Shown here one piece after another: positions 1 through 64,000 of a stretch of 64,000 bases of DNA. Where the stretch lies: positions 1-64,000 of the forward strand of contig JAVEYW010000008.1 in assembly GCA_034003325.1 (NCBI GenBank), written 5' to 3'. Position 1 is the first letter of the stretch, and every line of letters begins with the position of its first letter. The DNA is from Desulfobacterales bacterium. GTDB lineage: Bacteria; Desulfobacterota; Desulfobacteria; Desulfobacterales; JAFDDL01. A program made the position numbers and the translations under genes. The notes under the pieces were generated by a model. That model worked only from the letters and a program-made list of their open reading frames with translations, ran no database searches and was not told the DNA's origin.

Positions 1-115
1 AATTGGAATATCGTCTATAGTTTCAATCCACGCCCCCGCGCGGGGGGCGACATAATAGTAACAAAAACAAACCCACTCAAGGGGTTTCAATCCACGCCCC
101 CGCGCGGGGGGCGAC
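1..115 (-). CRISPR. Type I-C CRISPR array, leader-proximal end (truncated by window edge)
   Basis: Two identical 32-bp repeats lie at 84-115 and 20-51, separated by a 32-bp spacer at 52-83; bases 1-19 are the start of a second spacer. On the plus strand each repeat begins GTTTCAATCCACGCCCCC and ends GGGGGGCGAC, so the crRNA-sense strand is minus and ends ATTGAAAC, as in type I-C repeats. The stem is the GC-rich CGCCCCC/GGGGGCG palindrome. The array follows cas2 on the same strand with the leader between, so 84-115 is the leader-proximal repeat and the array continues left of the window. Its total length cannot be known here. Confidence 0.95.
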
Positions 116-290
116 CGTCACTTTCAAAATCCTTTATTTTTCTCGCTTTTCGAGGCTGTTTTTGCGAACCTCCTTTTTGAATGAGGGTAATTTTCTAAAA
201 ATATAGGGGCATATACGAAAAAACTCAATAATTTCAAAGAATGCGAAACCGCCATAAAAAGCTGTCCGCTTGGGGTTCGCGAAGGCCAAT
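116..290 (-). promoter_or_regulatory. CRISPR leader with predicted array promoter
   Basis: This 175-bp AT-rich stretch between the cas2 stop and the first repeat is the leader. Read on the minus strand it carries GCGAACCCCAAGCG about 160 bp from the repeat, a motif I associate with type I-C leaders. It also holds a sigma-70-like promoter: -35 TTGAGT at 228-223, a 17-bp spacer, and -10 TATATT at 205-200, giving a start near 193. Short direct motifs GTTCGC/TTCGCGAAC near both ends could be integration-host or Cas1-Cas2 anchoring sites (inference). Confidence 0.75.
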
Positions 291-581
291 TCATACAATG
301 AGTGGCCCTTCTTGATCGATAGCAGGTTTTGCTCCGACATGCTCCACCCGGTTTTTCCAGTTGGCGCCAAGATAATAAAAGCGCAAGCTATCTGATTCTA
401 TGTCAATCTGGTCGATCAAACGATTTTTGAGCATCGTCCATTGGGCCGGATCCACTATGCATTCAAAAACCGAATATTGGACCCGTTGCCCGAAATCCCT
501 GCAAGCTTTCGCCACCCGCCTTAAACGACGGGGACCATTGCCATCATTGAACGAAACATCATAACTCACTAACACCATCAT
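291..581 (-). CDS. cas2: CRISPR-associated endonuclease Cas2 (type I-C)
   Basis: This 96-residue protein is normal length for Cas2. It opens with MVLVSYDVS, the first beta strand carrying the conserved Asp of the ferredoxin-like fold, and has the RVQYSVFEC segment typical of Cas2. Cas2 forms the structural core of the Cas1-Cas2 integrase that inserts new spacers at the leader end. It starts 5 bp after the cas1 stop and is the last gene before the leader. The start could be Met1 or Met2, which are adjacent. No defect is visible. Confidence 0.96.
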   Translation of the reverse strand: MMVLVSYDVSFNDGNGPRRLRRVAKACRDFGQRVQYSVFECIVDPAQWTMLKNRLIDQIDIESDSLRFYYLGANWKNRVEHVGAKPAIDQEGPLIV

Positions 582-586
582 AATGT

Positions 587-1618
587 TTATCTCCAGATAA
601 ATGGCGGATATCCATCCAGATCACCCCGAAGAAAGCGGGCAAGCAACAAGGCCTGCACATGAAAGAGCAGTCCCACCGCTACTTTTTCACCGATATAGGG
701 GTGCATAATCTCCTCCTGCTTGCGCTTTTGATAAGCGGTAAGCAGGTTTTTCCGGGTTTCATCGTCCATCACCACTGCACCGGTCTCCATTATTTTGAAG
801 CCTTTTGCGCGAATCTGGCTGAGATTAATGAGGGAAAGTGCCATTCGGTCGGCCAGAAACGGACGGAATTCTTCCATGATATCCAGTGCGAGCCCCCGCC
901 TCCCCGGCCGATCCCGATGAAGAAAACCAACTGCCGGATCAAGTCCGACCGCTTCCAGCGCCGCGTTCACGTCATGCATCAGCAGGGTGTAGAGAAAGGA
1001 CAACAAACAGTTGACCCGGTCAAGCGGTGGTCGCCGGTTTCTTCCCGCAAACCGGAAATCTTCCTTCTGACCAACGATCAGATGATCGAATACGCCGAAA
1101 TAAACATTTGCCGCTTCGCCTTCGAAACCTCGAGCCCGGTCAAGGGGCAGATCCGTTTGAAGATGCATGAGAATGGCGCTCAACCGGTCGGCAGCGGCGC
1201 GGATGGCGGTGTCATCAACTTTATCCGTATGATCACGCAATGCGCGCTGCAAGACCGTGCGGCAGTTGGCGATCTTGGCGGTCACCACGGATCGGGCCAT
1301 AAAAGCCGACGCATTCGGGTCATCGGCGAGTCGATACTGCTCGCGCCGCAAAAGGACATTGCCGGAAACCGGTCCCTGAACCCGGGCAAGGAATTTTCCG
1401 TAATTGCTTAAAAAACTCACCAGAACGCCACGTTCGGCACAAAAGCCCATCAAAAAGGGACTCATGCTCACCTGGCCGAAGCAAACAACACCCCCCAGCG
1501 TGTGGATAGGCACCCGCAGCTTGACCTCACGCTCCACATTGACCGTGACGGTCTCCCCCTCTTTGTTCAGGTAGGCGCCTTGCGTGGTAACAAACAAGGT
1601 ATTGAGCAGTTTTTTCAT
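587..1618 (-). CDS. cas1: CRISPR-associated endonuclease Cas1 (type I-C)
   Basis: This 343-residue Cas1 is the spacer integrase. It has an N-terminal beta domain (about 1-95, containing LRVPIHTLGGVVCFG) and a helical catalytic domain. The metal-binding triad appears intact: Glu in GFEGEAANVYF, His in VGFLHRDRPGRRGLALD, and the acidic residues in LDIMEEFRP. Length and motifs match type I-C Cas1. It is separated from cas4 by the RhuM-Doc gene, an unusual break in the normally contiguous cas4-cas1-cas2 order. About 40 bp separate it from that upstream gene. Confidence 0.97.
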   Translation of the reverse strand: MKKLLNTLFVTTQGAYLNKEGETVTVNVEREVKLRVPIHTLGGVVCFGQVSMSPFLMGFCAERGVLVSFLSNYGKFLARVQGPVSGNVLLRREQYRLADDPNASAFMARSVVTAKIANCRTVLQRALRDHTDKVDDTAIRAAADRLSAILMHLQTDLPLDRARGFEGEAANVYFGVFDHLIVGQKEDFRFAGRNRRPPLDRVNCLLSFLYTLLMHDVNAALEAVGLDPAVGFLHRDRPGRRGLALDIMEEFRPFLADRMALSLINLSQIRAKGFKIMETGAVVMDDETRKNLLTAYQKRKQEEIMHPYIGEKVAVGLLFHVQALLLARFLRGDLDGYPPFIWR

Positions 1619-1657
1619 ACAACAACCTCCTATGCATCCGGAGATAAACCCTATTCA

Positions 1658-2677
1658 TCAGCCTTTTTCGGAAATGAGGTTCACGATAAGCCGGATCATT
1701 AAATCCTTCTGTCGCGGGTCACTGGCGGCAGTCAGCAATGAGAGCGCCACCAACGCCTTATTATCAATACCATGTTCAGCCAATAGACCGTTAATATTCA
1801 TAAAATATAGAAAGAGAAAGGAGCCGATCCGCTTGTTTCCATCTGAAAATGGATGGTCTTTGATAACGAAGTACAAAAGATGGGCGGCCTTTTCCCTGAA
1901 GCTCGGATAAAGATCCTGCCCACCGAAGGTTTGCTGAACCGCGCCGATGATTCCGGCAAGCCCCTGTCCGTGTTCGTTGCCGAAAATATCGGTCGCTTCC
2001 CCCCTGCTCGCCAATTCCTTCTTCAAGGTGACAATGGCCTGTCTGGTTTCCGCTATTTCCAGAAATGCTTTTGTGTCCGCGGTTTTTTCGGGAACCGGTA
2101 AGGTGTCTTCATCATATTGTAAAAGAAGTTGCCATGTCCTGGCATAGTGGTTGACTATCTCCAGGATAGCTATCCCTTCCCCGCTGACAAGGTTTTGACC
2201 TGAAAGGGTATTCGAGAGCAGGTCCAGAACCTGCCGTATTTCGTCGGTCCCTTTTTCCGCCAGACGGCGCTGGTTGAGTGAATATCCCCGAACCAGATGG
2301 TCTTTCAAAACGCCCGTTGCCCATATGCGGAATTGGGTACCCCGCTTTGAATTAACCCTGTATCCGACTGAGATAATGGCATCGAGATTATAATACTCGA
2401 CTTGATAGGTTTTTCCATCGGCGGCAGTTGTTGCATTTTTTGCAACAACTGCCGCCCTAGACAATTCCTTTTCAAGAAAAATATTTCGCAAGTGCCTTGA
2501 AATTACGGATTTATCCCTTTCAAAGAGGTCCGTTATCTGGTTCAACGTCAACCAAACGGTTTCGTTTCGCAGTTGCACGGCAATTTCGGCATCCCCCCCC
2601 TCTGACTTATATAGGATAATCTCACCGCGGTCGGTCTGCATATCACCACTTCTTATTGTCTGGTAGTCCTTGGTCAT
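1658..2677 (-). CDS. RhuM-family protein with C-terminal Doc/Fic domain, inside the cas operon
   Basis: About 339 residues from the start chosen. The N-terminal half is a RhuM (virulence protein) domain: ILYKSEGG, then RNETVWLTLNQITDLFERDKS and DAIISVGYRVNSKRGTQFR. The C-terminal part (about 230-339) is a Fic/Doc fold with the active-site motif HPFSDGNKRIGSF. This is closer to the Doc form (GNKR) than to the AMP-transferring HxFx(D/E)GNGR form, so phosphotransfer is as plausible as AMPylation. The open frame extends back to 2818 inside cas4, but ATG 2677 lies 4 bp after the cas4 stop and is preferred. Such proteins are found as toxin-like or defence-island genes; here it sits between cas4 and cas1, so it should be co-transcribed with cas genes. 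No antitoxin is visible next to it. The function in this locus is unknown. Confidence 0.88.
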   Translation of the reverse strand: MTKDYQTIRSGDMQTDRGEIILYKSEGGDAEIAVQLRNETVWLTLNQITDLFERDKSVISRHLRNIFLEKELSRAAVVAKNATTAADGKTYQVEYYNLDAIISVGYRVNSKRGTQFRIWATGVLKDHLVRGYSLNQRRLAEKGTDEIRQVLDLLSNTLSGQNLVSGEGIAILEIVNHYARTWQLLLQYDEDTLPVPEKTADTKAFLEIAETRQAIVTLKKELASRGEATDIFGNEHGQGLAGIIGAVQQTFGGQDLYPSFREKAAHLLYFVIKDHPFSDGNKRIGSFLFLYFMNINGLLAEHGIDNKALVALSLLTAASDPRQKDLMIRLIVNLISEKG

Positions 2678-2681
2678 TTTC

Positions 2682-3311
2682 TCAATCCTCAAGCATTCGA
2701 GAAAGGTATTTAGCCACACTTTTAGCTGCGCCTGTAACCTTCGGCATGCATAGTTCACACAGCGAGCAGCTCTCGCACTTTGGGCCGAAAACCGGTTTTG
2801 GTGTTTGCCCCGAACCAATCAGTTCGTGCAGCCGGCTTGCCGTATTCTCAGTCGCAGAACGCAGGTTAGCGTCAAAGATAACATCTTTTCGCCGCCGAGT
2901 TTTGCCATAAAAAAGCGCTCCTGCCGGTATTTCTACCTCAAGCATTTCTTCCAAACAGATCGCCTGGGCACAAAGTTGCACTTCATCCCATTTTCCATTT
3001 TTGGGCCTTCCGCGTTTGTATTCCACGGGAAATGGCCGCCACGAGCCGTCTTCCTGTCTGTGAAATTCAACCACATCCGCCTGCCCTGAAACCCCAAGTC
3101 GCAGAGACCTCAAGGCAATGCCATAAGAAATCCGTAGTTTTCCTCTGGATGCCCGATCTTCAGAATGAACTCGCTCATGCATCACCCGCCCTTCCGCAGT
3201 ATATATGTTTTCTGCCCATATTTGCTCAATGTGAATCAAGGCGCACTGCCGCGGGCAATACAGGTAATGCTGAAGGGCGGATATCATGAGGTTGTCGGAT
3301 TCGGCATACAT
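2682..3311 (-). CDS. cas4: CRISPR-associated exonuclease Cas4
   Basis: 209 residues, a PD-(D/E)XK nuclease that trims prespacers and selects PAM-proximal ends for integration. The iron-sulfur cluster cysteines are visible: one in LYCPRQCALIH near the N terminus and the C-terminal group CESCSLCELC. The nuclease core shows GQADVVEFHR and PVEYKRGRPK, then QLCAQAICLEEML. The family and position (after cas7, before cas1) fit type I-C. Met9 (MISALQHYLYCPRQC) is an alternative start. The gap to cas7 is 24 bp. Confidence 0.95.
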   Translation of the reverse strand: MYAESDNLMISALQHYLYCPRQCALIHIEQIWAENIYTAEGRVMHERVHSEDRASRGKLRISYGIALRSLRLGVSGQADVVEFHRQEDGSWRPFPVEYKRGRPKNGKWDEVQLCAQAICLEEMLEVEIPAGALFYGKTRRRKDVIFDANLRSATENTASRLHELIGSGQTPKPVFGPKCESCSLCELCMPKVTGAAKSVAKYLSRMLED

Positions 3312-3335
3312 GGGCTGTTTCTTCTGCGTTGGCTT

Positions 3336-4196
3336 TTACAGTTTTTCGATAATCTCTACTCCGTCCGGGGCGCTGCCGATTGTCACTTTGTAGTCCTTGA
3401 AGGATCGCGCCGGCCCTTCAGCCCCCTCTTTGCGTTGGATATCGATCAGGTCAAACAGTTTGTGGGCCGGGGCGTTGCCAAGCTTGTCCTTATGCTTGAA
3501 GACAAAAAGCTTTTGGCTGCTCATCATCCCCCTTGCTGCGGAACGATCATGCTCGAACATGTTGATCAATGCATTCCAGAGCAGTTCCAGATCCTCTTCG
3601 CTGAATCCGGTTTTTTCCGCTAACGGCGCGGAAACAAACCCATGGGCCATATACAAGCCGTAAGGGACGATATGTTTCCGTCCCATGGTGCGCTCTTTTT
3701 CCAGATCTTTTTCGTTGGTTACCGCCATGCGCGTAATACTGATTTCCTGAGATACGATCGGCTCGATGCTTTTGGCGAAGGCGAGCTGCACCGGTCCACG
3801 AACCTGACCGCAATTGACTTCTGTAGTCATTACAGCGCCGAAACTTCTGATATCGTAGAAGTTCGCGCACATCCAGCCGGTAATCTTCTGCGCATCCTCG
3901 ATCTTTTTCGGCAATTTTTTGGCTTCAGGCTTCAACTCCAACGCCTTATAGGCCATCTCGTTGGTTCTATTAAGCACCGCTTTTTCCTGTACATAAATAT
4001 TGAACCCCTCGCCCCCTTCTTTTGCGAGTGCCACGTGGTTACGGATCTTTCGTTTCAGGCAAACATCCGTCACAAGGCCATGACCGGTTTCGGGATCGAA
4101 GCGAGGCATGTTGCCTGCATCAGGGTCGCCGTTGGGATTGCCGTTTTGGACATCGAACAGTAATACGAATTCATAACGATTGGCGATAGCGGACAT
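3336..4196 (-). CDS. cas7: Type I-C Cascade backbone protein Cas7 (Csd2)
   Basis: 286 residues. It has the Cas7/Csd2 signature at the N terminus: [20 protein letters not shown] and the following [15 protein letters not shown]. Cas7 subunits form the filament that holds the crRNA spacer in Cascade and flip out every sixth guide base. That property matters for the guide-target match found between cas3 and cas5. It begins 2 bp after the cas8c stop, indicating tight translational coupling. Confidence 0.96.
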
Positions 4197-4198
4197 GG

Positions 4199-6660
<2,462 letters not shown>

Positions 6661-6717
6661 ACGCCATCTTCAGCTTAAATACTTTTCTGTTTCAATCCAC
6701 ACCCCTTTCAGGGAGAC
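6661..6717 (-). ncRNA. Predicted Cas-regulating guide RNA (CreR-like): pseudo-repeat plus targeting spacer
   Basis: Bases 6717-6689 are a lone 29-bp degenerate type I-C repeat. The first 12 plus-strand bases, GTTTCAATCCAC, and the final GAC equal the array repeat, and the 11-nt 5' handle TGGATTGAAAC is intact in crRNA sense. The stem has changed but can still fold as CCCU-GAAA-GGGG. The sequence after the handle (minus strand from 6688) begins AGAAAAGTATTTAAGC. The plus strand at 6872-6887 is AGAAAAGTATTAAAGC, preceded by TTT. Fifteen of 16 bases match; the one mismatch is guide position 12, a flipped-out position in type I effectors. The element lies in the 5' leader of the cas5 operon and would guide Cascade to the promoter of that operon. 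Confidence 0.78.
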
Positions 6718-6831
6718 ATGGTCCGACAGCCTATGGAGGTTCCAATTCAATTTCCAGGACAAACAATTCCCTCCCAAATAGGCTCAACTTCGCTTTGAAT
6801 CGCATGAGACCCCCTTTCGTTAGGTAATAAC

Positions 6832-6887
6832 TGTATATTTCATGCGCCCCGCAAAGTCAATAAAAAACTTTAGAAAAGTATTAAAGC
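6832..6887 (-). promoter_or_regulatory. Promoter of the cas5-8-7-4-1-2 operon with upstream Cascade target
   Basis: Minus strand: -35 TTGACT at 6860-6855, a 17-bp spacer, and -10 TATACA at 6837-6832, with transcription predicted from about 6825. This leaves a leader of roughly 210 nt before cas5c that contains the pseudo-repeat. The predicted guide target (6872-6887 on plus, PAM-like TTT at 6869-6871) occupies about -44 to -62. Cascade bound there should cover the UP-element/alpha-CTD region and hinder RNA polymerase. TTT differs by one base from the preferred type I-C PAM TTC. Confidence 0.72.
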
Positions 6888-6893
6888 AAAAAT

Positions 6894-9167
6894 CTAAATG
6901 ATTAACTCATCAACACTCCAAACCTCGCCTTCAGAGACGCAAAGACCAACGTCCCGATATGCCGACATATTTCTTAACACTGGAAATTCACTACGGATCA
7001 TCTCCAATGCACCCGATGAATCAAGAGCCAGGAATTCCTTGTTTCGGATGCTGACACTGAATTGTTGCAGTTTCCTGATGGTTGCCCGAGGGAATTCCGT
7101 ATATCGCAACTCCTGAATCAATTTTTCGGCTTCCGGCCCGTCCGGAATGATGATTCCGATGCTTTCATCTTCGATAAAGTGAAAGTCGTTGGCAACTTCG
7201 CGAAAAGGCAAATAGAGATCCCTCGTCCGAATGTTCAATCGTGACACAATCTGTTTTTTGTCCAGTTCTTGGACATCGTAAAGCAGTTCGAAATACCTGC
7301 GCATTGCCTCAAAGCCAAGGGGGTCGGCATCAGGCACGGCCCTTAATGTTTCCGCGGCACGAGACATGCACTGTTTTAGCCAAGGCATGGATGGAAGCTT
7401 TTCAGTTTCGAAAATGAAAACTTTCCCCTTCTCCAATCTCCCCTCACGATTGCACCGGCCGGCTGCTTGGGCTATTGAATCCAGCCCCGCCATGGCTCTA
7501 TAGACAACGGGAAAGTCGAGGTCGACCCCGGCTTCCACCAAGGAGGTGGAGATCACCCGGCAGGGCTTTCCTTTTTTCAAACGGATGCGAATCTCATCCA
7601 ATACTTGCCTGCGGTGTTTGGGATACATATTGGTCGATAAATGAAAAAAACCCTCTGTCCCGCGATTTCGCTCGAATACGGCTCTGGTTTGCGCTTTGGT
7701 GGGAAGAATGCAAAGTACCCGGGATTCCGCTCGCAACCGTTCTGCCAGATCATCATCCGAAAGCGTGCCGACAAATTCGACCTCCGTTCGCGAAAGCGCC
7801 TGAAATAACCGGGAGGTTTCATCGACAATCTCGGTTACACCCGGAAGTGCCATCCGCAAGCTGCTGCTATCATCCAGCGCAGGCTGCGTAGCGGTGCAGA
7901 GCAGGACCGTGCAGCCATAGTGATCCACCAACTCGCGCAGTGCCGCCAGGCAAGGCTCCAGATATTCGGTTGGAATCGCTTGTGCCTCGTCAAGAACAAT
8001 GACGCTTTTAGCGATATTGTGAAGTTTACGGCACCGGGAAGGTTTGTTGCTGAAAAGAGATTCGAAGAACTGCACATTGGTGGTGACCACCACCGGCGCG
8101 TCCCAATTCTCGGCGGCGAGACCGCGCAACCGGTTGTAAGCGCAATCCTCCGGTTCGTCGCTTTCTTTGTAATTGCAGTGGTGCTCCAAAACATGCTCAT
8201 TTCCTAAAACATCCCGGAATATTTTTGCATTCTGTTCAATGATGGAGGTAAACGGAACCGCATAGATTATCCTGCGCAAGCCACAATCTTCGCGATTTCC
8301 AAGAAGATGTTCCAGGGAAAACGCCAGCGAGGAAAAGGTCTTGCCACCGCCGGTGGGAACAGTTAAGGAGAAAAAGCCCGATGGCAGCTTGGCTTTTTCA
8401 CGACATCGGGCCAACACGAGTTGACGCCATTGGTTGACGGGGGTGGAATCTGAATCACGCGCTTTTTCAGCAAGATGTTCATCAAACCGACGCTTGAGGT
8501 CGAGAAAAATGCAAGGGCTCTTGATAGACGGCCGAAATTGGGCTTTTTCCGGATCACAAAAGGCTTCGGTATCCAGAAAATCCGCATCGACTAAACAAGA
8601 GAAAAGCATTCGGGCGAAAAAAGACAGGCTGAAGCTTCCCCGGTCTGGCGTCAATTTAAATGGCAACGTCAGTTCGTTCGGGAAGCATATCTCCGGTATT
8701 TGTTGAACATCATCCGGCACGTTACCATGCTTCAAACGGTAGTGCAGTTGCCCTTCTTGCGCCCCTCCGTCCGGAATCCCACCATGATGCCCGGCAACAG
8801 CATAGGCTATCAGCAGTCCGAGAGGGAAATATTTTTCTTTAGCAAGGCGCGCACCAAAGGTGGAATGATCGACCCTGACGGACTGCCCCTCCAACCTGCG
8901 CTGGAAAGCATTCGATGCCTTACCGGCATCATGGATAAGACCGGACACTTTTCCCCAATTTCCGGCGCCGAAGACCGATGAAAACGAGCGAGCCAGGTCG
9001 GCAACATTTCGAAGATGTTCTTCAAGCGGTTGCCAATCGTCTTTGTTTTTCGATTTGGTTGAATGAGCATAATACATTGCCATAGGCGTATGAGTTGTTT
9101 CCTTCCTGCTATTGCTTTTAAACATTACCGAACAGTTCCGCGCACCATGTTCCGGATAACGGATCAT
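6894..9167 (-). CDS. cas3: CRISPR-associated nuclease-helicase Cas3 (HD plus SF2 helicase)
   Basis: 757 residues from the ATG that overlaps the upstream stop (ATGA). An alternative start is MAMYYAHST, 27 codons later, which fits homolog N termini better. The N-terminal HD nuclease shows YYAHS, EEHLRNVADL, LIHDAGK and GHHGGIPD. The helicase shows Walker A VPTGGGKTFSSL, the Walker B-like VLDEAQAIP, CTATQPAL, SLVEAGVDLDFP and AAGRCNREG. Cas3 is recruited by target-bound Cascade to nick and degrade DNA. It is separated from cas5 by 278 bp that hold a second promoter, so cas3 and the Cascade genes can be expressed independently. That would make sense if Cascade can repress its own operon without losing cas3. 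Confidence 0.95.
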   Translation of the reverse strand: MIRYPEHGARNCSVMFKSNSRKETTHTPMAMYYAHSTKSKNKDDWQPLEEHLRNVADLARSFSSVFGAGNWGKVSGLIHDAGKASNAFQRRLEGQSVRVDHSTFGARLAKEKYFPLGLLIAYAVAGHHGGIPDGGAQEGQLHYRLKHGNVPDDVQQIPEICFPNELTLPFKLTPDRGSFSLSFFARMLFSCLVDADFLDTEAFCDPEKAQFRPSIKSPCIFLDLKRRFDEHLAEKARDSDSTPVNQWRQLVLARCREKAKLPSGFFSLTVPTGGGKTFSSLAFSLEHLLGNREDCGLRRIIYAVPFTSIIEQNAKIFRDVLGNEHVLEHHCNYKESDEPEDCAYNRLRGLAAENWDAPVVVTTNVQFFESLFSNKPSRCRKLHNIAKSVIVLDEAQAIPTEYLEPCLAALRELVDHYGCTVLLCTATQPALDDSSSLRMALPGVTEIVDETSRLFQALSRTEVEFVGTLSDDDLAERLRAESRVLCILPTKAQTRAVFERNRGTEGFFHLSTNMYPKHRRQVLDEIRIRLKKGKPCRVISTSLVEAGVDLDFPVVYRAMAGLDSIAQAAGRCNREGRLEKGKVFIFETEKLPSMPWLKQCMSRAAETLRAVPDADPLGFEAMRRYFELLYDVQELDKKQIVSRLNIRTRDLYLPFREVANDFHFIEDESIGIIIPDGPEAEKLIQELRYTEFPRATIRKLQQFSVSIRNKEFLALDSSGALEMIRSEFPVLRNMSAYRDVGLCVSEGEVWSVDELII

Positions 9168-9748
9168 CTTTTGAACCCCCCGCTTCTGTCCCGCGCCTGC
9201 ACCCGGGCTCGATAAAGCCTTTCGGTAAACCCGCCCTCTTTCAAAAACGCCTTCTCCAAAACGCGCAACTGCTGGTCGAGCAGGTAGTTGGCTTGGTGGG
9301 TGAGGCAGATGATGGTGTTGGCGGCGGTTTCGGGGGGACTGTTTTCGATATAGGTCTTATAAGTCGAATAGGACCTATTGGACCTATAACACAGTCCTCG
9401 AACCGCTTTTGCCTTCGGATGGTCTTTGGGCCAGAGGGACAGGCGGTTTTGCCGAAGGTAGTCCTGGTAGTCCAGGAGCAGCTCTTCGAGGCTCGCCCGG
9501 GCCACGCCGATGAGCTTGAGCTCGGTTTTTTTGGAGGTGCCGGATGCCATGCTCCCTTCGGCGATGTTTTGTTTGCCGCTTCGCGCCGCCTGAACCATCT
9601 GGTCGTGGGTGCGGGAGCGGCCGCTGATAAAACGATTGCAGAACACCATCGTGGCATCGTAAATGATCTCAGCCATCTGATACGATTTCAAATCGCGGTA
9701 GCCGCCGTGGGCGGGGATGAGGTCGGGTAATTCATGGTAACTGGTCAT
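9164..9748 (-). CDS. Four helix bundle suffix-domain protein
   Basis: 194 residues of the bS23/IVP-like four-helix-bundle family. It includes GGYRDLKSYQMAEIIYD, the QMVQAARSGKQNIAEGS core and ELKLIGVARASLEELLLDYQ. Members occur widely in anaerobes and candidate phyla, often without known function. A middle segment rich in Tyr/Arg/Ser (YRSNRSYSTYKTYI) is encoded by short near-repeats around 9349-9395. The gene ends with a 4-bp overlap with cas3, so it is translationally coupled to it; whether it contributes to CRISPR function is unknown. Confidence 0.8.
   Translation of the reverse strand: MTSYHELPDLIPAHGGYRDLKSYQMAEIIYDATMVFCNRFISGRSRTHDQMVQAARSGKQNIAEGSMASGTSKKTELKLIGVARASLEELLLDYQDYLRQNRLSLWPKDHPKAKAVRGLCYRSNRSYSTYKTYIENSPPETAANTIICLTHQANYLLDQQLRVLEKAFLKEGGFTERLYRARVQARDRSGGFKR
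9349..9395 (-). repeat. Short tandem near-repeat inside the four-helix gene
   Basis: On the minus strand TATAGGTCC, AATAGGTCC and further diverged 9-base units follow each other. They encode the Tyr/Arg/Ser-rich linker. Because the unit is a multiple of three, changes in copy number would keep the frame. Confidence 0.45.
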
Positions 9749-9886
9749 TTAGACTCCTGTGTGGTTTGGACGCCGCTCCCTACATAGCACGCTGTAAAGC
9801 TCATATAGTGAACCCGGTCGGTTTTTCTTGAAAAAATCATCGTTTTATCAACAGCTCGTTTTAAAAAGTACCTTTGGTCCTCCCCC

Positions 9887-10534
9887 CTACCCGTCTTGAT
9901 AGTTTTTCACGATCATTGCCGCTTCCTTAGCCACCAGACGCCTCAGTTCTGCTGGTTTTATCACTTGCACGTAACGACCGTATTTGAGCACCTTCATCTT
10001 GATTTCGGTCAGATCCACCACCGGCAGGGTCATGATCAGGCTGCCGTCGGCACATTCCTCGACCTGCTGGCCGTCGAACCAGACTTCATTTCGAATGAAC
10101 CGTGCAATAAAGGGTACAAAATGAAGCACGACCTCAACCTGTTCGGTTCCCTTGAAAAGCCCGAAGAAATTCGTCATGAAGGCCGTTACATCAAACTGTG
10201 GCTTTTGAAACGCTTGATGAGAAAGCGTCAGCCTGATCAGGCGGGCGAGTTGGAACATACGGGGTCTTTTTCGATGGCGGCAATAAGCGATCAGGTACCA
10301 GGAACCCATGTAATTATGCAGGCGATAGGGCTCCACCGTGCGCATCGAGATGACATCCGTGCCGGCGGCAAAATCAACGGGGGCGCCCAACCGGTCGCGC
10401 ATGAAGGCAAGATCGCGTTTAAAGGTGCTTACCGAAATCTCGAATTGGTCCATGTAATGCCGGCGCGTGGTACGAATATTTTGCTTAAGGCGCTGATCAA
10501 ACCAGCAGATCCGCTCAAATGAAGACATAGGCAT
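9887..10534 (-). CDS. WYL-domain transcriptional regulator, internally shortened
   Basis: 215 residues. The N-terminal part is a DeoR/HTH-11-type winged helix (FERICWFDQRLKQ and QFEISVSTFKRDLAFMRDRLGAP). The C-terminal part is a WYL ligand-sensing domain with VEPYRLHNYMGSWYLIAYCRHR and a WCX-like tail. Full-length members are usually about 300 or more residues; here the linker between the HTH and the WYL core is missing, in frame. WYL regulators are frequent next to cas genes and can repress or activate them in response to nucleic-acid-like ligands. It lies 138 bp upstream of the four-helix-cas3 unit on the same strand. Its target is inferred to be this locus. Confidence 0.85.
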   Translation of the reverse strand: MPMSSFERICWFDQRLKQNIRTTRRHYMDQFEISVSTFKRDLAFMRDRLGAPVDFAAGTDVISMRTVEPYRLHNYMGSWYLIAYCRHRKRPRMFQLARLIRLTLSHQAFQKPQFDVTAFMTNFFGLFKGTEQVEVVLHFVPFIARFIRNEVWFDGQQVEECADGSLIMTLPVVDLTEIKMKVLKYGRYVQVIKPAELRRLVAKEAAMIVKNYQDG

Positions 10535-10968
10535 TCCATCTACAGATTCTGGTGTGCTGCATTTCCGGGCGGATGAACCGCTTGGCTGCCGGGCTGCTGG
10601 GCAGTCTATCGGTCATACCTTTTTTTTCCGCTCTTTTTTGCGGCCAAAACGCTCGGATTTTTTACTTGAATATACTGGATGAAGCTTACTCAGGTGGTGC
10701 TTGAGTTGACGCTATTCTGATTTTCTATCTTAAGAAGCTATTTTAATGGCGGATGTGATGGAGAATAGCAATCCTTTTTTATTTGGGCGCCTGTTTCAAA
10801 ACGCCCTATTTGGGCCGATCTTTCAAGGTGGGGCGCTAAGGATTTAAGAACAAAGAGTTTCTTGCCCCTTGCATGGCACGCTTTTCGGGGGTATGTTGCC
10901 GGTTATTGACCCCCGACAGTTCAAAATCGTGTGCCAGGTCGACCCGGGAAAGATTGAAAGAGCGATGA
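10535..10968. other. Intergenic region without recognisable gene
   Basis: 434 bp between the divergent WYL gene and the DUF2294 gene. I see no conserved ORF, tRNA or clear terminator. Near 10575-10610 it has CTGGCTGCC/GGGCTGCTGGGC-like short motifs related to the intergenic repeats near 21061 and 59371. T- and A-rich tracts around 10620-10720 may hold promoters, but no -35/-10 pair is convincing. Confidence 0.5.
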
Positions 10969-11337
10969 ATGAATAAAACCCGAGGGCAAATCGAGTCGGA
11001 AATCAGCGAGGCCGTAACCCGTTTTGAAAAAGAGTATATGGGCCGCGGCCCTTTGGAGACGAAAACCTACCTTATCGAGGATATGGTGCTGGTGCGTCTC
11101 AAGGGCGTGCTGACGCCGGCCGAACACCACCTTGCGGAAACGGCTGAAAACAGCGGCGGACGGGAATTGATCAAACGGGTTCGGGTCGCCTTGATTGAAA
11201 AAGGACGTCCACTGCTGCAAGAAGAGGTGGAAGGCCTGGTTCGCGTCAAGGTGAAAAGTCTTCACACCGACATCAGCACCGTGACCGGAGAGCGGTTCAT
11301 TTTGTTTACGCTCGCATCTGTGCCTTCTTTTCGTTAA
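10969..11337 (+). CDS. DUF2294 domain protein
   Basis: 122 residues matching the DUF2294 (YbcI-like) family: SEISEAVTRFEKEYMGRGP, then YLIEDMVLVRLKGVLTPAEH, and the VKSLHTDISTVTGERFILF ending. The biochemical role is unknown; in some bacteria family members sit near Na+-dependent transporters. The start ATG follows a weak AAAGAGCG ribosome site. It stands alone, with 180 bp or more to the next gene, and is not obviously in an operon. Confidence 0.85.
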   Translation: MNKTRGQIESEISEAVTRFEKEYMGRGPLETKTYLIEDMVLVRLKGVLTPAEHHLAETAENSGGRELIKRVRVALIEKGRPLLQEEVEGLVRVKVKSLHTDISTVTGERFILFTLASVPSFR

Positions 11338-11674
11338 ACACTGAATCATTTCATATTGACATTCCGCACATCCCATGAAAGAAGGATCATTCTCGAAGGA
11401 TCGCCATCTGGATGGAAACTGCGGTGCAGGGTTTATCCGGGGGGCGACGGCGGTGTGAAGGCGCCGTCCGAAAACGGGGTCGAAGAGTCCGGTAGAACCC
11501 TTTGGATAGGGTGCCACAATGGAATATAAGGCCGAAGATCGTTGTCATAACGCGATTTTCGGCCTTTTTTATTCTCCGAATAATGTTTTGACGGGGGAAC
11601 TAAAATTGAACGGAAAGGCCGAGTTAACCGGTTTTGAATGCCGGAAACAAAAGGCATTTGCACCGGAAAACAAC

Positions 11675-12436
11675 ATGCCGCTCAGTTATCGACAGGTGGG
11701 AAGCAGCCCTGACGCGCTGATGCTGGTGACGGCGAAGACGTGCGCTTCCAGCATGGATTTGGCGTGGCGTCTGGCGGGGGAAAACCGGTTCCCGGAGTGG
11801 GCGTCCGTTCTCGTGTCAGCCCAAACCGCGGGACGCGGGCAATTTCAGCGGCACTGGCATTCTCCGCCAGGGAATGTGTATGGCTCTTTGCGGGTTCCTG
11901 CAATGAGGCCGGTTTGGGGAAATCTGTTTTCATTGCTGCTGGCCAAGTCGATGGCTGAAATTTTAAAAGGGCTCGGCTTGGCGCCCGCCATTAAATGGCC
12001 CAATGATCTTCTCGTCGGCGGGAAAAAAGTCGGCGGTATTCTGATAGAGGCAAAATCGGACATCGTCATCGCCGGCCTCGGGCTGAACCTGATCTCGGCA
12101 CCGCGCACCAGTGCGCTGCATTCTCCGCTTGCCCCGGCAGCGGGCTGTCTGCAGGAATTCGGTGTGACGTGTTCACCGTTGGACCTATGGGTACCCTTTG
12201 TCCGCCACCTTCGATCGCAGGTGACGGAAACCCTTTTGCACGGGAATCCGGAACAATTTGTCGGCAACCTGAGGCCCCATCTGGCCTATATCGGCGAGCG
12301 CATTCTGCTGGATGCCTTCGGCGAGGCGGAGCGGCCGGTGATTTTTCAGGGGATCACCGCCGATGGCGCCATTACCGTGCAAACCACCGAAGGAGAACGA
12401 ATTTTTCGTTCAGGCAGTATGTATCCGGTGGCATGA
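11675..12436 (+). CDS. birA: Biotin-[acetyl-CoA-carboxylase] ligase
   Basis: About 253 residues from MPLSYRQVG; the open frame begins earlier at 11519, but those residues do not resemble the family. Motifs of the BPL/LplA catalytic fold are clear: SAQTAGRGQFQRHW (biotinoyl-AMP loop), SPPGNVYGSL, KWPNDLLVGGKKVGGILIEA and VIAGLGLNL, with a C-terminal SH3-like domain. There is no N-terminal helix-turn-helix, so it is a ligase only, not a repressor. It stands 23 bp before the pyruvate carboxylase gene, whose biotin domain is its likely substrate. Confidence 0.9.
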   Translation: MPLSYRQVGSSPDALMLVTAKTCASSMDLAWRLAGENRFPEWASVLVSAQTAGRGQFQRHWHSPPGNVYGSLRVPAMRPVWGNLFSLLLAKSMAEILKGLGLAPAIKWPNDLLVGGKKVGGILIEAKSDIVIAGLGLNLISAPRTSALHSPLAPAAGCLQEFGVTCSPLDLWVPFVRHLRSQVTETLLHGNPEQFVGNLRPHLAYIGERILLDAFGEAERPVIFQGITADGAITVQTTEGERIFRSGSMYPVA

Positions 12437-12459
12437 CTTCCTAATTAAGGAGCGTTATC

Positions 12460-15400
12460 ATGATCAAAACATTTGAACAAATAGCGGCTGAAATTCGGGG
12501 CAAAAAAATCCTGGTGGCCAACCGGGGAATCACTGCCCGCAGAATCATTCGATCCATTCGGGAAGTATTCCATGCCGTTCCCGTACTCACGGTGACCGAT
12601 GCGGACAAAACCGCGCCGTTTACCGCCGGCGCGCAGGAATTGATCCTTCTGGGTGAAAATCCCAGAGCCTATCTGGGCATCGACCGCATTATCGCCCTGG
12701 CGAAAAAACAAGGCGTCGCCGCCATTCATCCGGGATGGGGGTTTGCCTCGGAAGATGCCGGGTTTCCGCAAAAATGCCATGACGCGGATCTTCTGTTTAT
12801 CGGCCCTACCGCCGACGCCATGCGGCTTCTGGGCAACAAGGTCAAGGTGCGGGAACTGGCCCGCAATATCGGAATTCCGGTAGTGCCCGGCTCCCCGGGC
12901 GCCGTCAGTATCGCCGAGGCCCGAAAGGTGGCGATGGACATGGGCCTGCCCGTGATGCTGAAAGCCGAAGGCGGCGGCGGCGGCAGAGGGATTTACGAGG
13001 TCTATGACATGTCGCAGTTGGAAGGCGCCTTTACCAAGGCCTCCACCCTGGCCCAGGCCTCCTTTGGCAATCCGCGCCTTTTTGTCGAAAAGCTGCTGAC
13101 GTCCGTGCGCCACATCGAGATTCAGGTCATCGCGGACCGGCACGGCAATGTGTTCGCGTTTGACGAGCGGGACTGCACGGTCCAGCGCAACCACCAGAAA
13201 CTGATCGAGATGACCCCGTCGCCCTGGCCCGGCATGACGGAGAATCGCCGCGCGCGGTTAAAAGGCTATGCCGAAAAACTGGTCAAGGCGGTAGGCTATT
13301 ATTCACTGGCAACTGTGGAATTTCTGGTGGATGGGGAAGACAACGAATACCTGATCGAAGTCAATACGCGGCTTCAGGTGGAGCACGGCATCACGGAATG
13401 CCGGTACGGCATCGACCTGGTGGAAGAGCAGATCGCCATCGCGTTCGGCGCCGCGCTGCGGTTTAATGCCGCCGACACCCTTCCGGTCAGCCATGCGGTT
13501 CAGGTTCGAATCAATTGCGAGGATCCCCGGCACGGCTTTGCGCCCAATTCGGGATTGATCACGCGTTACATTTCTCCCGGCGGGCCCGGCGTGCGTCTGG
13601 ATTCCTGTATCTCCGGCGGATATGCCTTTCCCCCGCACTATGATTCGGCGGCCGCCCTGTTGATCGCCTATGGCAGGGACTGGCATAAGACTCTTGCCAT
13701 CATGGACCGGGCCTTAAACGAATACGTCATCGGCGGCCTGAAAACCACCATTCCGTTTCATCGAAGAATCATCAGCCATCCCCGATTTATATCCGGCGAA
13801 TACGATACGCGCTTTATCGCGACCACGCCGAATCTGATGGGGTACCGGGATGTCGAGCCCGAGGCGATGCGCTTAAGCCGCCTGGTGGCCGAGATCTCGG
13901 CGCGGGGATTCAACCCCTTTGTTCAGCTCGGAGAGTATCGCGGACCCGAAGACAAGCGCCTGGGAGCCTTTGCGCCGGTGCTACCGTCCCTTGAGAATAC
14001 ACCCCCGGAAACGATTTATCCGCGCGGGGACCGCAGGGCCTTGCTGGATTATCTTCGCGATTCGGGTCGCGTTCATTTTACGGACACCACCGCGCGGGAT
14101 ATCACGCAATCCAACAGCGGCAACCGGTTCCGGCTGGCCGAGGATAAGCTGATCGGGCCGTATCTCGACCAATGCGGCTTTTTTTCCATTGAAAACGGCG
14201 GCGGCGCTCACTTTCACGTGGCCATGATGGCCAACATGACCTATCCCTTTAACGAGGCCAGAAGCTGGAACCAGTTCGCCCCGAAAACGTTGAAACAAAT
14301 CCTGGTCCGGTCCACCAACCTGCTCGGATATAAACCCCAGCCCAAAAATCTCATGCGGCTGACCGGCGAGATGATCTGCGCGCATCATGACGTGATCCGG
14401 TGCTTTGATTTTTTAAATCATGTGGACAACATGGTGCCGCTGGCGGAGGTTGTGATGAATTCGCCCGCAAACGTCTTTGAACCGGCCGTGTCCTTATCCT
14501 GGGCCGACGGGTTTGACGTGCCCCATTACCTGGGGGTCGTGGACGCCATGGTGGCCATGGTGGCCGATGTGATCGGCCTGTCCGGTAAAGCGGCGGCCCG
14601 CCGGTTCATTCTCGGGTTAAAGGATATGGCCGGGGTTTGCCCGCCCCGTTTTATTCGGGCGCTGGTGACGGCCATTCGGGAAAAATATCCCGAACTGGTC
14701 ATTCATTACCATCGGCATTTCACGGACGGGCTTTTTGTACCGGCCTATGGGGCCGCCGCCCAAGCCGGAGCGCATATTCTGGACACGGCCATCGGCGCGG
14801 CCGTGCGCTGGTACGGCCAGGGGGAGGTGCTTTCCACGGCCGCTTATATCGAGGAAGAAATGGGGCTTAAAACCGGTCTTGATAAAGAAGCGATTCGGGC
14901 CTGCAACTTCGTGCTCAAACAGATCATGCCCTACTATGACCGGTACACGGCGCCCTATTTCCGCGGCATTGACCATGATGTCGTGCATCACGGCATGCCG
15001 GGAGGCGCCACCTCCTCATCGCAGGAAGGCGCCATGAAACAGGGCTATATTCATCTATTGCCGTACATGTTGCGGTTTCTGGCCGGCACGCGCCGGATTG
15101 TCCGGTATCACGATGTCACGCCCGGCTCGCAGATCACCTGGAATACCGCCTTTTTAGCCGTAACCGGTGCGTTTCAGCGAGGGGGAGAAGAAGAAGTGCG
15201 CCATCTCTTGTGGGTTCTGGAATCGGTGGCCGGCATACCGGAAGAGAGCGTGAATGAAGCGCTTAAAAAAGAGCGGCTGATGTTATACCGGGAAAGCAAT
15301 GACGCGTTCCGGGATCTTCTCATGGGCCGGTTTGGCCGGTTGCCCCTGGGCTTTCCGCCGGAGTGGGTCTATGAAAGCGTCTTTGGCGACAAATACCGCG

Positions 15401-16146
15401 AGCTGTTGCCCCAGCGGACGCAGGCCTCTCCCCTCTTATCCCTGGCCGAAATCGATATTGCGGCCGAGGAAACCGATCTGGTCCGCCAGATCGAGCGGGA
15501 TCCCACGGACGAGGAGTTGGTCATGTATCTGAACCATCCGGGCGATGCCTTAAAAACGATCCGCTTCCGTCAGGAATTCGGCAACCCGAACCGGCTGCCA
15601 CTGGATGTCTGGTTCGAGGGGCTCAGGGTTGATCAGGAAATCGTCTTTAATGACAGCGACGGCAAACCCCACCGCATGGCCATTCTGGATATGGCGCCGG
15701 TTGATCCGGAAGGGGTGAGCCTGGTGCGATACGCCCTGGATGATGAAACCTTTGCCTACCCGGTCAAGGTGGCAGCCGCCACGGGCGCCAAGGTGGGCGC
15801 CCTTGAAATGGCGGACCGGGACAACCCGAGCCATGTGGGCTCTCCCAGCACCGGCGATCTGTGGGTCATGTATGTGAAACCCGGGGATATGGTGAAAAAA
15901 GGGGAGGAATTGTTCAACATCACCATCATGAAACAGGAAAAGGCGGTGGCTGCGGCCATGGATGGCATTGTTGAACGGGTCCTTAAGACGGCCGATTTCA
16001 AACATGACAAAAAGATGGTGCCGGTGCGGGAAGGGGAGTTGCTCGTGGTGCTGGGGCCTGTGCCGAATAAATGCGCGGGCTGTCAAGCCCCGATCAAGGA
16101 AGAAACCTTTCGGTTCTGTCCGGCGTGCGGTGCGGCTGTGGCATAA
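12460..16146 (+). CDS. Divergent pyruvate carboxylase with C-terminal zinc ribbon
   Basis: 1228 residues, somewhat longer than usual pyruvate carboxylases. Biotin carboxylase (about 1-460): KILVANRGITARRIIRS, an ATP-grasp Gly-rich loop KAEGGGGGRG near 168, FVEKLLTSVRHIEIQV and VNTRLQVEHGITE. Carboxyltransferase TIM barrel (about 540-830): FTDTTARD and GLKDMAGVCPPRF with the carboxylated Lys. The usual HTHDTSG is replaced by HYHRHFTDG. The biotin carrier domain carries MKQEK with biotinyl Lys near 1158, instead of MKMEH. After it comes CAGC-x11-CPAC (Cys 1205, 1208, 1220, 1223), a zinc ribbon not found in standard enzymes. It should make oxaloacetate from pyruvate; the altered motifs leave the exact acceptor open. 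Confidence 0.88.
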   Translation: MIKTFEQIAAEIRGKKILVANRGITARRIIRSIREVFHAVPVLTVTDADKTAPFTAGAQELILLGENPRAYLGIDRIIALAKKQGVAAIHPGWGFASEDAGFPQKCHDADLLFIGPTADAMRLLGNKVKVRELARNIGIPVVPGSPGAVSIAEARKVAMDMGLPVMLKAEGGGGGRGIYEVYDMSQLEGAFTKASTLAQASFGNPRLFVEKLLTSVRHIEIQVIADRHGNVFAFDERDCTVQRNHQKLIEMTPSPWPGMTENRRARLKGYAEKLVKAVGYYSLATVEFLVDGEDNEYLIEVNTRLQVEHGITECRYGIDLVEEQIAIAFGAALRFNAADTLPVSHAVQVRINCEDPRHGFAPNSGLITRYISPGGPGVRLDSCISGGYAFPPHYDSAAALLIAYGRDWHKTLAIMDRALNEYVIGGLKTTIPFHRRIISHPRFISGEYDTRFIATTPNLMGYRDVEPEAMRLSRLVAEISARGFNPFVQLGEYRGPEDKRLGAFAPVLPSLENTPPETIYPRGDRRALLDYLRDSGRVHFTDTTARDITQSNSGNRFRLAEDKLIGPYLDQCGFFSIENGGGAHFHVAMMANMTYPFNEARSWNQFAPKTLKQILVRSTNLLGYKPQPKNLMRLTGEMICAHHDVIRCFDFLNHVDNMVPLAEVVMNSPANVFEPAVSLSWADGFDVPHYLGVVDAMVAMVADVIGLSGKAAARRFILGLKDMAGVCPPRFIRALVTAIREKYPELVIHYHRHFTDGLFVPAYGAAAQAGAHILDTAIGAAVRWYGQGEVLSTAAYIEEEMGLKTGLDKEAIRACNFVLKQIMPYYDRYTAPYFRGIDHDVVHHGMPGGATSSSQEGAMKQGYIHLLPYMLRFLAGTRRIVRYHDVTPGSQITWNTAFLAVTGAFQRGGEEEVRHLLWVLESVAGIPEESVNEALKKERLMLYRESNDAFRDLLMGRFGRLPLGFPPEWVYESVFGDKYRELLPQRTQASPLLSLAEIDIAAEETDLVRQIERDPTDEELVMYLNHPGDALKTIRFRQEFGNPNRLPLDVWFEGLRVDQEIVFNDSDGKPHRMAILDMAPVDPEGVSLVRYALDDETFAYPVKVAAATGAKVGALEMADRDNPSHVGSPSTGDLWVMYVKPGDMVKKGEELFNITIMKQEKAVAAAMDGIVERVLKTADFKHDKKMVPVREGELLVVLGPVPNKCAGCQAPIKEETFRFCPACGAAVA

Positions 16147-16160
16147 ATGGGGCTGGCGGT

Positions 16161-16230
16161 TAGCTGATAGCTGGTAGGTGATAGCTGATAGCTGGTAGCT
16201 GATAGCTGATAGCTGGTAGCTGGTAGCTGC
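16161..16230. repeat. Ten-copy heptanucleotide tandem repeat (TAGCTGR)
   Basis: Ten head-to-tail 7-bp units, TAGCTGA or TAGCTGG with one TAGGTGA and a final TAGCTGC, fill the gap between the convergent pyruvate carboxylase and flavoprotein genes. AGCT palindromes recur once per unit. Slipped-strand variation in copy number is expected. Confidence 0.95.
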
Positions 16231-16234
16231 AACG

Positions 16235-17470
16235 CTACCTTAGAAAATGCCCATAATTCAAGGTTCCGTTGATGACGGCGTGCTTGAACGCGGCCACGGG
16301 TTTTCGCTCCCGCATCACCAGCCGCAACAGCCCCGCGCCCGTGATATTACCGGAAAGCACCGCTCCGGCCAGGCGGGCGCCGTCCGGGCTAAAGACGATT
16401 TTCCGGTAAAAATTCTTTCCTGAAGCAATATGGGTTTCATAGGCTGTGCCCAGCGTATGCACCACGCCCATGGAAACAAAGGGTTCATTGGCGATCTGGG
16501 TGGCGTTCATGATGCCGAAGGTGCCACTATATACGGTCTTTTGTCCGGCCATGTTGAACCCGGCGCACCGGCCCATTTCAACGGCGTTGGTCCAAAGGCC
16601 GGTATTGACCCTTGCCTGCGTTACCGGATCAAAGGTCACGGCCACATCGCCGGCCGCAAAAATATTCGCATCGCTGGTGGCGGTGTGCCGGTCCGCCACC
16701 ACGCCGCCGTCCATGCAAAGTTGGCTCTCTTTTAAGAAGCCGGTGTTGGGCAACCCCCCTTTTCCGATGAAGACCATCTCGCAAGCAAGGCGCTCTCCGT
16801 CATTCAACAACACCCCCTGCACCCCGCCGGCACCGGAAATAACGGCGGTCGCGCGTTTACCGGTCAGAATCTTTAACCCCGCAGCATCAAGGGCCGCGCG
16901 AATGCGTGCGGCATCCCGCGGTTCCATGAGTTGCGAGAGTACTTCCGGGGAAAACACCACGAGCGTCACCCGAATGCCCTTTTCCAGAAGGGCAAAGGCG
17001 GTCTTGAGATTTAACAGACCGCCGCCGAGCATGACGGCATGCCGGGCAGTTTCGGCGCGAACCGACGCAGCCCGGGCATGCGCAAGCGTTCTCATGGTAA
17101 ACACGCCGGTTGCAGCGGTGTTTTCAATTTCCGGCGGCAGATGGGGGCGAGACCCCGTGGCGATCAACAACCGGTCAAACGGAATTTCCATACCCTTGGC
17201 CGTTCGGACGATTTTTTGAGCGCCATCGATACCGGCCACCCGAACGCCGGTGTTGACCGTTATGTCCCCTGCCGTATAGGGGCCTTTTCCCGAGAGCATC
17301 ATCTGCGCGGCGCTTTTTTTGCCGCTGATCAGATAGGGAATAAGCGGCCTGAAATAAGGCGGATCGGATTCTTCGGTAAGAATCGTCACCCGCCCCCGGC
17401 AATCGGTTTCACGAATCGTCTGCGCCGCCGCCATACCGGCCGCGCTGGCGCCGATGATGACATATCGCAT
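16235..17470 (-). CDS. FAD-dependent pyridine nucleotide oxidoreductase of the CODH operon
   Basis: About 411 residues from MRYVIIGASAAGMAAA (a second Met six codons upstream is possible). The N-terminal FAD Rossmann motif GASAAG, the NAD-binding HAVMLGGGLLNLKTA and the FAD-ribityl motif FAAGDVAVTFD identify the NADH-oxidase/nitrite-reductase-like flavoprotein family. The gene follows cooF and cooS on the same strand with 21-bp spacing. The known CooS-CooF-FNOR arrangement is thought to move electrons from CO oxidation through the ferredoxin to NAD(P)+. No redox-active Cys near the FAD is evident. Confidence 0.9.
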   Translation of the reverse strand: MRYVIIGASAAGMAAAQTIRETDCRGRVTILTEESDPPYFRPLIPYLISGKKSAAQMMLSGKGPYTAGDITVNTGVRVAGIDGAQKIVRTAKGMEIPFDRLLIATGSRPHLPPEIENTAATGVFTMRTLAHARAASVRAETARHAVMLGGGLLNLKTAFALLEKGIRVTLVVFSPEVLSQLMEPRDAARIRAALDAAGLKILTGKRATAVISGAGGVQGVLLNDGERLACEMVFIGKGGLPNTGFLKESQLCMDGGVVADRHTATSDANIFAAGDVAVTFDPVTQARVNTGLWTNAVEMGRCAGFNMAGQKTVYSGTFGIMNATQIANEPFVSMGVVHTLGTAYETHIASGKNFYRKIVFSPDGARLAGAVLSGNITGAGLLRLVMRERKPVAAFKHAVINGTLNYGHFLR

Positions 17471-17491
17471 CACATTGTCATTTTTCATGGA

Positions 17492-17998
17492 TTACGCCCC
17501 GCTTCCGGCCGTTATTTTGAATGCGGCCGTTTGCCGAATCTCTTTGGCATGCGTTGCAGCGGATCTGTAAACCAACGCTTTCGTGGGACAGGCCGTTACA
17601 CAGGCCGGCATCTTGAGATCCGGACATCGGTCGCATTTATAGGCCTTTTGTTCCTGCAAATGCCGCCCGATAACACCGTACGGACACACCATCACACAAG
17701 TCCAGCAACCGATACACCGGTCCGGATCACTTCGCACCACGCCCTCGGCCGATCGGAAAATCGCACCGCTGATGCAGGCATGCAGGCAGGGCGCCTCCTC
17801 GCAATGGCGGCATAAGATCGGCACGGGCCTGTTCGGCGGCGCCCACTCCACATAAATCCGCTTTTGGGGAACAGACCGCTCAAGCAACGCGCCGTATAAT
17901 GTCTTTGATTCGGAATGGGCCACCGCACACGCCAACTCACATGTGTGACACCCCATGCACTGATCGAGTTTCACGAATATTTCTTTTGGCTCGGACAT
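17492..17998 (-). CDS. cooF: CooF-like four-cluster ferredoxin
   Basis: About 168 residues from MSEPKEIFVKL; the frame extends further, but the AAGGAG site directly precedes 18001/17998. Four cysteine groups typical of DMSO-reductase-B/CooF polyferredoxins are visible: CMGCHTCELAC, CRHCEEAPCLHAC, CIGCWTCVMVC and CDRC...CVTACPTKAL. It should carry electrons from the CO dehydrogenase to the neighbouring flavoprotein. It lies 19 bp after cooS. Confidence 0.92.
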   Translation of the reverse strand: MSEPKEIFVKLDQCMGCHTCELACAVAHSESKTLYGALLERSVPQKRIYVEWAPPNRPVPILCRHCEEAPCLHACISGAIFRSAEGVVRSDPDRCIGCWTCVMVCPYGVIGRHLQEQKAYKCDRCPDLKMPACVTACPTKALVYRSAATHAKEIRQTAAFKITAGSGA

Positions 17999-18017
17999 CA
18001 TGAGCTCCTTTTTTGAT

Positions 18018-19928
18018 TTAAAGCCCCAGACCTTTCCTTCGCTCATCAATGGCGGCGATAAGCTTGATCGCCGAGGATTCCGGATCCAGATCCACGATGA
18101 AATAGCCGCCGGTCAGATCCTTTAATTTTTCGGTGAGCACTTCGGTGACCAACGGGCTACCCAACACCGGCAACATCACCCCGACATGGGTCGGCAACCC
18201 GGCCGCCACAGCATAGGCGCCAATGGAGACGGCCTTTTCAGAAACCGCCTCGGGCGCGGAAGCCACGACAGGCAACTTGGCCGTATCCACGCCCAGATAC
18301 CGGGCCACGGCCACCGCCATGGCCACGGCACGGGAGTTATCCACGCAAGAGCCCATATGAAGCACGGGGGGCAAGGGGCCGCCAAGGCCGTTTGCTTTCC
18401 CGATCGCGGTCAGCACGGCGGCAAGCCTTTCGCCACACAATTCAGGCACGTTGGCAGGGTCCATGAATCCATGCCGCATCAGCGCACCCGCGCCGCATCC
18501 GGTGGCCAGCACCAGCACGTTTTCCTTCAGCAGCTTTTTGGCGATCGTGACAAAATTTCTGTCCTGAGGAACCTTGACGTTGTTACACCCGGCAAAGAGA
18601 CACACGCCACGGATATTGCCCGCCACGATGTTGTCCACCAGCGGCTTTAACGGCGCATCGGCATCGAGTTTGGCAAGCGCCGCCACAATGGCTTCCACCG
18701 AAAACCCGGCGATCACCTTTTCCTTGAAATCCGGAATATCGACCGGGCGATTCCGTCTGCGTTTGAAATTTTCGATGGCGATGTCGATGATGCGCCTGGA
18801 GGTTTCAAGCGCCGATTCCTCGGAGAACGCCACATGCTCGGTGCCGGTGATCTTGGCCAGGTCCATGGTCGTAATCACGGTGGTACCCATGCACTCGGCC
18901 ACCGTGGCCATCGACGGCATGATGCATTGGTAATCCACCACCATGGCATCCACGGCGCCGGTCACAAGGGCCATCTCCTGGCTCACCGAATGCGTGCAGG
19001 CCGGAATACCATGGCGCATCAGGATCTCGTTTCCCGTGCAGCACACCCCTACCAGGTTGATGCCGGCGGCGCCGACCGCCTTTGCTTTTTCCGCCATGCC
19101 CGCCGCCGCGGCCACAATCACTTCGGAGACCACCGGGTTATGTCCGTGAAGCGCGATATTGACGCTTCCTTTTTTCAGCGTGCCCAGGTTGGCTTCAGAA
19201 ACCACCGGTTGCGGGGTTCCGAACAGAATATCGGCCAGATCCGTGCCCATATAGCATCCGGCCAGATCCGCCACCGCGCACCGAAGACCCGCGAGCAACA
19301 GGTTGACCGCATCGGCGTCCACACCATAAAGCGTGCGGTGCATGATCTCCGAAATTTCGTGATCAATGCCCTTGGGAACAATCCCCAGGCGGGTCAATAC
19401 GTCCACGCGCTCCTTGTTGACCACGGTGGCGGCCCACAACACCGGGGTATCTTTTTCATGAAAATCGGCCAGGGCCGCAGCCGCGACATCCCGGGCGATA
19501 TCAATGTCTTCCCGGCCGCTCACGGCGATACCGAGCCGGGTGGCCACGGCTTTAAGTTTAACCGCATCTTTGATGCCATAAGCGGATGCTTTTCCGATGG
19601 CCATTTTCATCAGGGTGTGGGCCAGGTGCTTGGCATGCCCGGAGTGGGCCGCCGTGCCCGCCGCAATGGCCCGATCAAGCCCCCGGGCCACCATGACATC
19701 CGCCGTGGCCCCGCAAATTCCGGTGGCGGGACCATTGCCGAAGGGGTCGATGCGGCAAGGGCCCTGAAGGCAATGCCGGCAGCACAGTCCGGTATCTCCG
19801 AACCCGCACTGGGGCTTCATGGCCTCATAGCGGTCCCACACGGAACTGATTTCTTCGGCTTTCGCCTTGGCGATCATTTGGTTTACCGCCGGATCCAGGC
19901 TCTTTTCCATTCCATTTCCGGTTGACAT
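18018..19928 (-). CDS. cooS: Anaerobic Ni-Fe carbon monoxide dehydrogenase catalytic subunit
   Basis: 636 residues, normal for CooS. N-terminal B/D-cluster cysteines are in CGFGDTGLCCRHCLQGPC and the following CGA. C-cluster ligands are in HGHNPVVSE (His), GVCCTGNEIL, DYQCIMPS, FAGCNNVK, ATGCGAGALMRHG and HMGSCVDNSRA. The enzyme interconverts CO and CO2. No acetyl-CoA synthase subunit is nearby, and cooF plus an FAD oxidoreductase follow, so this is a respiratory or detoxifying CODH rather than the acetogenesis complex (inference). GAAGGAGG precedes the ATG. Confidence 0.96.
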   Translation of the reverse strand: MSTGNGMEKSLDPAVNQMIAKAKAEEISSVWDRYEAMKPQCGFGDTGLCCRHCLQGPCRIDPFGNGPATGICGATADVMVARGLDRAIAAGTAAHSGHAKHLAHTLMKMAIGKASAYGIKDAVKLKAVATRLGIAVSGREDIDIARDVAAAALADFHEKDTPVLWAATVVNKERVDVLTRLGIVPKGIDHEISEIMHRTLYGVDADAVNLLLAGLRCAVADLAGCYMGTDLADILFGTPQPVVSEANLGTLKKGSVNIALHGHNPVVSEVIVAAAAGMAEKAKAVGAAGINLVGVCCTGNEILMRHGIPACTHSVSQEMALVTGAVDAMVVDYQCIMPSMATVAECMGTTVITTMDLAKITGTEHVAFSEESALETSRRIIDIAIENFKRRRNRPVDIPDFKEKVIAGFSVEAIVAALAKLDADAPLKPLVDNIVAGNIRGVCLFAGCNNVKVPQDRNFVTIAKKLLKENVLVLATGCGAGALMRHGFMDPANVPELCGERLAAVLTAIGKANGLGGPLPPVLHMGSCVDNSRAVAMAVAVARYLGVDTAKLPVVASAPEAVSEKAVSIGAYAVAAGLPTHVGVMLPVLGSPLVTEVLTEKLKDLTGGYFIVDLDPESSAIKLIAAIDERRKGLGL

Positions 19929-19952
19929 GCGTTTCCTCCTTCGATCGATATA

Positions 19953-21020
19953 TTAACTTTTTATCTTTACTTCCGGAAGGTATTCCTTGAACGTCACCCC
20001 GTAAATATCCCAAACCGTGGTAAACAAAGCGGCGATAATGGGGCCGATAATAAAACCGATGAGACCGAAGAGACTGATCCCTCCCAGGGTGCCGAAAAAA
20101 ATTAGCAGCTCGTGCATTTGGGTATCTTTCCCCACGAAGCGGGGACGAAGCAAATTATCCACGCTTCCAACCAAAAGCCCGCAAAACAGCATCAGGCCGA
20201 TCGCCTGAACAAAATGTCCGCCCGCGGCCAGAATAATAGCCGCCGGAAACCAAATCAGGGCCGAGCCCACCGCCGGTATGATCGAAAGCACGGTCATGAT
20301 GGTGGCCCAAAAAAGGGCGCTATCGATGCCGACCACCCAAAAGGCCAAGCCGGCAAATGTACCTTGAATGAGGCCGATCACCAGCGTTCCCTTGATGGTG
20401 GCCCGGGTAACCGAAGTAAATCGATCCAGCATTCGGCGCTCGTCCTCATCCGTCAGCGGCAGATAATAAAGCATTTTGTTCAGAATCTGATCGCCTTCCT
20501 TTAAAAAAAAGAACATGGTGTAAAGAAAAACGAAAAACAGGAAAATGAAGTTCACAGTGGACAGGGTGACCGTTTGCAGGCTGTCAAAGAGAAAGGTGCT
20601 CATCTTTCCCACCAGTGCGCCCGCTTTTTCCAGAATCACATCCTGGTAGGATTTGACCTGATCATAATACGGCACGGATTGCATCAGCTCGTCAAAGGCG
20701 GTAGGCTCTTTTATTCGCTGCTCAATCCAGGGCTTGACGGAGTTGCTGATCTTTATCGCCTGGCCGGCGACGATGCCCAGCAGCCCGGCAAGGGGCAAAA
20801 ATATGATCAGTAAAATAAAGGCCAGCGTTGCAGCGGCGCTTGCGTTCTTTCGGCCGTTAAACCACTTTAAAAACCGTCGAAAAATGGGCTGCGCCATGGC
20901 GGAAAAAATGCCGGTTACCAGTATCACCATCAGAAACTGGCGAATCATGGAGATAAAGAGCAGCGAAATCAAAAGCACCACGAGAAACAAAACCACTTTA
21001 TTGAGCACCGGACGGTCCAT
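19953..21020 (-). CDS. AI-2E (PerM/YdiK) family membrane permease
   Basis: 355 residues with about seven or eight hydrophobic segments. It opens with two TM helices (VVLFLVVLLISLLFISM and MVILVTGIFSAMAQPIF) and has the family motifs FFLKEGDQIL, IKGTLVIGLIQGTFAGLAF and FWATIMTVLSIIPAVGSALIW. The family includes AI-2 exporters and Na+/H+ antiporters, so substrate assignment is not possible. It ends 24 bp before cooS on the same strand and may be co-transcribed. Confidence 0.88.
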   Translation of the reverse strand: MDRPVLNKVVLFLVVLLISLLFISMIRQFLMVILVTGIFSAMAQPIFRRFLKWFNGRKNASAAATLAFILLIIFLPLAGLLGIVAGQAIKISNSVKPWIEQRIKEPTAFDELMQSVPYYDQVKSYQDVILEKAGALVGKMSTFLFDSLQTVTLSTVNFIFLFFVFLYTMFFFLKEGDQILNKMLYYLPLTDEDERRMLDRFTSVTRATIKGTLVIGLIQGTFAGLAFWVVGIDSALFWATIMTVLSIIPAVGSALIWFPAAIILAAGGHFVQAIGLMLFCGLLVGSVDNLLRPRFVGKDTQMHELLIFFGTLGGISLFGLIGFIIGPIIAALFTTVWDIYGVTFKEYLPEVKIKS

Positions 21021-21060
21021 TTGGTCCCCTTTGAATTAATATTTGATAGCCACAACAGCC

Positions 21061-21106
21061 TAATCCGGCAAAGCCGGATGCTGGAAGGCTGGGATGCTGG
21101 GAGGCA
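21061..21106. repeat. Intergenic repeat, CCGGCAAAGCCGG type (copy 1)
   Basis: TAATCCGGCAAAGCCGG, followed by several CTGG-rich units (GCTGGAAGG, CTGGGATG, CTGGGAGG). The first 17 bases match the element at 59371 at 15 positions. The CCGGC-AAA-GCCGG core is a small palindrome. Confidence 0.6.
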
Positions 21107-21180
21107 TAAAAGCCATCTTTCACCTTCAGTGAACATACACGCAAAAACGTGTATGTTTCTGATAGAGGGTCTAAAACGGC

Positions 21181-22005
21181 TTAAAACGCGTTTTCGAAAA
21201 GGCGAGCCACCCGGTCTACATGCTTTTTCTCCGCCTGGGACAGGTTCAGCAGCGCCTTTTGAATGCGCTCATCCTCGCTCTGATCGGCCAAGCTTCGATA
21301 CAAATCATAGGCCGCATATTCGATACGAAGCGCCATCTCCAGGGCATTTGTCATAAACGGGCCGGGCATGGCTTCCAGTTGGCGGCAAAGTTCGGAAAGC
21401 GGTTGCCCCCCTTCCACGATATCGCCGGAAAGCGCGCCGTAAACATCCTGAAACATCTCGGTGGAACGCTCATCCCGGGGGAAAAGGTTGTAAATCAACC
21501 GGGCATGGGCGGTTTCCATGACGCTGATGTCTACCAACGCCTTGACCAGGTCCGTGTCCGTGCATTTTTTAATGACATAGTCATAAAAAAGAAATGCGCC
21601 CTTTTCAAGATTCATTGCCGTTTTGACCCAATCCGTGGGAGCCGACAGATCGTTAAAAATCTCCAGTTTTGGAACATCCGTCACCACTTGCGCTTCCCAG
21701 GCGGCAATGCCGCCGGTAAGGCTGTAAATGGCATGCGGATGTCGCCCGCTGTCCGCGCAGCGTTCCGCGGCGACCCGCGAGCGAATGCCGTGCGCGCAAT
21801 AAAAGATAAGATTCTTATTCACCGGCACCCGCGTGACATCTTTCATTACCTGCGGCAGCGGGATCAGCAAGGCGCCCGGAATATGCTCAACCTCATACTC
21901 CTGCGGCTGACGGACATCCACCAGAAGATAATCCTCTTCCCGCTCCCGCTGCATGTATTCTTTAAGCTCTTCGGGCCACATGGCCTTGATCTTTTCATCT
22001 TTCAT
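21181..22005 (-). CDS. Rhodanese domain fused to ferritin-like (rubrerythrin-type) domain
   Basis: About 274 residues from MKDEKIKAMWPEELKEYM. Residues about 1-100 are a rhodanese sulfurtransferase with the active-site loop FYCAHGIRSR and GGIAAWEAQ. Residues about 125-274 are a ferritin-like four-helix domain with two ExxH metal-binding motifs, METAHARL and QAEKKHVDR. The pairing suggests coupling of sulfane sulfur handling with peroxide or oxygen reduction in an anaerobe (inference). The longer frame to 22086 is less likely. Confidence 0.85.
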   Translation of the reverse strand: MKDEKIKAMWPEELKEYMQREREEDYLLVDVRQPQEYEVEHIPGALLIPLPQVMKDVTRVPVNKNLIFYCAHGIRSRVAAERCADSGRHPHAIYSLTGGIAAWEAQVVTDVPKLEIFNDLSAPTDWVKTAMNLEKGAFLFYDYVIKKCTDTDLVKALVDISVMETAHARLIYNLFPRDERSTEMFQDVYGALSGDIVEGGQPLSELCRQLEAMPGPFMTNALEMALRIEYAAYDLYRSLADQSEDERIQKALLNLSQAEKKHVDRVARLFENAF

Positions 22006-22134
22006 TCTTTCATACTCCCCATGTGTGTGATCGATTACCCCGTTACGCAGCCGATACCTGAAACTGGAAAAGGTGGCTGGCACCAAGCAGCCCAGCTTCC
22101 GGCTTTACCGGTTCAGGGTGCGATTCGGCCCATG

Positions 22135-22842
22135 CTATGAAATCATTGCCACCCGAAATCCAACCCGGGGGCTGCGGCGGTCCGCAGAGCTGAGGCTGCG
22201 AATGGCGCACCGGCAGTACCATGGTTCGGCAGATCCCCAGTCCCCGCCTCTTAGCACACGCGCCAGTCCTTTTTTCGGACCTTGAGGATCAAGGAGCGGG
22301 CTCTGGGCATAATAGTTTCGGTCAAACCAGTCCGCACACCACTCGTGAACATTACCGTGCATGTCGTACAGCCCCCACGCATTGGGCAGTAATCGCCCCA
22401 CCGGATGCGTTTCGCCGCCACTGTTTTTTTGATACCAGGCGTATCGGGGAAGGTTGGCTGGATCGACGCCGAAGCAGAAGGTGCTATGGGAACCCGCCCT
22501 AGCGGCGTATTCCCATTGGGCTTCGGTAGGCAGCCTGTAGGCCCGCGGGCGCTCCAATTTGTTAATTTTTTTGATAAACACCAACGCATCTGAATGAGAC
22601 ACGGTTTCCACGGGCCGGTCCGAGCCGATAAAGTGACTGGGATTTTGCCCCATCACGGCCTGCCACTGGGATTGGGTCACCGCGAATTTGCCAATATAAA
22701 ACGGTTTTTTAAGTTGAACCGTGTGCTTCGGCAGCTCATTCTCGTCGGCCTGATCGGCCTCCCAGTCCCCGCCCATGATAAACGTGCCGGCCGGTACCAA
22801 CATCAGTTCCATACCGATGCGGTTAGTGATGATATCGGCCAT
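22135..22842 (-). CDS. FGE-sulfatase (SUMF1-type) domain protein
   Basis: 235 residues from MADIITNRIGMELMLVPAGTF. It shows the classical FGE-sulfatase motifs: GTFIMGGDWEADQADENE, FYIGKFAVTQSQWQAVMG, YRLPTEAQWEYAARAG, MHGNVHEWCADWF and RVLRGGDWGS. Most such stand-alone bacterial proteins are not proven sulfatase activators, and no sulfatase is adjacent. It lies divergent from the cupin gene, sharing the intergenic region with the FNR-type box. Confidence 0.85.
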   Translation of the reverse strand: MADIITNRIGMELMLVPAGTFIMGGDWEADQADENELPKHTVQLKKPFYIGKFAVTQSQWQAVMGQNPSHFIGSDRPVETVSHSDALVFIKKINKLERPRAYRLPTEAQWEYAARAGSHSTFCFGVDPANLPRYAWYQKNSGGETHPVGRLLPNAWGLYDMHGNVHEWCADWFDRNYYAQSPLLDPQGPKKGLARVLRGGDWGSAEPWYCRCAIRSLSSADRRSPRVGFRVAMIS

Positions 22843-22998
22843 GGTTCTCCTTTCTTCGAACCAAAACGCAACACCGCTTAAGTGTCGACACAAGCCGTGT
22901 TCCCTTATTTCTCCGCATTCCCCGGCACAATGTCAACTTATTTTGTCTTCACATTGCAAAAAGCAACGGATAAACAACATGGCAAAAATATCGTATTA

Positions 22999-23012
22999 TT
23001 GATACAGATCAA
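22999..23012 (+). promoter_or_regulatory. FNR-type binding site
   Basis: TTGAT-ACAG-ATCAA is a perfect match to the FNR consensus half-sites with a 4-bp centre. It lies 109 bp before the cupin start and about 157 bp before the divergent FGE-domain gene. A CRP/FNR-family regulator sensing oxygen or nitrosative stress could act here. Confidence 0.65.
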
Positions 23013-23014
23013 AG

Positions 23015-23040
23015 ACCATACCAAGACACCTTGGTATGGT
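23015..23040. promoter_or_regulatory. Perfect 11-bp inverted repeat (operator or attenuator)
   Basis: ACCATACCAAG (23015-23025) and CTTGGTATGGT (23030-23040) are perfect complements around ACAC. The repeat lies 2 bp after the FNR box and 80 bp before the cupin ATG. There is no T-run, so a protein operator is more likely than a terminator. Confidence 0.6.
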
Positions 23041-23120
23041 TCAAACCATCGGCAACCGGTTAACCGCTCCACTCGATATATTCGCGTGGCAGCATTCATC
23101 CACCTAAAAGGAGAGCGATC

Positions 23121-23438
23121 ATGAAAAAAATAAATGTGTTTGAAGAAAACGGATTTTCAGATAAAGCCTTTACAAAACTGCTCGTCAACGATTCAGCCTA
23201 CTTTAAAATCCTTAATTTCAACTTCAAGGCGGGCCAGCAGTTGCCGATTCACAGTCACGATATCGAGGGGCAACTGAGTATCGTCATTCTGGAGGGCGAA
23301 GGCGAATTTCTGGGCGCAAACAATGCGACCATGCCCGCAAAGCCGGGCAATGTGCTGATCAGTGAGATTTCCGAACCGCACGGTGTTCGGGCCATCACCG
23401 ATCTGCGTGTTCTGGTGACGATTGCGCCGCCGATATGA
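23121..23438 (+). CDS. Small cupin domain protein
   Basis: 105 residues, a single beta-barrel cupin. Metal-ligand motif 1 is HSHDIEGQLSIVILEGEGEF and motif 2 is PGNVLISEISEPHGV, with His and Glu ligands visible. AAAGGAGAG stands 6 bp before the ATG. Its role is not identifiable; the FNR-type box and palindrome directly upstream imply tight regulation by redox state. Confidence 0.85.
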   Translation: MKKINVFEENGFSDKAFTKLLVNDSAYFKILNFNFKAGQQLPIHSHDIEGQLSIVILEGEGEFLGANNATMPAKPGNVLISEISEPHGVRAITDLRVLVTIAPPI

Positions 23439-23460
23439 CACTTGCAAAGAGATTGATTCA

Positions 23461-23898
23461 CCGGCGCTTAAACACCCGATTAGGGGTGGGAGAGAAAATA
23501 GCGATTGAACTGGCTAAGTGCTCTGGGTCGAAAATTCGATGATGGGCTTGAATACTGGTTTTTTTATCGGAAGAAATAATAAAGTCATTGCTGCCCAGGG
23601 GTTTCCCTTCCCGGATGCCATGATGCAAATCAAGGAATCTTGCGGCTTTTTGTTCGAAATCCGGATCGCGGGGCCAAATCCAGCTGCGGTAACACCAGGG
23701 AGCATCTTTGCTCAGCCAGCGCCAAACCGTTTTCCCGCTTGCCGGGCGATTTTTCCGTAAGTGAGTTTGGAGAAAGGACGTCCATGGTCTTTGGGCAACT
23801 GACAGGCAAGCACTGGTCAAAGAAGCGTTTCCGCCATTTTGAGACGATCTGCCGAGGCAAAACCTTGTTCAACTCCGCCAATAAACCAAACCGACCGT
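23461..23898 (-). pseudogene. IS630-family transposase relic
   Basis: Two minus-strand reading frames together recall an IS630-type transposase. LPRQIVSKWRKRFFDQ (helix-turn-helix, about 23870-23820) is followed in another frame by KTVWRWLSKDAPWCYRSWIWPRDPDFEQKAARFLDLH and the first DDE Asp in ISSDKKTSIQAHHR. The frame changes at least once, the middle is shortened and the C-terminal catalytic residues are absent. No terminal inverted repeats were recognised. Confidence 0.75.
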
Positions 23899-24082
23899 AA
23901 ATTCACCTAAAAGCGCCAGTCAGGCATGCGCTGTGATCAAATCTTTCGGTAACTACTCAGGAATACAGAATTCAGAATAATGCACTAACCGCCTGAATCT
24001 TCATGTAAATGCCATTCGGAAAAAAAGGGGATGGGTCGCAATCTCGTTTTTTGCAATGCCCGCGTCGATTCGCGGAAATATT

Positions 24083-24997
24083 TCAGTGGAGGGTGATGCC
24101 ATGAACCATATCCAAAAATGCCTCGACCCTTGTCAGCACATGATCCCGCTGCGTATGCTCATCGCACACGATGACCATGAAGGGGACCGGGTGATTTAGC
24201 CGGTTATGAAGGCTTGCCAGCTCTATTCTGAGCAGCGCGTCCACCCCGCAATTAAAGGGCACGAGGTGAATCATCCCGGCGGGCCGCTGCACCTGCGTAA
24301 AATAGAGAAATCCCCCCAAAACCTCACGGGCGGATCGCCAGTACAATGTCTTTGCGTAATAATCATGCCTTGCCGCCAGCGAGGTCAGGGTGTTAAAGGC
24401 GATATCCCGGGTGCTCACCGTTTCATGGCCCAGCCCGTGCAATATCTCCGGCACCCCGTTATTCAGATGTGCATCCGGCAGCACATAGGCGTGCCCGATC
24501 AGGGCGATGGCCTTTGAAATATCGCGTTTCCGCAAATCTTCCGTAAGGTGCGCCCCGGCCTTTTCCACAACCGGGCTTGCCGTCGAACTTTTTCCGAAAA
24601 GCTGCTTGAAAATGTCGGCGGCAAGAAAATCCACCGGACCGGATGTCACCGCATCGATTTCAGGCGTCAACAGGGGAATCAACTTCGCTGAATACAGCCT
24701 TTCCAGATTGAGCCGGACCATATCCGGCAAGGCGCGAAAATTCGGACACATCAGATAATTGTCCAAGCGGATGATTCGAGGGACCAGCAACGCATCCACC
24801 CCGGGCAACAAGGACAGCGCGCTTCGAACCATTTTTTTGAAGGGATAACAGGCATCCCCGTCAAGAAGCAGTTGGCTGCGGACTTTTTTGGCGGAATCAT
24901 GGACCCATTCGATTTCTGGGGCCAATCGGTCAAGCGTTGCCTTTAACGCCGCCATCCCCTCCACATGCAACAGCTCCCGGCAAAACCCGACCTTCAT
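24083..24997 (-). CDS. Acyl-CoA dehydratase activase-related protein (DUF2229 type), subunit-like
   Basis: 304 residues from MKVGFCRELLHVEG. The ATG overlaps the upstream stop as ATGA, which fixes the start. It resembles the DUF2229/CoA-activase-related part of 2-hydroxyacyl-CoA dehydratase systems: LDGDACYPFKKM, VDALLVPRIIRLDNYLMCPNF, and LIGHAYVLPDAHLNNGV. Cys residues in these segments could bind an iron-sulfur cluster. No ATPase activase domain (ASKHA) is present in this gene or its partner. It forms a two-gene operon with 24994-26094. Confidence 0.75.
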   Translation of the reverse strand: MKVGFCRELLHVEGMAALKATLDRLAPEIEWVHDSAKKVRSQLLLDGDACYPFKKMVRSALSLLPGVDALLVPRIIRLDNYLMCPNFRALPDMVRLNLERLYSAKLIPLLTPEIDAVTSGPVDFLAADIFKQLFGKSSTASPVVEKAGAHLTEDLRKRDISKAIALIGHAYVLPDAHLNNGVPEILHGLGHETVSTRDIAFNTLTSLAARHDYYAKTLYWRSAREVLGGFLYFTQVQRPAGMIHLVPFNCGVDALLRIELASLHNRLNHPVPFMVIVCDEHTQRDHVLTRVEAFLDMVHGITLH

Positions 24998-26094
24998 ATT
25001 AGACGCCTCTTTTTTCGCCACATCATAATATCCACAAACGCTTCCAACTGGGTGTCTATGCGAAGCCCCATATCCTGCCGATCAATAACAATCGGAAGGA
25101 CCGGCAGATTCAAATCCTCGCTCACGGCGGAGAGGACTGCGGCCGCATTGGTCTCCGGCATGCAGGAAAACGGATAGACATGCACCACGCCGTCATAGCC
25201 TTCCCCGGCTGCCGCCACTGCCTCGGCTACTGAAAAATTGCATTCCGCGCCCACATCATAATTCAGATAAGGCACGGCCCTGTGAAGCAACGCCTGCCTT
25301 TGCTTCAGCAACTTTTTATCCAACCGGGAGCCCCTTCGAATATGCGTGCTGAAATAGGAGGATCGGTGCACCATCACCCCCAGATGTCCCAGGCGCCTTT
25401 CCACATCCATATTAATGGAGGGTTCCATCACCGTGTACACCTCTCCCACCATCACCACCCGCAATGGAGAGCGACCGCTTTTCTCAATTTGTCTCAGCGC
25501 GCTGATCGCCTCATTTCCAGCACGTGTCAGTTCTCGAACCCCCTTGGCCGCATCCATATCGCAAAGCCCCTTTTCAAGCAACGCATCCACCCGGGCTGAA
25601 TAGCGGGCCTTCGCGCGCATTTCGGCGGCGGTACGCTCCAGATGATCGCACCACATCATCTTTTTCCATCCCATGACCATGGCCCGGGGAAAGCGAAAAA
25701 AATTGCCCGGCGAAAGTTCTCTGCGCAACATCCGCGTTTCCTCGCGGTTTTGCATCAGGGCCTGCCGGTTGAAAATGCCCGGGATGGTAAGCCACCGAAT
25801 ATCATAGCCCAAGTCCCGCAACAGAATCTTTAATATCCGGTCATAGAGCCCAAGCCGGCATGGCGGGCCGCTTCCCACCATCACAACGGTATCCGCCCCC
25901 CTTTCAATGGCATCCACCAAATTACCCAGAATGACCTTTAAGGGCAGGCATACCGATTCGTTGGTGTGATATTCTCCGATTTCGCGGGTGCGGTTTGAGG
26001 TGGGACTCGGCAGCACGTAGGAAATCCCTGCGGTTTCAGCCACGGCCTTGCAGAAAATATGCATGCTCCCCAGATGGGGAAAGGTCACTTTCAT
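24994..26094 (-). CDS. 2-hydroxyacyl-CoA dehydratase-family (HgdB/HgdC-like) protein
   Basis: 366 residues. Segments typical of the family are GEYHTNESVCLPLKVILGN, VVMVGSGPPCRLGLY, VVMVGEVYTVMEPSINMDVE and VHVYPFSCMPETNAAAVL, with Cys residues at positions that bind the [4Fe-4S] cluster in dehydratase components. A stand-alone pair of such proteins, without the ASKHA activator, is widespread in anaerobes and has no firmly assigned substrate. It is the first gene of the pair. Confidence 0.78.
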   Translation of the reverse strand: MKVTFPHLGSMHIFCKAVAETAGISYVLPSPTSNRTREIGEYHTNESVCLPLKVILGNLVDAIERGADTVVMVGSGPPCRLGLYDRILKILLRDLGYDIRWLTIPGIFNRQALMQNREETRMLRRELSPGNFFRFPRAMVMGWKKMMWCDHLERTAAEMRAKARYSARVDALLEKGLCDMDAAKGVRELTRAGNEAISALRQIEKSGRSPLRVVMVGEVYTVMEPSINMDVERRLGHLGVMVHRSSYFSTHIRRGSRLDKKLLKQRQALLHRAVPYLNYDVGAECNFSVAEAVAAAGEGYDGVVHVYPFSCMPETNAAAVLSAVSEDLNLPVLPIVIDRQDMGLRIDTQLEAFVDIMMWRKKRRLI

Positions 26095-26433
26095 GGGGCA
26101 GGGAGAGTCCGTTTTTGTTTAAGAAATTCAATGGTGCTCGCAGACATCGTTGAGCCATATCATCTGAAAGCCGACTCCCGCAAGCGTCTATTTAGCCGGC
26201 GATGCAACCTGCCCTTGGTAAAACATTCATGCCATGACCGGGCAACTGCCGCTTATTTACATGCGAGACGATAATGGTTAGTGTATGCGCATGGTAGAAA
26301 AGTCGGAGGCATGCCGTTTTCAATCCAAGGCAATGATAACCCCTTTGGCCTGCGTATACATAATAGGCTCCCGCTTTCACGGGGAACCATGAAACAACAG
26401 AAAGCGCTCAGTGCATTGCACCATAAAGGCAAC
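26095..26433. other. Intergenic region without recognisable gene
   Basis: About 340 bp between the divergent dehydratase-like pair and the glycosyltransferase gene. The open frame of the latter runs back to 26281, but its residues there are not family-like. No terminator, RNA gene or convincing promoter pair was recognised. Confidence 0.45.
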
Positions 26434-27249
26434 ATGACCGTCAGTGTCATTATTCCCACCTATAATCGGGCATGGGCGATAAAAGCAGCGATTGATTCGG
26501 TTCTGTCACAGGATTACGATGGCCATGAGCTCATTGTCGTGGACGACGGATCCACGGATGAAACGAATTCCACGCTGGCCGAATATGTACCCCGGATAAC
26601 GGTAATCCGGCAGGCCAACCGGGGCGTAAGCGCCGCTCGCAACCGGGGGATTCTTGAAGCCACAGGTGAACTGATCGCTTTTCTCGACTCGGATGATCGA
26701 TGGCTACCGGGGAAATTAAGCCGCCAGGTCGATTTTTTTAACGCTCACCCGAAGGCGTTGATTTGTCAGACCGAGGAAATATGGATTAGAAACGGCGTTC
26801 GGGTAAACCCGAAAAACCGGCATCAAAAACCGTCCGGGGATATTTTTGAACCGTCTTTGCAGTTGTGCCTGGTCAGTCCGTCCGCCGTGATGATGCAGCG
26901 GCGCTTGTTTGATAGCGTCGGCGCCTTCGATGAGGCACTTCCCGCCTGCGAGGACTATGATTTATGGCTAAGAGTGGCTTGCCGGTATCCGGTGTACCTG
27001 ATCGATGAGGCGCTGATCGTTAAAACCGGGGGACATTCGGATCAATTATCGAAAATGCCGGCCCTGGACCAATTCCGCATTGCCTCCCTTTCTCGACTGA
27101 TCGAAAGCGGGGTGCTTTCGGCGCTTCAACGCACGGCCGCGGTTACTGTTCTTCGGGAAAAATGTCAAATATACGCTCAGGGGTGCAAGAAACGGGGGCG
27201 CAGTGAAGAAGCCGCGCGCATGAAAATGCTTGCTGAACGGTACGCATAA
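26434..27249 (+). CDS. Glycosyltransferase family 2 protein
   Basis: 271 residues from MTVSVIIPTYNRAW; starts at 26389 or 26281 are possible, but the family begins at this Met. The GT-A fold is clear: ELIVVDDGSTDET, RQANRGVSAARNRGI, the DxD motif in FLDSDDRWLPGK and EDYDLWLRVACRYPV. It lacks membrane segments. It would transfer a sugar from a nucleotide donor to a glycan or lipid acceptor; the acceptor is unknown. It is isolated, converging on dnaK across a shared terminator. Confidence 0.88.
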   Translation: MTVSVIIPTYNRAWAIKAAIDSVLSQDYDGHELIVVDDGSTDETNSTLAEYVPRITVIRQANRGVSAARNRGILEATGELIAFLDSDDRWLPGKLSRQVDFFNAHPKALICQTEEIWIRNGVRVNPKNRHQKPSGDIFEPSLQLCLVSPSAVMMQRRLFDSVGAFDEALPACEDYDLWLRVACRYPVYLIDEALIVKTGGHSDQLSKMPALDQFRIASLSRLIESGVLSALQRTAAVTVLREKCQIYAQGCKKRGRSEEAARMKMLAERYA

Positions 27250-27251
27250 AA

Positions 27252-27281
27252 AACCCGCGGCGCCCATTGGAACCGCGGGTT
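27252..27281 (-). terminator. Intrinsic terminator of the grpE-dnaK operon
   Basis: A perfect 9-bp stem, AACCCGCGG (27252-27260) with CCGCGGGTT (27273-27281), has a 12-base loop. On the minus strand it is followed by TTTTTT, the mark of Rho-independent termination after dnaK. On the plus strand the tail is weaker but may also stop glycosyltransferase transcription. Confidence 0.88.
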
Positions 27282-27309
27282 CTGTATTTATTTTCCGCCC
27301 GGCGAAATT

Positions 27310-29223
27310 TTATTTTTTATCTTCTTTTACTTCTTCAAAATCGGCATCCACCACATCATCATCCTGCGCGGCACTCGCACTTTGCCCGGCACCGGCATCA
27401 CCCTGTCCGCCCGCCTTTGCGGCTTCCTGGTACATGGCCTCCGCCAGCTTGTGAGACGCCTGAGTCAGCTCTTCGCTCTTTTGCTTAATGGCGTCCGTAT
27501 CCTCGCCTTCCATGGCTTTTTTCAGTGCGGCAGTTGCCTCCTCGATCTTGGTTTTGGTGCCGGCATCGACCTTGTCACCCAGGTCTTTGATCGATTTTTC
27601 CGTCGCGTAAATCAAGCTGTCCGCCGTGTTTCTGGCCTCCACCAGCTCTTTTTTCTTTTTGTCTTCCTCGGCATGAAGCTCGGCATCTTTGATGAGCTTT
27701 TCGATGTCCGCTTCGGACAGGCCGCTGGAAGCGGTGATTTTAATGGATTGTTCCTTGGCGGTGGCCATGTCCTTGGCCGATACATTCACAATCCCGTTGG
27801 CATCGATATCAAAGGCGACTTCAATTTGCGGCACCCCTCTTGGAGCCGGCGGAATGCCGACCAACTCGAACCTGCCGAGGGTTTTATTGTTGGCCGCCAT
27901 TTCACGTTCTCCCTGAAGCACATGAATGGAAACCGCCGGTTGATTGTCCGCGGCCGTTGAAAAAATCTGGCTCTTTTTGGTCGGAATGGTCGTGTTCTTA
28001 TCAATCAGTTTGGTAAACACACCACCAAGGGTTTCAATGCCGAGAGAAAGCGGCGTGACATCGAGCAGCAGGACATCCTTGACATCCCCTTTGAGCACGC
28101 CGGCCTGAATAGCAGCTCCCACCGCCACCACCTCATCCGGATTCACCCCTCGGTGCGGTTCCTTGCCGAAAATCTTTCGAACCCGGTCCTGAACTGCGGG
28201 CATTCGCGTCATGCCGCCCACCAGTATCACTTCATGGATATCATTGGGACTTAGACCCGCATCCTTCATGGCCGTGCGACAGGGTGCTTCCAGATTGTCC
28301 AGAAGATCGCTGACCAGGCTTTCCAGCTTTGCCCGCGAAATCTTGATATTTAAATGTTTCGGCCCACTGGCGTCCGCCGTGATAAACGGCAGGTTGACAT
28401 CGGTCTCCATGGACGTGGAAAGCTCCATCTTGGCTTTCTCAGCCGCTTCCTTCAGGCGTTGAAGGGCCATTTTATCGCTTCGCAAATTGATTCCCTGGTC
28501 TTTATGAAATTCATTGGCCAAATAATCGATAATTCTTAAGTCAAAATCTTCACCACCCAAATGGGTATCTCCGTTCGTGGCCTTGACTTCAAAAACACCT
28601 TCTCCGATTTCAAGAACCGATACATCAAAGGTTCCCCCACCCAGGTCGAACACGGCAATTTTTTCCTCTTTTTTCTTGTCCAGCCCATAGGCCAGGGATG
28701 CAGCGGTCGGCTCATTGATGATGCGAAGCACGTTCAGACCGGCAATTTTGCCGGCATCCTTGGTTGCCTGCCGCTGGCTGTCATTAAAATAAGCCGGCAC
28801 CGTAATAACGGCATCCGTAACGGTTTCACCCAGGTATTCCTCTGCGGTCTTCTTAAGGTTGGCGAGAATAAAGGAGGAGATCTCGGCAGGACTATGTTGT
28901 TTGCCCTGAATGTTGATTCGAATATCGCCGTTTGAGGCCTGCTCGATCTTATAAGGCAGTACCTTGATGTCACTCTGAACTTCTGGAGAGTTGAATTTCC
29001 TTCCAATCAGGCGTTTCACACCGAACACGGTGTTCTCGGGATTGGTAATGGCCTGGCGTTTAGCAATCTGGCCGACCAGGCGCTCTCCGCTGTTTGATAT
29101 GGCGACTATGGACGGCGTTGTGCGCCCGCCTTCCGGATTGGTGATGACCTTCGGATCACCGCCCTCCATGATCGCCACACAGGAATTCGTCGTACCCAGA
29201 TCGATCCCTATAATCTTGCCCAT
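27310..29223 (-). CDS. dnaK: Chaperone protein DnaK (Hsp70)
   Basis: 637 residues, standard DnaK. The N-terminal ATPase starts [16 protein letters not shown], with [15 protein letters not shown] and [14 protein letters not shown]. The substrate domain includes [17 protein letters not shown]. The C-terminal lid ends in a Gly/Ala/Gln-rich stretch and [12 protein letters not shown]. It folds client proteins with GrpE, whose gene is 57 bp upstream. DnaJ is not in the window. Confidence 0.98.
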
Positions 29224-29280
29224 GTTTCTCCTCCTCCTTGCTTAGAAGCCTTATCTGTCATTTGAAAAAGTATGAATATA

Positions 29281-29934
29281 CTAAGTTTCAATATCCGGTC
29301 CGGTTTCCGTTGTTTCCGATCCGTTACCGGATACGGCCGCCTTTGACACAATCACCATGGCAGGCCTGAGCAGCCGGTCGTGAATCAGGTAGCCCCGCTG
29401 CATTTCCTTGATTACGGTATTTTCAGGCACTTCGTTTGTCTCTTCCTGGAACATCGCTTGATGAAAAACGGGATCAAACGGCTGGTTAACGGATAGAATC
29501 GGTTTTACATTAAATTTCTCAAATATTTTAAGAATTTCCTGATGTGTCATTTTGACACCCTCCAGCACACAGGTACCGGCGCCGTCATTCACATCGGTCG
29601 AAGAAATCGCTCGTTCCAAATTATCCACCACTACTATAAGGTCGCGAAACAAGGCCTCGTTTGCATATTTTCTGAAATCTTCTATTTCGCGAATAGAGCG
29701 TTTTTTATAATTATCAAATTCCGCCGCCACCCGCAGTACCTGATCGTATTTGGACTTGGCATCAGCCTCTGCGGCAGAGAGCTTATCTTCAAGAACCTGA
29801 ATTTGCGCTTGCAGGTCAGCGTTCGCTTCTTTTATTTCTTTTTTCCCTTTTTTTTCCTTATCATGGGAAAGGTCCTGGTCAATCGCCGCCTGTTCGGCTT
29901 CTTCGTATTTCCTTATTTTTTCCTTTGCGCTCAT
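29281..29934 (-). CDS. grpE: Nucleotide exchange factor GrpE
   Basis: 217 residues from MSAKEKIRKYEEAE; a TTG at 29994 would lengthen it. The N-terminal third is a charged coiled coil (DLQAQIQVLEDKLSAAEADA). The core shows AAEFDNYKKRSIREIEDF and FRDLIVVVDNLERAI, and the beta domain shows PFDPVFHQAM and GYLIHDRLLRPAMVIVSK. It releases ADP from DnaK. It heads the grpE-dnaK operon behind a sigma-70-like promoter; no hrcA gene or CIRCE element was seen. Confidence 0.95.
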   Translation of the reverse strand: MSAKEKIRKYEEAEQAAIDQDLSHDKEKKGKKEIKEANADLQAQIQVLEDKLSAAEADAKSKYDQVLRVAAEFDNYKKRSIREIEDFRKYANEALFRDLIVVVDNLERAISSTDVNDGAGTCVLEGVKMTHQEILKIFEKFNVKPILSVNQPFDPVFHQAMFQEETNEVPENTVIKEMQRGYLIHDRLLRPAMVIVSKAAVSGNGSETTETGPDIET

Positions 29935-30030
29935 TGGCTTATTCTTCCCCTGACTCGATCGAAAAAACGGATAACTATTAAAAAAAGCACCCAATTGCGC
30001 TATTGTGCACGCCTCGCCAACATTGCCAAA

Positions 30031-30058
30031 AAAATAAGTCTCATTGTTTCGATGTCAA
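30031..30058 (-). promoter_or_regulatory. Predicted grpE-dnaK promoter
   Basis: Minus strand: -35 TTGACA (30058-30053, perfect), a 16-bp spacer, and -10 TATTTT (30036-30031). Transcription should start near 30024, giving a leader of about 90 nt to the grpE ATG. No CIRCE inverted repeat is visible, and the -35/-10 do not look like a sigma-32 promoter. Confidence 0.6.
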
Positions 30059-30137
30059 GGCGGCTGTTTTGGGTTATTGAAAAAAACTGCGGTTGGCTGT
30101 AGCATCGAAAAAACATGAGGGGGAGCCGGGGGAAAAG

Positions 30138-30399
30138 CTGGTTGTGCACCCCCCAGTCGAATTTTTTCCGTAAAGACGGTAACCCGCAAGCATAACCGGG
30201 ATCGATCCACGACACAGCCTAAGTCACTTATCGCTGCTTCCTTCCGGACCTGACGAGGTTCATGACCGTCTGTTGCGTGGCGACCGGTCAGTTGCGGGAA
30301 CCGTGCCGTTGGAAAAAACCCTTCGGGGGGGAATTCAGCCCCGCATAAAGCGGATTTCGGGAATAAGGAACCGCTAGCTCCCCGCCTAGCACAACCAGC
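30138..30399 (-). ncRNA. ffs: Signal recognition particle RNA, large bacterial (Alu-containing) type
   Basis: About 262 nt. The ends pair: GCTGGTTGTGC (30399-30389) with GCACAACCAGC (30148-30138), an 11-bp closing helix. The Alu domain is recognisable from the 5' region GTGCTAGGCGGGGAG, TAGCGG, AATCCGC and GCTGAATTCCC, as in the Bacillus scRNA. The S-domain hallmark GTCAGGTCCGGAAGGAAGC is followed by AGCGATAAGTGA, in helix 8 that binds Ffh. The 3' end runs into TTTT after the closing helix. This is not the short 4.5S form of gamma-proteobacteria. Its promoter lies directly upstream. Confidence 0.93.
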
Positions 30400-30404
30400 A
30401 TGTG

Positions 30405-30433
30405 ACCATAAAAGAAAGCAAACGACTTTTCAA
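30405..30433 (-). promoter_or_regulatory. Promoter of the SRP RNA gene
   Basis: Minus strand: -35 TTGAAA (30433-30428), exactly 17 bp, and -10 TATGGT (30410-30405), with the predicted start six bases on at 30399. That agrees with the 5' end deduced from the closing helix. It overlaps the extreme 5' part of the plus-strand tilS frame. Confidence 0.7.
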
Positions 30434-30446
30434 GGGAAAAAGCCGG

Positions 30447-31952
30447 ATGACCCGATTCCATCAAAAAGAAAACTTGCGGTTTTTCAGAACCGTGGAAAAT
30501 ACCATTACCGAACATCAGTTGCTCGAAAATCAAGACGGTGTTCTGGTCGGGCTTTCAGGGGGCGCCGATTCGGTCGCCCTGCTGTGGTGCCTTTGCCGGC
30601 TTGCCGCCAAATTCGGACTTCGAATCGGGGCTGCGCACCTCAACCACGACTTGCGTGGCCGAGAAAGTGCCGCAGACGCCGATTTTTCCGCCGCGTTTGC
30701 GTCCCGGTTGAAGATTCCTTGCCATATCGAGACCATCAACGTTTCAACCTACCAAAAAGAGCATAAACTAAGTCTGGAAGAGGCCGGCCGAAAAGTACGC
30801 TATGATTTTCTATCTAAAACCGCCGCGGCACACGACTATACCAAAATCGCGCTCGGCCATCATGCGGATGACAACGCGGAACTGGTACTAATGAACTTTA
30901 TCCGCGGCAGCGGCGCAGCAGGACTTTCCGGAATTCCGGTCAAACGACCGGCTGAATCAGCATACGCCCTGGTATCAGCCCTCACGATTATCCGGCCGCT
31001 GATCAGGCTTACCAAAGCCGAAATTTTTTCCTTTTTATCCGCGCACCATCTTCCTTGGCGGACCGATCATACCAACCGGGACACGGCCCACTTGCGAAAC
31101 CGGATTCGCCATGATCTGCTGCCCGCGCTGAAAAAACACTATAACCCCAATATAGTCGAGACGTTGAACCGGTCGGCCGCCATTGCTGAAAGCGAAACGG
31201 GTTGGATGACGGAAACCCTTCGTCCCGTTTTTGAAAAGATAATCGTTCAGGCAGCCCCTCAACGCGTTTGTCTTTCAATTACTCAGCTCGCGCGCCAGCC
31301 CCTACCGGTAGCCAGGCACGTTTTGCGACAGGCAATGCTTCAAGTCAAAGGAAATTTGCGAAAAATATCATTTCAGCATGTAGCCTCCGTGATGAAATTG
31401 TGCCTCAGTCACCGCGAGCAAGGCGTGTTGGACCTTCCGGATCAGCTACGCATCGAAAAGTCGGCCACCCAACTGACTCTTTATCGCAGTTCCACCCCCC
31501 TGCGAAAAACTCCTTTTCAGCCCCGTGGTCAATCCGTTCAAAACAGCTCCTATCAATTGGAGAAGCCGGGAACAGCCCTTTTGCCCGACTTCGGCCTCAG
31601 CATATCAGCCGAAATAATGGCCGAAGGATTCAAACCCGATTTTTCTAATACTGGACATCGCATGGCATTTTTTGATATGAATGCCATACACTTTCCCTTG
31701 CTTATTCGACAGGTTCGATCCGGGGACGCCTTTAGACCGCTGGGAGCCGCCGGCACTCAAAAATTAAAGAAATTTTTCATTGACCACAAGGTGCCTGTAT
31801 GGGAAAGGACCCAATGCCCGATTCTTGAGAGCGCGGACCGGATTATTTGGGTTACGGGCCATCGGATTGATGATCGGGTGAAAGTTACTAATTTAACACA
31901 ACGCATACTGAAAATCGAACTTACCCTTGCAGAATCCGTTAATAATGATTAA
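30447..31952 (+). CDS. tilS: tRNA(Ile)-lysidine synthetase
   Basis: About 501 residues from MTRFHQKENLRFF; a GTG at 30402 would add 15 residues but overlaps the SRP promoter. The PP-loop ATPase motif is VGLSGGADSVALLWCL; further family motifs are AHLNHDLRGRES, LSLEEAGRKVRYDF, LGHHADDNAELVLMNFIRGSG and RNRIRHDLLPAL. The C-terminal domain includes RSGDAFRPLGAAGTQKLKKFFID. It converts C34 of the AUA-reading tRNA-Ile to lysidine. It starts the plus-strand run tilS-ftsH-folP. Confidence 0.95.
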   Translation: MTRFHQKENLRFFRTVENTITEHQLLENQDGVLVGLSGGADSVALLWCLCRLAAKFGLRIGAAHLNHDLRGRESAADADFSAAFASRLKIPCHIETINVSTYQKEHKLSLEEAGRKVRYDFLSKTAAAHDYTKIALGHHADDNAELVLMNFIRGSGAAGLSGIPVKRPAESAYALVSALTIIRPLIRLTKAEIFSFLSAHHLPWRTDHTNRDTAHLRNRIRHDLLPALKKHYNPNIVETLNRSAAIAESETGWMTETLRPVFEKIIVQAAPQRVCLSITQLARQPLPVARHVLRQAMLQVKGNLRKISFQHVASVMKLCLSHREQGVLDLPDQLRIEKSATQLTLYRSSTPLRKTPFQPRGQSVQNSSYQLEKPGTALLPDFGLSISAEIMAEGFKPDFSNTGHRMAFFDMNAIHFPLLIRQVRSGDAFRPLGAAGTQKLKKFFIDHKVPVWERTQCPILESADRIIWVTGHRIDDRVKVTNLTQRILKIELTLAESVNND

Positions 31953-32009
31953 TTTTAGCGCTCTTAAATAAACCGTTTTGGCGATTTCCGATTTTGGAGG
32001 TATTATCTT

Positions 32010-33869
32010 TTGAATCCTTTTTACAAAAACATAGCGCTCTGGCTCGTCATCACGCTGATGATGATCATGCTCTATAACCTTTTTAATCAGCAGCATTTGA
32101 CCGAGTCCAACATCAGTTATTCGGATTTTCTGACCATGGTGGAAACCGAGCGGGTCGCCGATGTGGTGATTCAAGGTCAGCAGCTTATCGTTACCGATGC
32201 AGATCGGAATCGATTTAAGGTATATGCTCCGCAAGATTTAGACCTTATTAAAATTCTCCGTCAAAAAGGCGTGGCCATTCAGGCCAAACCCCCTGCGGAA
32301 ACCCCTTGGTACATGTCCATTCTGGTATCCTGGTTTCCGATGCTCATTTTGATCGGCGTATGGATATTTTTTATGCGCCAGATGCAGTCCGGCGGCGGCA
32401 AAGCCCTTTCCTTCGGCAAAAGCAAAGCCCGGCTGATGTCGGACACGATGGGAAAAGTAACCTTTGAGGACGTGGCCGGTATCGACGAAGCCAAAGAAGA
32501 GCTTGAAGAAATCGTCAATTTTCTGAAAGATCCCAAAAAATTTACGCGCCTGGGCGGCCGCATTCCCAAGGGCGTGTTATTGACCGGCCCCCCGGGCACC
32601 GGCAAGACCTTGTTGGCTCGGGCTATTGCCGGAGAAGCCGGCGTTCCTTTTTTCAGTATCAGCGGATCGGACTTTGTGGAAATGTTTGTCGGCGTCGGCG
32701 CTTCCCGGGTCCGGGATCTCTTTGTCCAGGGCAAGAAAAATGCACCCTGTATCGTTTTCATCGATGAAATCGATGCCGTGGGCAGACACCGCGGCGCCGG
32801 ACTGGGCGGCGGGCACGATGAACGGGAGCAAACCCTGAACCAATTGCTGGTTGAAATGGACGGGTTTGAGTCCAATGAAGGGGTTATTCTGATCTCGGCC
32901 ACCAACCGCCCGGATGTACTCGATCCTGCCCTGCTGCGACCCGGCCGGTTTGACCGCCAGGTGGTGGTATCGCTGCCGGATATCAAGGGCCGCGAAAAAA
33001 TACTGAAAGTACATATAAAGAAAACGCCGGTGGCATCGGATGTAAACACCGTTGTTTTAGCAAAGGGAACGCCGGGCTTTTCCGGCGCGGACCTTGAAAA
33101 CCTGGTGAACGAAGCCGCCCTTCTGGCTGCCAAGCGCGATAAAGAAAAACTCGACATGATGGACTTTGAAGATGCAAAGGATAAAGTCTACATGGGCCTC
33201 GAACGAAAATCCAAGGTCGTCAAAGAAGAAGACAGAAAGACCACCGCCTATCATGAAGGCGGTCATGCCTTGGTGGCAAGACTGCTTCCCGGAACGGATG
33301 CGGTTAATAAGATCACCATCATACCGCGAGGGCGGGCTGCCGGCGTCACTTGGTTTTTGCCCGAAGAGAGGGATTTCAAATATAAAGACCAACTGGAAAA
33401 CGAACTGTCCATCGCTTTTGGCGGCCGAGTGGCTGAAGAGCTTGTCTTTCAACGAATCAGCACGGGGGCTTCCAACGACATCAAGCAAGCCACAGCGCTG
33501 GCGCAAAAGATGATCAGAACCTGGGGAATGAGCCCGGCGCTGGGGCCACTTTCCTATGATCAGGGCGAAGAACAGATTTTTCTCGGTCGGGAGATTTCTC
33601 AGCACCGCGATTACTCGGAAGCCACGGCGCAAAAGATTGACCATGAAATCAGAGTGTTGATTCAATCTTCGTATGACCGGGCCAAACAGGTTCTGCGAGA
33701 CAATATCGATATTCTGCACAAGCTCTCCGAACTGCTCCTGGAAAAAGAAACCGTGCAGGGCAAGGAACTTGACGCGCTGATCTTAAGCCTTCGGCCGAAT
33801 GCGGAACTGCCTTTAAAACCGACCGAAAACTCGGAGCAAGAAAAATCGACACCTCCGTCGACGACCTGA
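32010..33869 (+). CDS. ftsH: ATP-dependent zinc metalloprotease FtsH
   Basis: 619 residues beginning at TTG with GGAGG nine bases before it. Two N-terminal TM helices (about 6-25 and 100-122) bracket a periplasmic segment. The AAA+ domain has [25 protein letters not shown] and the [22 protein letters not shown]. The zinc protease motif is [12 protein letters not shown], with the third ligand region downstream. It degrades unfolded membrane and regulatory proteins. The tilS-ftsH-folP order is common in proteobacteria and related phyla. Confidence 0.97.
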
Positions 33870-33901
33870 ACGCGCCATCCGACGGATTTTCCCGGAGCAT
33901 A

Positions 33902-34777
33902 ATGGAACCTTTTCAAATCATTTGTGGCGAAAAACGCCTTGATTTCGAATATAAACCGCTCATTATGGGCATCGTCAATATCACCCCGGACTCCTTTTCA
34001 GACGGTGGCGTTTTTTTTGATCCCGACAGCGCCGTTGCACATGGGCTGAAACTGGTGAATGAGGGAGCCGATATCCTCGATATCGGTGGAGAATCGACCC
34101 GACCGTTTTCGCAACCCGTTTCGGTGGAAGAAGAAATCCGCCGTGTGGTGCCTGTCATTAACGCGCTCGCCGGTCAAGTCGGCATTCCCATCTCGATAGA
34201 CACCACCAAGGCGGAAGTCGCGGAAGCGGCGCTTGCAGCCGGGGCCGGTTTGATAAATGACATCAGTGCCCTTCGCATGGATGAAAAAATGGCTGAGATT
34301 GTCCGGTCTTACCAAGTCCCCGTCATTCTGATGCACATGCTGGGAACTCCCAAAACCATGCAGATTGATCCGGTGTATGACGATCTAATCGGGGAGGTTC
34401 ACGATTTTTTAAAAGCAGCCATTGATGCGGCCGAACAAAAGGGGATTGACCGAAACAAAATCATTATTGATCCGGGAATCGGTTTTGGCAAGACACCCAT
34501 GCATAACCTGCTACTTATCAGGCACATAGCTCAATTCCGGTCCCTTGGCTGCCCGATTCTTATTGGACCATCGAGAAAAGCCTTTATCCGCCACCTGTTA
34601 AAAAAACCCGCCGAAAAAGAATTGGCACCCAACTCCCCTATGGTTGAGGCGGGCACACAGGCAGTGGTCGCAATATCGGCGATGAACGGAGCCAATATTT
34701 TCAGGGTACATGATGTGGCGGCCACTCAAGCCACACTGAAAATTCTGGGTGCGATTCAAACCGCTTCCATGATATAA
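33902..34777 (+). CDS. folP: Dihydropteroate synthase
   Basis: 291 residues. The TIM-barrel family signatures are LIMGIVNITPDSFSDGG near the N terminus, GADILDIGGESTRPFSQP, ISIDTTKAEVAEAAL, LINDISALRMD, VILMHMLGTP, IIIDPGIGFGKT and ILIGPSRKAFI. It joins p-aminobenzoate to the pterin pyrophosphate in folate synthesis. It starts 32 bp after ftsH. Confidence 0.96.
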   Translation: MEPFQIICGEKRLDFEYKPLIMGIVNITPDSFSDGGVFFDPDSAVAHGLKLVNEGADILDIGGESTRPFSQPVSVEEEIRRVVPVINALAGQVGIPISIDTTKAEVAEAALAAGAGLINDISALRMDEKMAEIVRSYQVPVILMHMLGTPKTMQIDPVYDDLIGEVHDFLKAAIDAAEQKGIDRNKIIIDPGIGFGKTPMHNLLLIRHIAQFRSLGCPILIGPSRKAFIRHLLKKPAEKELAPNSPMVEAGTQAVVAISAMNGANIFRVHDVAATQATLKILGAIQTASMI

Positions 34778-34868
34778 ATGCGGTCATATGAAATAGCGCC
34801 ATGTCGATAAATCAGGCAGTAACACAAAATGCCCCCGGCGCACTCTTTGCCGGCAAACAAAGGAATCG

Positions 34869-35777
34869 GTGAATTTGCGAAAAACGCAAGTATGGGGGTT
34901 TATATTTTTTGTGACGATTGGAACACTTGTCACCCTGCTGTGGCTCCGACCGGACGCCCGGGAAATGGATATCTTTATTCCAATTCGCTTTGAAAATATT
35001 CCCCCTAATCTGACTTATTCAAATACCGGGGCAAGCGGACTGGATCTTTTGGTCCGTGGAAATCAAGCCGGCATAGACCGCCTTATCAATACGCCCCCCT
35101 CCTATGTCGTCGATCTTTCCGGCACCACCGCCGGTGTCACGCAAATTCCCATTCGAATGGAAACCCTACCGATGCCAAAGGGCGTCTCGGCCGTTCGAAT
35201 TAATCCTGAATCCATCACTCTGAAAATATGGAAAAAAATAACAAAAAAGCTCCCTGTAGCCCTATCCTTTGATGGGAATGTGCCTACCGGTTATCAAGCC
35301 AATATCATTGCAGATCCGGAACAAATAACCGTCAGTGGGCCGGAAACACTCCTTGAGCCGATTACAGCCGTACCCACCAAAGCCTTCAGCATCGCCAACG
35401 CAACGGAATCGTTTAAAAAGGAAATCAGCCTGGACCTTCCGGAGGGAATTACCATTCTGGACAACATCCAAGTAATTGTCGCGCATATCACCATCGAAGA
35501 AAAGATTATTGTTCGGACATTTAAAGATATTAAAGTTAAGTGGCGTCATTCGAACCATATGGTCAGTATTTCACCACCGGTTATCACCCTGGAAGTAAAA
35601 GGTGCGGAAAATACGCTATCGCGCCTGAAAGCGGAAAATGCCATAGAGGTTTTCCTGGATCTTTCGGACGTGCCGCCCGGCAAGTATGTCAGGAGAGCAG
35701 CGATCGATCTGCCCGTCGGCACCACCCTATCCGGGGTAACACCGGAGCTTTTTACCGTAGCCATCACATCCAAATAA
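34869..35777 (+). CDS. YbbR/CdaR-domain membrane-anchored protein
   Basis: 302 residues with a GTG start after AGGAATCG. One N-terminal TM helix (VWGFIFFVTIGTLVTLLWL) is followed by repeats of the YbbR beta domain (about 35-110, 115-190, 200-300; compare YQANIIADPEQITVSGPETLL and IDLPVGTTLSGVTPELFTV). CdaR proteins regulate the c-di-AMP cyclase CdaA and usually follow cdaA. Here no cdaA is found between folP and this gene: the gap is only 91 bp. Confidence 0.85.
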   Translation: MNLRKTQVWGFIFFVTIGTLVTLLWLRPDAREMDIFIPIRFENIPPNLTYSNTGASGLDLLVRGNQAGIDRLINTPPSYVVDLSGTTAGVTQIPIRMETLPMPKGVSAVRINPESITLKIWKKITKKLPVALSFDGNVPTGYQANIIADPEQITVSGPETLLEPITAVPTKAFSIANATESFKKEISLDLPEGITILDNIQVIVAHITIEEKIIVRTFKDIKVKWRHSNHMVSISPPVITLEVKGAENTLSRLKAENAIEVFLDLSDVPPGKYVRRAAIDLPVGTTLSGVTPELFTVAITSK

Positions 35778-35860
35778 CACGCAGTTCATCCGGTTGCGAA
35801 AAAAACGACGGAACCGTGACGAATATCAACATGATAATTTATTCATAAGGAAAATCCGCT

Positions 35861-36631
35861 ATGCTTCTAGTCATCGACGTGGGCAACACCAATATCGTTC
35901 TGGGACTTTACGATAAGGAACAGCTTGTTAAGGACTGGCGAATTCGAACGGAATCGAAAACCACCGAAGATGAGTTCAGCGTACTCATGACCGGCCTTTT
36001 CGCAACCGGGAAAATTCATTTCAATGCCATTCAATCCACGATCATCTCCTGCGTCGTGCCGCCCATGGTTTCGATTCTGGATTCATTCTGTAAAAAATAC
36101 TTAAACCATGCACCCCATTGGGTGGATGGACAATCGGTAACGGATATGCCGAACCTTTACGGGAATCCCTCGGAAGTCGGCGCGGACCGAATCGTAAACG
36201 CCGTCGGCGCCTATCACAAGCACCCGACCAGCCTGATCGTTATCGATTTTGGAACCGCCACCACCTTTGACGCCATCTCGGCTGCCGGTGAATATCTTGG
36301 CGGCGCCATCAGTCCGGGAATTGGCATCGCCGCGGAAGCCCTCTATACCCATGCGTCAAAATTGCCGCGCGTGGAGATATTCAAGCCACCCCAAAAGGTG
36401 ATTGGACGGGATACCATCGGCAGCATTCAGTCCGGAATCATTTTCGGGTATGCCGGATTGGTGGATGGCATTGTCGGCAGAATGAAAAAGGAAATGGGGG
36501 CGCCAGCCCCCAAAGTCATCGCTACGGGCGGTTTGGCGCCTTTAATGAAAGGGGTGGCCAAAAGTATTGAAGCGGTAGAGCCGACCTTGACGCTGGAAGG
36601 CCTGCGACTTATCAGTCAAAAACTTAACTAG
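35861..36631 (+). CDS. coaX: Type III pantothenate kinase
   Basis: 256 residues. ASKHA-fold motifs are LLVIDVGNTNIVLGLY at the N terminus, EVGADRIVNAVGA, LIVIDFGTATTFDAIS and GGAISPGIGIAAEAL, ending KVIATGGLAPLM. It catalyses the first step of coenzyme A synthesis. AAGGAAAA precedes the ATG. It is the last gene of the housekeeping run. Confidence 0.96.
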   Translation: MLLVIDVGNTNIVLGLYDKEQLVKDWRIRTESKTTEDEFSVLMTGLFATGKIHFNAIQSTIISCVVPPMVSILDSFCKKYLNHAPHWVDGQSVTDMPNLYGNPSEVGADRIVNAVGAYHKHPTSLIVIDFGTATTFDAISAAGEYLGGAISPGIGIAAEALYTHASKLPRVEIFKPPQKVIGRDTIGSIQSGIIFGYAGLVDGIVGRMKKEMGAPAPKVIATGGLAPLMKGVAKSIEAVEPTLTLEGLRLISQKLN

Positions 36632-36695
36632 CATCCTTATCCGGTTTCACCGAACAGATTAATGTGAATAGGAATGCCCGACCAAGCGCGATACC

Positions 36696-37769
36696 GTGAC
36701 CCAGCTCATTAACCCCATAGAAAATTTCGAGTTTTCCAAAGATGCGATTGCCGAAGCGGCGCAAAACGACCGTCTGCTTTCCATGGAGATCGAATTCAGC
36801 CTGCGCTGTAATTTCAGATGCGCCTACTGCTACGCGCCGCACGAAAATTATTTCAAGGACGAACTGACAGTTGTAGAAATTCAGTCCGCCATTTTACAAG
36901 CCAAAGCGATAGGGGCGGAAAAAATTATTATTTTGGGCGGCGAGCCTTCGATTTACCCGCATACCCCGGAACTGATTCGCTTCATACACGCTCTTGGCCT
37001 GCAAACCGAGATCTTCACCAACGGCACGGGAATTACATCTGAATTCGCAGGCCAATTGCATGCCCACAATACCCGCGTGGTCTTGAAAATGAACTCCTTT
37101 AACCCGGCACTGCAGGATCTACTGTCCGGGTATGCAGGGGCATATGGTATTATTCAAAAGGCTCTGGGTAATCTGAAACAAGCGGGCTACCCGTCACAGA
37201 ATCATTTTTTAGCGGTCAGTTCCATCATCTGCCGCCAAAACATAGCAGAGCTGCCACGAATGTGGCAATGGCTGCGCGAGCAAGGAATCGCTCCCTATTT
37301 TGAAATCATGACACCCCAGGCCAATGCCCTGCAAAACCATTGGCTCCATGTCGACCCGCTGGAACTGGAAACCTTATTTGAACGAATCAGGAAACTTGAC
37401 CGGCGCCTCTTCGGTCAGGTCTGGGAATCGCAGCCGCCGCTTGTGGGAAACGCGTGCATGCGCCATCAGTTTTCCTGCCTTATTACCTCAAAAGGAGATG
37501 TCATGCCTTGCGTGGGCATTCCCCTTGCCATGGGCAACATTCGCCGGCAACCTCTGCGGGAAATTCTTGCCGGCAGTCCGATACGGAAAGATTTAAAAAA
37601 TTACCGTCATACCATCAAGGGCCCTTGCCGCACCTGCGAGAAGGCAAGCGAATGTTATGGGTGCCGGGGGGCAGCGTTTCAGCTCACCGGTGATTATCTT
37701 GCCTCAGACCCGCTTTGCTGGCGCAATGCGCGGCAGGCACCACCCTGCGATCGACCGGACGGTCGATAA
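36696..37769 (+). CDS. Radical SAM/SPASM-type protein
   Basis: 357 residues with a GTG start. The [4Fe-4S]/SAM motif is CNFRCAYCYAP near residue 38, followed by ILGGEPSIYPH and IFTNGTG. A C-terminal SPASM-like Cys set is visible: CMRHQFSCLITSKGDVMPC, CRTCEKASECYGCRG and a last Cys in DPLCW. Such enzymes modify peptides or small molecules. The substrate is unknown and no peptide precursor was found next to it. Its 3' end overlaps the 3' end of the minus-strand polysaccharide deacetylase by 86 bp. Confidence 0.85.
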   Translation: MTQLINPIENFEFSKDAIAEAAQNDRLLSMEIEFSLRCNFRCAYCYAPHENYFKDELTVVEIQSAILQAKAIGAEKIIILGGEPSIYPHTPELIRFIHALGLQTEIFTNGTGITSEFAGQLHAHNTRVVLKMNSFNPALQDLLSGYAGAYGIIQKALGNLKQAGYPSQNHFLAVSSIICRQNIAELPRMWQWLREQGIAPYFEIMTPQANALQNHWLHVDPLELETLFERIRKLDRRLFGQVWESQPPLVGNACMRHQFSCLITSKGDVMPCVGIPLAMGNIRRQPLREILAGSPIRKDLKNYRHTIKGPCRTCEKASECYGCRGAAFQLTGDYLASDPLCWRNARQAPPCDRPDGR

Positions 37770-38529
37770 GCCGTTCCAGGGGCACCATTTCAAGCCCAGC
37801 TGCCTTTACCCCCCTTAGCAACCGATCCACCTCCGCCAGCCAGTCGGCGACGCAGCCTTGTTTTATAGGTCGCAGATCATGCAGCAGAATAATATCGCCA
37901 GCCCGCACCTTTTTAAGAACGCGCTCGGCAATGCCGTGAATGCGTCGATTGCCCCGATCCCGAGCGGAACAACTGAAATTGACGGCCACAAGGTTCAGCC
38001 GGCTCAAAATTCGCCGCAGCACGGGATAGGTGATTCCGACCGGAGGTCTGTAAACCAGGGGCTCCACACCCAGCCGGGCCAGCACCCGTTGGGTGCGGTC
38101 AATGTCCCGGAAAATCGCCTTTTGACCTTTGAATACCAACAGAGGGTTATGGCTGAAAGAGTGGTTACCGACCGTATGACCATTGGGCAAAATGGCCCGA
38201 ATCAGATCTGGATAAGCCAGGGCATTTTTACCGGTGACAAAAAAAGTGGCCACCATACCGTGTGCTTTCAAAAGTTCGAGCAGTTTCGGGGTGGTCAGCG
38301 GGTCCGGTCCGTCGTCAAAGGTCAGGGCAACCCATTTTTTTCGAGGGTTTCCGCGGCTGATAATGGGCAGATAAAAACTCCAGCGATGGAAAAACGGCGC
38401 CATCAGGCACAATGCAACAAAAATCGCAAGGGGGACACTTGCCAGGAATGGACACCCCGCGACGACGGCAAGCAGCGCCAGTGTCAGCGCCGCTGCGCCC
38501 ACTTTATAAGCGTTAGTCCAGGATCGCAT
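37684..38529 (-). CDS. Membrane-anchored polysaccharide deacetylase (NodB-type)
   Basis: 281 residues from MRSWTNAYKVG. Two hydrophobic N-terminal segments precede the NodB domain. Its motifs are ALTFDDGPDPLTTP (metal Asp), HTVGNHSFSHNPL (metal His pair), VYRPPVGI and AGDIILLHD. It would deacetylate an N-acetylated sugar on a glycan or glycolipid. It overlaps the exporter gene by 17 bp and is the last gene of the biosynthetic operon. Hydrolases of this type occur in some aryl-polyene/flexirubin-like clusters. Confidence 0.88.
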   Translation of the reverse strand: MRSWTNAYKVGAAALTLALLAVVAGCPFLASVPLAIFVALCLMAPFFHRWSFYLPIISRGNPRKKWVALTFDDGPDPLTTPKLLELLKAHGMVATFFVTGKNALAYPDLIRAILPNGHTVGNHSFSHNPLLVFKGQKAIFRDIDRTQRVLARLGVEPLVYRPPVGITYPVLRRILSRLNLVAVNFSCSARDRGNRRIHGIAERVLKKVRAGDIILLHDLRPIKQGCVADWLAEVDRLLRGVKAAGLEMVPLERLIDRPVDRRVVPAAHCASKAGLRQDNHR

Positions 38530-41500
38530 AGGACGCCACGGCATGCGGGGGCAATAGCTCACCATCGGCCTTCGTGGATTTAAACCAGATCAACTCGCCG
38601 TCATACCCTGAGGGCCGCACGCATTGCACGCTAAACCCGCACTGAGTAAGGATCGCGCGGATGTCATCGCCGGAGCGGTAGAACGTCGGAACGCCATTAA
38701 GTTTCTGCTTCAGGTGTTCCATCCACCATCCAAAGGCCATGCGACGGGTCGGCACCATCACCGAGCGAATCAATAACCGGCCACCGGAAACCATCAGGCC
38801 GTTCAGACCGGTCAGGGTGGCGCGCAGTTGCACGTCGGGCAAAAAATGCATCATATCCAGCATAAACGCCCCATCCACGGGGAAAGGGGCGGGCGGCAGA
38901 TCCGGCGCCCGTCCGCAAATTACCTCCCCGCGACCGTTGACCGCCCGTTTGGCCACTTGAACCCGGTCCGCAGCGGGTTCGATGCCGTAAATGTTGGCTT
39001 GCGGAAATGTTTCCAGCAACCAGCAGGCCGGTACGCCAAAACCGCTGCCGATATCTACCAGTGTTTGCGGGGGGTCTTTAAATTCCGTCAGTTCAGGCAG
39101 TTCGGTAAACATGGGGTCCAACCGCAGTTTAAACCGGGCAAACATGCGGGCATAAGGCGTCATACCGCGGTAACGCAAAAGAACACGTTCCCGGCGATCC
39201 CCCGGGACAGCTGCAACCGGTCTCCTGTCCTCAAAATACCACTTGAGCAGCGGCGGCAGAATCAGAAAGGCGCCGACCACCGAATACCCGATGCCCAGGA
39301 AGGATACCACCCCGATACTTTGCAACAGAGAATGATGTGCGGTCACCATCACGCCAAAGCCGATCATCGTGGATGCCGCGGCCATGAAAATGGCTGCGCG
39401 GATCAACGCAAAAGAGGGATGCGAAATGGTTCCGTAATGCTGATAGGAGCACACCAGGTATAGGGAATAATCTATCCCCATGCCCAGCACGACAATGGTC
39501 AGCATCAAGGCGGGAATATCCAGCGGACGGCCCATGAGATGCATCGACCCCAGTGTGGCCGTCATGGCAAAGACAACCGGCGCAAGCGCGATGAGGGTCA
39601 GGCTCACATCCAGAAAAAAGACAAGCAGCAACACGACCACCACCGGCGCGATGATCACCAGGAGCTTGCTGAAGGTATGGAAAAACAGGCTGCCCAACTG
39701 CCTTGAAAAGAGAGATGGATCAAAAATCCGAGCAGCCGAGTGGTAGCGCTCATAGAAGCGATCCCCGCCATAATCGCCAGGCAGGGCCAGACTGGTAAAC
39801 TGTCGCCATTTGCCATTATCGGCATCGCGCGAAATGCCCATCAGGCCAAAGTACTCGGCGGGAATGCCGGCAGCGGGCCGTATAGCGTTTTCAGGATCGG
39901 CCAGCAGATCGTAAAAGGCGGCAAAGGCATCGGGCTTAAACCCTAAATTCCGGCTGCCTGCCTGTAATGCCGCCTTTAAATCGGCAATCCGCCGCTCGGT
40001 CCAAAAGCTTTTCCATGCAGCCAGATTGGCGGCCCTGCGGTCGAAACCCGGAAAAATCATGGCGGGCAAAAAGGCACGGTCCGGCAGCTCGGCATCGGCA
40101 TCCTCCGTCAGCAGACTTAAAAGCTGATCCCCCTTTTTTTGCAGCTCGCCGATCGAATCGGCCTCGGTCATTAAAAAAACCTTGCCGAAAATATCCCCCC
40201 ATACCGACACCAGTTTCTGTTCGGCCTGCTGCGTCTCCCGGCTGACGGTATTCATGGCGCTCAAGTTGGCATTGAATTCGGGCTTGGCAAAAAAAGCCAT
40301 CACGATACAAAAGACCAGCGCCGCCCAGGCACCCTTGGGGCCGAATGAAAACAGACGGTCGGCCGCCTCGTGCAGCGGCAGCCGGCGCTGCCGCGCAGGG
40401 CCCAGCACCGGAAAAATACGGGGAAACACCGTATGAACAAACAGGAATGAAAGGCTGATCCCCAACGCCGCAAACTGCCCCAGTTGCTGAAAAATCGAAA
40501 ACCCACTGAAGGATAGCGCGGCAAAAGCGCCCACGGTGGTCAGGGTGGCCAGCAGGCCGCAGGCCTGCACCTCCCGGGAAGCCTCTTTGCCATAGGACGT
40601 ATGGGGGCGATCCAAAAAAAGCAGGTAAACAATGCCATGGTCCACGGTTATGGAGATAATGGCGCCGCCAAAACCCAGGACCATAATGGAAATGGAAGGA
40701 TACATCAGCGTCATGATGAAAAAAGCCGTTAAAATTCCCGCGACCGCCGGCAGCAAGGACAACAGGCCGAGGATCGGTCTCGGAAAAGCAAAGAGCAGCA
40801 ACATGGCAACCCCTGCCGTGGCAAACCAAACGGCATGCTGCACATCCGCGCGCACGATCATTTCATTATCCAGGGCAGCCCGATAGGCGCCCACGGGGGT
40901 TAACGTCACCTGCACCCCCCGCGGTTCAAAGGCTTGCCGGACCCGATCGGATATCTGCGCCAGGTTTTCGGAAAGCCGGCACGCCATGGCGGTATCCGTA
41001 CTCGAACCGGCCGGGGTGGCGGTCATTAACAGATGACGCCCATCGCCGGAAATCAACTGGCCCTGATAGATTCGGGCAGTTTGCGTCGGGGCCATATGAA
41101 TCAACTTGGAGAGCACCAGATTCTTTAACCCCAACGGGTCCCGCGCGAGATAAGCCGCCTGCCCGATCCCGCTCATTTGCAGCAGCCCGGCCCGCATTTC
41201 CCGCAGCGCATGCGCCACCTGCTCGGGTTTCAAACCGGGCAAGATTCGGGTTTCAAGTTCTAGTTGCGTAAATAAGACCGGAAGGTTGTGAACGATATAC
41301 CCCGCCAGTTGCGGCAGGTGCCGCTGAATATCCGCCATGCCCACGGTTTTAAACAGGCCGCTTTGCGTCAACTCCTGCGCCACCATGCGCCCGATAGCCG
41401 TCAATACGTCGGGATCATTCCCATCCATCCCGATGTCGATGGTCAACTGATCCTGAAGTGGATGATGGCGAAAGATATGAACGGCATCAGCGATGACCGG

Positions 41501-41635
41501 GTCTTTACGGGGCAACGAGTTTACGATATCTGTATCAATGGTGACGCGCTGCCAGCCAATGGCAAACAGCACGGCGGCGCCAATCAGGACCAGCAGCAAC
41601 AACGGATAATGGGTGCGGGAGTTATTCATGCGCAT
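38513..41635 (-). CDS. MMPL/RND-type exporter fused to a SAM-dependent methyltransferase
   Basis: 1040 residues. The first about 830 residues are two MMPL halves: one N-terminal TM helix, a large periplasmic loop (about 35-240), five TM helices with GFGGAIISITVDHGIVYLLF, a second loop, and a second TM block with VVLGMGIDYSLYLVCSYQHYG. The remaining about 190 residues are a class I methyltransferase: LVDIGSGFGVPACWLLE, NIYGIEPAADRV, FPVDGAFMLDMMHFLPD. Exporters of this sort occur in aryl-polyene clusters, where the methyltransferase is usually a separate gene. Fusion implies methylation of the product at the membrane during transport (inference). Confidence 0.9.
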   Translation of the reverse strand: MRMNNSRTHYPLLLLVLIGAAVLFAIGWQRVTIDTDIVNSLPRKDPVIADAVHIFRHHPLQDQLTIDIGMDGNDPDVLTAIGRMVAQELTQSGLFKTVGMADIQRHLPQLAGYIVHNLPVLFTQLELETRILPGLKPEQVAHALREMRAGLLQMSGIGQAAYLARDPLGLKNLVLSKLIHMAPTQTARIYQGQLISGDGRHLLMTATPAGSSTDTAMACRLSENLAQISDRVRQAFEPRGVQVTLTPVGAYRAALDNEMIVRADVQHAVWFATAGVAMLLLFAFPRPILGLLSLLPAVAGILTAFFIMTLMYPSISIMVLGFGGAIISITVDHGIVYLLFLDRPHTSYGKEASREVQACGLLATLTTVGAFAALSFSGFSIFQQLGQFAALGISLSFLFVHTVFPRIFPVLGPARQRRLPLHEAADRLFSFGPKGAWAALVFCIVMAFFAKPEFNANLSAMNTVSRETQQAEQKLVSVWGDIFGKVFLMTEADSIGELQKKGDQLLSLLTEDADAELPDRAFLPAMIFPGFDRRAANLAAWKSFWTERRIADLKAALQAGSRNLGFKPDAFAAFYDLLADPENAIRPAAGIPAEYFGLMGISRDADNGKWRQFTSLALPGDYGGDRFYERYHSAARIFDPSLFSRQLGSLFFHTFSKLLVIIAPVVVVLLLVFFLDVSLTLIALAPVVFAMTATLGSMHLMGRPLDIPALMLTIVVLGMGIDYSLYLVCSYQHYGTISHPSFALIRAAIFMAAASTMIGFGVMVTAHHSLLQSIGVVSFLGIGYSVVGAFLILPPLLKWYFEDRRPVAAVPGDRRERVLLRYRGMTPYARMFARFKLRLDPMFTELPELTEFKDPPQTLVDIGSGFGVPACWLLETFPQANIYGIEPAADRVQVAKRAVNGRGEVICGRAPDLPPAPFPVDGAFMLDMMHFLPDVQLRATLTGLNGLMVSGGRLLIRSVMVPTRRMAFGWWMEHLKQKLNGVPTFYRSGDDIRAILTQCGFSVQCVRPSGYDGELIWFKSTKADGELLPPHAVASYAILD

Positions 41636-41657
41636 TCATGTGGTAACAGTTAAGTCC

Positions 41658-42386
41658 TCAACTCCAAGCGCGCCATGCCCATACCGCCAGCGCCAACAAC
41701 GCGGCAAGGTGCAGGGCGACGAGCAAATTCCGGTTGGCAAGCCGCCATTCATTGACCTTCTGAATTCGTTTTAACCCGCCCATGCACCGCCTGAATCCGT
41801 CCAAAAGGCGATGATTGAAATTATCCGACGGGGCATCGCTTTGAAAAGCACAGGCGGGATACATGGCATAGAATCCACCCGCAAAGCTTTCTATCATACC
41901 ATCAAAAGGAACTTTGCACCAAGGTTTTCGGGCCACGGTTTCGGCAAAGGGCCGGTTCAAGGCGTAGGCGTGTGCCAAACAGCGGTAAGAAATTTCTGCA
42001 ACTGATTCGGCCTCCGTTTTGCGGCTTTTTTGTGACAGGCAACCGAGAAAAAAGGCCTTCCAATCGGAGCGAGCCTGTAAAAAGGCCGCACAACGAATGA
42101 GTCGCTCGGCATTAAAGCGTTCGAACATCACATCATCTTCGAAAATCAGGATCGTATCGGCATCGGTCGCAAGCCCCCGGCGAATGCACTGCTGGTGGGA
42201 CTCATAGATACCCTGCTCACAGTCCAGCGGATGCCGCTCAACCATCACGAATTCCACCCGGGAAGCCAGCCCGACCCGTTGAAACTGCTCAAGGGCCTGA
42301 CGCCGGCGATCGATGCGTTCCCGCAGGGAAATGCAGTAGATGCGGTCAAAAAAATCCCACGCGCTGCTGTGATCGATTTGGTTCAT
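41658..42386 (-). CDS. Glycosyltransferase family 25-like protein with C-terminal anchor
   Basis: 242 residues. It opens with a GT25 pattern: FFDRIYCISLRERIDRRRQALEQF, GIYESHQQCIRRGL and the DxD-like ILIFEDDVMFE. There is a C-terminal hydrophobic segment, LLVALHLAALLALAVWAW. It could add a sugar to the cluster product or to lipopolysaccharide. It precedes the exporter gene by 22 bp. Confidence 0.78.
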   Translation of the reverse strand: MNQIDHSSAWDFFDRIYCISLRERIDRRRQALEQFQRVGLASRVEFVMVERHPLDCEQGIYESHQQCIRRGLATDADTILIFEDDVMFERFNAERLIRCAAFLQARSDWKAFFLGCLSQKSRKTEAESVAEISYRCLAHAYALNRPFAETVARKPWCKVPFDGMIESFAGGFYAMYPACAFQSDAPSDNFNHRLLDGFRRCMGGLKRIQKVNEWRLANRNLLVALHLAALLALAVWAWRAWS

Positions 42387-42555
42387 GGCCGGCCGGATTT
42401 AAACCCTCTTGATTGTCATGTCTCGGTAGCATACAAGATAAAGGAACTGTCACTATACTTTCCTGAGCGTTTTGCACGGATCCGGTTTGCCGTCTGCAAG
42501 GAAATCGGCCGGGCTATCGTTCTTTTTTTAACCGTATCATCGCTACAGTGCCCCG

Positions 42556-42936
42556 TTGAAAAACATCATTGCCAAACTTGCCGGTTTACCCTTTGTCCAA
42601 AAAGCCATGGACGAAGAAGCCGATTTAGGTGCCTTTAAACAGCGCCCGACCTTGAAAGTGGTCCTGGGCGTCTCCCTGATCGCCTTTAGTTACCTGATCG
42701 GCTGGCCGTTGATCGGGCTGTTGACCAGCTTGTCCATTTATTACCATCAACCGCTGCTGATCGCCGTTGGCGGACCGCTTGCTTACGGCCTGTCCCACCT
42801 GGTTTTTCTTGCGGGCATGTATATCGCCGGTGCAAAATACACCCGGATTTTCCTGCGCTGGCTGACCCGCGCCGCTATGCTCAAGCTCATGCAAAAATTT
42901 CCCGCCGCCGCACCAGAAAACCATCCGGTTCGCTGA
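42556..42936 (+). CDS. Small membrane protein of the biosynthetic cluster
   Basis: 126 residues starting at TTG with only a weak ribosome site, so a later start is possible. Two or three TM segments (VVLGVSLIAFSYLIGWPLIG and YGLSHLVFLAGMYIAG) lie between a charged N terminus and a basic C-terminal helix. I do not recognise the family. It is the only plus-strand gene within the cluster, convergent with the dehydratase-like gene. Confidence 0.6.
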   Translation: MKNIIAKLAGLPFVQKAMDEEADLGAFKQRPTLKVVLGVSLIAFSYLIGWPLIGLLTSLSIYYHQPLLIAVGGPLAYGLSHLVFLAGMYIAGAKYTRIFLRWLTRAAMLKLMQKFPAAAPENHPVR

Positions 42937-42982
42937 ATGCGAAGGATATCCTCTTATTTAAGCGCCTATAGCGCCGCAGCAG

Positions 42983-43858
42983 CTACCGATCTGCCATGAC
43001 CCACTGCGGCGGCTTTACTCGCCCCCCGCTCACATCGCGCATTTGGACCCCCAGCGCCACCTCGCGGGTTTGGCCATCGGCGTCCAAAATCCACAGGTCG
43101 AAAACGAGCAACGCCTTTTGAATGCGCACGGGAATGACCCGGCAAGCGTAGTCTTCACCGGCTATCGTGGGGATAAGCACCCGGCGCTGATCCATGCCAA
43201 CGGGAAAGGCCACCACGCCGGTAAACCGCTGCCCCCAGACACAGGCCGCTTGAAACGCCGCGTCCAGAACAAAGGGAGACCCCAAGGGGTTGTTCCTGCC
43301 TGTCATGGGATCATCCGGCGCCTGAATAACCGCCAGGACGCCCTTATCCGTAATTTTTAGCGGCTGACAAATATTGCGGTAAGCCGGGCCAAAAGGAACC
43401 AGCTCCGCATAGATGCGCTCCGGCTCGACATGAAAGCAAGCATCTTTCAGAGTCACGGCTGAATCCATAGGCAGATGAAGCGATTCAACGGCACCTGTTT
43501 TTGGAGGAAAAACAACACGGGCATGCACTTTGGTGCGGGTAAACCCGGCAGATCCGGTTTTCATCCGGGTCAGCAGGGAAGCCGCCACGGTGCCGTCCGA
43601 ATGCTCAGCCATATCACAGTAAGCGCCCAGCTCACGCATTGCCGGGGCAATTTCCAAAAACTTGTCAAAGCGGGCCTGCCGAATGGTCGCACCGTTCATA
43701 CCGGAGCAAAATTGCCCGGCGTGAACCGCCAAAAGATGCATGGCCTCCACCGCCGGAAGCACCGCGCCGCCCATAAAGCGATGATCCATCCAAGCAGGCG
43801 ACACAACCACCTGAATTTCCTTTCGGCAGCTCGAAACTATTTCGGAAAGATTTCCCAT
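42983..43858 (-). CDS. Stand-alone polyketide-synthase-type dehydratase
   Basis: 291 residues from MGNLSEIVSSCRKEIQ, overlapping the thioesterase gene by 22 bp. It is double-hotdog-like: a first half with WMDHRFMGGAVLPAVEAMHLL (catalytic His in the DHRFMGGAVLP motif, like HxxxGxxxxP) and a second half with PFVLDAAFQAACVW (Asp of the DxxxQ/H motif). Such domains dehydrate beta-hydroxyacyl chains in polyketide synthases. Here it is a separate protein beside discrete ketosynthases. Confidence 0.8.
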   Translation of the reverse strand: MGNLSEIVSSCRKEIQVVVSPAWMDHRFMGGAVLPAVEAMHLLAVHAGQFCSGMNGATIRQARFDKFLEIAPAMRELGAYCDMAEHSDGTVAASLLTRMKTGSAGFTRTKVHARVVFPPKTGAVESLHLPMDSAVTLKDACFHVEPERIYAELVPFGPAYRNICQPLKITDKGVLAVIQAPDDPMTGRNNPLGSPFVLDAAFQAACVWGQRFTGVVAFPVGMDQRRVLIPTIAGEDYACRVIPVRIQKALLVFDLWILDADGQTREVALGVQMRDVSGGRVKPPQWVMADR

Positions 43859-44316
43859 AGATGCACCGTTTTGGCATCGATACCCACGGGGATTCCCGAA
43901 GCGTTGACCGCGCAATGCCGGGTATACCCGATGCAGGCGATGTCGCCGCTTTGCTCGTGGGTAATAATATAATCAAAGCGCAGTTTGACGCGTTCCATTT
44001 CAGCAGGGCGCGTATGAATACACATGACATCGTCATACTGCAGGGGATGGAAATAATCCACCCCGGCGGCAATAATCGGGTAATTATAGCCGCTCGCCTC
44101 GATGTCGCGATAGGAATAAGCCGTATCCCGCATCAGCGATGCCCGGCCGAATTCGAAATAGCGCAGATAATTGGCATGGTAGACCACCTGCAAGCGGTCA
44201 ACATCCGCATATGGCGCACGCAACCGGCAGCAATGCCAGACCAGGCCGCTGGTGTTGTCGCGCACATAGGGGGCATCACCCTTCAAGGATTCGGGAACAA
44301 AGGGCCTGGGCCGCAC
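43837..44316 (-). CDS. Acyl-CoA/ACP thioesterase, 4HBT (YbgC-like) family
   Basis: 159 residues with a hotdog fold: APYADVDRLQVVYHANYLRYFEFGRASLM has the catalytic Asp and the YHANY motif of YbgC/4-hydroxybenzoyl-CoA thioesterases. It continues GVDYFHPLQYDDVMCIHT. It probably releases or edits acyl chains from the carrier proteins of this cluster. It starts 3 bp after the ketosynthase stop. Confidence 0.9.
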   Translation of the reverse strand: MRPRPFVPESLKGDAPYVRDNTSGLVWHCCRLRAPYADVDRLQVVYHANYLRYFEFGRASLMRDTAYSYRDIEASGYNYPIIAAGVDYFHPLQYDDVMCIHTRPAEMERVKLRFDYIITHEQSGDIACIGYTRHCAVNASGIPVGIDAKTVHLWEIFPK

Positions 44317-44319
44317 GGG

Positions 44320-45585
44320 TTATACTCCTTTGAACACAATACAACAGTTGGTTCCGCCGAAACCAAAGGCATTGGAGAGAAAAAATTCATACCGATGCCG
44401 GCGAGCCCGGTCGGGAACCACATCAATATCGCTAAATTCCGGGTCCGGAATATGGTTGATCGTCGGAAGCACAAGCCCCTGCTGCATGGCCTCAATCCCC
44501 AGGGCCGCCTCGATAGCGGCGGCGGCGGCCAGTGTGTGCCCGATCTGAGATTTGTTGGACGACACCGGAATATAAGCGAGCTGCCCGCCGAAAACCGCCC
44601 TTAAGCATTCGATTTCGATTTTATCCCCTTTGATGGTGGAGGTCCCGTGCGCGCTGATATACTGAATGTCCTGTGGTGTCAGGCCGGCATCGTCAATGGC
44701 CTGTCCCATGGCCCGTACGATGGTCTGTCCGCTGGGCAGGGTAAAGTGATGGGCATCCGAGGTCCAGCCAATCCCCAGCACCTCGGCTTTGGGTGTTAAG
44801 CCCCAGTAGGCCGCGCTTTCTTCGGCCGCAAGGATCACCACCCCCCCGCCCTCGGACAGCACGAACCCGCGGCGGTCGATGCTGAACGGGCGCGATGCCC
44901 GGGCGGGGTCGCTAAACGCCCGGTCATCAGGATCGATCTTAATGGTGGCCCACATATTGGCAAACCCCTGAATAATCTCCGGAATCAGGCAGGTATCAAC
45001 GCCGCCTGCAATCACAAAATCGCAGTCTCCGTCTCGAATCATGCGGGCGCCGATCGCGATGGCGTGGTTGCCGGAAGCACAGGCACCCTGCGGCGAAAAA
45101 ATCGGGCCGGTAAATCCCAGCATCATGCCGGCCTTGCCGGCCGGAAGATTGGCGCACAAGTTGGGCAATAAATACGGACTGACCTTGGTCGGCCCCTGAG
45201 TCGTATAGTTTTCGACGGCAATCCGCAGCGCATCGCTGCCGTTTAGCGCCGAGCCCACCAGGCAGGCCGTGCGTGGGCCGGTCTGCGCGTTCATTTCAAG
45301 CCCGGCTCTTCCCAGCGCGCGCTTGCACAACGTCATGGTCAGAAACACAAAGTCGGCGTTCCAGTTATAAGCGTCTTTGCGATCAATATAGTCAAAGGCG
45401 TGCGGTTGCCAGTCCGGTATCTCTCCCACCACATTGCTGCGCGTTGTGACCGGGCAGCGCGTAATCCTGCGAAAACCGGCCTCCCCACGGACCGCTCGTT
45501 CCCAGGTGGCTTCAAACGTGTTGCCCAAAGGGGTGGCCGTATCATACCCAACCACAAATACTCTTCTGTTCTGCGGTGCCTTCAT
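44320..45585 (-). CDS. Beta-ketoacyl-ACP synthase (FabF-like)
   Basis: 421 residues. The Cys-His-His triad is intact: SPQGACASGNHAIAIG, SAHGTSTIKGDKIE and SNKSQIGHTLAAAAAIEA. It also has FGFGGTNCCIVF at the end. It elongates acyl chains by decarboxylative condensation. It follows a second ketosynthase, from which it is separated by 119 bp that include a hexamer repeat. Confidence 0.93.
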   Translation of the reverse strand: MKAPQNRRVFVVGYDTATPLGNTFEATWERAVRGEAGFRRITRCPVTTRSNVVGEIPDWQPHAFDYIDRKDAYNWNADFVFLTMTLCKRALGRAGLEMNAQTGPRTACLVGSALNGSDALRIAVENYTTQGPTKVSPYLLPNLCANLPAGKAGMMLGFTGPIFSPQGACASGNHAIAIGARMIRDGDCDFVIAGGVDTCLIPEIIQGFANMWATIKIDPDDRAFSDPARASRPFSIDRRGFVLSEGGGVVILAAEESAAYWGLTPKAEVLGIGWTSDAHHFTLPSGQTIVRAMGQAIDDAGLTPQDIQYISAHGTSTIKGDKIEIECLRAVFGGQLAYIPVSSNKSQIGHTLAAAAAIEAALGIEAMQQGLVLPTINHIPDPEFSDIDVVPDRARRHRYEFFLSNAFGFGGTNCCIVFKGV

Positions 45586-45643
45586 TACCCAAAAATCTCA
45601 CTATGTATTCGTTGACCGTCCCCCGCGCGACGGGGGGATAACC

Positions 45644-45680
45644 GTGAACGTAAACGTACACGTGCACGTGAACGTGCACG
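45644..45680. repeat. Hexanucleotide tandem repeat between the two ketosynthase genes
   Basis: Six units of GTRMAC (GTGAAC, GTAAAC, GTACAC, GTGCAC, GTGAAC, GTGCAC) run head to tail. A CCCCC/GGGGG hairpin lies just before, at about 45619-45638. Confidence 0.85.
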
Positions 45681-45704
45681 GCCCCTCAAAATCAATACCG
45701 TCCC

Positions 45705-46967
45705 TCACCGAATCCTCTGAAAAACCACGCATGCATTGCAACCACCAAACCCGAAGGCGTTTTTCAACACAAACCTCTGAGACACCTTGCGGCATCCCTC
45801 AGCCACACAATCGATCGGCATCCGCGCATCCTCGCGATAATTAATGGTCGGTGGCAGCACGCCCGCGAGCATTCCCTCAAAGGTAAAAATGGACTCAATC
45901 GCGCTGGAGGCTCCCATGGCATGGCCCATCAGAGATTTATTCGCGGTTACCGGCGGCAGATGCCTCTTGAAAACGGATTGCAGGGCATCAAATTCCACCT
46001 TGTCGCCAATACGGGTGGCGGCCGCGTGAGCATTGACGGCATCAATGTCACCCGCGGCAATCGCGGCATCATCAATGCTTTCCTGCATACACCGCCGCAC
46101 GGTCTCCAAATTGGGGGCCACAAAATGATGGGCATCCGAGGTCATGCTCCAACCGGCAATGCCGATCCGGTAATCCAAGCCATGCACAAGGGCAAATTCT
46201 TCGGCCGCCAGAATAATGCAGCCGGCGCCCTCTGAAACCACAAACCCGCGCCGATCAATTGAAAACGGACGGCTGACCGTGTGCGGCGCCTCTTGCGCAT
46301 CTTCCTCTTTAGGTACATACGCCCCGTTCATGGTAGCAAAGCCGGCCACAATCGGTTCGACCAGGGGAAAGTCAACAGCCCCGCAGATCACCACATCAGC
46401 CCGGTTCTGGGCCAGCAGCATGGCCCCCACAATGACCGAGGTCAATCCGGTGGCGCAAGCGCTTACAGGAGGGGCGAGGGGGCCGGTTGCGCCGGTCAGA
46501 ATAGACACCTTGCCGGCCACCATGTTGATGCACGCATTGGGATTGACACAGGGCAGAGGCAGGCTGCCGCGCGCGATCATGTTGCGATCGGCCGCAAGGA
46601 CCGCATCCAGTCCGCCGATGGCCGAACTGTAAGTGACGGCCACCCGCGGCGCCACCCGCGGCGTAATGACGAGACCGCTACGGTGAAGCGCCCGCGCGAC
46701 GGTCAGCAGGGCGTATTTAAACAACGGGGAAATCCAGCGCGCCTGCTCGCGCGGCGTTAAAAAAGGATAATCAAGATGATCGATATTCGGGACTTCTCCG
46801 GACACACGGACCGGAAACACATCACTGAGATCAAACCGCGTCAGGCAATCAATGCCGCTTTCTCCCGCAAGGGCGCTCCGCCACTGATCCGCAAGATCGA
46901 TCCCCAGCGGAGAAACCGCGTCATAACCGATCACAACCGCTCTTTTGGCGCATGCCCCGTGTCTCAT
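45705..46967 (-). CDS. Second beta-ketoacyl-ACP synthase
   Basis: 420 residues from MRHGACAKRAVVIGYDAVSPLG; earlier Met residues are possible but lie in the preceding gene. The Cys in VSACATGLTS, the first His in VNAHAAAT (the usual Gly-Thr-Ser after His is altered) and the second in NKSLMGHAMGASSAIES are present. It also has RPFSIDRRGFVVSEGAG. Substrate preference may differ from its neighbour because of the changed HG(T/S) motif. Confidence 0.92.
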   Translation of the reverse strand: MRHGACAKRAVVIGYDAVSPLGIDLADQWRSALAGESGIDCLTRFDLSDVFPVRVSGEVPNIDHLDYPFLTPREQARWISPLFKYALLTVARALHRSGLVITPRVAPRVAVTYSSAIGGLDAVLAADRNMIARGSLPLPCVNPNACINMVAGKVSILTGATGPLAPPVSACATGLTSVIVGAMLLAQNRADVVICGAVDFPLVEPIVAGFATMNGAYVPKEEDAQEAPHTVSRPFSIDRRGFVVSEGAGCIILAAEEFALVHGLDYRIGIAGWSMTSDAHHFVAPNLETVRRCMQESIDDAAIAAGDIDAVNAHAAATRIGDKVEFDALQSVFKRHLPPVTANKSLMGHAMGASSAIESIFTFEGMLAGVLPPTINYREDARMPIDCVAEGCRKVSQRFVLKNAFGFGGCNACVVFQRIR

Positions 46968-46983
46968 CATGCTCCACGTCTTT

Positions 46984-47982
46984 TTACCATGGCAGGAACT
47001 GGTAAAGCTTGGCAAACATTTCGTAAATTTCGATCCAGTTCTGCAAATCCTTTGTCGAGCGCATGTGATCGCGCTTATGGACCATGACCCAGCTCATGTG
47101 GGCCGCACCGTCTTTGCAGGTGACGCAGTCTCTGGTTTCAGATGTGCAGCAACGGTGCATGGTCTTTAAGTCCGATGCCCAGCGGATAAAATTGGTCAAC
47201 CGCTTGGGCTGAGGATTCCGGCGGTCCAGCGGGGCGGTCACCGAGGGACATTCCATCCATCCGAAAGACCTGCCCAGCATGCGGCCCGTGGTAATGATTT
47301 CATGGTAGTATTTTGATGAGATCACGGTGTCGGGATAGGCATCGAGCATGGCATCCATTTCCGCGCGAATCGCCACAAGCTCATGCGGCTGCCAGGAAAA
47401 TCCGTCCACACCCTCGTCATTGGACAGCAACTGCAGGTGAACCTTTAGGCCGACATTCCGGATTTTTCGAATGACGCGCTCGGTCCTGCCGATCTGTTTC
47501 GGTGTGATGGTGTAAAGGTAATAGGTGTAAGGGTCGCCGGCATAGTGTTTGCTGGAAATGGAAAAGGCATCCTGGCCGCGCAGGATCTTTTCGTCGTTTT
47601 CGTCCCCCCATACCGAGATGCCGATCATCATATTCGGGAACCGATTCCGGGGCACCTTGATCAACCCATTGGTGGCGCAAAAGCTCGGCAGTCTTTTATA
47701 AAAGGCCTCCACGCGATCCAGGCACAAGGTGGGCTCCCCGCCGATGAGAATGGCCAGGTTCACGCCCCGCGCCTTTTCGCGGTCTATAAAATCCTCCCAG
47801 CAGCCGATGTCCTTTTGCTCGGCGGCGGCTTTGTGCTCATCGGAAGAGAAAAAAAAACAGCCCTTGCAGCGCAGGTTGCAGCGATTGGTCACATCGTAAA
47901 TCGAACTGCGAATATTCAACTTGGAAATTTTTTTATAGCGCTCATACCAGCGCTCATCCAACAGCGAGCTGACAGTCTTCAT
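46984..47982 (-). CDS. Radical SAM protein, cluster copy B
   Basis: 332 residues. Radical SAM motif: CNLRCKGCFFF near residue 36, then ILIGGEPTLCLD, FCATNGLIKVP and MIGISVWGDEND. A C-terminal group of cysteines (CPS, HRCCTSETRDCVTC) probably binds an auxiliary cluster. It is clearly paralogous to the upstream gene: same DVTNRCN, GGEPTL and ISVWG layout. The substrate is unknown; such enzymes in lipid clusters are candidates for cyclisation or C-C bond formation. Confidence 0.87.
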   Translation of the reverse strand: MKTVSSLLDERWYERYKKISKLNIRSSIYDVTNRCNLRCKGCFFFSSDEHKAAAEQKDIGCWEDFIDREKARGVNLAILIGGEPTLCLDRVEAFYKRLPSFCATNGLIKVPRNRFPNMMIGISVWGDENDEKILRGQDAFSISSKHYAGDPYTYYLYTITPKQIGRTERVIRKIRNVGLKVHLQLLSNDEGVDGFSWQPHELVAIRAEMDAMLDAYPDTVISSKYYHEIITTGRMLGRSFGWMECPSVTAPLDRRNPQPKRLTNFIRWASDLKTMHRCCTSETRDCVTCKDGAAHMSWVMVHKRDHMRSTKDLQNWIEIYEMFAKLYQFLPW

Positions 47983-47986
47983 GCAG

Positions 47987-49099
47987 TTACTCCAAAGCCG
48001 GTTCCTTCAATTCAAACCCGGGCGGGGGCACCGGGACATGGCACAGATTGTCACCCTTTTTATAGTCACGAACCCATACCGCCAAATAGGTGTCCACATA
48101 ATCCAGCCAGGATTGAAACGTCCGCGGGTCGCACGCATGGCGAAACAATCGCGCAGTCACCACCGCACTGCCGGCAGCATAGTGGCGGCAGTCGTCGCAA
48201 TCGGTATCGGGCACGCAACAGGCAGCCTGCCGCTCCCAGGTGAGATCGGTCCGGTACTGGCGGAAAGAACGCCCCAACCCCATATCCATGGACACATTTC
48301 GGCGAGGGTACGAGCAGCCGAACAACTCGTGAAGCCCATGGCCGTGCGTGTGGGCCACAGCATTATAATAAGAATAGAGCACGGTCCGCGGATAGCGATT
48401 CAGCAGATGAATCACGACCTCACGGGTTCGGCGCAGCGAATCCTTCGAATGGCGTAAAGCACCGGTGTAGCCAACCGGTGCCGAAAACATGTTAAAGGTG
48501 ATGCGGCAACCGTTCAGTGCAAGCAGGCGAGTCACCCCTTCGGCTTGATCCACATTATCCGGGGTAAAGGTGTAAACAAAGACCGCCCGGGGGTCGGCAT
48601 GATAATTTTCAATTTGCCGTTTGAGCATGTCCCTGGCGTTTCGAAGCCTGGCACTGGTCTCATCATTGCCCCATACGGAAATATGAATCTTATACCCGAT
48701 ATCCTCGGGTATTTTCTTAAGCCCGTTGGTGGCAACCGCCCCCAGCGGCATTTCCTCAAAGCAGGCCCGGCACAGCTCCGGAACCAGCGACGGTTCCGCG
48801 CCGGCCAGCACCACAAAGGTGATGCCGCGCGCCTTTTCCCCCTGCATCAAGGCCCGCCATGCCGCAGGATCCCGATTTTCATCCGCATGCTGTTTATCAC
48901 CTTCGAAATAATAACACCCATCGCAGCGAATATTGCACCGGGAGGTCATATCATACGTCGATTCACGAAGGAAAAAGTAACGGCGCACCTTCTCCCAGCG
49001 GTCCCGAACCCGTGGGTCGCTGATCAGTTCAGCGAATTTCCACTGTTTTGGTTCATTCCCCCCTGTTTCGATCCCATGAATCGCATGTTCACCGCCCAC
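47987..49099 (-). CDS. Radical SAM protein, cluster copy A
   Basis: 370 residues. Motifs: DMTSRCNIRCDGCYYFEG, FVVLAGAEPSLVPEL, AVATNGLKKIP and KIHISVWGNDET, then a C-terminal Cys set (FGCSYPRR, ACCVPDTDCDDCRH). It ends 4 bp before copy B. The second Gly of the usual GGEP motif is Ala here. Tandem radical SAM genes inside a FAS-II-like cluster are unusual. Confidence 0.87.
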   Translation of the reverse strand: MGGEHAIHGIETGGNEPKQWKFAELISDPRVRDRWEKVRRYFFLRESTYDMTSRCNIRCDGCYYFEGDKQHADENRDPAAWRALMQGEKARGITFVVLAGAEPSLVPELCRACFEEMPLGAVATNGLKKIPEDIGYKIHISVWGNDETSARLRNARDMLKRQIENYHADPRAVFVYTFTPDNVDQAEGVTRLLALNGCRITFNMFSAPVGYTGALRHSKDSLRRTREVVIHLLNRYPRTVLYSYYNAVAHTHGHGLHELFGCSYPRRNVSMDMGLGRSFRQYRTDLTWERQAACCVPDTDCDDCRHYAAGSAVVTARLFRHACDPRTFQSWLDYVDTYLAVWVRDYKKGDNLCHVPVPPPGFELKEPALE

Positions 49100-49162
49100 T
49101 GGTGCGTTCCCCGTTTCGCGTTTTTATCTGGTGATTTTTCCGCATAGCCGGTATTCCGCCCA

Positions 49163-49435
49163 TTACGCCCTCACGCTGAGCTTATGGCGCAAGTATTCCG
49201 AAATCAAACGAATCGTGGTCAGTTTCGGATAATCATCCTCATCGATACGCACCGAATATTCATCGCGCAACACCAGAGCGACGGTCGCAAGGTCCATGCT
49301 ATCCAGGCCGACCTCATCCACCAGCTCGATATCCGGGTCAAAGCTTTCAGCGGTGACATCCTCCAATTTAAGTTCGTTGATCATGATTTCCGCCACGCGA
49401 AGAATGATGCTTTCCGAATCCGCTCCCACTCCCAT
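49163..49435 (-). CDS. Acyl carrier protein 2
   Basis: 90 residues. The phosphopantetheine-attachment motif is VGLDSMDLATV, with Ser near 46 in the centre of a short, acidic four-helix protein. AGGAGAG stands ahead of the ATG. It lies between the dehydratase and radical SAM genes and would carry the growing chain. Confidence 0.93.
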   Translation of the reverse strand: MGVGADSESIILRVAEIMINELKLEDVTAESFDPDIELVDEVGLDSMDLATVALVLRDEYSVRIDEDDYPKLTTIRLISEYLRHKLSVRA

Positions 49436-49470
49436 AGGTTGTTCTTTCTCTCCTAAACAGTTTTTTCGTA

Positions 49471-49833
49471 TTAATCCGTTATGCGATTGAACGGTTCCAC
49501 CGTGATATCCCCGATGCAGACCAGCTCCTCTTGTTTAAGAATGCGAAAAGCATATTGCCCGCTGCGGCCGACTTTGGGTAAAACCCGCACGGTCAGCCGG
49601 TCATCCGGCAGGACCATCTGCTTGAATCGCACACGGCTCACCTGCGTGACCCGAAGATCCGCCTTCAGTGCCTGCCTGATGACATCAAAAACCAATCCGA
49701 GCTGGGCGATTCCGGGCAAGACGGGATTGCCGGGAAAGTGTCCCTGAAACCAGGGTGACGCAACCGGCACATGCACATCGGCGCACAGATCGCTTTCCGG
49801 GGAAGGGTTTTGAATGGTGACCTCGTACCACAT
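49471..49833 (-). CDS. FabZ/FabA-like 3-hydroxyacyl-ACP dehydratase
   Basis: 120 residues with a hotdog fold. PWFQGHFPGNPVLPGIAQL holds the catalytic His of the GHFPxxPxxPG motif, and RVRFKQMVLPDDRLTV follows. It dehydrates beta-hydroxyacyl-ACP. A second dehydratase-type gene stands alone at 42983-43858, and a third begins at 63920. Confidence 0.9.
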   Translation of the reverse strand: MWYEVTIQNPSPESDLCADVHVPVASPWFQGHFPGNPVLPGIAQLGLVFDVIRQALKADLRVTQVSRVRFKQMVLPDDRLTVRVLPKVGRSGQYAFRILKQEELVCIGDITVEPFNRITD

Positions 49834-49999
49834 ATTTCGGTTTTTTAAATCATTTCATATACAAGTTCAAGAGCCGGCCGGATTTATTTTAAAATCAACC
49901 TCGCCCTCAAAGGGCCGGCATAGCCCCGGCCACATCCTAAGACCCGGCGAATTGGCCGGGAAGAAGCGGTCACGGTATTGGCGGATATGCGTACCCCTT

Positions 50000-52168
50000 T
50001 CATGATTTAAGCAATCTGATGGCTGATAAATATGCCCCCAGCCCCAGCAGTAAAATGCCCTTGCCCCCCAGCGACGGCCAGCCGTTTTGTTCCAGAAGTT
50101 TAACCGAAACCGCGGCCGCCACTGCCGAAGCGGTTGCAAATTCGCCGGTCTGCCGACGATAATCCACGACCGGGCCATCGAATCGGCACCGGGCCAAAAA
50201 CTGCGCCAATTGTTCGTTTGCCCGCGGGCGTTGCGCAGCCGGCACGCCGGCCATCACCATGCCGTAGGTTGCATTGACGCATGCCGCGCCGCCCAAGTGC
50301 TCGATCAGGTGCTCGATCAGGTGATCCACGCTGCCGGAAGCGTCAGCCAACCGGTAATAGGCCAGATCCATGCTTACACCGGCGACACCGGCCATGTCCC
50401 GTGGCCGTTCCAGGCAAAAAGCCCCGCCACCATCTGAAAGACGGTTCGCCCCCCCCACGGAAAGGTCGAACAGGGGAGATAGGACCGGATGCGCTTCATC
50501 GGCAGCAACCAATAGAATGGATCGACTCTCGTTTCGGGTCTGCAAATCCGCAGTCAACAAGGCCTGTTCAAAGGAACAATCGCCGCCCGAAACGGTAATA
50601 TTGGCCCCCGTGGCTTGATACATCATGGCGATCTGGCCGGCCGGCGCATTATGCACCGAGCCGATAAAATCGGCTGGGGATGGAAATTGCAGTTCCGTTT
50701 CAAACAGACGCGTCAGAAAATGATGCGTTTCAGTCATAGCGCCCCAACCGGTGCCGAAACTGACCGCCGAAGGGCGATACCCGGCCGGACATGCCGTCAT
50801 GGCTTCCCGGGCCAGGGCCAGGGCCATTTTGGGCAAGCGCTTGAGCCGTCGAATCGCTCGGGACGGGAACCCGGCCGTCAGTCGTTCATCTGCCGAACAT
50901 CCGCTGCAAGCCTCACCGGAAAGCATGGCAGATGCAGTTTCTTCGGTCCAGCCGGCGCCGCTCAAGCAGGATAGCCCCTTGACCATCAACGGGGCAACTG
51001 CACGGAAGGGCTTCTCCGTTTTTTGCGAAACACTCCGGCGAGCCTTTCCAATCACCAATGCAGCATTATTGCCGCCAAAGCCAAATGAATTGGACAAGGC
51101 GGTATTCACCGGCCTATCGATCGGTTCGATCGCCGGGGTCAGATTCAGGTCCGAATCCACCGTGTTAACGCCCACATTGGCCGGAACAACCCCATGCTCT
51201 GCACAAAGCGCCGTCACCACGGCTTCAATAGCCCCGGATGCCGCAAGGCTGTGCCCCACGCTACCTTTGATGGACGATACCGCGGGTGGCTTTCGATCAA
51301 ACAACCGGTTGACGGCCAGCGCCTCGGACCGATCGTTTTCAAAGGTGCCGGTTCCGTGCAAATTGACGTAATCGATATCACCGGGTGAAACCCCGGCATC
51401 GGCAAGGGCTGCCCGCATAGCGGCAAACGCACCCTGTCCTTCAGGATGCGGAGCGCTCGGATGATGCGCATCGCAGGAAAAGCCTCCGCCCAAAATACAG
51501 ATACCGGAGGCATCAACCGCTTCGGTGCTCAACAAAAGCATGGCCGCGCCATCGGCAATACTCATGCCGCGGCGTTCCAGGTCCAGGGGGCGAGAACCTG
51601 CCGGATCGAGCAATTGCAGGGAATGAAAACCGAAATAGGTCAGGCGGCACAATCCGTCCGCCCCGCCGGCCAGAACCCGCCGGGCCATTCCGCAACGCAG
51701 CATGTCAACCGCCAGTTTAATGGCGGCGGCACCGGATGAGCAGGCGGTGGAAATCGTTATCAGCGGGCCACAGCAGCCATAGCGACGCGCCAGTTCTTCG
51801 GTTACGGAATTGACGGCATGATTTCTGAACGCTTCGGGGGAGTGAACTTTTTTCGCCAGCAGGTCTTCGGTTATCTGCATGCCCCCAGTCGTAACCCCAA
51901 GCACAATCGCATCCGGCGGCTCGCGCCTGCCGCTCATGGCCTGATCCGCCGCCGAACAGGCCAGTTGATGGGTTCTCGGCAGAATATCCGATGAATGAAT
52001 AGTGGGGACTTCGCCCACCGGAAACAGGGCATCCGGCGGTACTGTAAACAGGCTTAATGGACGCAGTCCTTTTTGACCGGATTTAAGTGCCCGCAAATGA
52101 CAGGCCGGCCCGCTGCCGAGCGCACTGATAATTCCCATACCGCAAATATGGATCGGAACGCCGGTCAA
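50000..52168 (-). CDS. Ketosynthase fused to a chain-length-factor-like half
   Basis: 722 residues. Residues about 1-385 are a full ketosynthase: STACSSGAAAIKLAVDML, LHGTGTFENDRSEA, SIKGSVGHSLAASGAIE and FGFGGNNAALV. Residues about 400-722 resemble the 'ketoacyl-synt_2' chain-length-factor family of aryl-polyene clusters: VSFGTGWGAMTETHHFL, GSVHNAPAGQIAMMY, SGGDCSFEQALLTA and SDGGGAFCLE. In known clusters KS and CLF are separate chains that form a heterodimer; here they are one chain. A 12-bp tandem duplication at about 50297-50322 gives LIEHLIEH. It overlaps the ACP stop by 4 bp. Confidence 0.87.
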   Translation of the reverse strand: MTGVPIHICGMGIISALGSGPACHLRALKSGQKGLRPLSLFTVPPDALFPVGEVPTIHSSDILPRTHQLACSAADQAMSGRREPPDAIVLGVTTGGMQITEDLLAKKVHSPEAFRNHAVNSVTEELARRYGCCGPLITISTACSSGAAAIKLAVDMLRCGMARRVLAGGADGLCRLTYFGFHSLQLLDPAGSRPLDLERRGMSIADGAAMLLLSTEAVDASGICILGGGFSCDAHHPSAPHPEGQGAFAAMRAALADAGVSPGDIDYVNLHGTGTFENDRSEALAVNRLFDRKPPAVSSIKGSVGHSLAASGAIEAVVTALCAEHGVVPANVGVNTVDSDLNLTPAIEPIDRPVNTALSNSFGFGGNNAALVIGKARRSVSQKTEKPFRAVAPLMVKGLSCLSGAGWTEETASAMLSGEACSGCSADERLTAGFPSRAIRRLKRLPKMALALAREAMTACPAGYRPSAVSFGTGWGAMTETHHFLTRLFETELQFPSPADFIGSVHNAPAGQIAMMYQATGANITVSGGDCSFEQALLTADLQTRNESRSILLVAADEAHPVLSPLFDLSVGGANRLSDGGGAFCLERPRDMAGVAGVSMDLAYYRLADASGSVDHLIEHLIEHLGGAACVNATYGMVMAGVPAAQRPRANEQLAQFLARCRFDGPVVDYRRQTGEFATASAVAAAVSVKLLEQNGWPSLGGKGILLLGLGAYLSAIRLLKS

Positions 52169-52431
52169 TTAAATGGCTCCGGGGCCTTCTCCTTGATATA
52201 TTCGGCCAGGGTTTTCAGGCTGGCAAACACCTTGGCACCAAGCTCCTTATTGTCAATGACGACCCCATAATCCTGTTTGATCATGATCACCATTTCGAGC
52301 ACATCGATGGAATCGACCCCCAGCTCCCCGCCCACCAACCGGGCATCGGTTTTGATATCGGCGGGGCTCAGCTCCGGCAAGTTCATAATGTCAATGAGTT
52401 TGATTTTCAGTTCTTCCAGCAATTGTTCCAT
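52165..52431 (-). CDS. Acyl carrier protein 1
   Basis: 88 residues from MEQLLEELKIKLIDIMNL (longer frame to 52512 unlikely). Attachment motif: ELGVDSIDVLEMV, with Ser in the middle. The acidic DSIDVLE carrier type is the one found in aryl-polyene and related clusters. It is the first gene of the operon and is coupled by overlap to the KS-CLF gene. Confidence 0.93.
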   Translation of the reverse strand: MEQLLEELKIKLIDIMNLPELSPADIKTDARLVGGELGVDSIDVLEMVIMIKQDYGVVIDNKELGAKVFASLKTLAEYIKEKAPEPFN

Positions 52432-52492
52432 AGGTTCAGCTTTATTCCAGGTTGCGGCTATCAGCCGATTGCGTTTTAATCGGGGTGCGCGG

Positions 52493-52641
52493 CCGTTTAC
52501 AGTATCAGCCAATTACAGTACCATGGTGCCCACATTGGTGCTTTTGCTTTTATCTGCTCTCAGCCCCATTTTCAATTCATTTCTCAGCGGAAAAAGGAGG
52601 CGCTGGTTCCTTTCCGGCACGGTTATTTTGTTCTGATATAA
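52493..52641 (+). pseudogene. Dead 5' stump of a dehydratase-like gene; left copy of a ~110-bp direct repeat
   Basis: 52493-52606 is about 70 percent identical, with one gap, to 63810-63920, the upstream region of the dehydratase-like gene at the right edge. It includes a shared 15-base block CCGTTTACAGTATCA and the shared AGGAGG ribosome site. Where the right copy has its ATG, this copy has CTG (52603). The frame then reads (L)VPFRHGYFVLI and stops at 52641, loosely like LLVHRGRMLLI of the right copy. It is therefore probably a decayed duplicate. Confidence 0.55.
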
Positions 52642-52690
52642 ATCATAATAAAATTCAGTATATTATGTACGCTTCCGATCTCATTCCCAT

Positions 52691-52927
52691 GCCCCGAAGG
52701 GGCTTTGTCCACTAGCCCGGGGTTGCGGCATATGCCGCTACCCTGGGGAATCGGGTCGAACCCTACCCACTTACCCCGAAGGGGTTGTGTCAATCCCATG
52801 GAAATTGTCCTTCCCAATGCCTTGACACAACCCCTCCGGGGTTGTTTATAAATGGGTTGGCATCTTGCTTTCCCAGGGTAGCGGCATACGCCGCAACCCT
52901 GGGCTGGATTATGCAGCCCCTATGGGG
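52691..52927. repeat. Nested palindromic element of about 237 bp
   Basis: Three concentric pairs of inverted repeats share one centre near 52809. The outer pair is GCCCCGAAGGGGC (52691-52703) and GCCCCTATGGGGC (52915-52927). The middle pair is the 32-bp arms 52716-52747 and 52872-52903 (30 of 32 complementary), each itself palindromic around GCGGCATATGCCGC or GCGGCATACGCCGC. The inner pair is 52774-52793 and 52822-52841 (19 of 20), each with CCCC/GGGG. No ORF lies inside. It fills the gap between the ACP operon start and the histidine kinase gene. Confidence 0.85.
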
Positions 52928-53101
52928 CAGTAGGCCCAGTCCATCGTCTCGACTGTTATTGCCGCGGGTCATATAGCTCAGCCCCAACAGGGGTTAGAAC
53001 AAATTCACCGTGTCCTTTCCGGTGACGAGGATTGCAATTATCAATATTTTTCTGTAAAAAAACGGGAATCGGCTCGTTTCTTCCAAGCGTTAAGGAGTGC
53101 A

Positions 53102-55060
53102 ATGCGACTTTTTCTTTTCCGCTCCATCCGTAAGAGTTTGATTGTCCTTGTCTTGCTGGCTGTCCTGCCGGCATTGGCGATTATGCTCTATACAGGACAC
53201 GAACTTCGCGGCAAAGTCGTTGACGATGCAAAACACTACGTCCTAAGCCAGGTTCAGGCCATGGCCGCCCATCACCAACGGGTGGTGGATAACGCCCGCC
53301 TGCTGCTCATGACCCTGGCCAAGTCCTCTGAAGTACGAAGTCTTGATGCGCCGGCATGCAAAGAATTGCTCACTGATATCCTCGCCCGCAATTCCGCCTA
53401 TGTCTCTTTATCTCTGGCAAACGCCCATGGCCAGGTTCTGGTTGCGGCGCCCGACGCATCCGGCTCGAGCATTGAGGGAAGCACCTATTTTCAGGAAGCC
53501 ATGCGCTCCGGAGCGTTTACCGTGGGTGACTATACTTTGCTCAAAACACCGCGACGCGTAGTTGTCCAGTTTGCCCAGCCCATCATCGGCATCTCGGGAA
53601 ATTCTGCGGGCCTCCTGGTGGCCGCCTTTGATCTGAGCTACTTCGGCAACATATTTTCCGATACCCGTTTGCCGGCGCATTCGGTTTTCACGCTGACCGA
53701 CGCCAAGGGCATGCGCCTGACCCGTTTCCCGGAGCCGGAAAAGTACACCTGGGTCATTGACCTGCCACAGATGGTGGCACGCATGTCGGGCCATGACGAT
53801 GAAGGGATTTTCCTGGAAACCGGGGTGGATGGTATCAGTCGTCTGTACAGCTTCAAGCGGCTGCATTTCCAGGGAGCCGCATTCCCCTATCTGATGATCC
53901 GGCTGGGAATACCGGTGGATCAGGCCCTCGGTAAAGCCAGATTCGTTGTAATCCGCAATGTCGCCCTCCTCTTCCTGGCAACGATCCTGGCCTTGATTAC
54001 CGCCTGGTTCGTGAGTGAATTCACCATCATGCGCCGCTTGAATCGGCTGATGGATGCCACCGGCCGACTGAAGGCCGGTGAGTTGAGTGCGAGAACCGGT
54101 ATGGCTCCCGAGCAAGGAGAGCTGGGACAGTTGGCAGCAGCCTTCGACAGCATGGCGGAAGGTCTGGAACATAAGGAAAAAGAAAGACGTTCGGCCGAGG
54201 AGCAGTTGCTTCGACTCAATGAAGAACTGGAAGTGCGGGTGGAACAGCGCACCGAGCAATTGGCCGGCGCCAACCGGGAACTTCACAACACACTGGAAGA
54301 CTTGAAGCAGACCCAAAGCCAATTGGTTCTCTCCGAAAAACTGGCGGCCTTGGGCGAACTGGTAGCCGGAATCGCCCACGAGATCAACACGCCCGTAGGT
54401 GTGGCGTTGTCCGCCGGATCCACCTTGGCGGAGAAAACCCGTGCGCTGGTTGCGCTGTTTTCTCAAGGGGAGATGAAACGATCCGATCTGGTCCAATATC
54501 TGGAAGCTTCCCGGGAAGGCACCGAGATGATCTTCGCCAATCTGGACCGGGCCTCGGAATTGATCCGCAGTTTCAAGATGGTCGCCGCTGATCAGGTTTC
54601 CGGAACACGCAGGATCTTCAATGTCAAAGATTACATTGAAGAGGTCCTCCTCAGCCTGCGGCCGAAACTCAAGAAAACCGGCCACCGGATCGAGGTTCTG
54701 TGTGATGAGCATCTGGTGATCGAAAGTTATCCGGGGGCTTTTTCCCAGATTCTGACCAATTTCATTATCAATTCCCTAACCCATGCCTTTGAAGCGGATC
54801 AGGCCGGCCGAATTCGCATCGAGGTGATCAGAACCAGCGATACCATCGAACTGCGCTACAGTGACAACGGCAAAGGCTTGGCCCCGGAAATCCGGGACAG
54901 GATTTTCGAGCCGTTTTTCACCACGGCCCGGAGTCAGGGGTCAACCGGATTGGGATTGCATATCGTATTTAATATTGTCACCCGGAGTTTGGGCGGCACC
55001 ATCGTGTGCGAAAGTACGCCAGGGCAGGGTACCCATTTCCATATCGTCATGCCCGTATAA
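53102..55060 (+). CDS. Membrane sensor histidine kinase (Cache-HAMP-HisKA-HATPase)
   Basis: 652 residues. TM1 about 12-32, an extracytoplasmic double-Cache-like domain (about 35-275), TM2 about 282-302, a HAMP domain, and a coiled coil rich in Glu/Arg/Leu (about 355-410). The phospho-acceptor His lies in AALGELVAGIAHEINTPVG near 425. The ATPase has TNFIINSLTHAF, YSDNGKGLAPEI and GSTGLGLHIVFNIV. The ligand is unknown. Its likely partner is the response regulator gene 10 bp downstream. Confidence 0.93.
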   Translation: MRLFLFRSIRKSLIVLVLLAVLPALAIMLYTGHELRGKVVDDAKHYVLSQVQAMAAHHQRVVDNARLLLMTLAKSSEVRSLDAPACKELLTDILARNSAYVSLSLANAHGQVLVAAPDASGSSIEGSTYFQEAMRSGAFTVGDYTLLKTPRRVVVQFAQPIIGISGNSAGLLVAAFDLSYFGNIFSDTRLPAHSVFTLTDAKGMRLTRFPEPEKYTWVIDLPQMVARMSGHDDEGIFLETGVDGISRLYSFKRLHFQGAAFPYLMIRLGIPVDQALGKARFVVIRNVALLFLATILALITAWFVSEFTIMRRLNRLMDATGRLKAGELSARTGMAPEQGELGQLAAAFDSMAEGLEHKEKERRSAEEQLLRLNEELEVRVEQRTEQLAGANRELHNTLEDLKQTQSQLVLSEKLAALGELVAGIAHEINTPVGVALSAGSTLAEKTRALVALFSQGEMKRSDLVQYLEASREGTEMIFANLDRASELIRSFKMVAADQVSGTRRIFNVKDYIEEVLLSLRPKLKKTGHRIEVLCDEHLVIESYPGAFSQILTNFIINSLTHAFEADQAGRIRIEVIRTSDTIELRYSDNGKGLAPEIRDRIFEPFFTTARSQGSTGLGLHIVFNIVTRSLGGTIVCESTPGQGTHFHIVMPV

Positions 55061-55070
55061 GGTTTAAAAA

Positions 55071-56654
55071 ATGATGCTCGATTCTGATGAAATTTTGTTC
55101 AAGGACGAGTCGCCGGAGCCATCCCCGACGGCCCTCTCTTATGGTGCTGAAAACAGCGAACCGTGGAAGATTCTCATTGTGGATGACGAATCGGACGTGC
55201 ACAACGTCACCACGTTTATGATCAAGGGGGCAGAGTACCTGGGACGAAAATTTGCGTTTCTCCATGCTTACAGCGCCCGGGAAGCCAGGCAAATCCTGGC
55301 GCAGCACCGGGACATCGCGGTGATTCTGCTAGATGTGGTCATGGAAACCGAGGACAGCGGTCTCAAACTGGTTCATTTTATTCGGGAAGAACTGCAGAAC
55401 CGGAATGTGCGCATCGTCCTGCGCACTGGACAGCCCGGCAAGGCACCAGCCGCACGGGTGATTCTCGAATACGATATCAACGACTATAAGGAGAAAACCG
55501 AACTGACCCTGGAAAAGATGCTGGTCACCGTCATCTCGGCCCTGCGCAGCTATCACTTTATCACCACCATCGAAAATAACCGCAAAGGGCTTAAAAAGAT
55601 CATCGAGGCCTCCTCGGATATCTTTGAACGTCAATCGCTTCAGAAACTGGGCAGCGGTGTTCTGGATCAGCTTGCCGCCATTTTGCAGTTGAGAGATGAC
55701 GCCATGTACACCCATGCCTCGGGCCTGACCGCTTCCGGCATCAAGGGGCAATCAATGGTGCTGGCGGCCACGGGCGAGTTCAGCGAGTATATCGATCGCC
55801 CGATCAGCGAAGTGGATGCCTCCTTAATGCATACTGCCCTGAATTTGGCCCAGACTCAGCCCCGTGGCTTTTATTGCGAAGACGGAAAATGTGCCTGGTA
55901 TTTCAAGAGTCAGACCGGCTCGGAGAATTTTCTCTATTTCGAAATGGCCAAGGCGCTCGATGAAAACGACCATGACCTGCTGGCGCTTTTCTTCACCAAT
56001 GTTTCCCTAGCCTTTGATAATCTCTTTCTCAACAAGGGGATTGAGGATACCCAGAAGGAAATCATTTTTCATATCGCTGAAACCATGGAATGCCGGTCCG
56101 CCGAAACCGGCAGCCATGTCCGCCGGGTGGCGGAATATGCCAAACTTTTGGCCCTTGAATACGGCCTCAGCGAAGAGGAGGCGGAAATGCTCAAGCTCGC
56201 CTCCACCACCCATGATCTGGGCAAAATCGGTATTCCGGATTCCATTCTCAATAAACCGGGAGCGCTGACTCCGGAAGAATATGACACCATCAAAACCCAC
56301 GTCTACCGCGGCCATGATTTGCTTATGAGTTCGTCCAGCCCGATCATTCAGGCAGCGGCCCGTATCGTTCTGCTGCATCATGAACGTTGGGACGGTTTGG
56401 GGTACCCGCAGGGGCTCAAGGGCGAGGAGATTCACATTCATGGCCGGATCATCGGCGTCGCCGATGTCTTTGATGCCCTGTCCAACAAACGCGTCTACCA
56501 TGAAGCCTGGACCTGGGAAGCGGTCTTTAAGCATTTCAAGGAAGAGCGCGGTAAACATTTCGATCCGAAGCTGGTGGATATTCTTCTGGAAAACCAGGAG
56601 GCGTTCAAGGCAATTTGGTCTCGGTACAACGCCGTCGGTGTGCAGTTTCCCTGA
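55071..56654 (+). CDS. Response regulator with DUF3369 and HD-GYP phosphodiesterase
   Basis: 527 residues. The receiver domain (about 25-155) has ILIVDDESDVHNV and phospho-acceptor Asp in AVILLDVVME. DUF3369 occupies about 170-320. The C-terminal HD-GYP domain has GSHVRRVAEYAKLLA, THDLGKIGIPDSIL, HHERWDGLGYP and GRIIGVADVFDAL. It would hydrolyse cyclic di-GMP after phosphorylation by the neighbouring kinase. The two genes form an operon. Confidence 0.94.
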   Translation: MMLDSDEILFKDESPEPSPTALSYGAENSEPWKILIVDDESDVHNVTTFMIKGAEYLGRKFAFLHAYSAREARQILAQHRDIAVILLDVVMETEDSGLKLVHFIREELQNRNVRIVLRTGQPGKAPAARVILEYDINDYKEKTELTLEKMLVTVISALRSYHFITTIENNRKGLKKIIEASSDIFERQSLQKLGSGVLDQLAAILQLRDDAMYTHASGLTASGIKGQSMVLAATGEFSEYIDRPISEVDASLMHTALNLAQTQPRGFYCEDGKCAWYFKSQTGSENFLYFEMAKALDENDHDLLALFFTNVSLAFDNLFLNKGIEDTQKEIIFHIAETMECRSAETGSHVRRVAEYAKLLALEYGLSEEEAEMLKLASTTHDLGKIGIPDSILNKPGALTPEEYDTIKTHVYRGHDLLMSSSSPIIQAAARIVLLHHERWDGLGYPQGLKGEEIHIHGRIIGVADVFDALSNKRVYHEAWTWEAVFKHFKEERGKHFDPKLVDILLENQEAFKAIWSRYNAVGVQFP

Positions 56655-56694
56655 GAAAAGGCGACACAAGACAACAGGTCAATACGCCCCCTCT

Positions 56695-57396
56695 TTAAGC
56701 CGCTTCGCGATCAAGTTCCTTGTACATGTACCATGCGGTGAGGTTTAAATAAATGCCCCAAATCGCCATCGGCACATAGAAGCCCAGAAGACCGTGATAC
56801 GCAAAAGCGCCGCTCTGGAAAAAGGCGGGGCCGCCGGCGCCGAGGAGCATAAAGGAACCTGCGAAGGTTGCCCAGGTAAGCCAACGGGGAATCATCGGTT
56901 TTTCGCGCTTATCCTGCAATTCCACGATCCCTGTCGCAAGCATCTCCAAGGCAAGGTAGGCCCACCCCAGCAAAAATGCCATCCACGCCCAGTCACTGAA
57001 CGCCTGCACAACATCGGCGCCGAACTCGGGACGATAGGCGCAAACGATCCATGCGCAAGCGTTGAAGAAAACGATCAATGAGATGAAGAGCCCGCTGATA
57101 GCCGTGGTAATCGACCACAACGGCCATTTCCCCTCGATTTTGGCCAGCATGATTCCAAATTGTATCGACGCGGGAACCAGGAACGCGCAGGCAATATAAA
57201 ATATCGAGCAACCAAGTATGACCCCCCAGCGATGGGTCTGTGTAAACCATATCTTCGTTGCCTCGAAACCGAGGTCCGCAGGCGCCGGCTGATAGAAATG
57301 TGCAAGGCCGAGCCATCCGATCACCGTCAACAGGCTGAAAATCCACGAACACCAAAGACCAAACTTCTGTGTACCAATGCTTGCGCTTTCGTTCAT
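56695..57396 (-). CDS. Multi-pass membrane protein of unknown function
   Basis: 233 residues with about six hydrophobic segments (IFSLLTVIGWLGLAHF, VILGCSIFYIACAFLVP, ISGLFISLIVFFNACAW, MAFLLGWAYLALEML, WATFAGSFMLLGAGGP, GLLGFYVPMAIWGIYL). The family is not recognised. It resembles in style the larger membrane protein at 62765-63586, though I see no shared motif. It is the terminal gene of a minus-strand run with the CoA dehydrogenase. Confidence 0.75.
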   Translation of the reverse strand: MNESASIGTQKFGLWCSWIFSLLTVIGWLGLAHFYQPAPADLGFEATKIWFTQTHRWGVILGCSIFYIACAFLVPASIQFGIMLAKIEGKWPLWSITTAISGLFISLIVFFNACAWIVCAYRPEFGADVVQAFSDWAWMAFLLGWAYLALEMLATGIVELQDKREKPMIPRWLTWATFAGSFMLLGAGGPAFFQSGAFAYHGLLGFYVPMAIWGIYLNLTAWYMYKELDREAA

Positions 57397-57519
57397 TTTT
57401 TCCGCCTCATCGTGATTAGCGTTTGTTTCGATCAGATTCCAATGGGTAGCCGGCCAAATAGCCCGTTTAAGCTTCTTTCGGCCTTGATCATCGTTTCAGC
57501 CAATTTCCCACCGCAGGGA

Positions 57520-57609
57520 GGCCGCGCCAGGGTGTTTTTGGAAGAGCGGCAAGCTGTTTGAGCGACAGCGAGTTCCTGCCGGTCTGGAAAAAAATTCCCT
57601 GGCGCGGCC
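57520..57609. repeat. Stem-forming repeat element with 13-bp perfect inverted ends
   Basis: GGCCGCGCCAGGG (57520-57532) and CCCTGGCGCGGCC (57597-57609) are perfect complements across 64 bp. Inside, CGGCA (57547-57551) and TGCCG (57577-57581) pair, enclosing a TGTTTGAGCGACAGCGAGTT core. It lies after the dehydrogenase gene and could act as a terminator or be an interspersed repeat. Confidence 0.75.
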
Positions 57610-57619
57610 GAAACCATGA

Positions 57620-58540
57620 TTATGGCCCTTCTTTTTCAATTCCGTAAGCATCATACCAGCCGCCCCGGCTTCCTTTCTTTATTCTTCGATCCCCGAAAAA
57701 CCCGTCGGCAACCATTTTTTTCAACACCTCCGGCGTCTTGAATTTCTCATCAGCGGTTTTGCCATAGATATAAACAGAGGACTGCAGCATGGTGTCCAGA
57801 CCGATGACATCCATCAGTTCAAAGGGACCCATTGGGAAACTGAACCCCAACTTGCACATGGTATCGATTTCCTTGACCCCGGCGACCCCTGCCTCAAGCA
57901 GTCGAGCAGCTTCATTCAAAAAAGCGGTCATAAATCGGCTAGTGAAAAATCCGGGGCCGTCATTGACCGTCACCGGTTTCTTGCCCATTTTTTCACTGAG
58001 TGCAAAAAGGAAGTCGAACGTTTCATTTGAGGTTTGCTCTCCGCGTACCAGCTCAATCAATGGCATCATCTGTGCGGGGTTAAACCAGTGCATGCCGGCG
58101 AACCGATCGGGTCTGTTGGTAACCAATGCCAGATCAGCAATCATGATGGTGGATGTGCTGGAGGTAAGCACCGTTTTTTCAGGACAAATGCTGTCGAGTT
58201 GCCTGAAAACGCTTCTTTTCAGTTCAAGATTCTCGCTAATGGCCTCAATGATAAGGTCGGCCTCCCTACCCGCTTCTTTCAGATCGGTCGTCGGATGAAT
58301 TCTGCCTAAAATGTCATCGGCTGCTTCCCGGCTCATTTTGCCTTTGGCAACCGACTTTTCAAGTCCAAAGGGCCCCTCCTTGATTTTGGCCATCGCGTTC
58401 TGCAATCGGCCTTCATCCCTTCCCGCCATCACCGTATCGTAGCCGGCCATCGCACAGCTCATCGCAATCCCATGGCCCATGATGCCCGCGCCGATGACGG
58501 CTATCTTTTTGACATCCTCGACTGTTAACCAAACGCTCAT
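57620..58540 (-). CDS. 3-hydroxyacyl-CoA dehydrogenase
   Basis: 306 residues. The NAD-binding motif is IAVIGAGIMGHGIAMSCAMAGY. The family continues with ASSTSTIMI-type STSTIMIADLAL, GMHWFNPAQMMPLIELVRGE (catalytic His) and NDGPGFFTSRFMTAFLNEA. It oxidises 3-hydroxyacyl-CoA with NAD+ in beta-oxidation or butyrate-type pathways. It is upstream of the membrane protein on the same strand and 41 bp downstream of the SDR gene. Confidence 0.93.
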   Translation of the reverse strand: MSVWLTVEDVKKIAVIGAGIMGHGIAMSCAMAGYDTVMAGRDEGRLQNAMAKIKEGPFGLEKSVAKGKMSREAADDILGRIHPTTDLKEAGREADLIIEAISENLELKRSVFRQLDSICPEKTVLTSSTSTIMIADLALVTNRPDRFAGMHWFNPAQMMPLIELVRGEQTSNETFDFLFALSEKMGKKPVTVNDGPGFFTSRFMTAFLNEAARLLEAGVAGVKEIDTMCKLGFSFPMGPFELMDVIGLDTMLQSSVYIYGKTADEKFKTPEVLKKMVADGFFGDRRIKKGSRGGWYDAYGIEKEGP

Positions 58541-58581
58541 TGGTATCCTTTCCCAATCACTTTTTTTTTAAATTCGAACGA

Positions 58582-59328
58582 TCATGAAACCACATACCCG
58601 CCGTCTACGTGAAGGGTGGTGCCGGTGGTAAACCCGCTGGTCATTAAAAAAAGGACCGCCCGGGCGATTTCCTCCGGAGTCCCGACCCGTTTTACCGGAA
58701 GCCGTTCCGCTGCGTTTTGATACATCTTTTCCCGCGAGGCTTCCGGAATAAAGTCATATATTTCGGTCTTCACAACGCCGGGGGAACAACAGTTGACGCG
58801 AATGTCCGGCCCGAGTTCCACCGCCAATGCGCGGGCAAGGCTTTCCACCGCCGCATTAACGGAAGCCAGGGCACTCGCCCCGGTTCCCGGCCGTTTGCCT
58901 GACCCGCCGGAAAAAAAGGTAATTGATCCGCCTGTTGCCATTTTATCCAACGCCGCCCGGGTCAAGCGATAGGGTCCTAAGTATTTTGATTCGAAGGTGG
59001 CCCGCACCTCCTTGATAGAAACCTTTCTGAAAGACCCCAAAACAGCTTCTGATGCCGTGATCACCAAATGGTCAAGCCCTTTATCAGGAAATCCCTGAAA
59101 AAAAGAAGTCACTTCATCATCATTCATCATGTCCATGGGCACCGCAATTAACGCCGCCTGTTTCCCGCCCAATAGCTCGACGGCCCGATCAAGTTTTATT
59201 CGGCTTCGCCCGACGATATAGGTCCTGGCCCCAAGGCGCAGCACCTCTCGGGCAATCGCTTTTCCCATGCCGCTGCTGCCACCGGCAATAACAACGGTTT
59301 TTCCTTTCAACACCCTGCTCATTCGCAT
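58582..59328 (-). CDS. Short-chain dehydrogenase/reductase lacking the catalytic Tyr-Lys pair
   Basis: 248 residues. It has the TGxxxGxG-equivalent IAGGSSGMGKAIA, and NADP-binding VGRSR. The active-site stretch that normally reads YxxxK is GASALASVNAAVESLARAL: Ala/Leu replace Tyr and Asn replaces Lys, while the Ser (FFSGGSG) remains. The fold ends with VNCCSPGVVKTE and TGTTLHVDGGYVVS. It may bind ligand or cofactor without classic reduction, or use another acid. Other SDRs with this change exist, so it is not sequencing noise. Confidence 0.85.
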   Translation of the reverse strand: MRMSRVLKGKTVVIAGGSSGMGKAIAREVLRLGARTYIVGRSRIKLDRAVELLGGKQAALIAVPMDMMNDDEVTSFFQGFPDKGLDHLVITASEAVLGSFRKVSIKEVRATFESKYLGPYRLTRAALDKMATGGSITFFSGGSGKRPGTGASALASVNAAVESLARALAVELGPDIRVNCCSPGVVKTEIYDFIPEASREKMYQNAAERLPVKRVGTPEEIARAVLFLMTSGFTTGTTLHVDGGYVVS

Positions 59329-59370
59329 CCCCTGTTTTGCAATACCACGAAAGTCTTCTTAATAGGTAGC

Positions 59371-59424
59371 TAACCCGGCAAAGCCGAAAGCTGGGCAGCT
59401 GGACGGCTTGGCAGCCAGCGGCCT
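59371..59424. repeat. Intergenic repeat, CCGGCAAAGCCG type (copy 2)
   Basis: TAACCCGGCAAAGCCGA, then several CTGG/GGCTTGG units. It parallels the repeat at 21061 in its first 17 bases (15 identical) and in its CTGG-rich tail. It lies between the divergent SDR start and the muramidase stop. Confidence 0.55.
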
Positions 59425-59435
59425 CCCCTCTTTTC

Positions 59436-60296
59436 TTACCAACGCGCTAAGCCGGAGCGCCATAGGTTCGCCTCGGCTTGACGGCGTTTGAAAACGCCGG
59501 AACTTGCCGCCCACAATCGCTTCATTGATACAATTTGCTCCTCGACTTCGGCAAGTATCAACTTATGCTGAGATTGATTAAGCCCGGCTTGGTCAGCCCG
59601 GTTCAGGATCATTTGAATCGCTCTCATTTCTTTGCGTTTATCCCCCCGTAAGTCATTACCCCGGTTAAAAACGATACTAACCAAGACCGCGCGGCACAAT
59701 CCGGGAAGGTGATCCAGTGAGGGGTAAATTGCTTTTGAATCTGCGTAGAAACGGGGGAGTGTCTTTTCAACAAAAACGGACCACGCAAACTTAAAAGGAA
59801 CCGCGATACCGATCCGCCGAAGCTCTCTCGCACGCGCTTTCGTTCCTCGCTTTCCGATATCTGTTATCAATTCATGAATCACCTTATCCGGCAAAAGGTT
59901 GCCCCACGTTGCCAGAAAATCCGCTTCCGTGTTCCATCTCAGATCATATCCAACGCCTATGGTAACACCGCTTGCTTCACCGGGAAAGTGCGGCCATTGT
60001 GTATTTTTTTGGTAATAATCGAGACCGCCTGTTTCCTCGAGCGCAATAAACGCGACCCCGTTGGTATCCAACTTCGGAAATGGCTCCGGTCTGGATTGCA
60101 GCCAATCCCGAAGTAAAGAATCAGCAATCCCCGTAACGGGCTGATTAGCGAAATCTTGGGCATATCTAACGCCTATATCTGTAGCATACCCGAAATCTCC
60201 GTCTGTATACAGCATGGCGCCTATACGATTCAGGCGGGACTGAAGACGAAATACATCTTCGCCTTTATCCCCTCGACGCAAATTTGGATTTGACAT
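59436..60296 (-). CDS. Peptidoglycan-binding/muramidase-like protein
   Basis: 286 residues. An N-terminal PG_binding_1-like repeat (NLRRGDKGEDVFRLQSRLNRIG and DGDFGYATDIGVRYAQDF) is followed by a lysozyme-like domain resembling the pesticin/T4-lysozyme type: VAFIALEETGG (catalytic Glu), SGVTIGVGYDLRW and LVSIVFNRGNDL. No signal peptide is evident, so export or a lysis role is uncertain. It is not accompanied by other phage genes. Confidence 0.8.
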   Translation of the reverse strand: MSNPNLRRGDKGEDVFRLQSRLNRIGAMLYTDGDFGYATDIGVRYAQDFANQPVTGIADSLLRDWLQSRPEPFPKLDTNGVAFIALEETGGLDYYQKNTQWPHFPGEASGVTIGVGYDLRWNTEADFLATWGNLLPDKVIHELITDIGKRGTKARARELRRIGIAVPFKFAWSVFVEKTLPRFYADSKAIYPSLDHLPGLCRAVLVSIVFNRGNDLRGDKRKEMRAIQMILNRADQAGLNQSQHKLILAEVEEQIVSMKRLWAASSGVFKRRQAEANLWRSGLARW

Positions 60297-60339
60297 GTCG
60301 ACTTCTCCTTACCATTGTCGTTCAAGCTTCCCTATCGGG

Positions 60340-60927
60340 CTATCTTAATTGCTGCCGGCGTTGTTCCATCTGAAGCTCCAGGAATTGGAGCGCTTCTATT
60401 GATTCTCTCAGTTTCTGCTCCTGTTTTTCGAGGTGCTCTATTTTATTCTTCAAAGAGAGGTTATATCGCTGAGCCTTTTTGTATTTCAACTTGAGAAGGG
60501 TTACCCGCTGCTGAATATCGGCAAGTTTGCTTAACGCGTCTTTGTGCTGCGACTTGAGAAGAATTGAACGCTGTTCGATGTCGACAAGCTTGTGCAACAC
60601 GGCAATCCAGGCCCGAATATCTCCGCCGTCCCTTCGCTTCGGGTTCAGATCGAGCGAAGCCGTAAAGTCCTTCAGGGCACCGCTGTAATCAGGGTGCGGA
60701 TTGTCCGTCCTTATCCGCAGTCTGGCCCTGTCGGCATGTCCTTCAGACAAGGCATTGGCCTCTTTTGTATTATCTATCAATGTGGACAGACGTTTTTCTT
60801 CCTTCGCAAAAAAATCCGGCGCAACAGGCTTTCTCATCGCGCAGCCGCAAAGGACCATCATCACCATCAAGGCCGCCATCGCATGCCGGCAAAGGTTAAG
60901 TGACCGGGCTGAAGTTGAATTCGTCAT
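60340..60927 (-). CDS. Coiled-coil lipoprotein
   Basis: 195 residues. A signal sequence ends in a lipobox (MMVLCGCAMRK), predicting lipid attachment at the second Cys near 30. The C-terminal about 90 residues are a long charged coiled coil with Leu/Lys/Gln heptads. The gene overlaps the GGDEF gene by 4 bp, so the lipoprotein may act with that signalling protein. No named family is recognised. Confidence 0.75.
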   Translation of the reverse strand: MTNSTSARSLNLCRHAMAALMVMMVLCGCAMRKPVAPDFFAKEEKRLSTLIDNTKEANALSEGHADRARLRIRTDNPHPDYSGALKDFTASLDLNPKRRDGGDIRAWIAVLHKLVDIEQRSILLKSQHKDALSKLADIQQRVTLLKLKYKKAQRYNLSLKNKIEHLEKQEQKLRESIEALQFLELQMEQRRQQLR

Positions 60928-62249
60928 GCCTCTTCCCCGGCGTTGTACTGACGTTGATCGACCACATACACACTGCCGGCCATGGACTTGGCATATTCCT
61001 TCAATTCCGCCGCCCGCCTGCTGAGGACTTGCGGATTGCGGATGGCCCCTTCCTGGTCCGTCGCCACTGCGATCGAAATCGTCATCAGCGGAAAAACCAC
61101 CTCGACACCCTGTCTGTTCTTGCCGACAATCGCCCCCTTAAGTCGGTCCGCAGGATCATAAAACATTGGAATTTGCTCATCAAAGCGTTGAATTATCGTT
61201 TTACAAACGGCCTCATATCGTTCCGGATCGGTCACCACTATAAAATCATCACCGCCGATGTGCCCGACGAAATCGTCTCCTGCCCCCTTTTCCCTTACCG
61301 CAGCCGAAATGATAGCCGCCGCAGCCTGTATGGCCTCGTTCCCTTTGGCATACCCGTATTTGTCGTTAAATACTTTGAAGTTGTCAAGATCGATAATGCA
61401 GACAGCGGTTGGGCGTCCCGAAGCAAGCCTTTTGCCGATATTATCATCGATCGCGAGCCCGCCCGGAAGCAAACTGAGAGGGTTGCTCGTGATATGGATC
61501 TTCTCAAGACGCTCGATCTTCTTTGCCATGTCGGCAATGCTGCGAGACACTTCACCGAATTCGTCGTTGGTCTCTAAGGATGGTACCTCCTTGAATTTGC
61601 TTTCAGCAACCAGTCTTGTCGCCAGTTTTAGATGCGCGACCGACCGTGTGATATACCGAGCAAAAAGCAATGTAATTCCCACGGCCAACAATACCGCCCC
61701 GGTGCCAACCAGCAACAACTCGCGGAAGGCTCTGAGCCCTATCCGGGTGCTCAGCTCGGTCTTCATTTTTTGATCATGACGGGCCTCTGCAGCAACGCGA
61801 CCGGCAAGATCCACCACTTGCCGAAGGTTCTGCTCAACCCCGATCCGTTGTTCATTGGATAGCGCACATGCGGACTCTATCGACCCATATAACCCGGCAA
61901 ACTCCTCGCGAAAGGCAGCCCCCTTTGCCGTCAATTCCGTAACCAAGGCAAGAGAACTTTCGATGGATCTGATTTGCTCGATCAATTGGTCAAATTCGGT
62001 TATTTTCAGTTGCAGGAGCTTGAAGCTGTCACTGTCTTTGAGAATACAGAGTCTCCGCGCGTAAAGATCCTGCCCGAGCAGGTTTTCCGCCAATCGTTCC
62101 GCGCTCTCTATCGTCGGCGTGTTCACCTTTGTGATGGACGCGTTGATCCGGTCCATCTCTTTTAAACTCGATAGCGAATAGGCTATATGCATGAAGACGA
62201 CAAGAAGGAGCACCCCATACCCAAGCATTATCTTTTTGGCGATATTCAT
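60924..62249 (-). CDS. Membrane diguanylate cyclase with GGDDF active site
   Basis: 441 residues. TM1 about 8-27, an MCP-like four-helix sensor (about 30-175), TM2 about 177-197, a HAMP domain with a short coiled coil, then the GGDEF domain. The active-site loop reads HIGGDDFIVV near 331, with Asp replacing the Glu of GGDEF. No RxxD inhibitory site stands five residues upstream. It probably makes cyclic di-GMP; the neighbouring HD-GYP gene degrades it. Confidence 0.9.
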   Translation of the reverse strand: MNIAKKIMLGYGVLLLVVFMHIAYSLSSLKEMDRINASITKVNTPTIESAERLAENLLGQDLYARRLCILKDSDSFKLLQLKITEFDQLIEQIRSIESSLALVTELTAKGAAFREEFAGLYGSIESACALSNEQRIGVEQNLRQVVDLAGRVAAEARHDQKMKTELSTRIGLRAFRELLLVGTGAVLLAVGITLLFARYITRSVAHLKLATRLVAESKFKEVPSLETNDEFGEVSRSIADMAKKIERLEKIHITSNPLSLLPGGLAIDDNIGKRLASGRPTAVCIIDLDNFKVFNDKYGYAKGNEAIQAAAAIISAAVREKGAGDDFVGHIGGDDFIVVTDPERYEAVCKTIIQRFDEQIPMFYDPADRLKGAIVGKNRQGVEVVFPLMTISIAVATDQEGAIRNPQVLSRRAAELKEYAKSMAGSVYVVDQRQYNAGEEA

Positions 62250-62764
62250 TCGTCCGGAACAGCCCCTCCTTTAATTGTTTGCCGCATCTACCGGGCAACG
62301 TGCGCCGCTTAACCCCGGACAAATAAAGCCGAAACATCGTTGCGCTCGGCTGTTATGGTGTCCGAACCATATTAAATCAATAGAATAAAACAAAGCAAGA
62401 AATGCGCCACGCACGAAAAAAACTTCATTATCCAGGCAACATTCCGATTTCACTTCTTTTTTCAGTTTCTGACTTAACAGCCTGATAGGGAGATACTTGG
62501 AATTGGTTCTCGAATTTGAACAATAGTATACACCCCATCAGATGTAACGACGAAGGGCAGGATGTGACAGATCGGGGCATTCCGACGCAACAATTGGTTA
62601 TTGTTTTATAACCACTCCAAAAGGCGCTGTTATTTCGGCTTAACCATTCATTTTAAGGGGATAAATAAAGATTGTATGGAAATCCATCCTCTCGGAAATC
62701 AAACCGTCAATAAACTTGAATTGTCTTCCGGTGTTGACGTTAACATAACATCACGCCGGATTTT
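62250..62764. other. Intergenic region without recognisable gene
   Basis: 515 bp upstream of the cyclase gene (minus strand) and downstream of the last membrane protein. It is AT-rich and holds no ORF with family-like features. A short imperfect stem with TCCGG/CCGGA at about 62728-62761, followed by TTTTT on the plus strand, is the only structure seen. Confidence 0.45.
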
Positions 62765-63586
62765 TCAATTTTCATAGAAGCCGGGCACAGCGCTTTGGGA
62801 GCCGGGGAAAAGAGCCCCGAAGCCGGCCTTCGCGCTGCCGGCGGGCGGTATTACCGAAGCGGCACCGCGGATCGCCACCAGTGCGAAGATAATGCTGATC
62901 ACCGTGCCGATGGTGACGATCAACGGCGTGGTATTCTCCCAATGGAGCGCGACAACCGTCGTCATGCCAACACCCAGGTTAACACCGATCATCGTGAGGG
63001 GGAACAGCACGAACAATCCCAAAAGGTGCAGGTTGCTGCTTGCACGATAGCGCAGATTCGCCGCAGCGATGCTGAAACAGATCGTCTGGGCCGTTTCAAG
63101 GATACCAACTACCAGTGGGTATTTGATAATGCGGAATACGTGAGGACCCCAGTAGGAATAGGTACCGAAATTGATGCCAAGTATTTCGAAGGTACAGGAC
63201 ATCGCCATTTCGAGGCCCGCAAAGGCGAACAGCACAGGGAGCGTTAGGGTTCCCTTATAAATCCGGTTACAGATCATTATGGCGGGAAAGGCATAAAGTA
63301 TGGCATAACCGCTATGCGTCCAGAGTGGCTGGGGAATATTGAAGGCCGTAAAATGAGATATGATACCGGGCACATAGAAAAGCAGCATCATGCCCTCATC
63401 ATAAATCGGCTCGGCAACGGCACCGACAAAGACGGCAAGAAGCAACAGCGTATAAAAGGGCGTTCGCTCCTTCTTACCCATGCGTAAGGTTACCAATAAG
63501 AGAACAAGGGTCAGGCCGTAGCTGACGTAGTTCATGATATCCTGCATGACGAGATTACAAGGGTGGTCATAGGGCGGTGTCAACAT
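62765..63586 (-). CDS. Polytopic membrane protein of unknown function
   Basis: 273 residues from MLTPPYDHPCNLVMQD; AAAGGAG lies eight bases ahead. About seven TM helices are apparent (YGLTLVLLLVTLRM, FYTLLLLAVFVGAV, GYAILYAFPAIMIC, LPVLFAFAGLEMAMSC, YPLVVGILETAQTICF, LLGLFVLFPLTMIGVNLG, LIVTIGTVISIIFALVAI). A Gly/Ala-rich tail ends in the cytoplasm. I do not recognise the family or its substrate. Confidence 0.8.
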   Translation of the reverse strand: MLTPPYDHPCNLVMQDIMNYVSYGLTLVLLLVTLRMGKKERTPFYTLLLLAVFVGAVAEPIYDEGMMLLFYVPGIISHFTAFNIPQPLWTHSGYAILYAFPAIMICNRIYKGTLTLPVLFAFAGLEMAMSCTFEILGINFGTYSYWGPHVFRIIKYPLVVGILETAQTICFSIAAANLRYRASSNLHLLGLFVLFPLTMIGVNLGVGMTTVVALHWENTTPLIVTIGTVISIIFALVAIRGAASVIPPAGSAKAGFGALFPGSQSAVPGFYEN

Positions 63587-63809
63587 GTAGATTTCTCCTT
63601 TGTGTCGTTCTTCTGCTCTGTTGGCGTCTTTCGGAACATCACCGTACAAGGCATTGCCAACGGGTGCGGCCAAGTGCTTTTTTACCGTTTTTTAAATCAC
63701 TTTCAGTTGGTTATAGACGGGCCACAAGCGAAAATCAAGGACGAATAAGGGATCACAGCTTATCCGCCCGCCGCAGCGATCAATAGGGACTTAACATTCA
63801 ACGGCTTCA

Positions 63810-63919
63810 CCGTTTACAGTATCAAACAATTATAGTAGCATGCGCCTGTTCTGAAGCATTTGTGGTTATCCGCTCACAGGGCCTATTCTCAATATATTTC
63901 TCGGTGGGAAAGGGAGGGT
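63810..63919 (+). repeat. Right copy of the ~110-bp direct repeat; upstream region of the dehydratase-like gene
   Basis: CCGTTTACAGTATCA and the downstream AATTATAGTA, CTATTCTCAAT and GGGAGGG pieces correspond in order and spacing to 52493-52606 with one gap. Being a promoter region it probably holds the -35/-10 elements, but no perfect pair was fixed. The rest of the 333-bp gap (63587-63809) shows no gene. Confidence 0.6.
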
Positions 63920-64000
63920 ATGGATTCTGCCGGAATTGAAGATCTGCTGGTTCATCGCGGCCGCATGCTGTTGATCCGCCAAATTATTACCGTGAACATG
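63920..64000 (+). CDS. Hydroxyacyl-ACP dehydratase-like protein, N-terminal fragment
   Basis: 27 codons, cut by the window edge; the ATG follows GGGAGGG. The sequence MDSAGIEDLLVHRGRMLLIR resembles the start of FabA/FabZ-like dehydratases of aryl-polyene clusters, which begin with a PHRxPMLLI-type segment. This suggests that the biosynthetic cluster at 37684-52431 continues to the right of the window. Only the fragment is visible, so this call rests on a few residues. Confidence 0.55.
   Translation, partial: MDSAGIEDLLVHRGRMLLIRQIITVNM

Follow-up and report, generated by a model that had tools for sequence, protein, structure and literature searches.

Two kinds of described gene clusters come closest to the locus studied here. 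One is the aryl polyene (APE) cluster of Escherichia coli CFT073 (apeA-R), for which we took protein functions from PMC8253772. The other comprises FAS II/radical SAM clusters common to Kuenenia and Desulfotalea; Rattray et al. left their product open and found no ladderanes in Desulfotalea (PMC2649909). Javidpour et al. listed the Kuenenia genes, expression of which in E. coli gave no ladderanes (PMC4790861). Genome surveys find 'ladderane' clusters in many non-anammox bacteria, including Desulfobacterota, and describe the function of these clusters as unknown (PMC9902471). Our literature search found no paper tying APE lipids and radical SAM enzymes to sulphate reducers.

The window analysed here is a stretch of 64,000 nucleotides (C8:1-64000; contig JAVEYW010000008.1, here C8) from a 4.6 Mb Desulfobacterales genome. 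The original prediction placed thirteen minus-strand genes of an unassigned biosynthetic operon at 37684-52431. All thirteen are present, spanning 37684-52512, and they occupy the left half of a region that extends over C8:36.7-75.6 kb. Nearly all of the proposed gene calls are right, including two dehydratases, a thioesterase, an exporter-methyltransferase, a probable glycosyltransferase and two radical SAM enzymes, and the two proposed DSxD carrier proteins are ACP90 (DSMD) and ACP115 (DSID). Three ketosynthase (KS) units had been counted; we found four KS-fold units, as one 722-amino-acid protein joins a complete KS to a chain length factor (CLF) half. The label 'unassigned' was too weak, because the region has most of the APE gene set, including an ApeH-like ligase. 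Judging from sequence, we consider it likely that these genes make up the left half of an APE-type lipid cluster in a strictly anaerobic bacterium, that a radical SAM module has been added to this cluster, and that two acyl parts would join one lipid.

The APE-like core that had been proposed is borne out by comparison with E. coli. We searched in both directions, with E-values set to a database of 5000 and a small E. coli background of housekeeping proteins only, so that the ligase and thioesterase matches are less sure in their specificity than those of the ketosynthases. In the reverse search, 14 of the 18 Ape proteins have a counterpart in the C8 region, which for 13 of them is the best match among 376 open reading frames (ORFs) from C8 and C4, another contig of the same genome. 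The best match of ApeE is an acyl carrier protein (ACP) of a cluster on C4, and ApeA, ApeB, ApeG and ApeN match none of these ORFs. Homologues of ApeH, ApeE/F, ApeO, ApeC, ApeR, ApeQ, ApeI, ApeP, ApeK, ApeD, ApeJ, ApeL and ApeM occur at C8:38.5-52.5 and 63.9-75.6 kb. This gene-by-gene match therefore points to an APE-type outer-membrane lipid cluster.

Operon genes are on the minus strand unless stated otherwise. At its right end is the ApeE-like ACP115 (52165..52512; PF00550; ApeE 1.4e-21), the true start of which may be at 52431, where the operon had been taken to end. It is followed by KS722 (50000..52168; 722 amino acids), in which an ApeO-like ketosynthase (1e-76) is fused to an ApeC-like CLF (2.1e-10) that lacks the catalytic Cys, His and His in the alignment, and by DH120 (49471..49833), an ApeI/FabA-like dehydratase that matches the ApeI-like family PF22818 above cut-off (ApeI 3.8e-15). 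Further to the left are an ApeK-like 4HBT thioesterase (43837..44316; PF13279; ApeK 2.5e-22) and an MMPL exporter that has a SAM methyltransferase fused at its C terminus (38513..41635; PF03176 and Methyltransf_25). The MMPL part resembles ApeM (4.3e-24) rather than ApeB (only 0.0037).

The missing ketoreductase had been guessed to lie to the right, and extending the contig revealed one (KR) at C8:64400-65161, 400 bp past the window edge (ApeQ 1.1e-62 in the forward search). It is preceded by an ApeP-like dehydratase that starts in the window on the plus strand (63860..64000; full gene C8:63860-64354; ApeP 8e-7 forward and 2.4e-6 reverse). Beyond KR are LolA (C8:65169-65792; ApeL 1.5e-9 forward), the lipoprotein p224 (C8:65789-66463), which has a lipobox-like LLGC and occupies the place expected for ApeN without sequence similarity to it, and a B12-radical SAM protein (C8:66476-67750). 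The minus strand then encodes, up to 75600, a PlsC-like acyltransferase (ApeD 9.5e-19 forward), KS413 (ApeR 1e-101), ACP93 (ApeF 9e-7), an LpxL-like acyltransferase and a GT2 protein (ApeJ 1.2e-16 and 1.3e-43, respectively, ApeJ thus being split in two genes), a DegV/DAK2 protein, a second small thioesterase and an AMP ligase (C8:74209-75600). The ligase, a candidate for loading the starter, and ApeH match each other (3e-25 forward, 2.6e-27 reverse), and both have the same top NCBIfam model, under cut-off in each case. The genome has just one PF00221 ammonia lyase, far off on C10, and thus no dedicated cinnamate supply is seen.

The outer-membrane destination guessed for the product agrees with the linkage of MMPL, LolA and lipoprotein genes to the cluster. 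These genes bear on a rival explanation, a secondary fatty-acid or polyunsaturated hydrocarbon synthesis that makes membrane PUFA or derived hydrocarbons and not an exported lipid. Such a pathway could use the FAS-II-like enzymes, and Desulfotalea contains C31:8 and C31:9 hydrocarbons (PMC2649909), but MMPL, LolA, the lipoprotein, the glycosyltransferases and the CLF point to an anchored, exported polyene, and the APE match extends gene by gene; we regard this explanation as very unlikely. Elsewhere in the genome, two very long ORFs with ketosynthase domains (2160 and 2354 amino acids, at C10:11128 and C3:257223; loci L001, L003 and L005) are possibly PKS- or PUFA-synthase-like.

Besides the unmatched ApeA, ApeB, ApeG and ApeN, two features of the genome count against the APE-type reading: the cluster is split, with 11.3 kb (52513-63859) parting ACP115 from the ApeP-like dehydratase, and the operon is without TIGR04072 and a 4'-phosphopantetheinyl transferase (PPTase) domain that are found in close relatives. 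L012 and other relatives have the ApeP-like gene directly opposite ACP115. Among the 46 Desulfobacterota loci that are at least 15 kb long (long loci), about 22 have KR, the ApeP-like dehydratase, LolA and the lipoprotein opposite ACP115, and in genomes G134 and G014 the ligase and the two halves all fall within 40 kb. The intervening 11.3 kb in the window hold a histidine kinase, an HD-domain regulator, a 3-hydroxyacyl-CoA dehydrogenase, a GGDEF protein, an SDR and other genes. The SDR (58582-59328) had been called a defective ketoreductase. Its YxxxK motif is indeed absent, but the relatives' gene at the cluster position is a different, normal ketoreductase, and we rejected the SDR as the ketoreductase of the cluster because it lacks the motif and is off the conserved position.

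The added module consists of ACP90, rSAM370, rSAM332, KSa, KSb, the thioesterase and a stand-alone PKS-type dehydratase (PS-DH). ACP90 (49163..49435; PF00550 1.2e-8) has a conserved DSM motif. The radical SAM proteins rSAM370 (47987..49099) and rSAM332 (46984..47982) are paralogues (29% identity) with Pfam matches under the gathering score, slightly so for rSAM332. Both ketosynthases, KSa (45705..47015) and KSb (44320..45585), match PF00109/PF02801, and the alignment places catalytic residues in KSa and the catalytic Cys, His and His in KSb. The PS-DH, DH310 (42983..43915; PF14765 4.8e-10), is a double hot-dog protein with HxxxGxxxxP and DxxxQ motifs, and its true start is probably ~57 bases downstream of the listed TTG. 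The PS-DH of L012, L036 and others has a C-terminal PPTase domain that the window copy lacks (compare 42387-42982); the only PF01648 match in the window genome is on C1.

From a genome scan with rSAM332 we retained 80 loci at 76-86% identity; the closest relatives are in Desulfatitalea, Desulfosarcina and other Desulfobacterota. The order DH120-ACP90-rSAM370-rSAM332-KSa-KSb-TE-DH310 is conserved; each gene occurs in 45-46 of the 46 long loci and the radical SAM pair adjoins ACP90 in all 46. The cluster genes are under purifying selection, and rSAM332 has the lowest dN/dS among fourteen genes tested (0.04-0.09, rough values with dS near saturation). Because the core genes are kept in this way and are under purifying selection, a chance grouping is excluded. 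An rSAM332 orthologue occurs in 28 of 395 genomes sampled from Desulfobacterota (E below 1e-180), most of which also have rSAM370 at the threshold used. The module is thus patchy across the phylum and strongly conserved where present. In G077, KSa lies between rSAM370 and rSAM332, and the rSAM370-like gene of G018 stands alone, as none of the tested cluster genes lies near it. One contig titled 'uncultured Spirochaetes' (L057) carries the cluster at Desulfobacterota-like identity (rSAM332 81%) and is either a mislabelled bin or a case of transfer.

Several accessory genes accompany the two gene sets. A polysaccharide deacetylase-like protein (PDA; 37684..38565; PF01522 2.8e-29) is linked to the cluster in 21 of the 46 long loci. 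A GT25-like protein (41658..42386), a probable glycosyltransferase, has a conserved FEDD motif and a weak PF01755 match, which reaches 2e-7 in its relative in L012; glycosylation and methylation of the product, as first proposed, would be plausible. We also identified an additional gene inside the operon on the plus strand (42556..42936), which encodes a small membrane protein conserved in 28 of the 46 long loci and matches no family in Pfam or NCBIfam. In a Syntrophus metagenome-assembled genome this protein is fused to a polysaccharide deacetylase (L072:2954-4111), which suggests that the two work together. Convergent with the operon, a 357-amino-acid SPASM radical SAM protein is encoded on the plus strand (36696..37769; Pfam Radical_SAM and SPASM); its gene lies within the operon just before DH120 in L064 (58% identity), and also in L039 and L050.

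C35, C39 and C42 of the CxxxCxxC motif are invariant in both rSAM370 and rSAM332. Four C-terminal cysteines, in a CC-x6-C-x2-C motif, are also kept in both, which suggests that the proteins may carry an auxiliary iron-sulphur cluster. No SPASM model matched, and no NCBIfam equivalog came near its cut-off. The AlphaFold model of rSAM332 (pLDDT 83, pTM 0.86) has a radical SAM fold, a partial TIM-barrel, and is best aligned to solved BlsE, SkfB and viperin-like structures. It shares its fold (Z 15-18) and the CxxxCxxC motif with radical SAM enzymes that have a C-terminal extension (BlsE, SkfB, anaerobic sulfatase maturase and viperin), but at only 10-17% identity, and this shared fold does not give the reaction. 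A sequence search of the PDB with rSAM332 returned one weak match.

More distant homologues of rSAM332 (28-34% identity) occur singly on plasmids of Burkholderia, Alteromonas, Methylomagnum and Tistrella (L092, L093, L094 and L095). They lie either next to a PaaA/PaaC-like protein that is accompanied by a thioesterase or a MaoC protein, or next to an ACP and an NRPS; two of these homologues are closer to rSAM332 and one is closer to rSAM370. We infer that the pair acts on a carrier-bound thioester. Most likely, it would modify an acyl chain bound to the module's own ACP, and the chain would join the APE-like lipid. A more far-reaching proposal holds that rSAM370 and rSAM332 form a new radical SAM subfamily that acts paired on acyl-ACP and, independently of oxygen, gives a polyene lipid a ring, a bridge or a branch, with the anammox ladderane candidate clusters as distant relatives of APE clusters; we think this unlikely.

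A further radical SAM family connects the locus to the ladderane literature. TIGR04072 ('rSAM_ladder_B12') is encoded in the operon of many relatives, where it lies between KS722 and DH120 (389 and 392 bits against a cut-off of 360), and is above cut-off in the operons of L012, L018 and L019. It is absent from the window operon, in which only 166 bp separate KS722 from DH120, and a copy is present on C4. TIGR04072 occurs in 26 of the 28 genomes with rSAM332 versus 130 of 367 others (Fisher p 1.4e-9, uncorrected for the relatedness of the genomes). The highest-scoring TIGR04072 clusters of the phylum (L106-L109) are APE-like: they share B12rSAM424 (58-61% identity), GT2, LpxL-like, ACP, KS and CLF-like KS genes, and some of them also LolA, MMPL and a SPASM radical SAM protein, but they lack rSAM370, rSAM332, KSa, KSb and DH310. 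Because these clusters share the APE-like genes without the pair, the latter has the look of a module added to an APE-like base. On C4 (L010/L011), TIGR04072 occurs with two KS, a thioesterase and a KR (C4:65866-70982), and a second stretch (C4:79645-94759) combines an ACP, LolA and MMPL with a KS-CLF-like fusion, a crtI-like oxidoreductase and several radical SAM proteins of the B12 or SPASM type.

These data allow a ladderane-type pathway to be weighed, in which the radical SAM enzymes would act as has been proposed for anammox bacteria and cyclise a polyunsaturated acyl-ACP to give a lipid with a strained ring. Besides the presence of TIGR04072 inside the relatives' operons and its co-occurrence with rSAM332, the gene content of the Kuenenia cluster (kuste3335-3352) speaks for it, with a radical SAM pair, ACPs, KS, a non-canonical KS, FabZ, FabG, a deacetylase and a methylase (PMC4790861, PMC2649909). 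The Kuenenia and Desulfotalea clusters resemble the C8 region in having a radical SAM pair beside an ACP and a dehydratase, several KS (some of them non-canonical), KR, deacetylase and methylase, and in relatives of the C8 cluster the resemblance extends to TIGR04072. Unlike the Kuenenia and Desulfotalea clusters, the C8 region has no phenylacetyl-CoA ligase and no phytoene-desaturase-like (CrtI) enzyme among its annotated genes, the only crtI_fam match being on C4, below the family cut-off; it has MMPL/LolA export, a thioesterase and a PS-DH. We rejected ladderane synthesis as the main reading on the lack of a desaturase in the region and the APE-like character of the top-scoring TIGR04072 clusters, and Desulfotalea, with its related clusters, yielded no ladderanes (PMC2649909). 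The pathway is highly improbable here and true ladderanes are an unlikely product. Of the ladderane link drawn in the original prediction, the part at gene-family level stands, with TIGR04072 in the relatives' operons, whereas the supposed difference in exporter does not hold in Desulfobacterota, whose TIGR04072 clusters have MMPL and LolA. We found nothing in support of the cyclised (cyclobutane) chain that it had suggested.

Under the APE-type reading, the ligase would place an acid starter on an ACP, and KS/CLF, KR and the dehydratases would extend it into a polyene without enoyl reduction. Acyl and glycosyl transferases would then anchor the polyene in a lipid, which MMPL, LolA and the lipoprotein may bring to the outer membrane. 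The added module would make or modify a second acyl unit on ACP90 by oxygen-independent radical chemistry, with the radical SAM paralogues working either one after the other or as a heterodimer; the second unit would join the same lipid. With its own ACP, two ketosynthases, thioesterase and dehydratase, the module could alternatively supply an alcohol or phenol partner to which the APE polyene acid is esterified. Flexirubins are an analogue of such a two-part ester lipid, and flexirubin models are among the best NCBIfam matches of KR and LolA, under cut-off; no aromatase, cyclase or DarB-like KAS III is among the annotated genes, and we judge the ester improbable.

The presence in an anaerobe of most of the APE gene set, with which other bacteria make yellow outer-membrane lipids, together with a strongly conserved radical enzyme pair, makes the locus a testable variant of a known lipid pathway, and it suggests that at least some of the Desulfobacterota FAS II/radical SAM 'ladderane' clusters are APE-type outer-membrane lipid clusters. 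The pair, with rSAM332 at 76-86% identity across many genera, is the part most worth testing, and cultured sulphate reducers that have the cluster grow more easily than anammox bacteria; cultured carriers include Desulfosarcina widdelii, Desulfogranum japonicum and Desulforhopalus sp. IMCC35007. In comparison with E. coli CFT073, reciprocal matches cover KS, CLF, KR, dehydratases, acyl and glycosyl transferases, ligase, LolA and MMPL. APE clusters had been said to lack a radical SAM pair, which is true of the E. coli cluster; its Ape proteins include no counterpart of rSAM332, rSAM370, B12rSAM424, DH310, GT25, p224, the membrane protein or the deacetylase. Unlike the E. coli cluster, the C8 region has KS and CLF fused, ApeJ split and the exporter fused to a methyltransferase, and it adds the radical SAM module, a deacetylase, a GT25-like protein and B12- and SPASM-radical SAM proteins.
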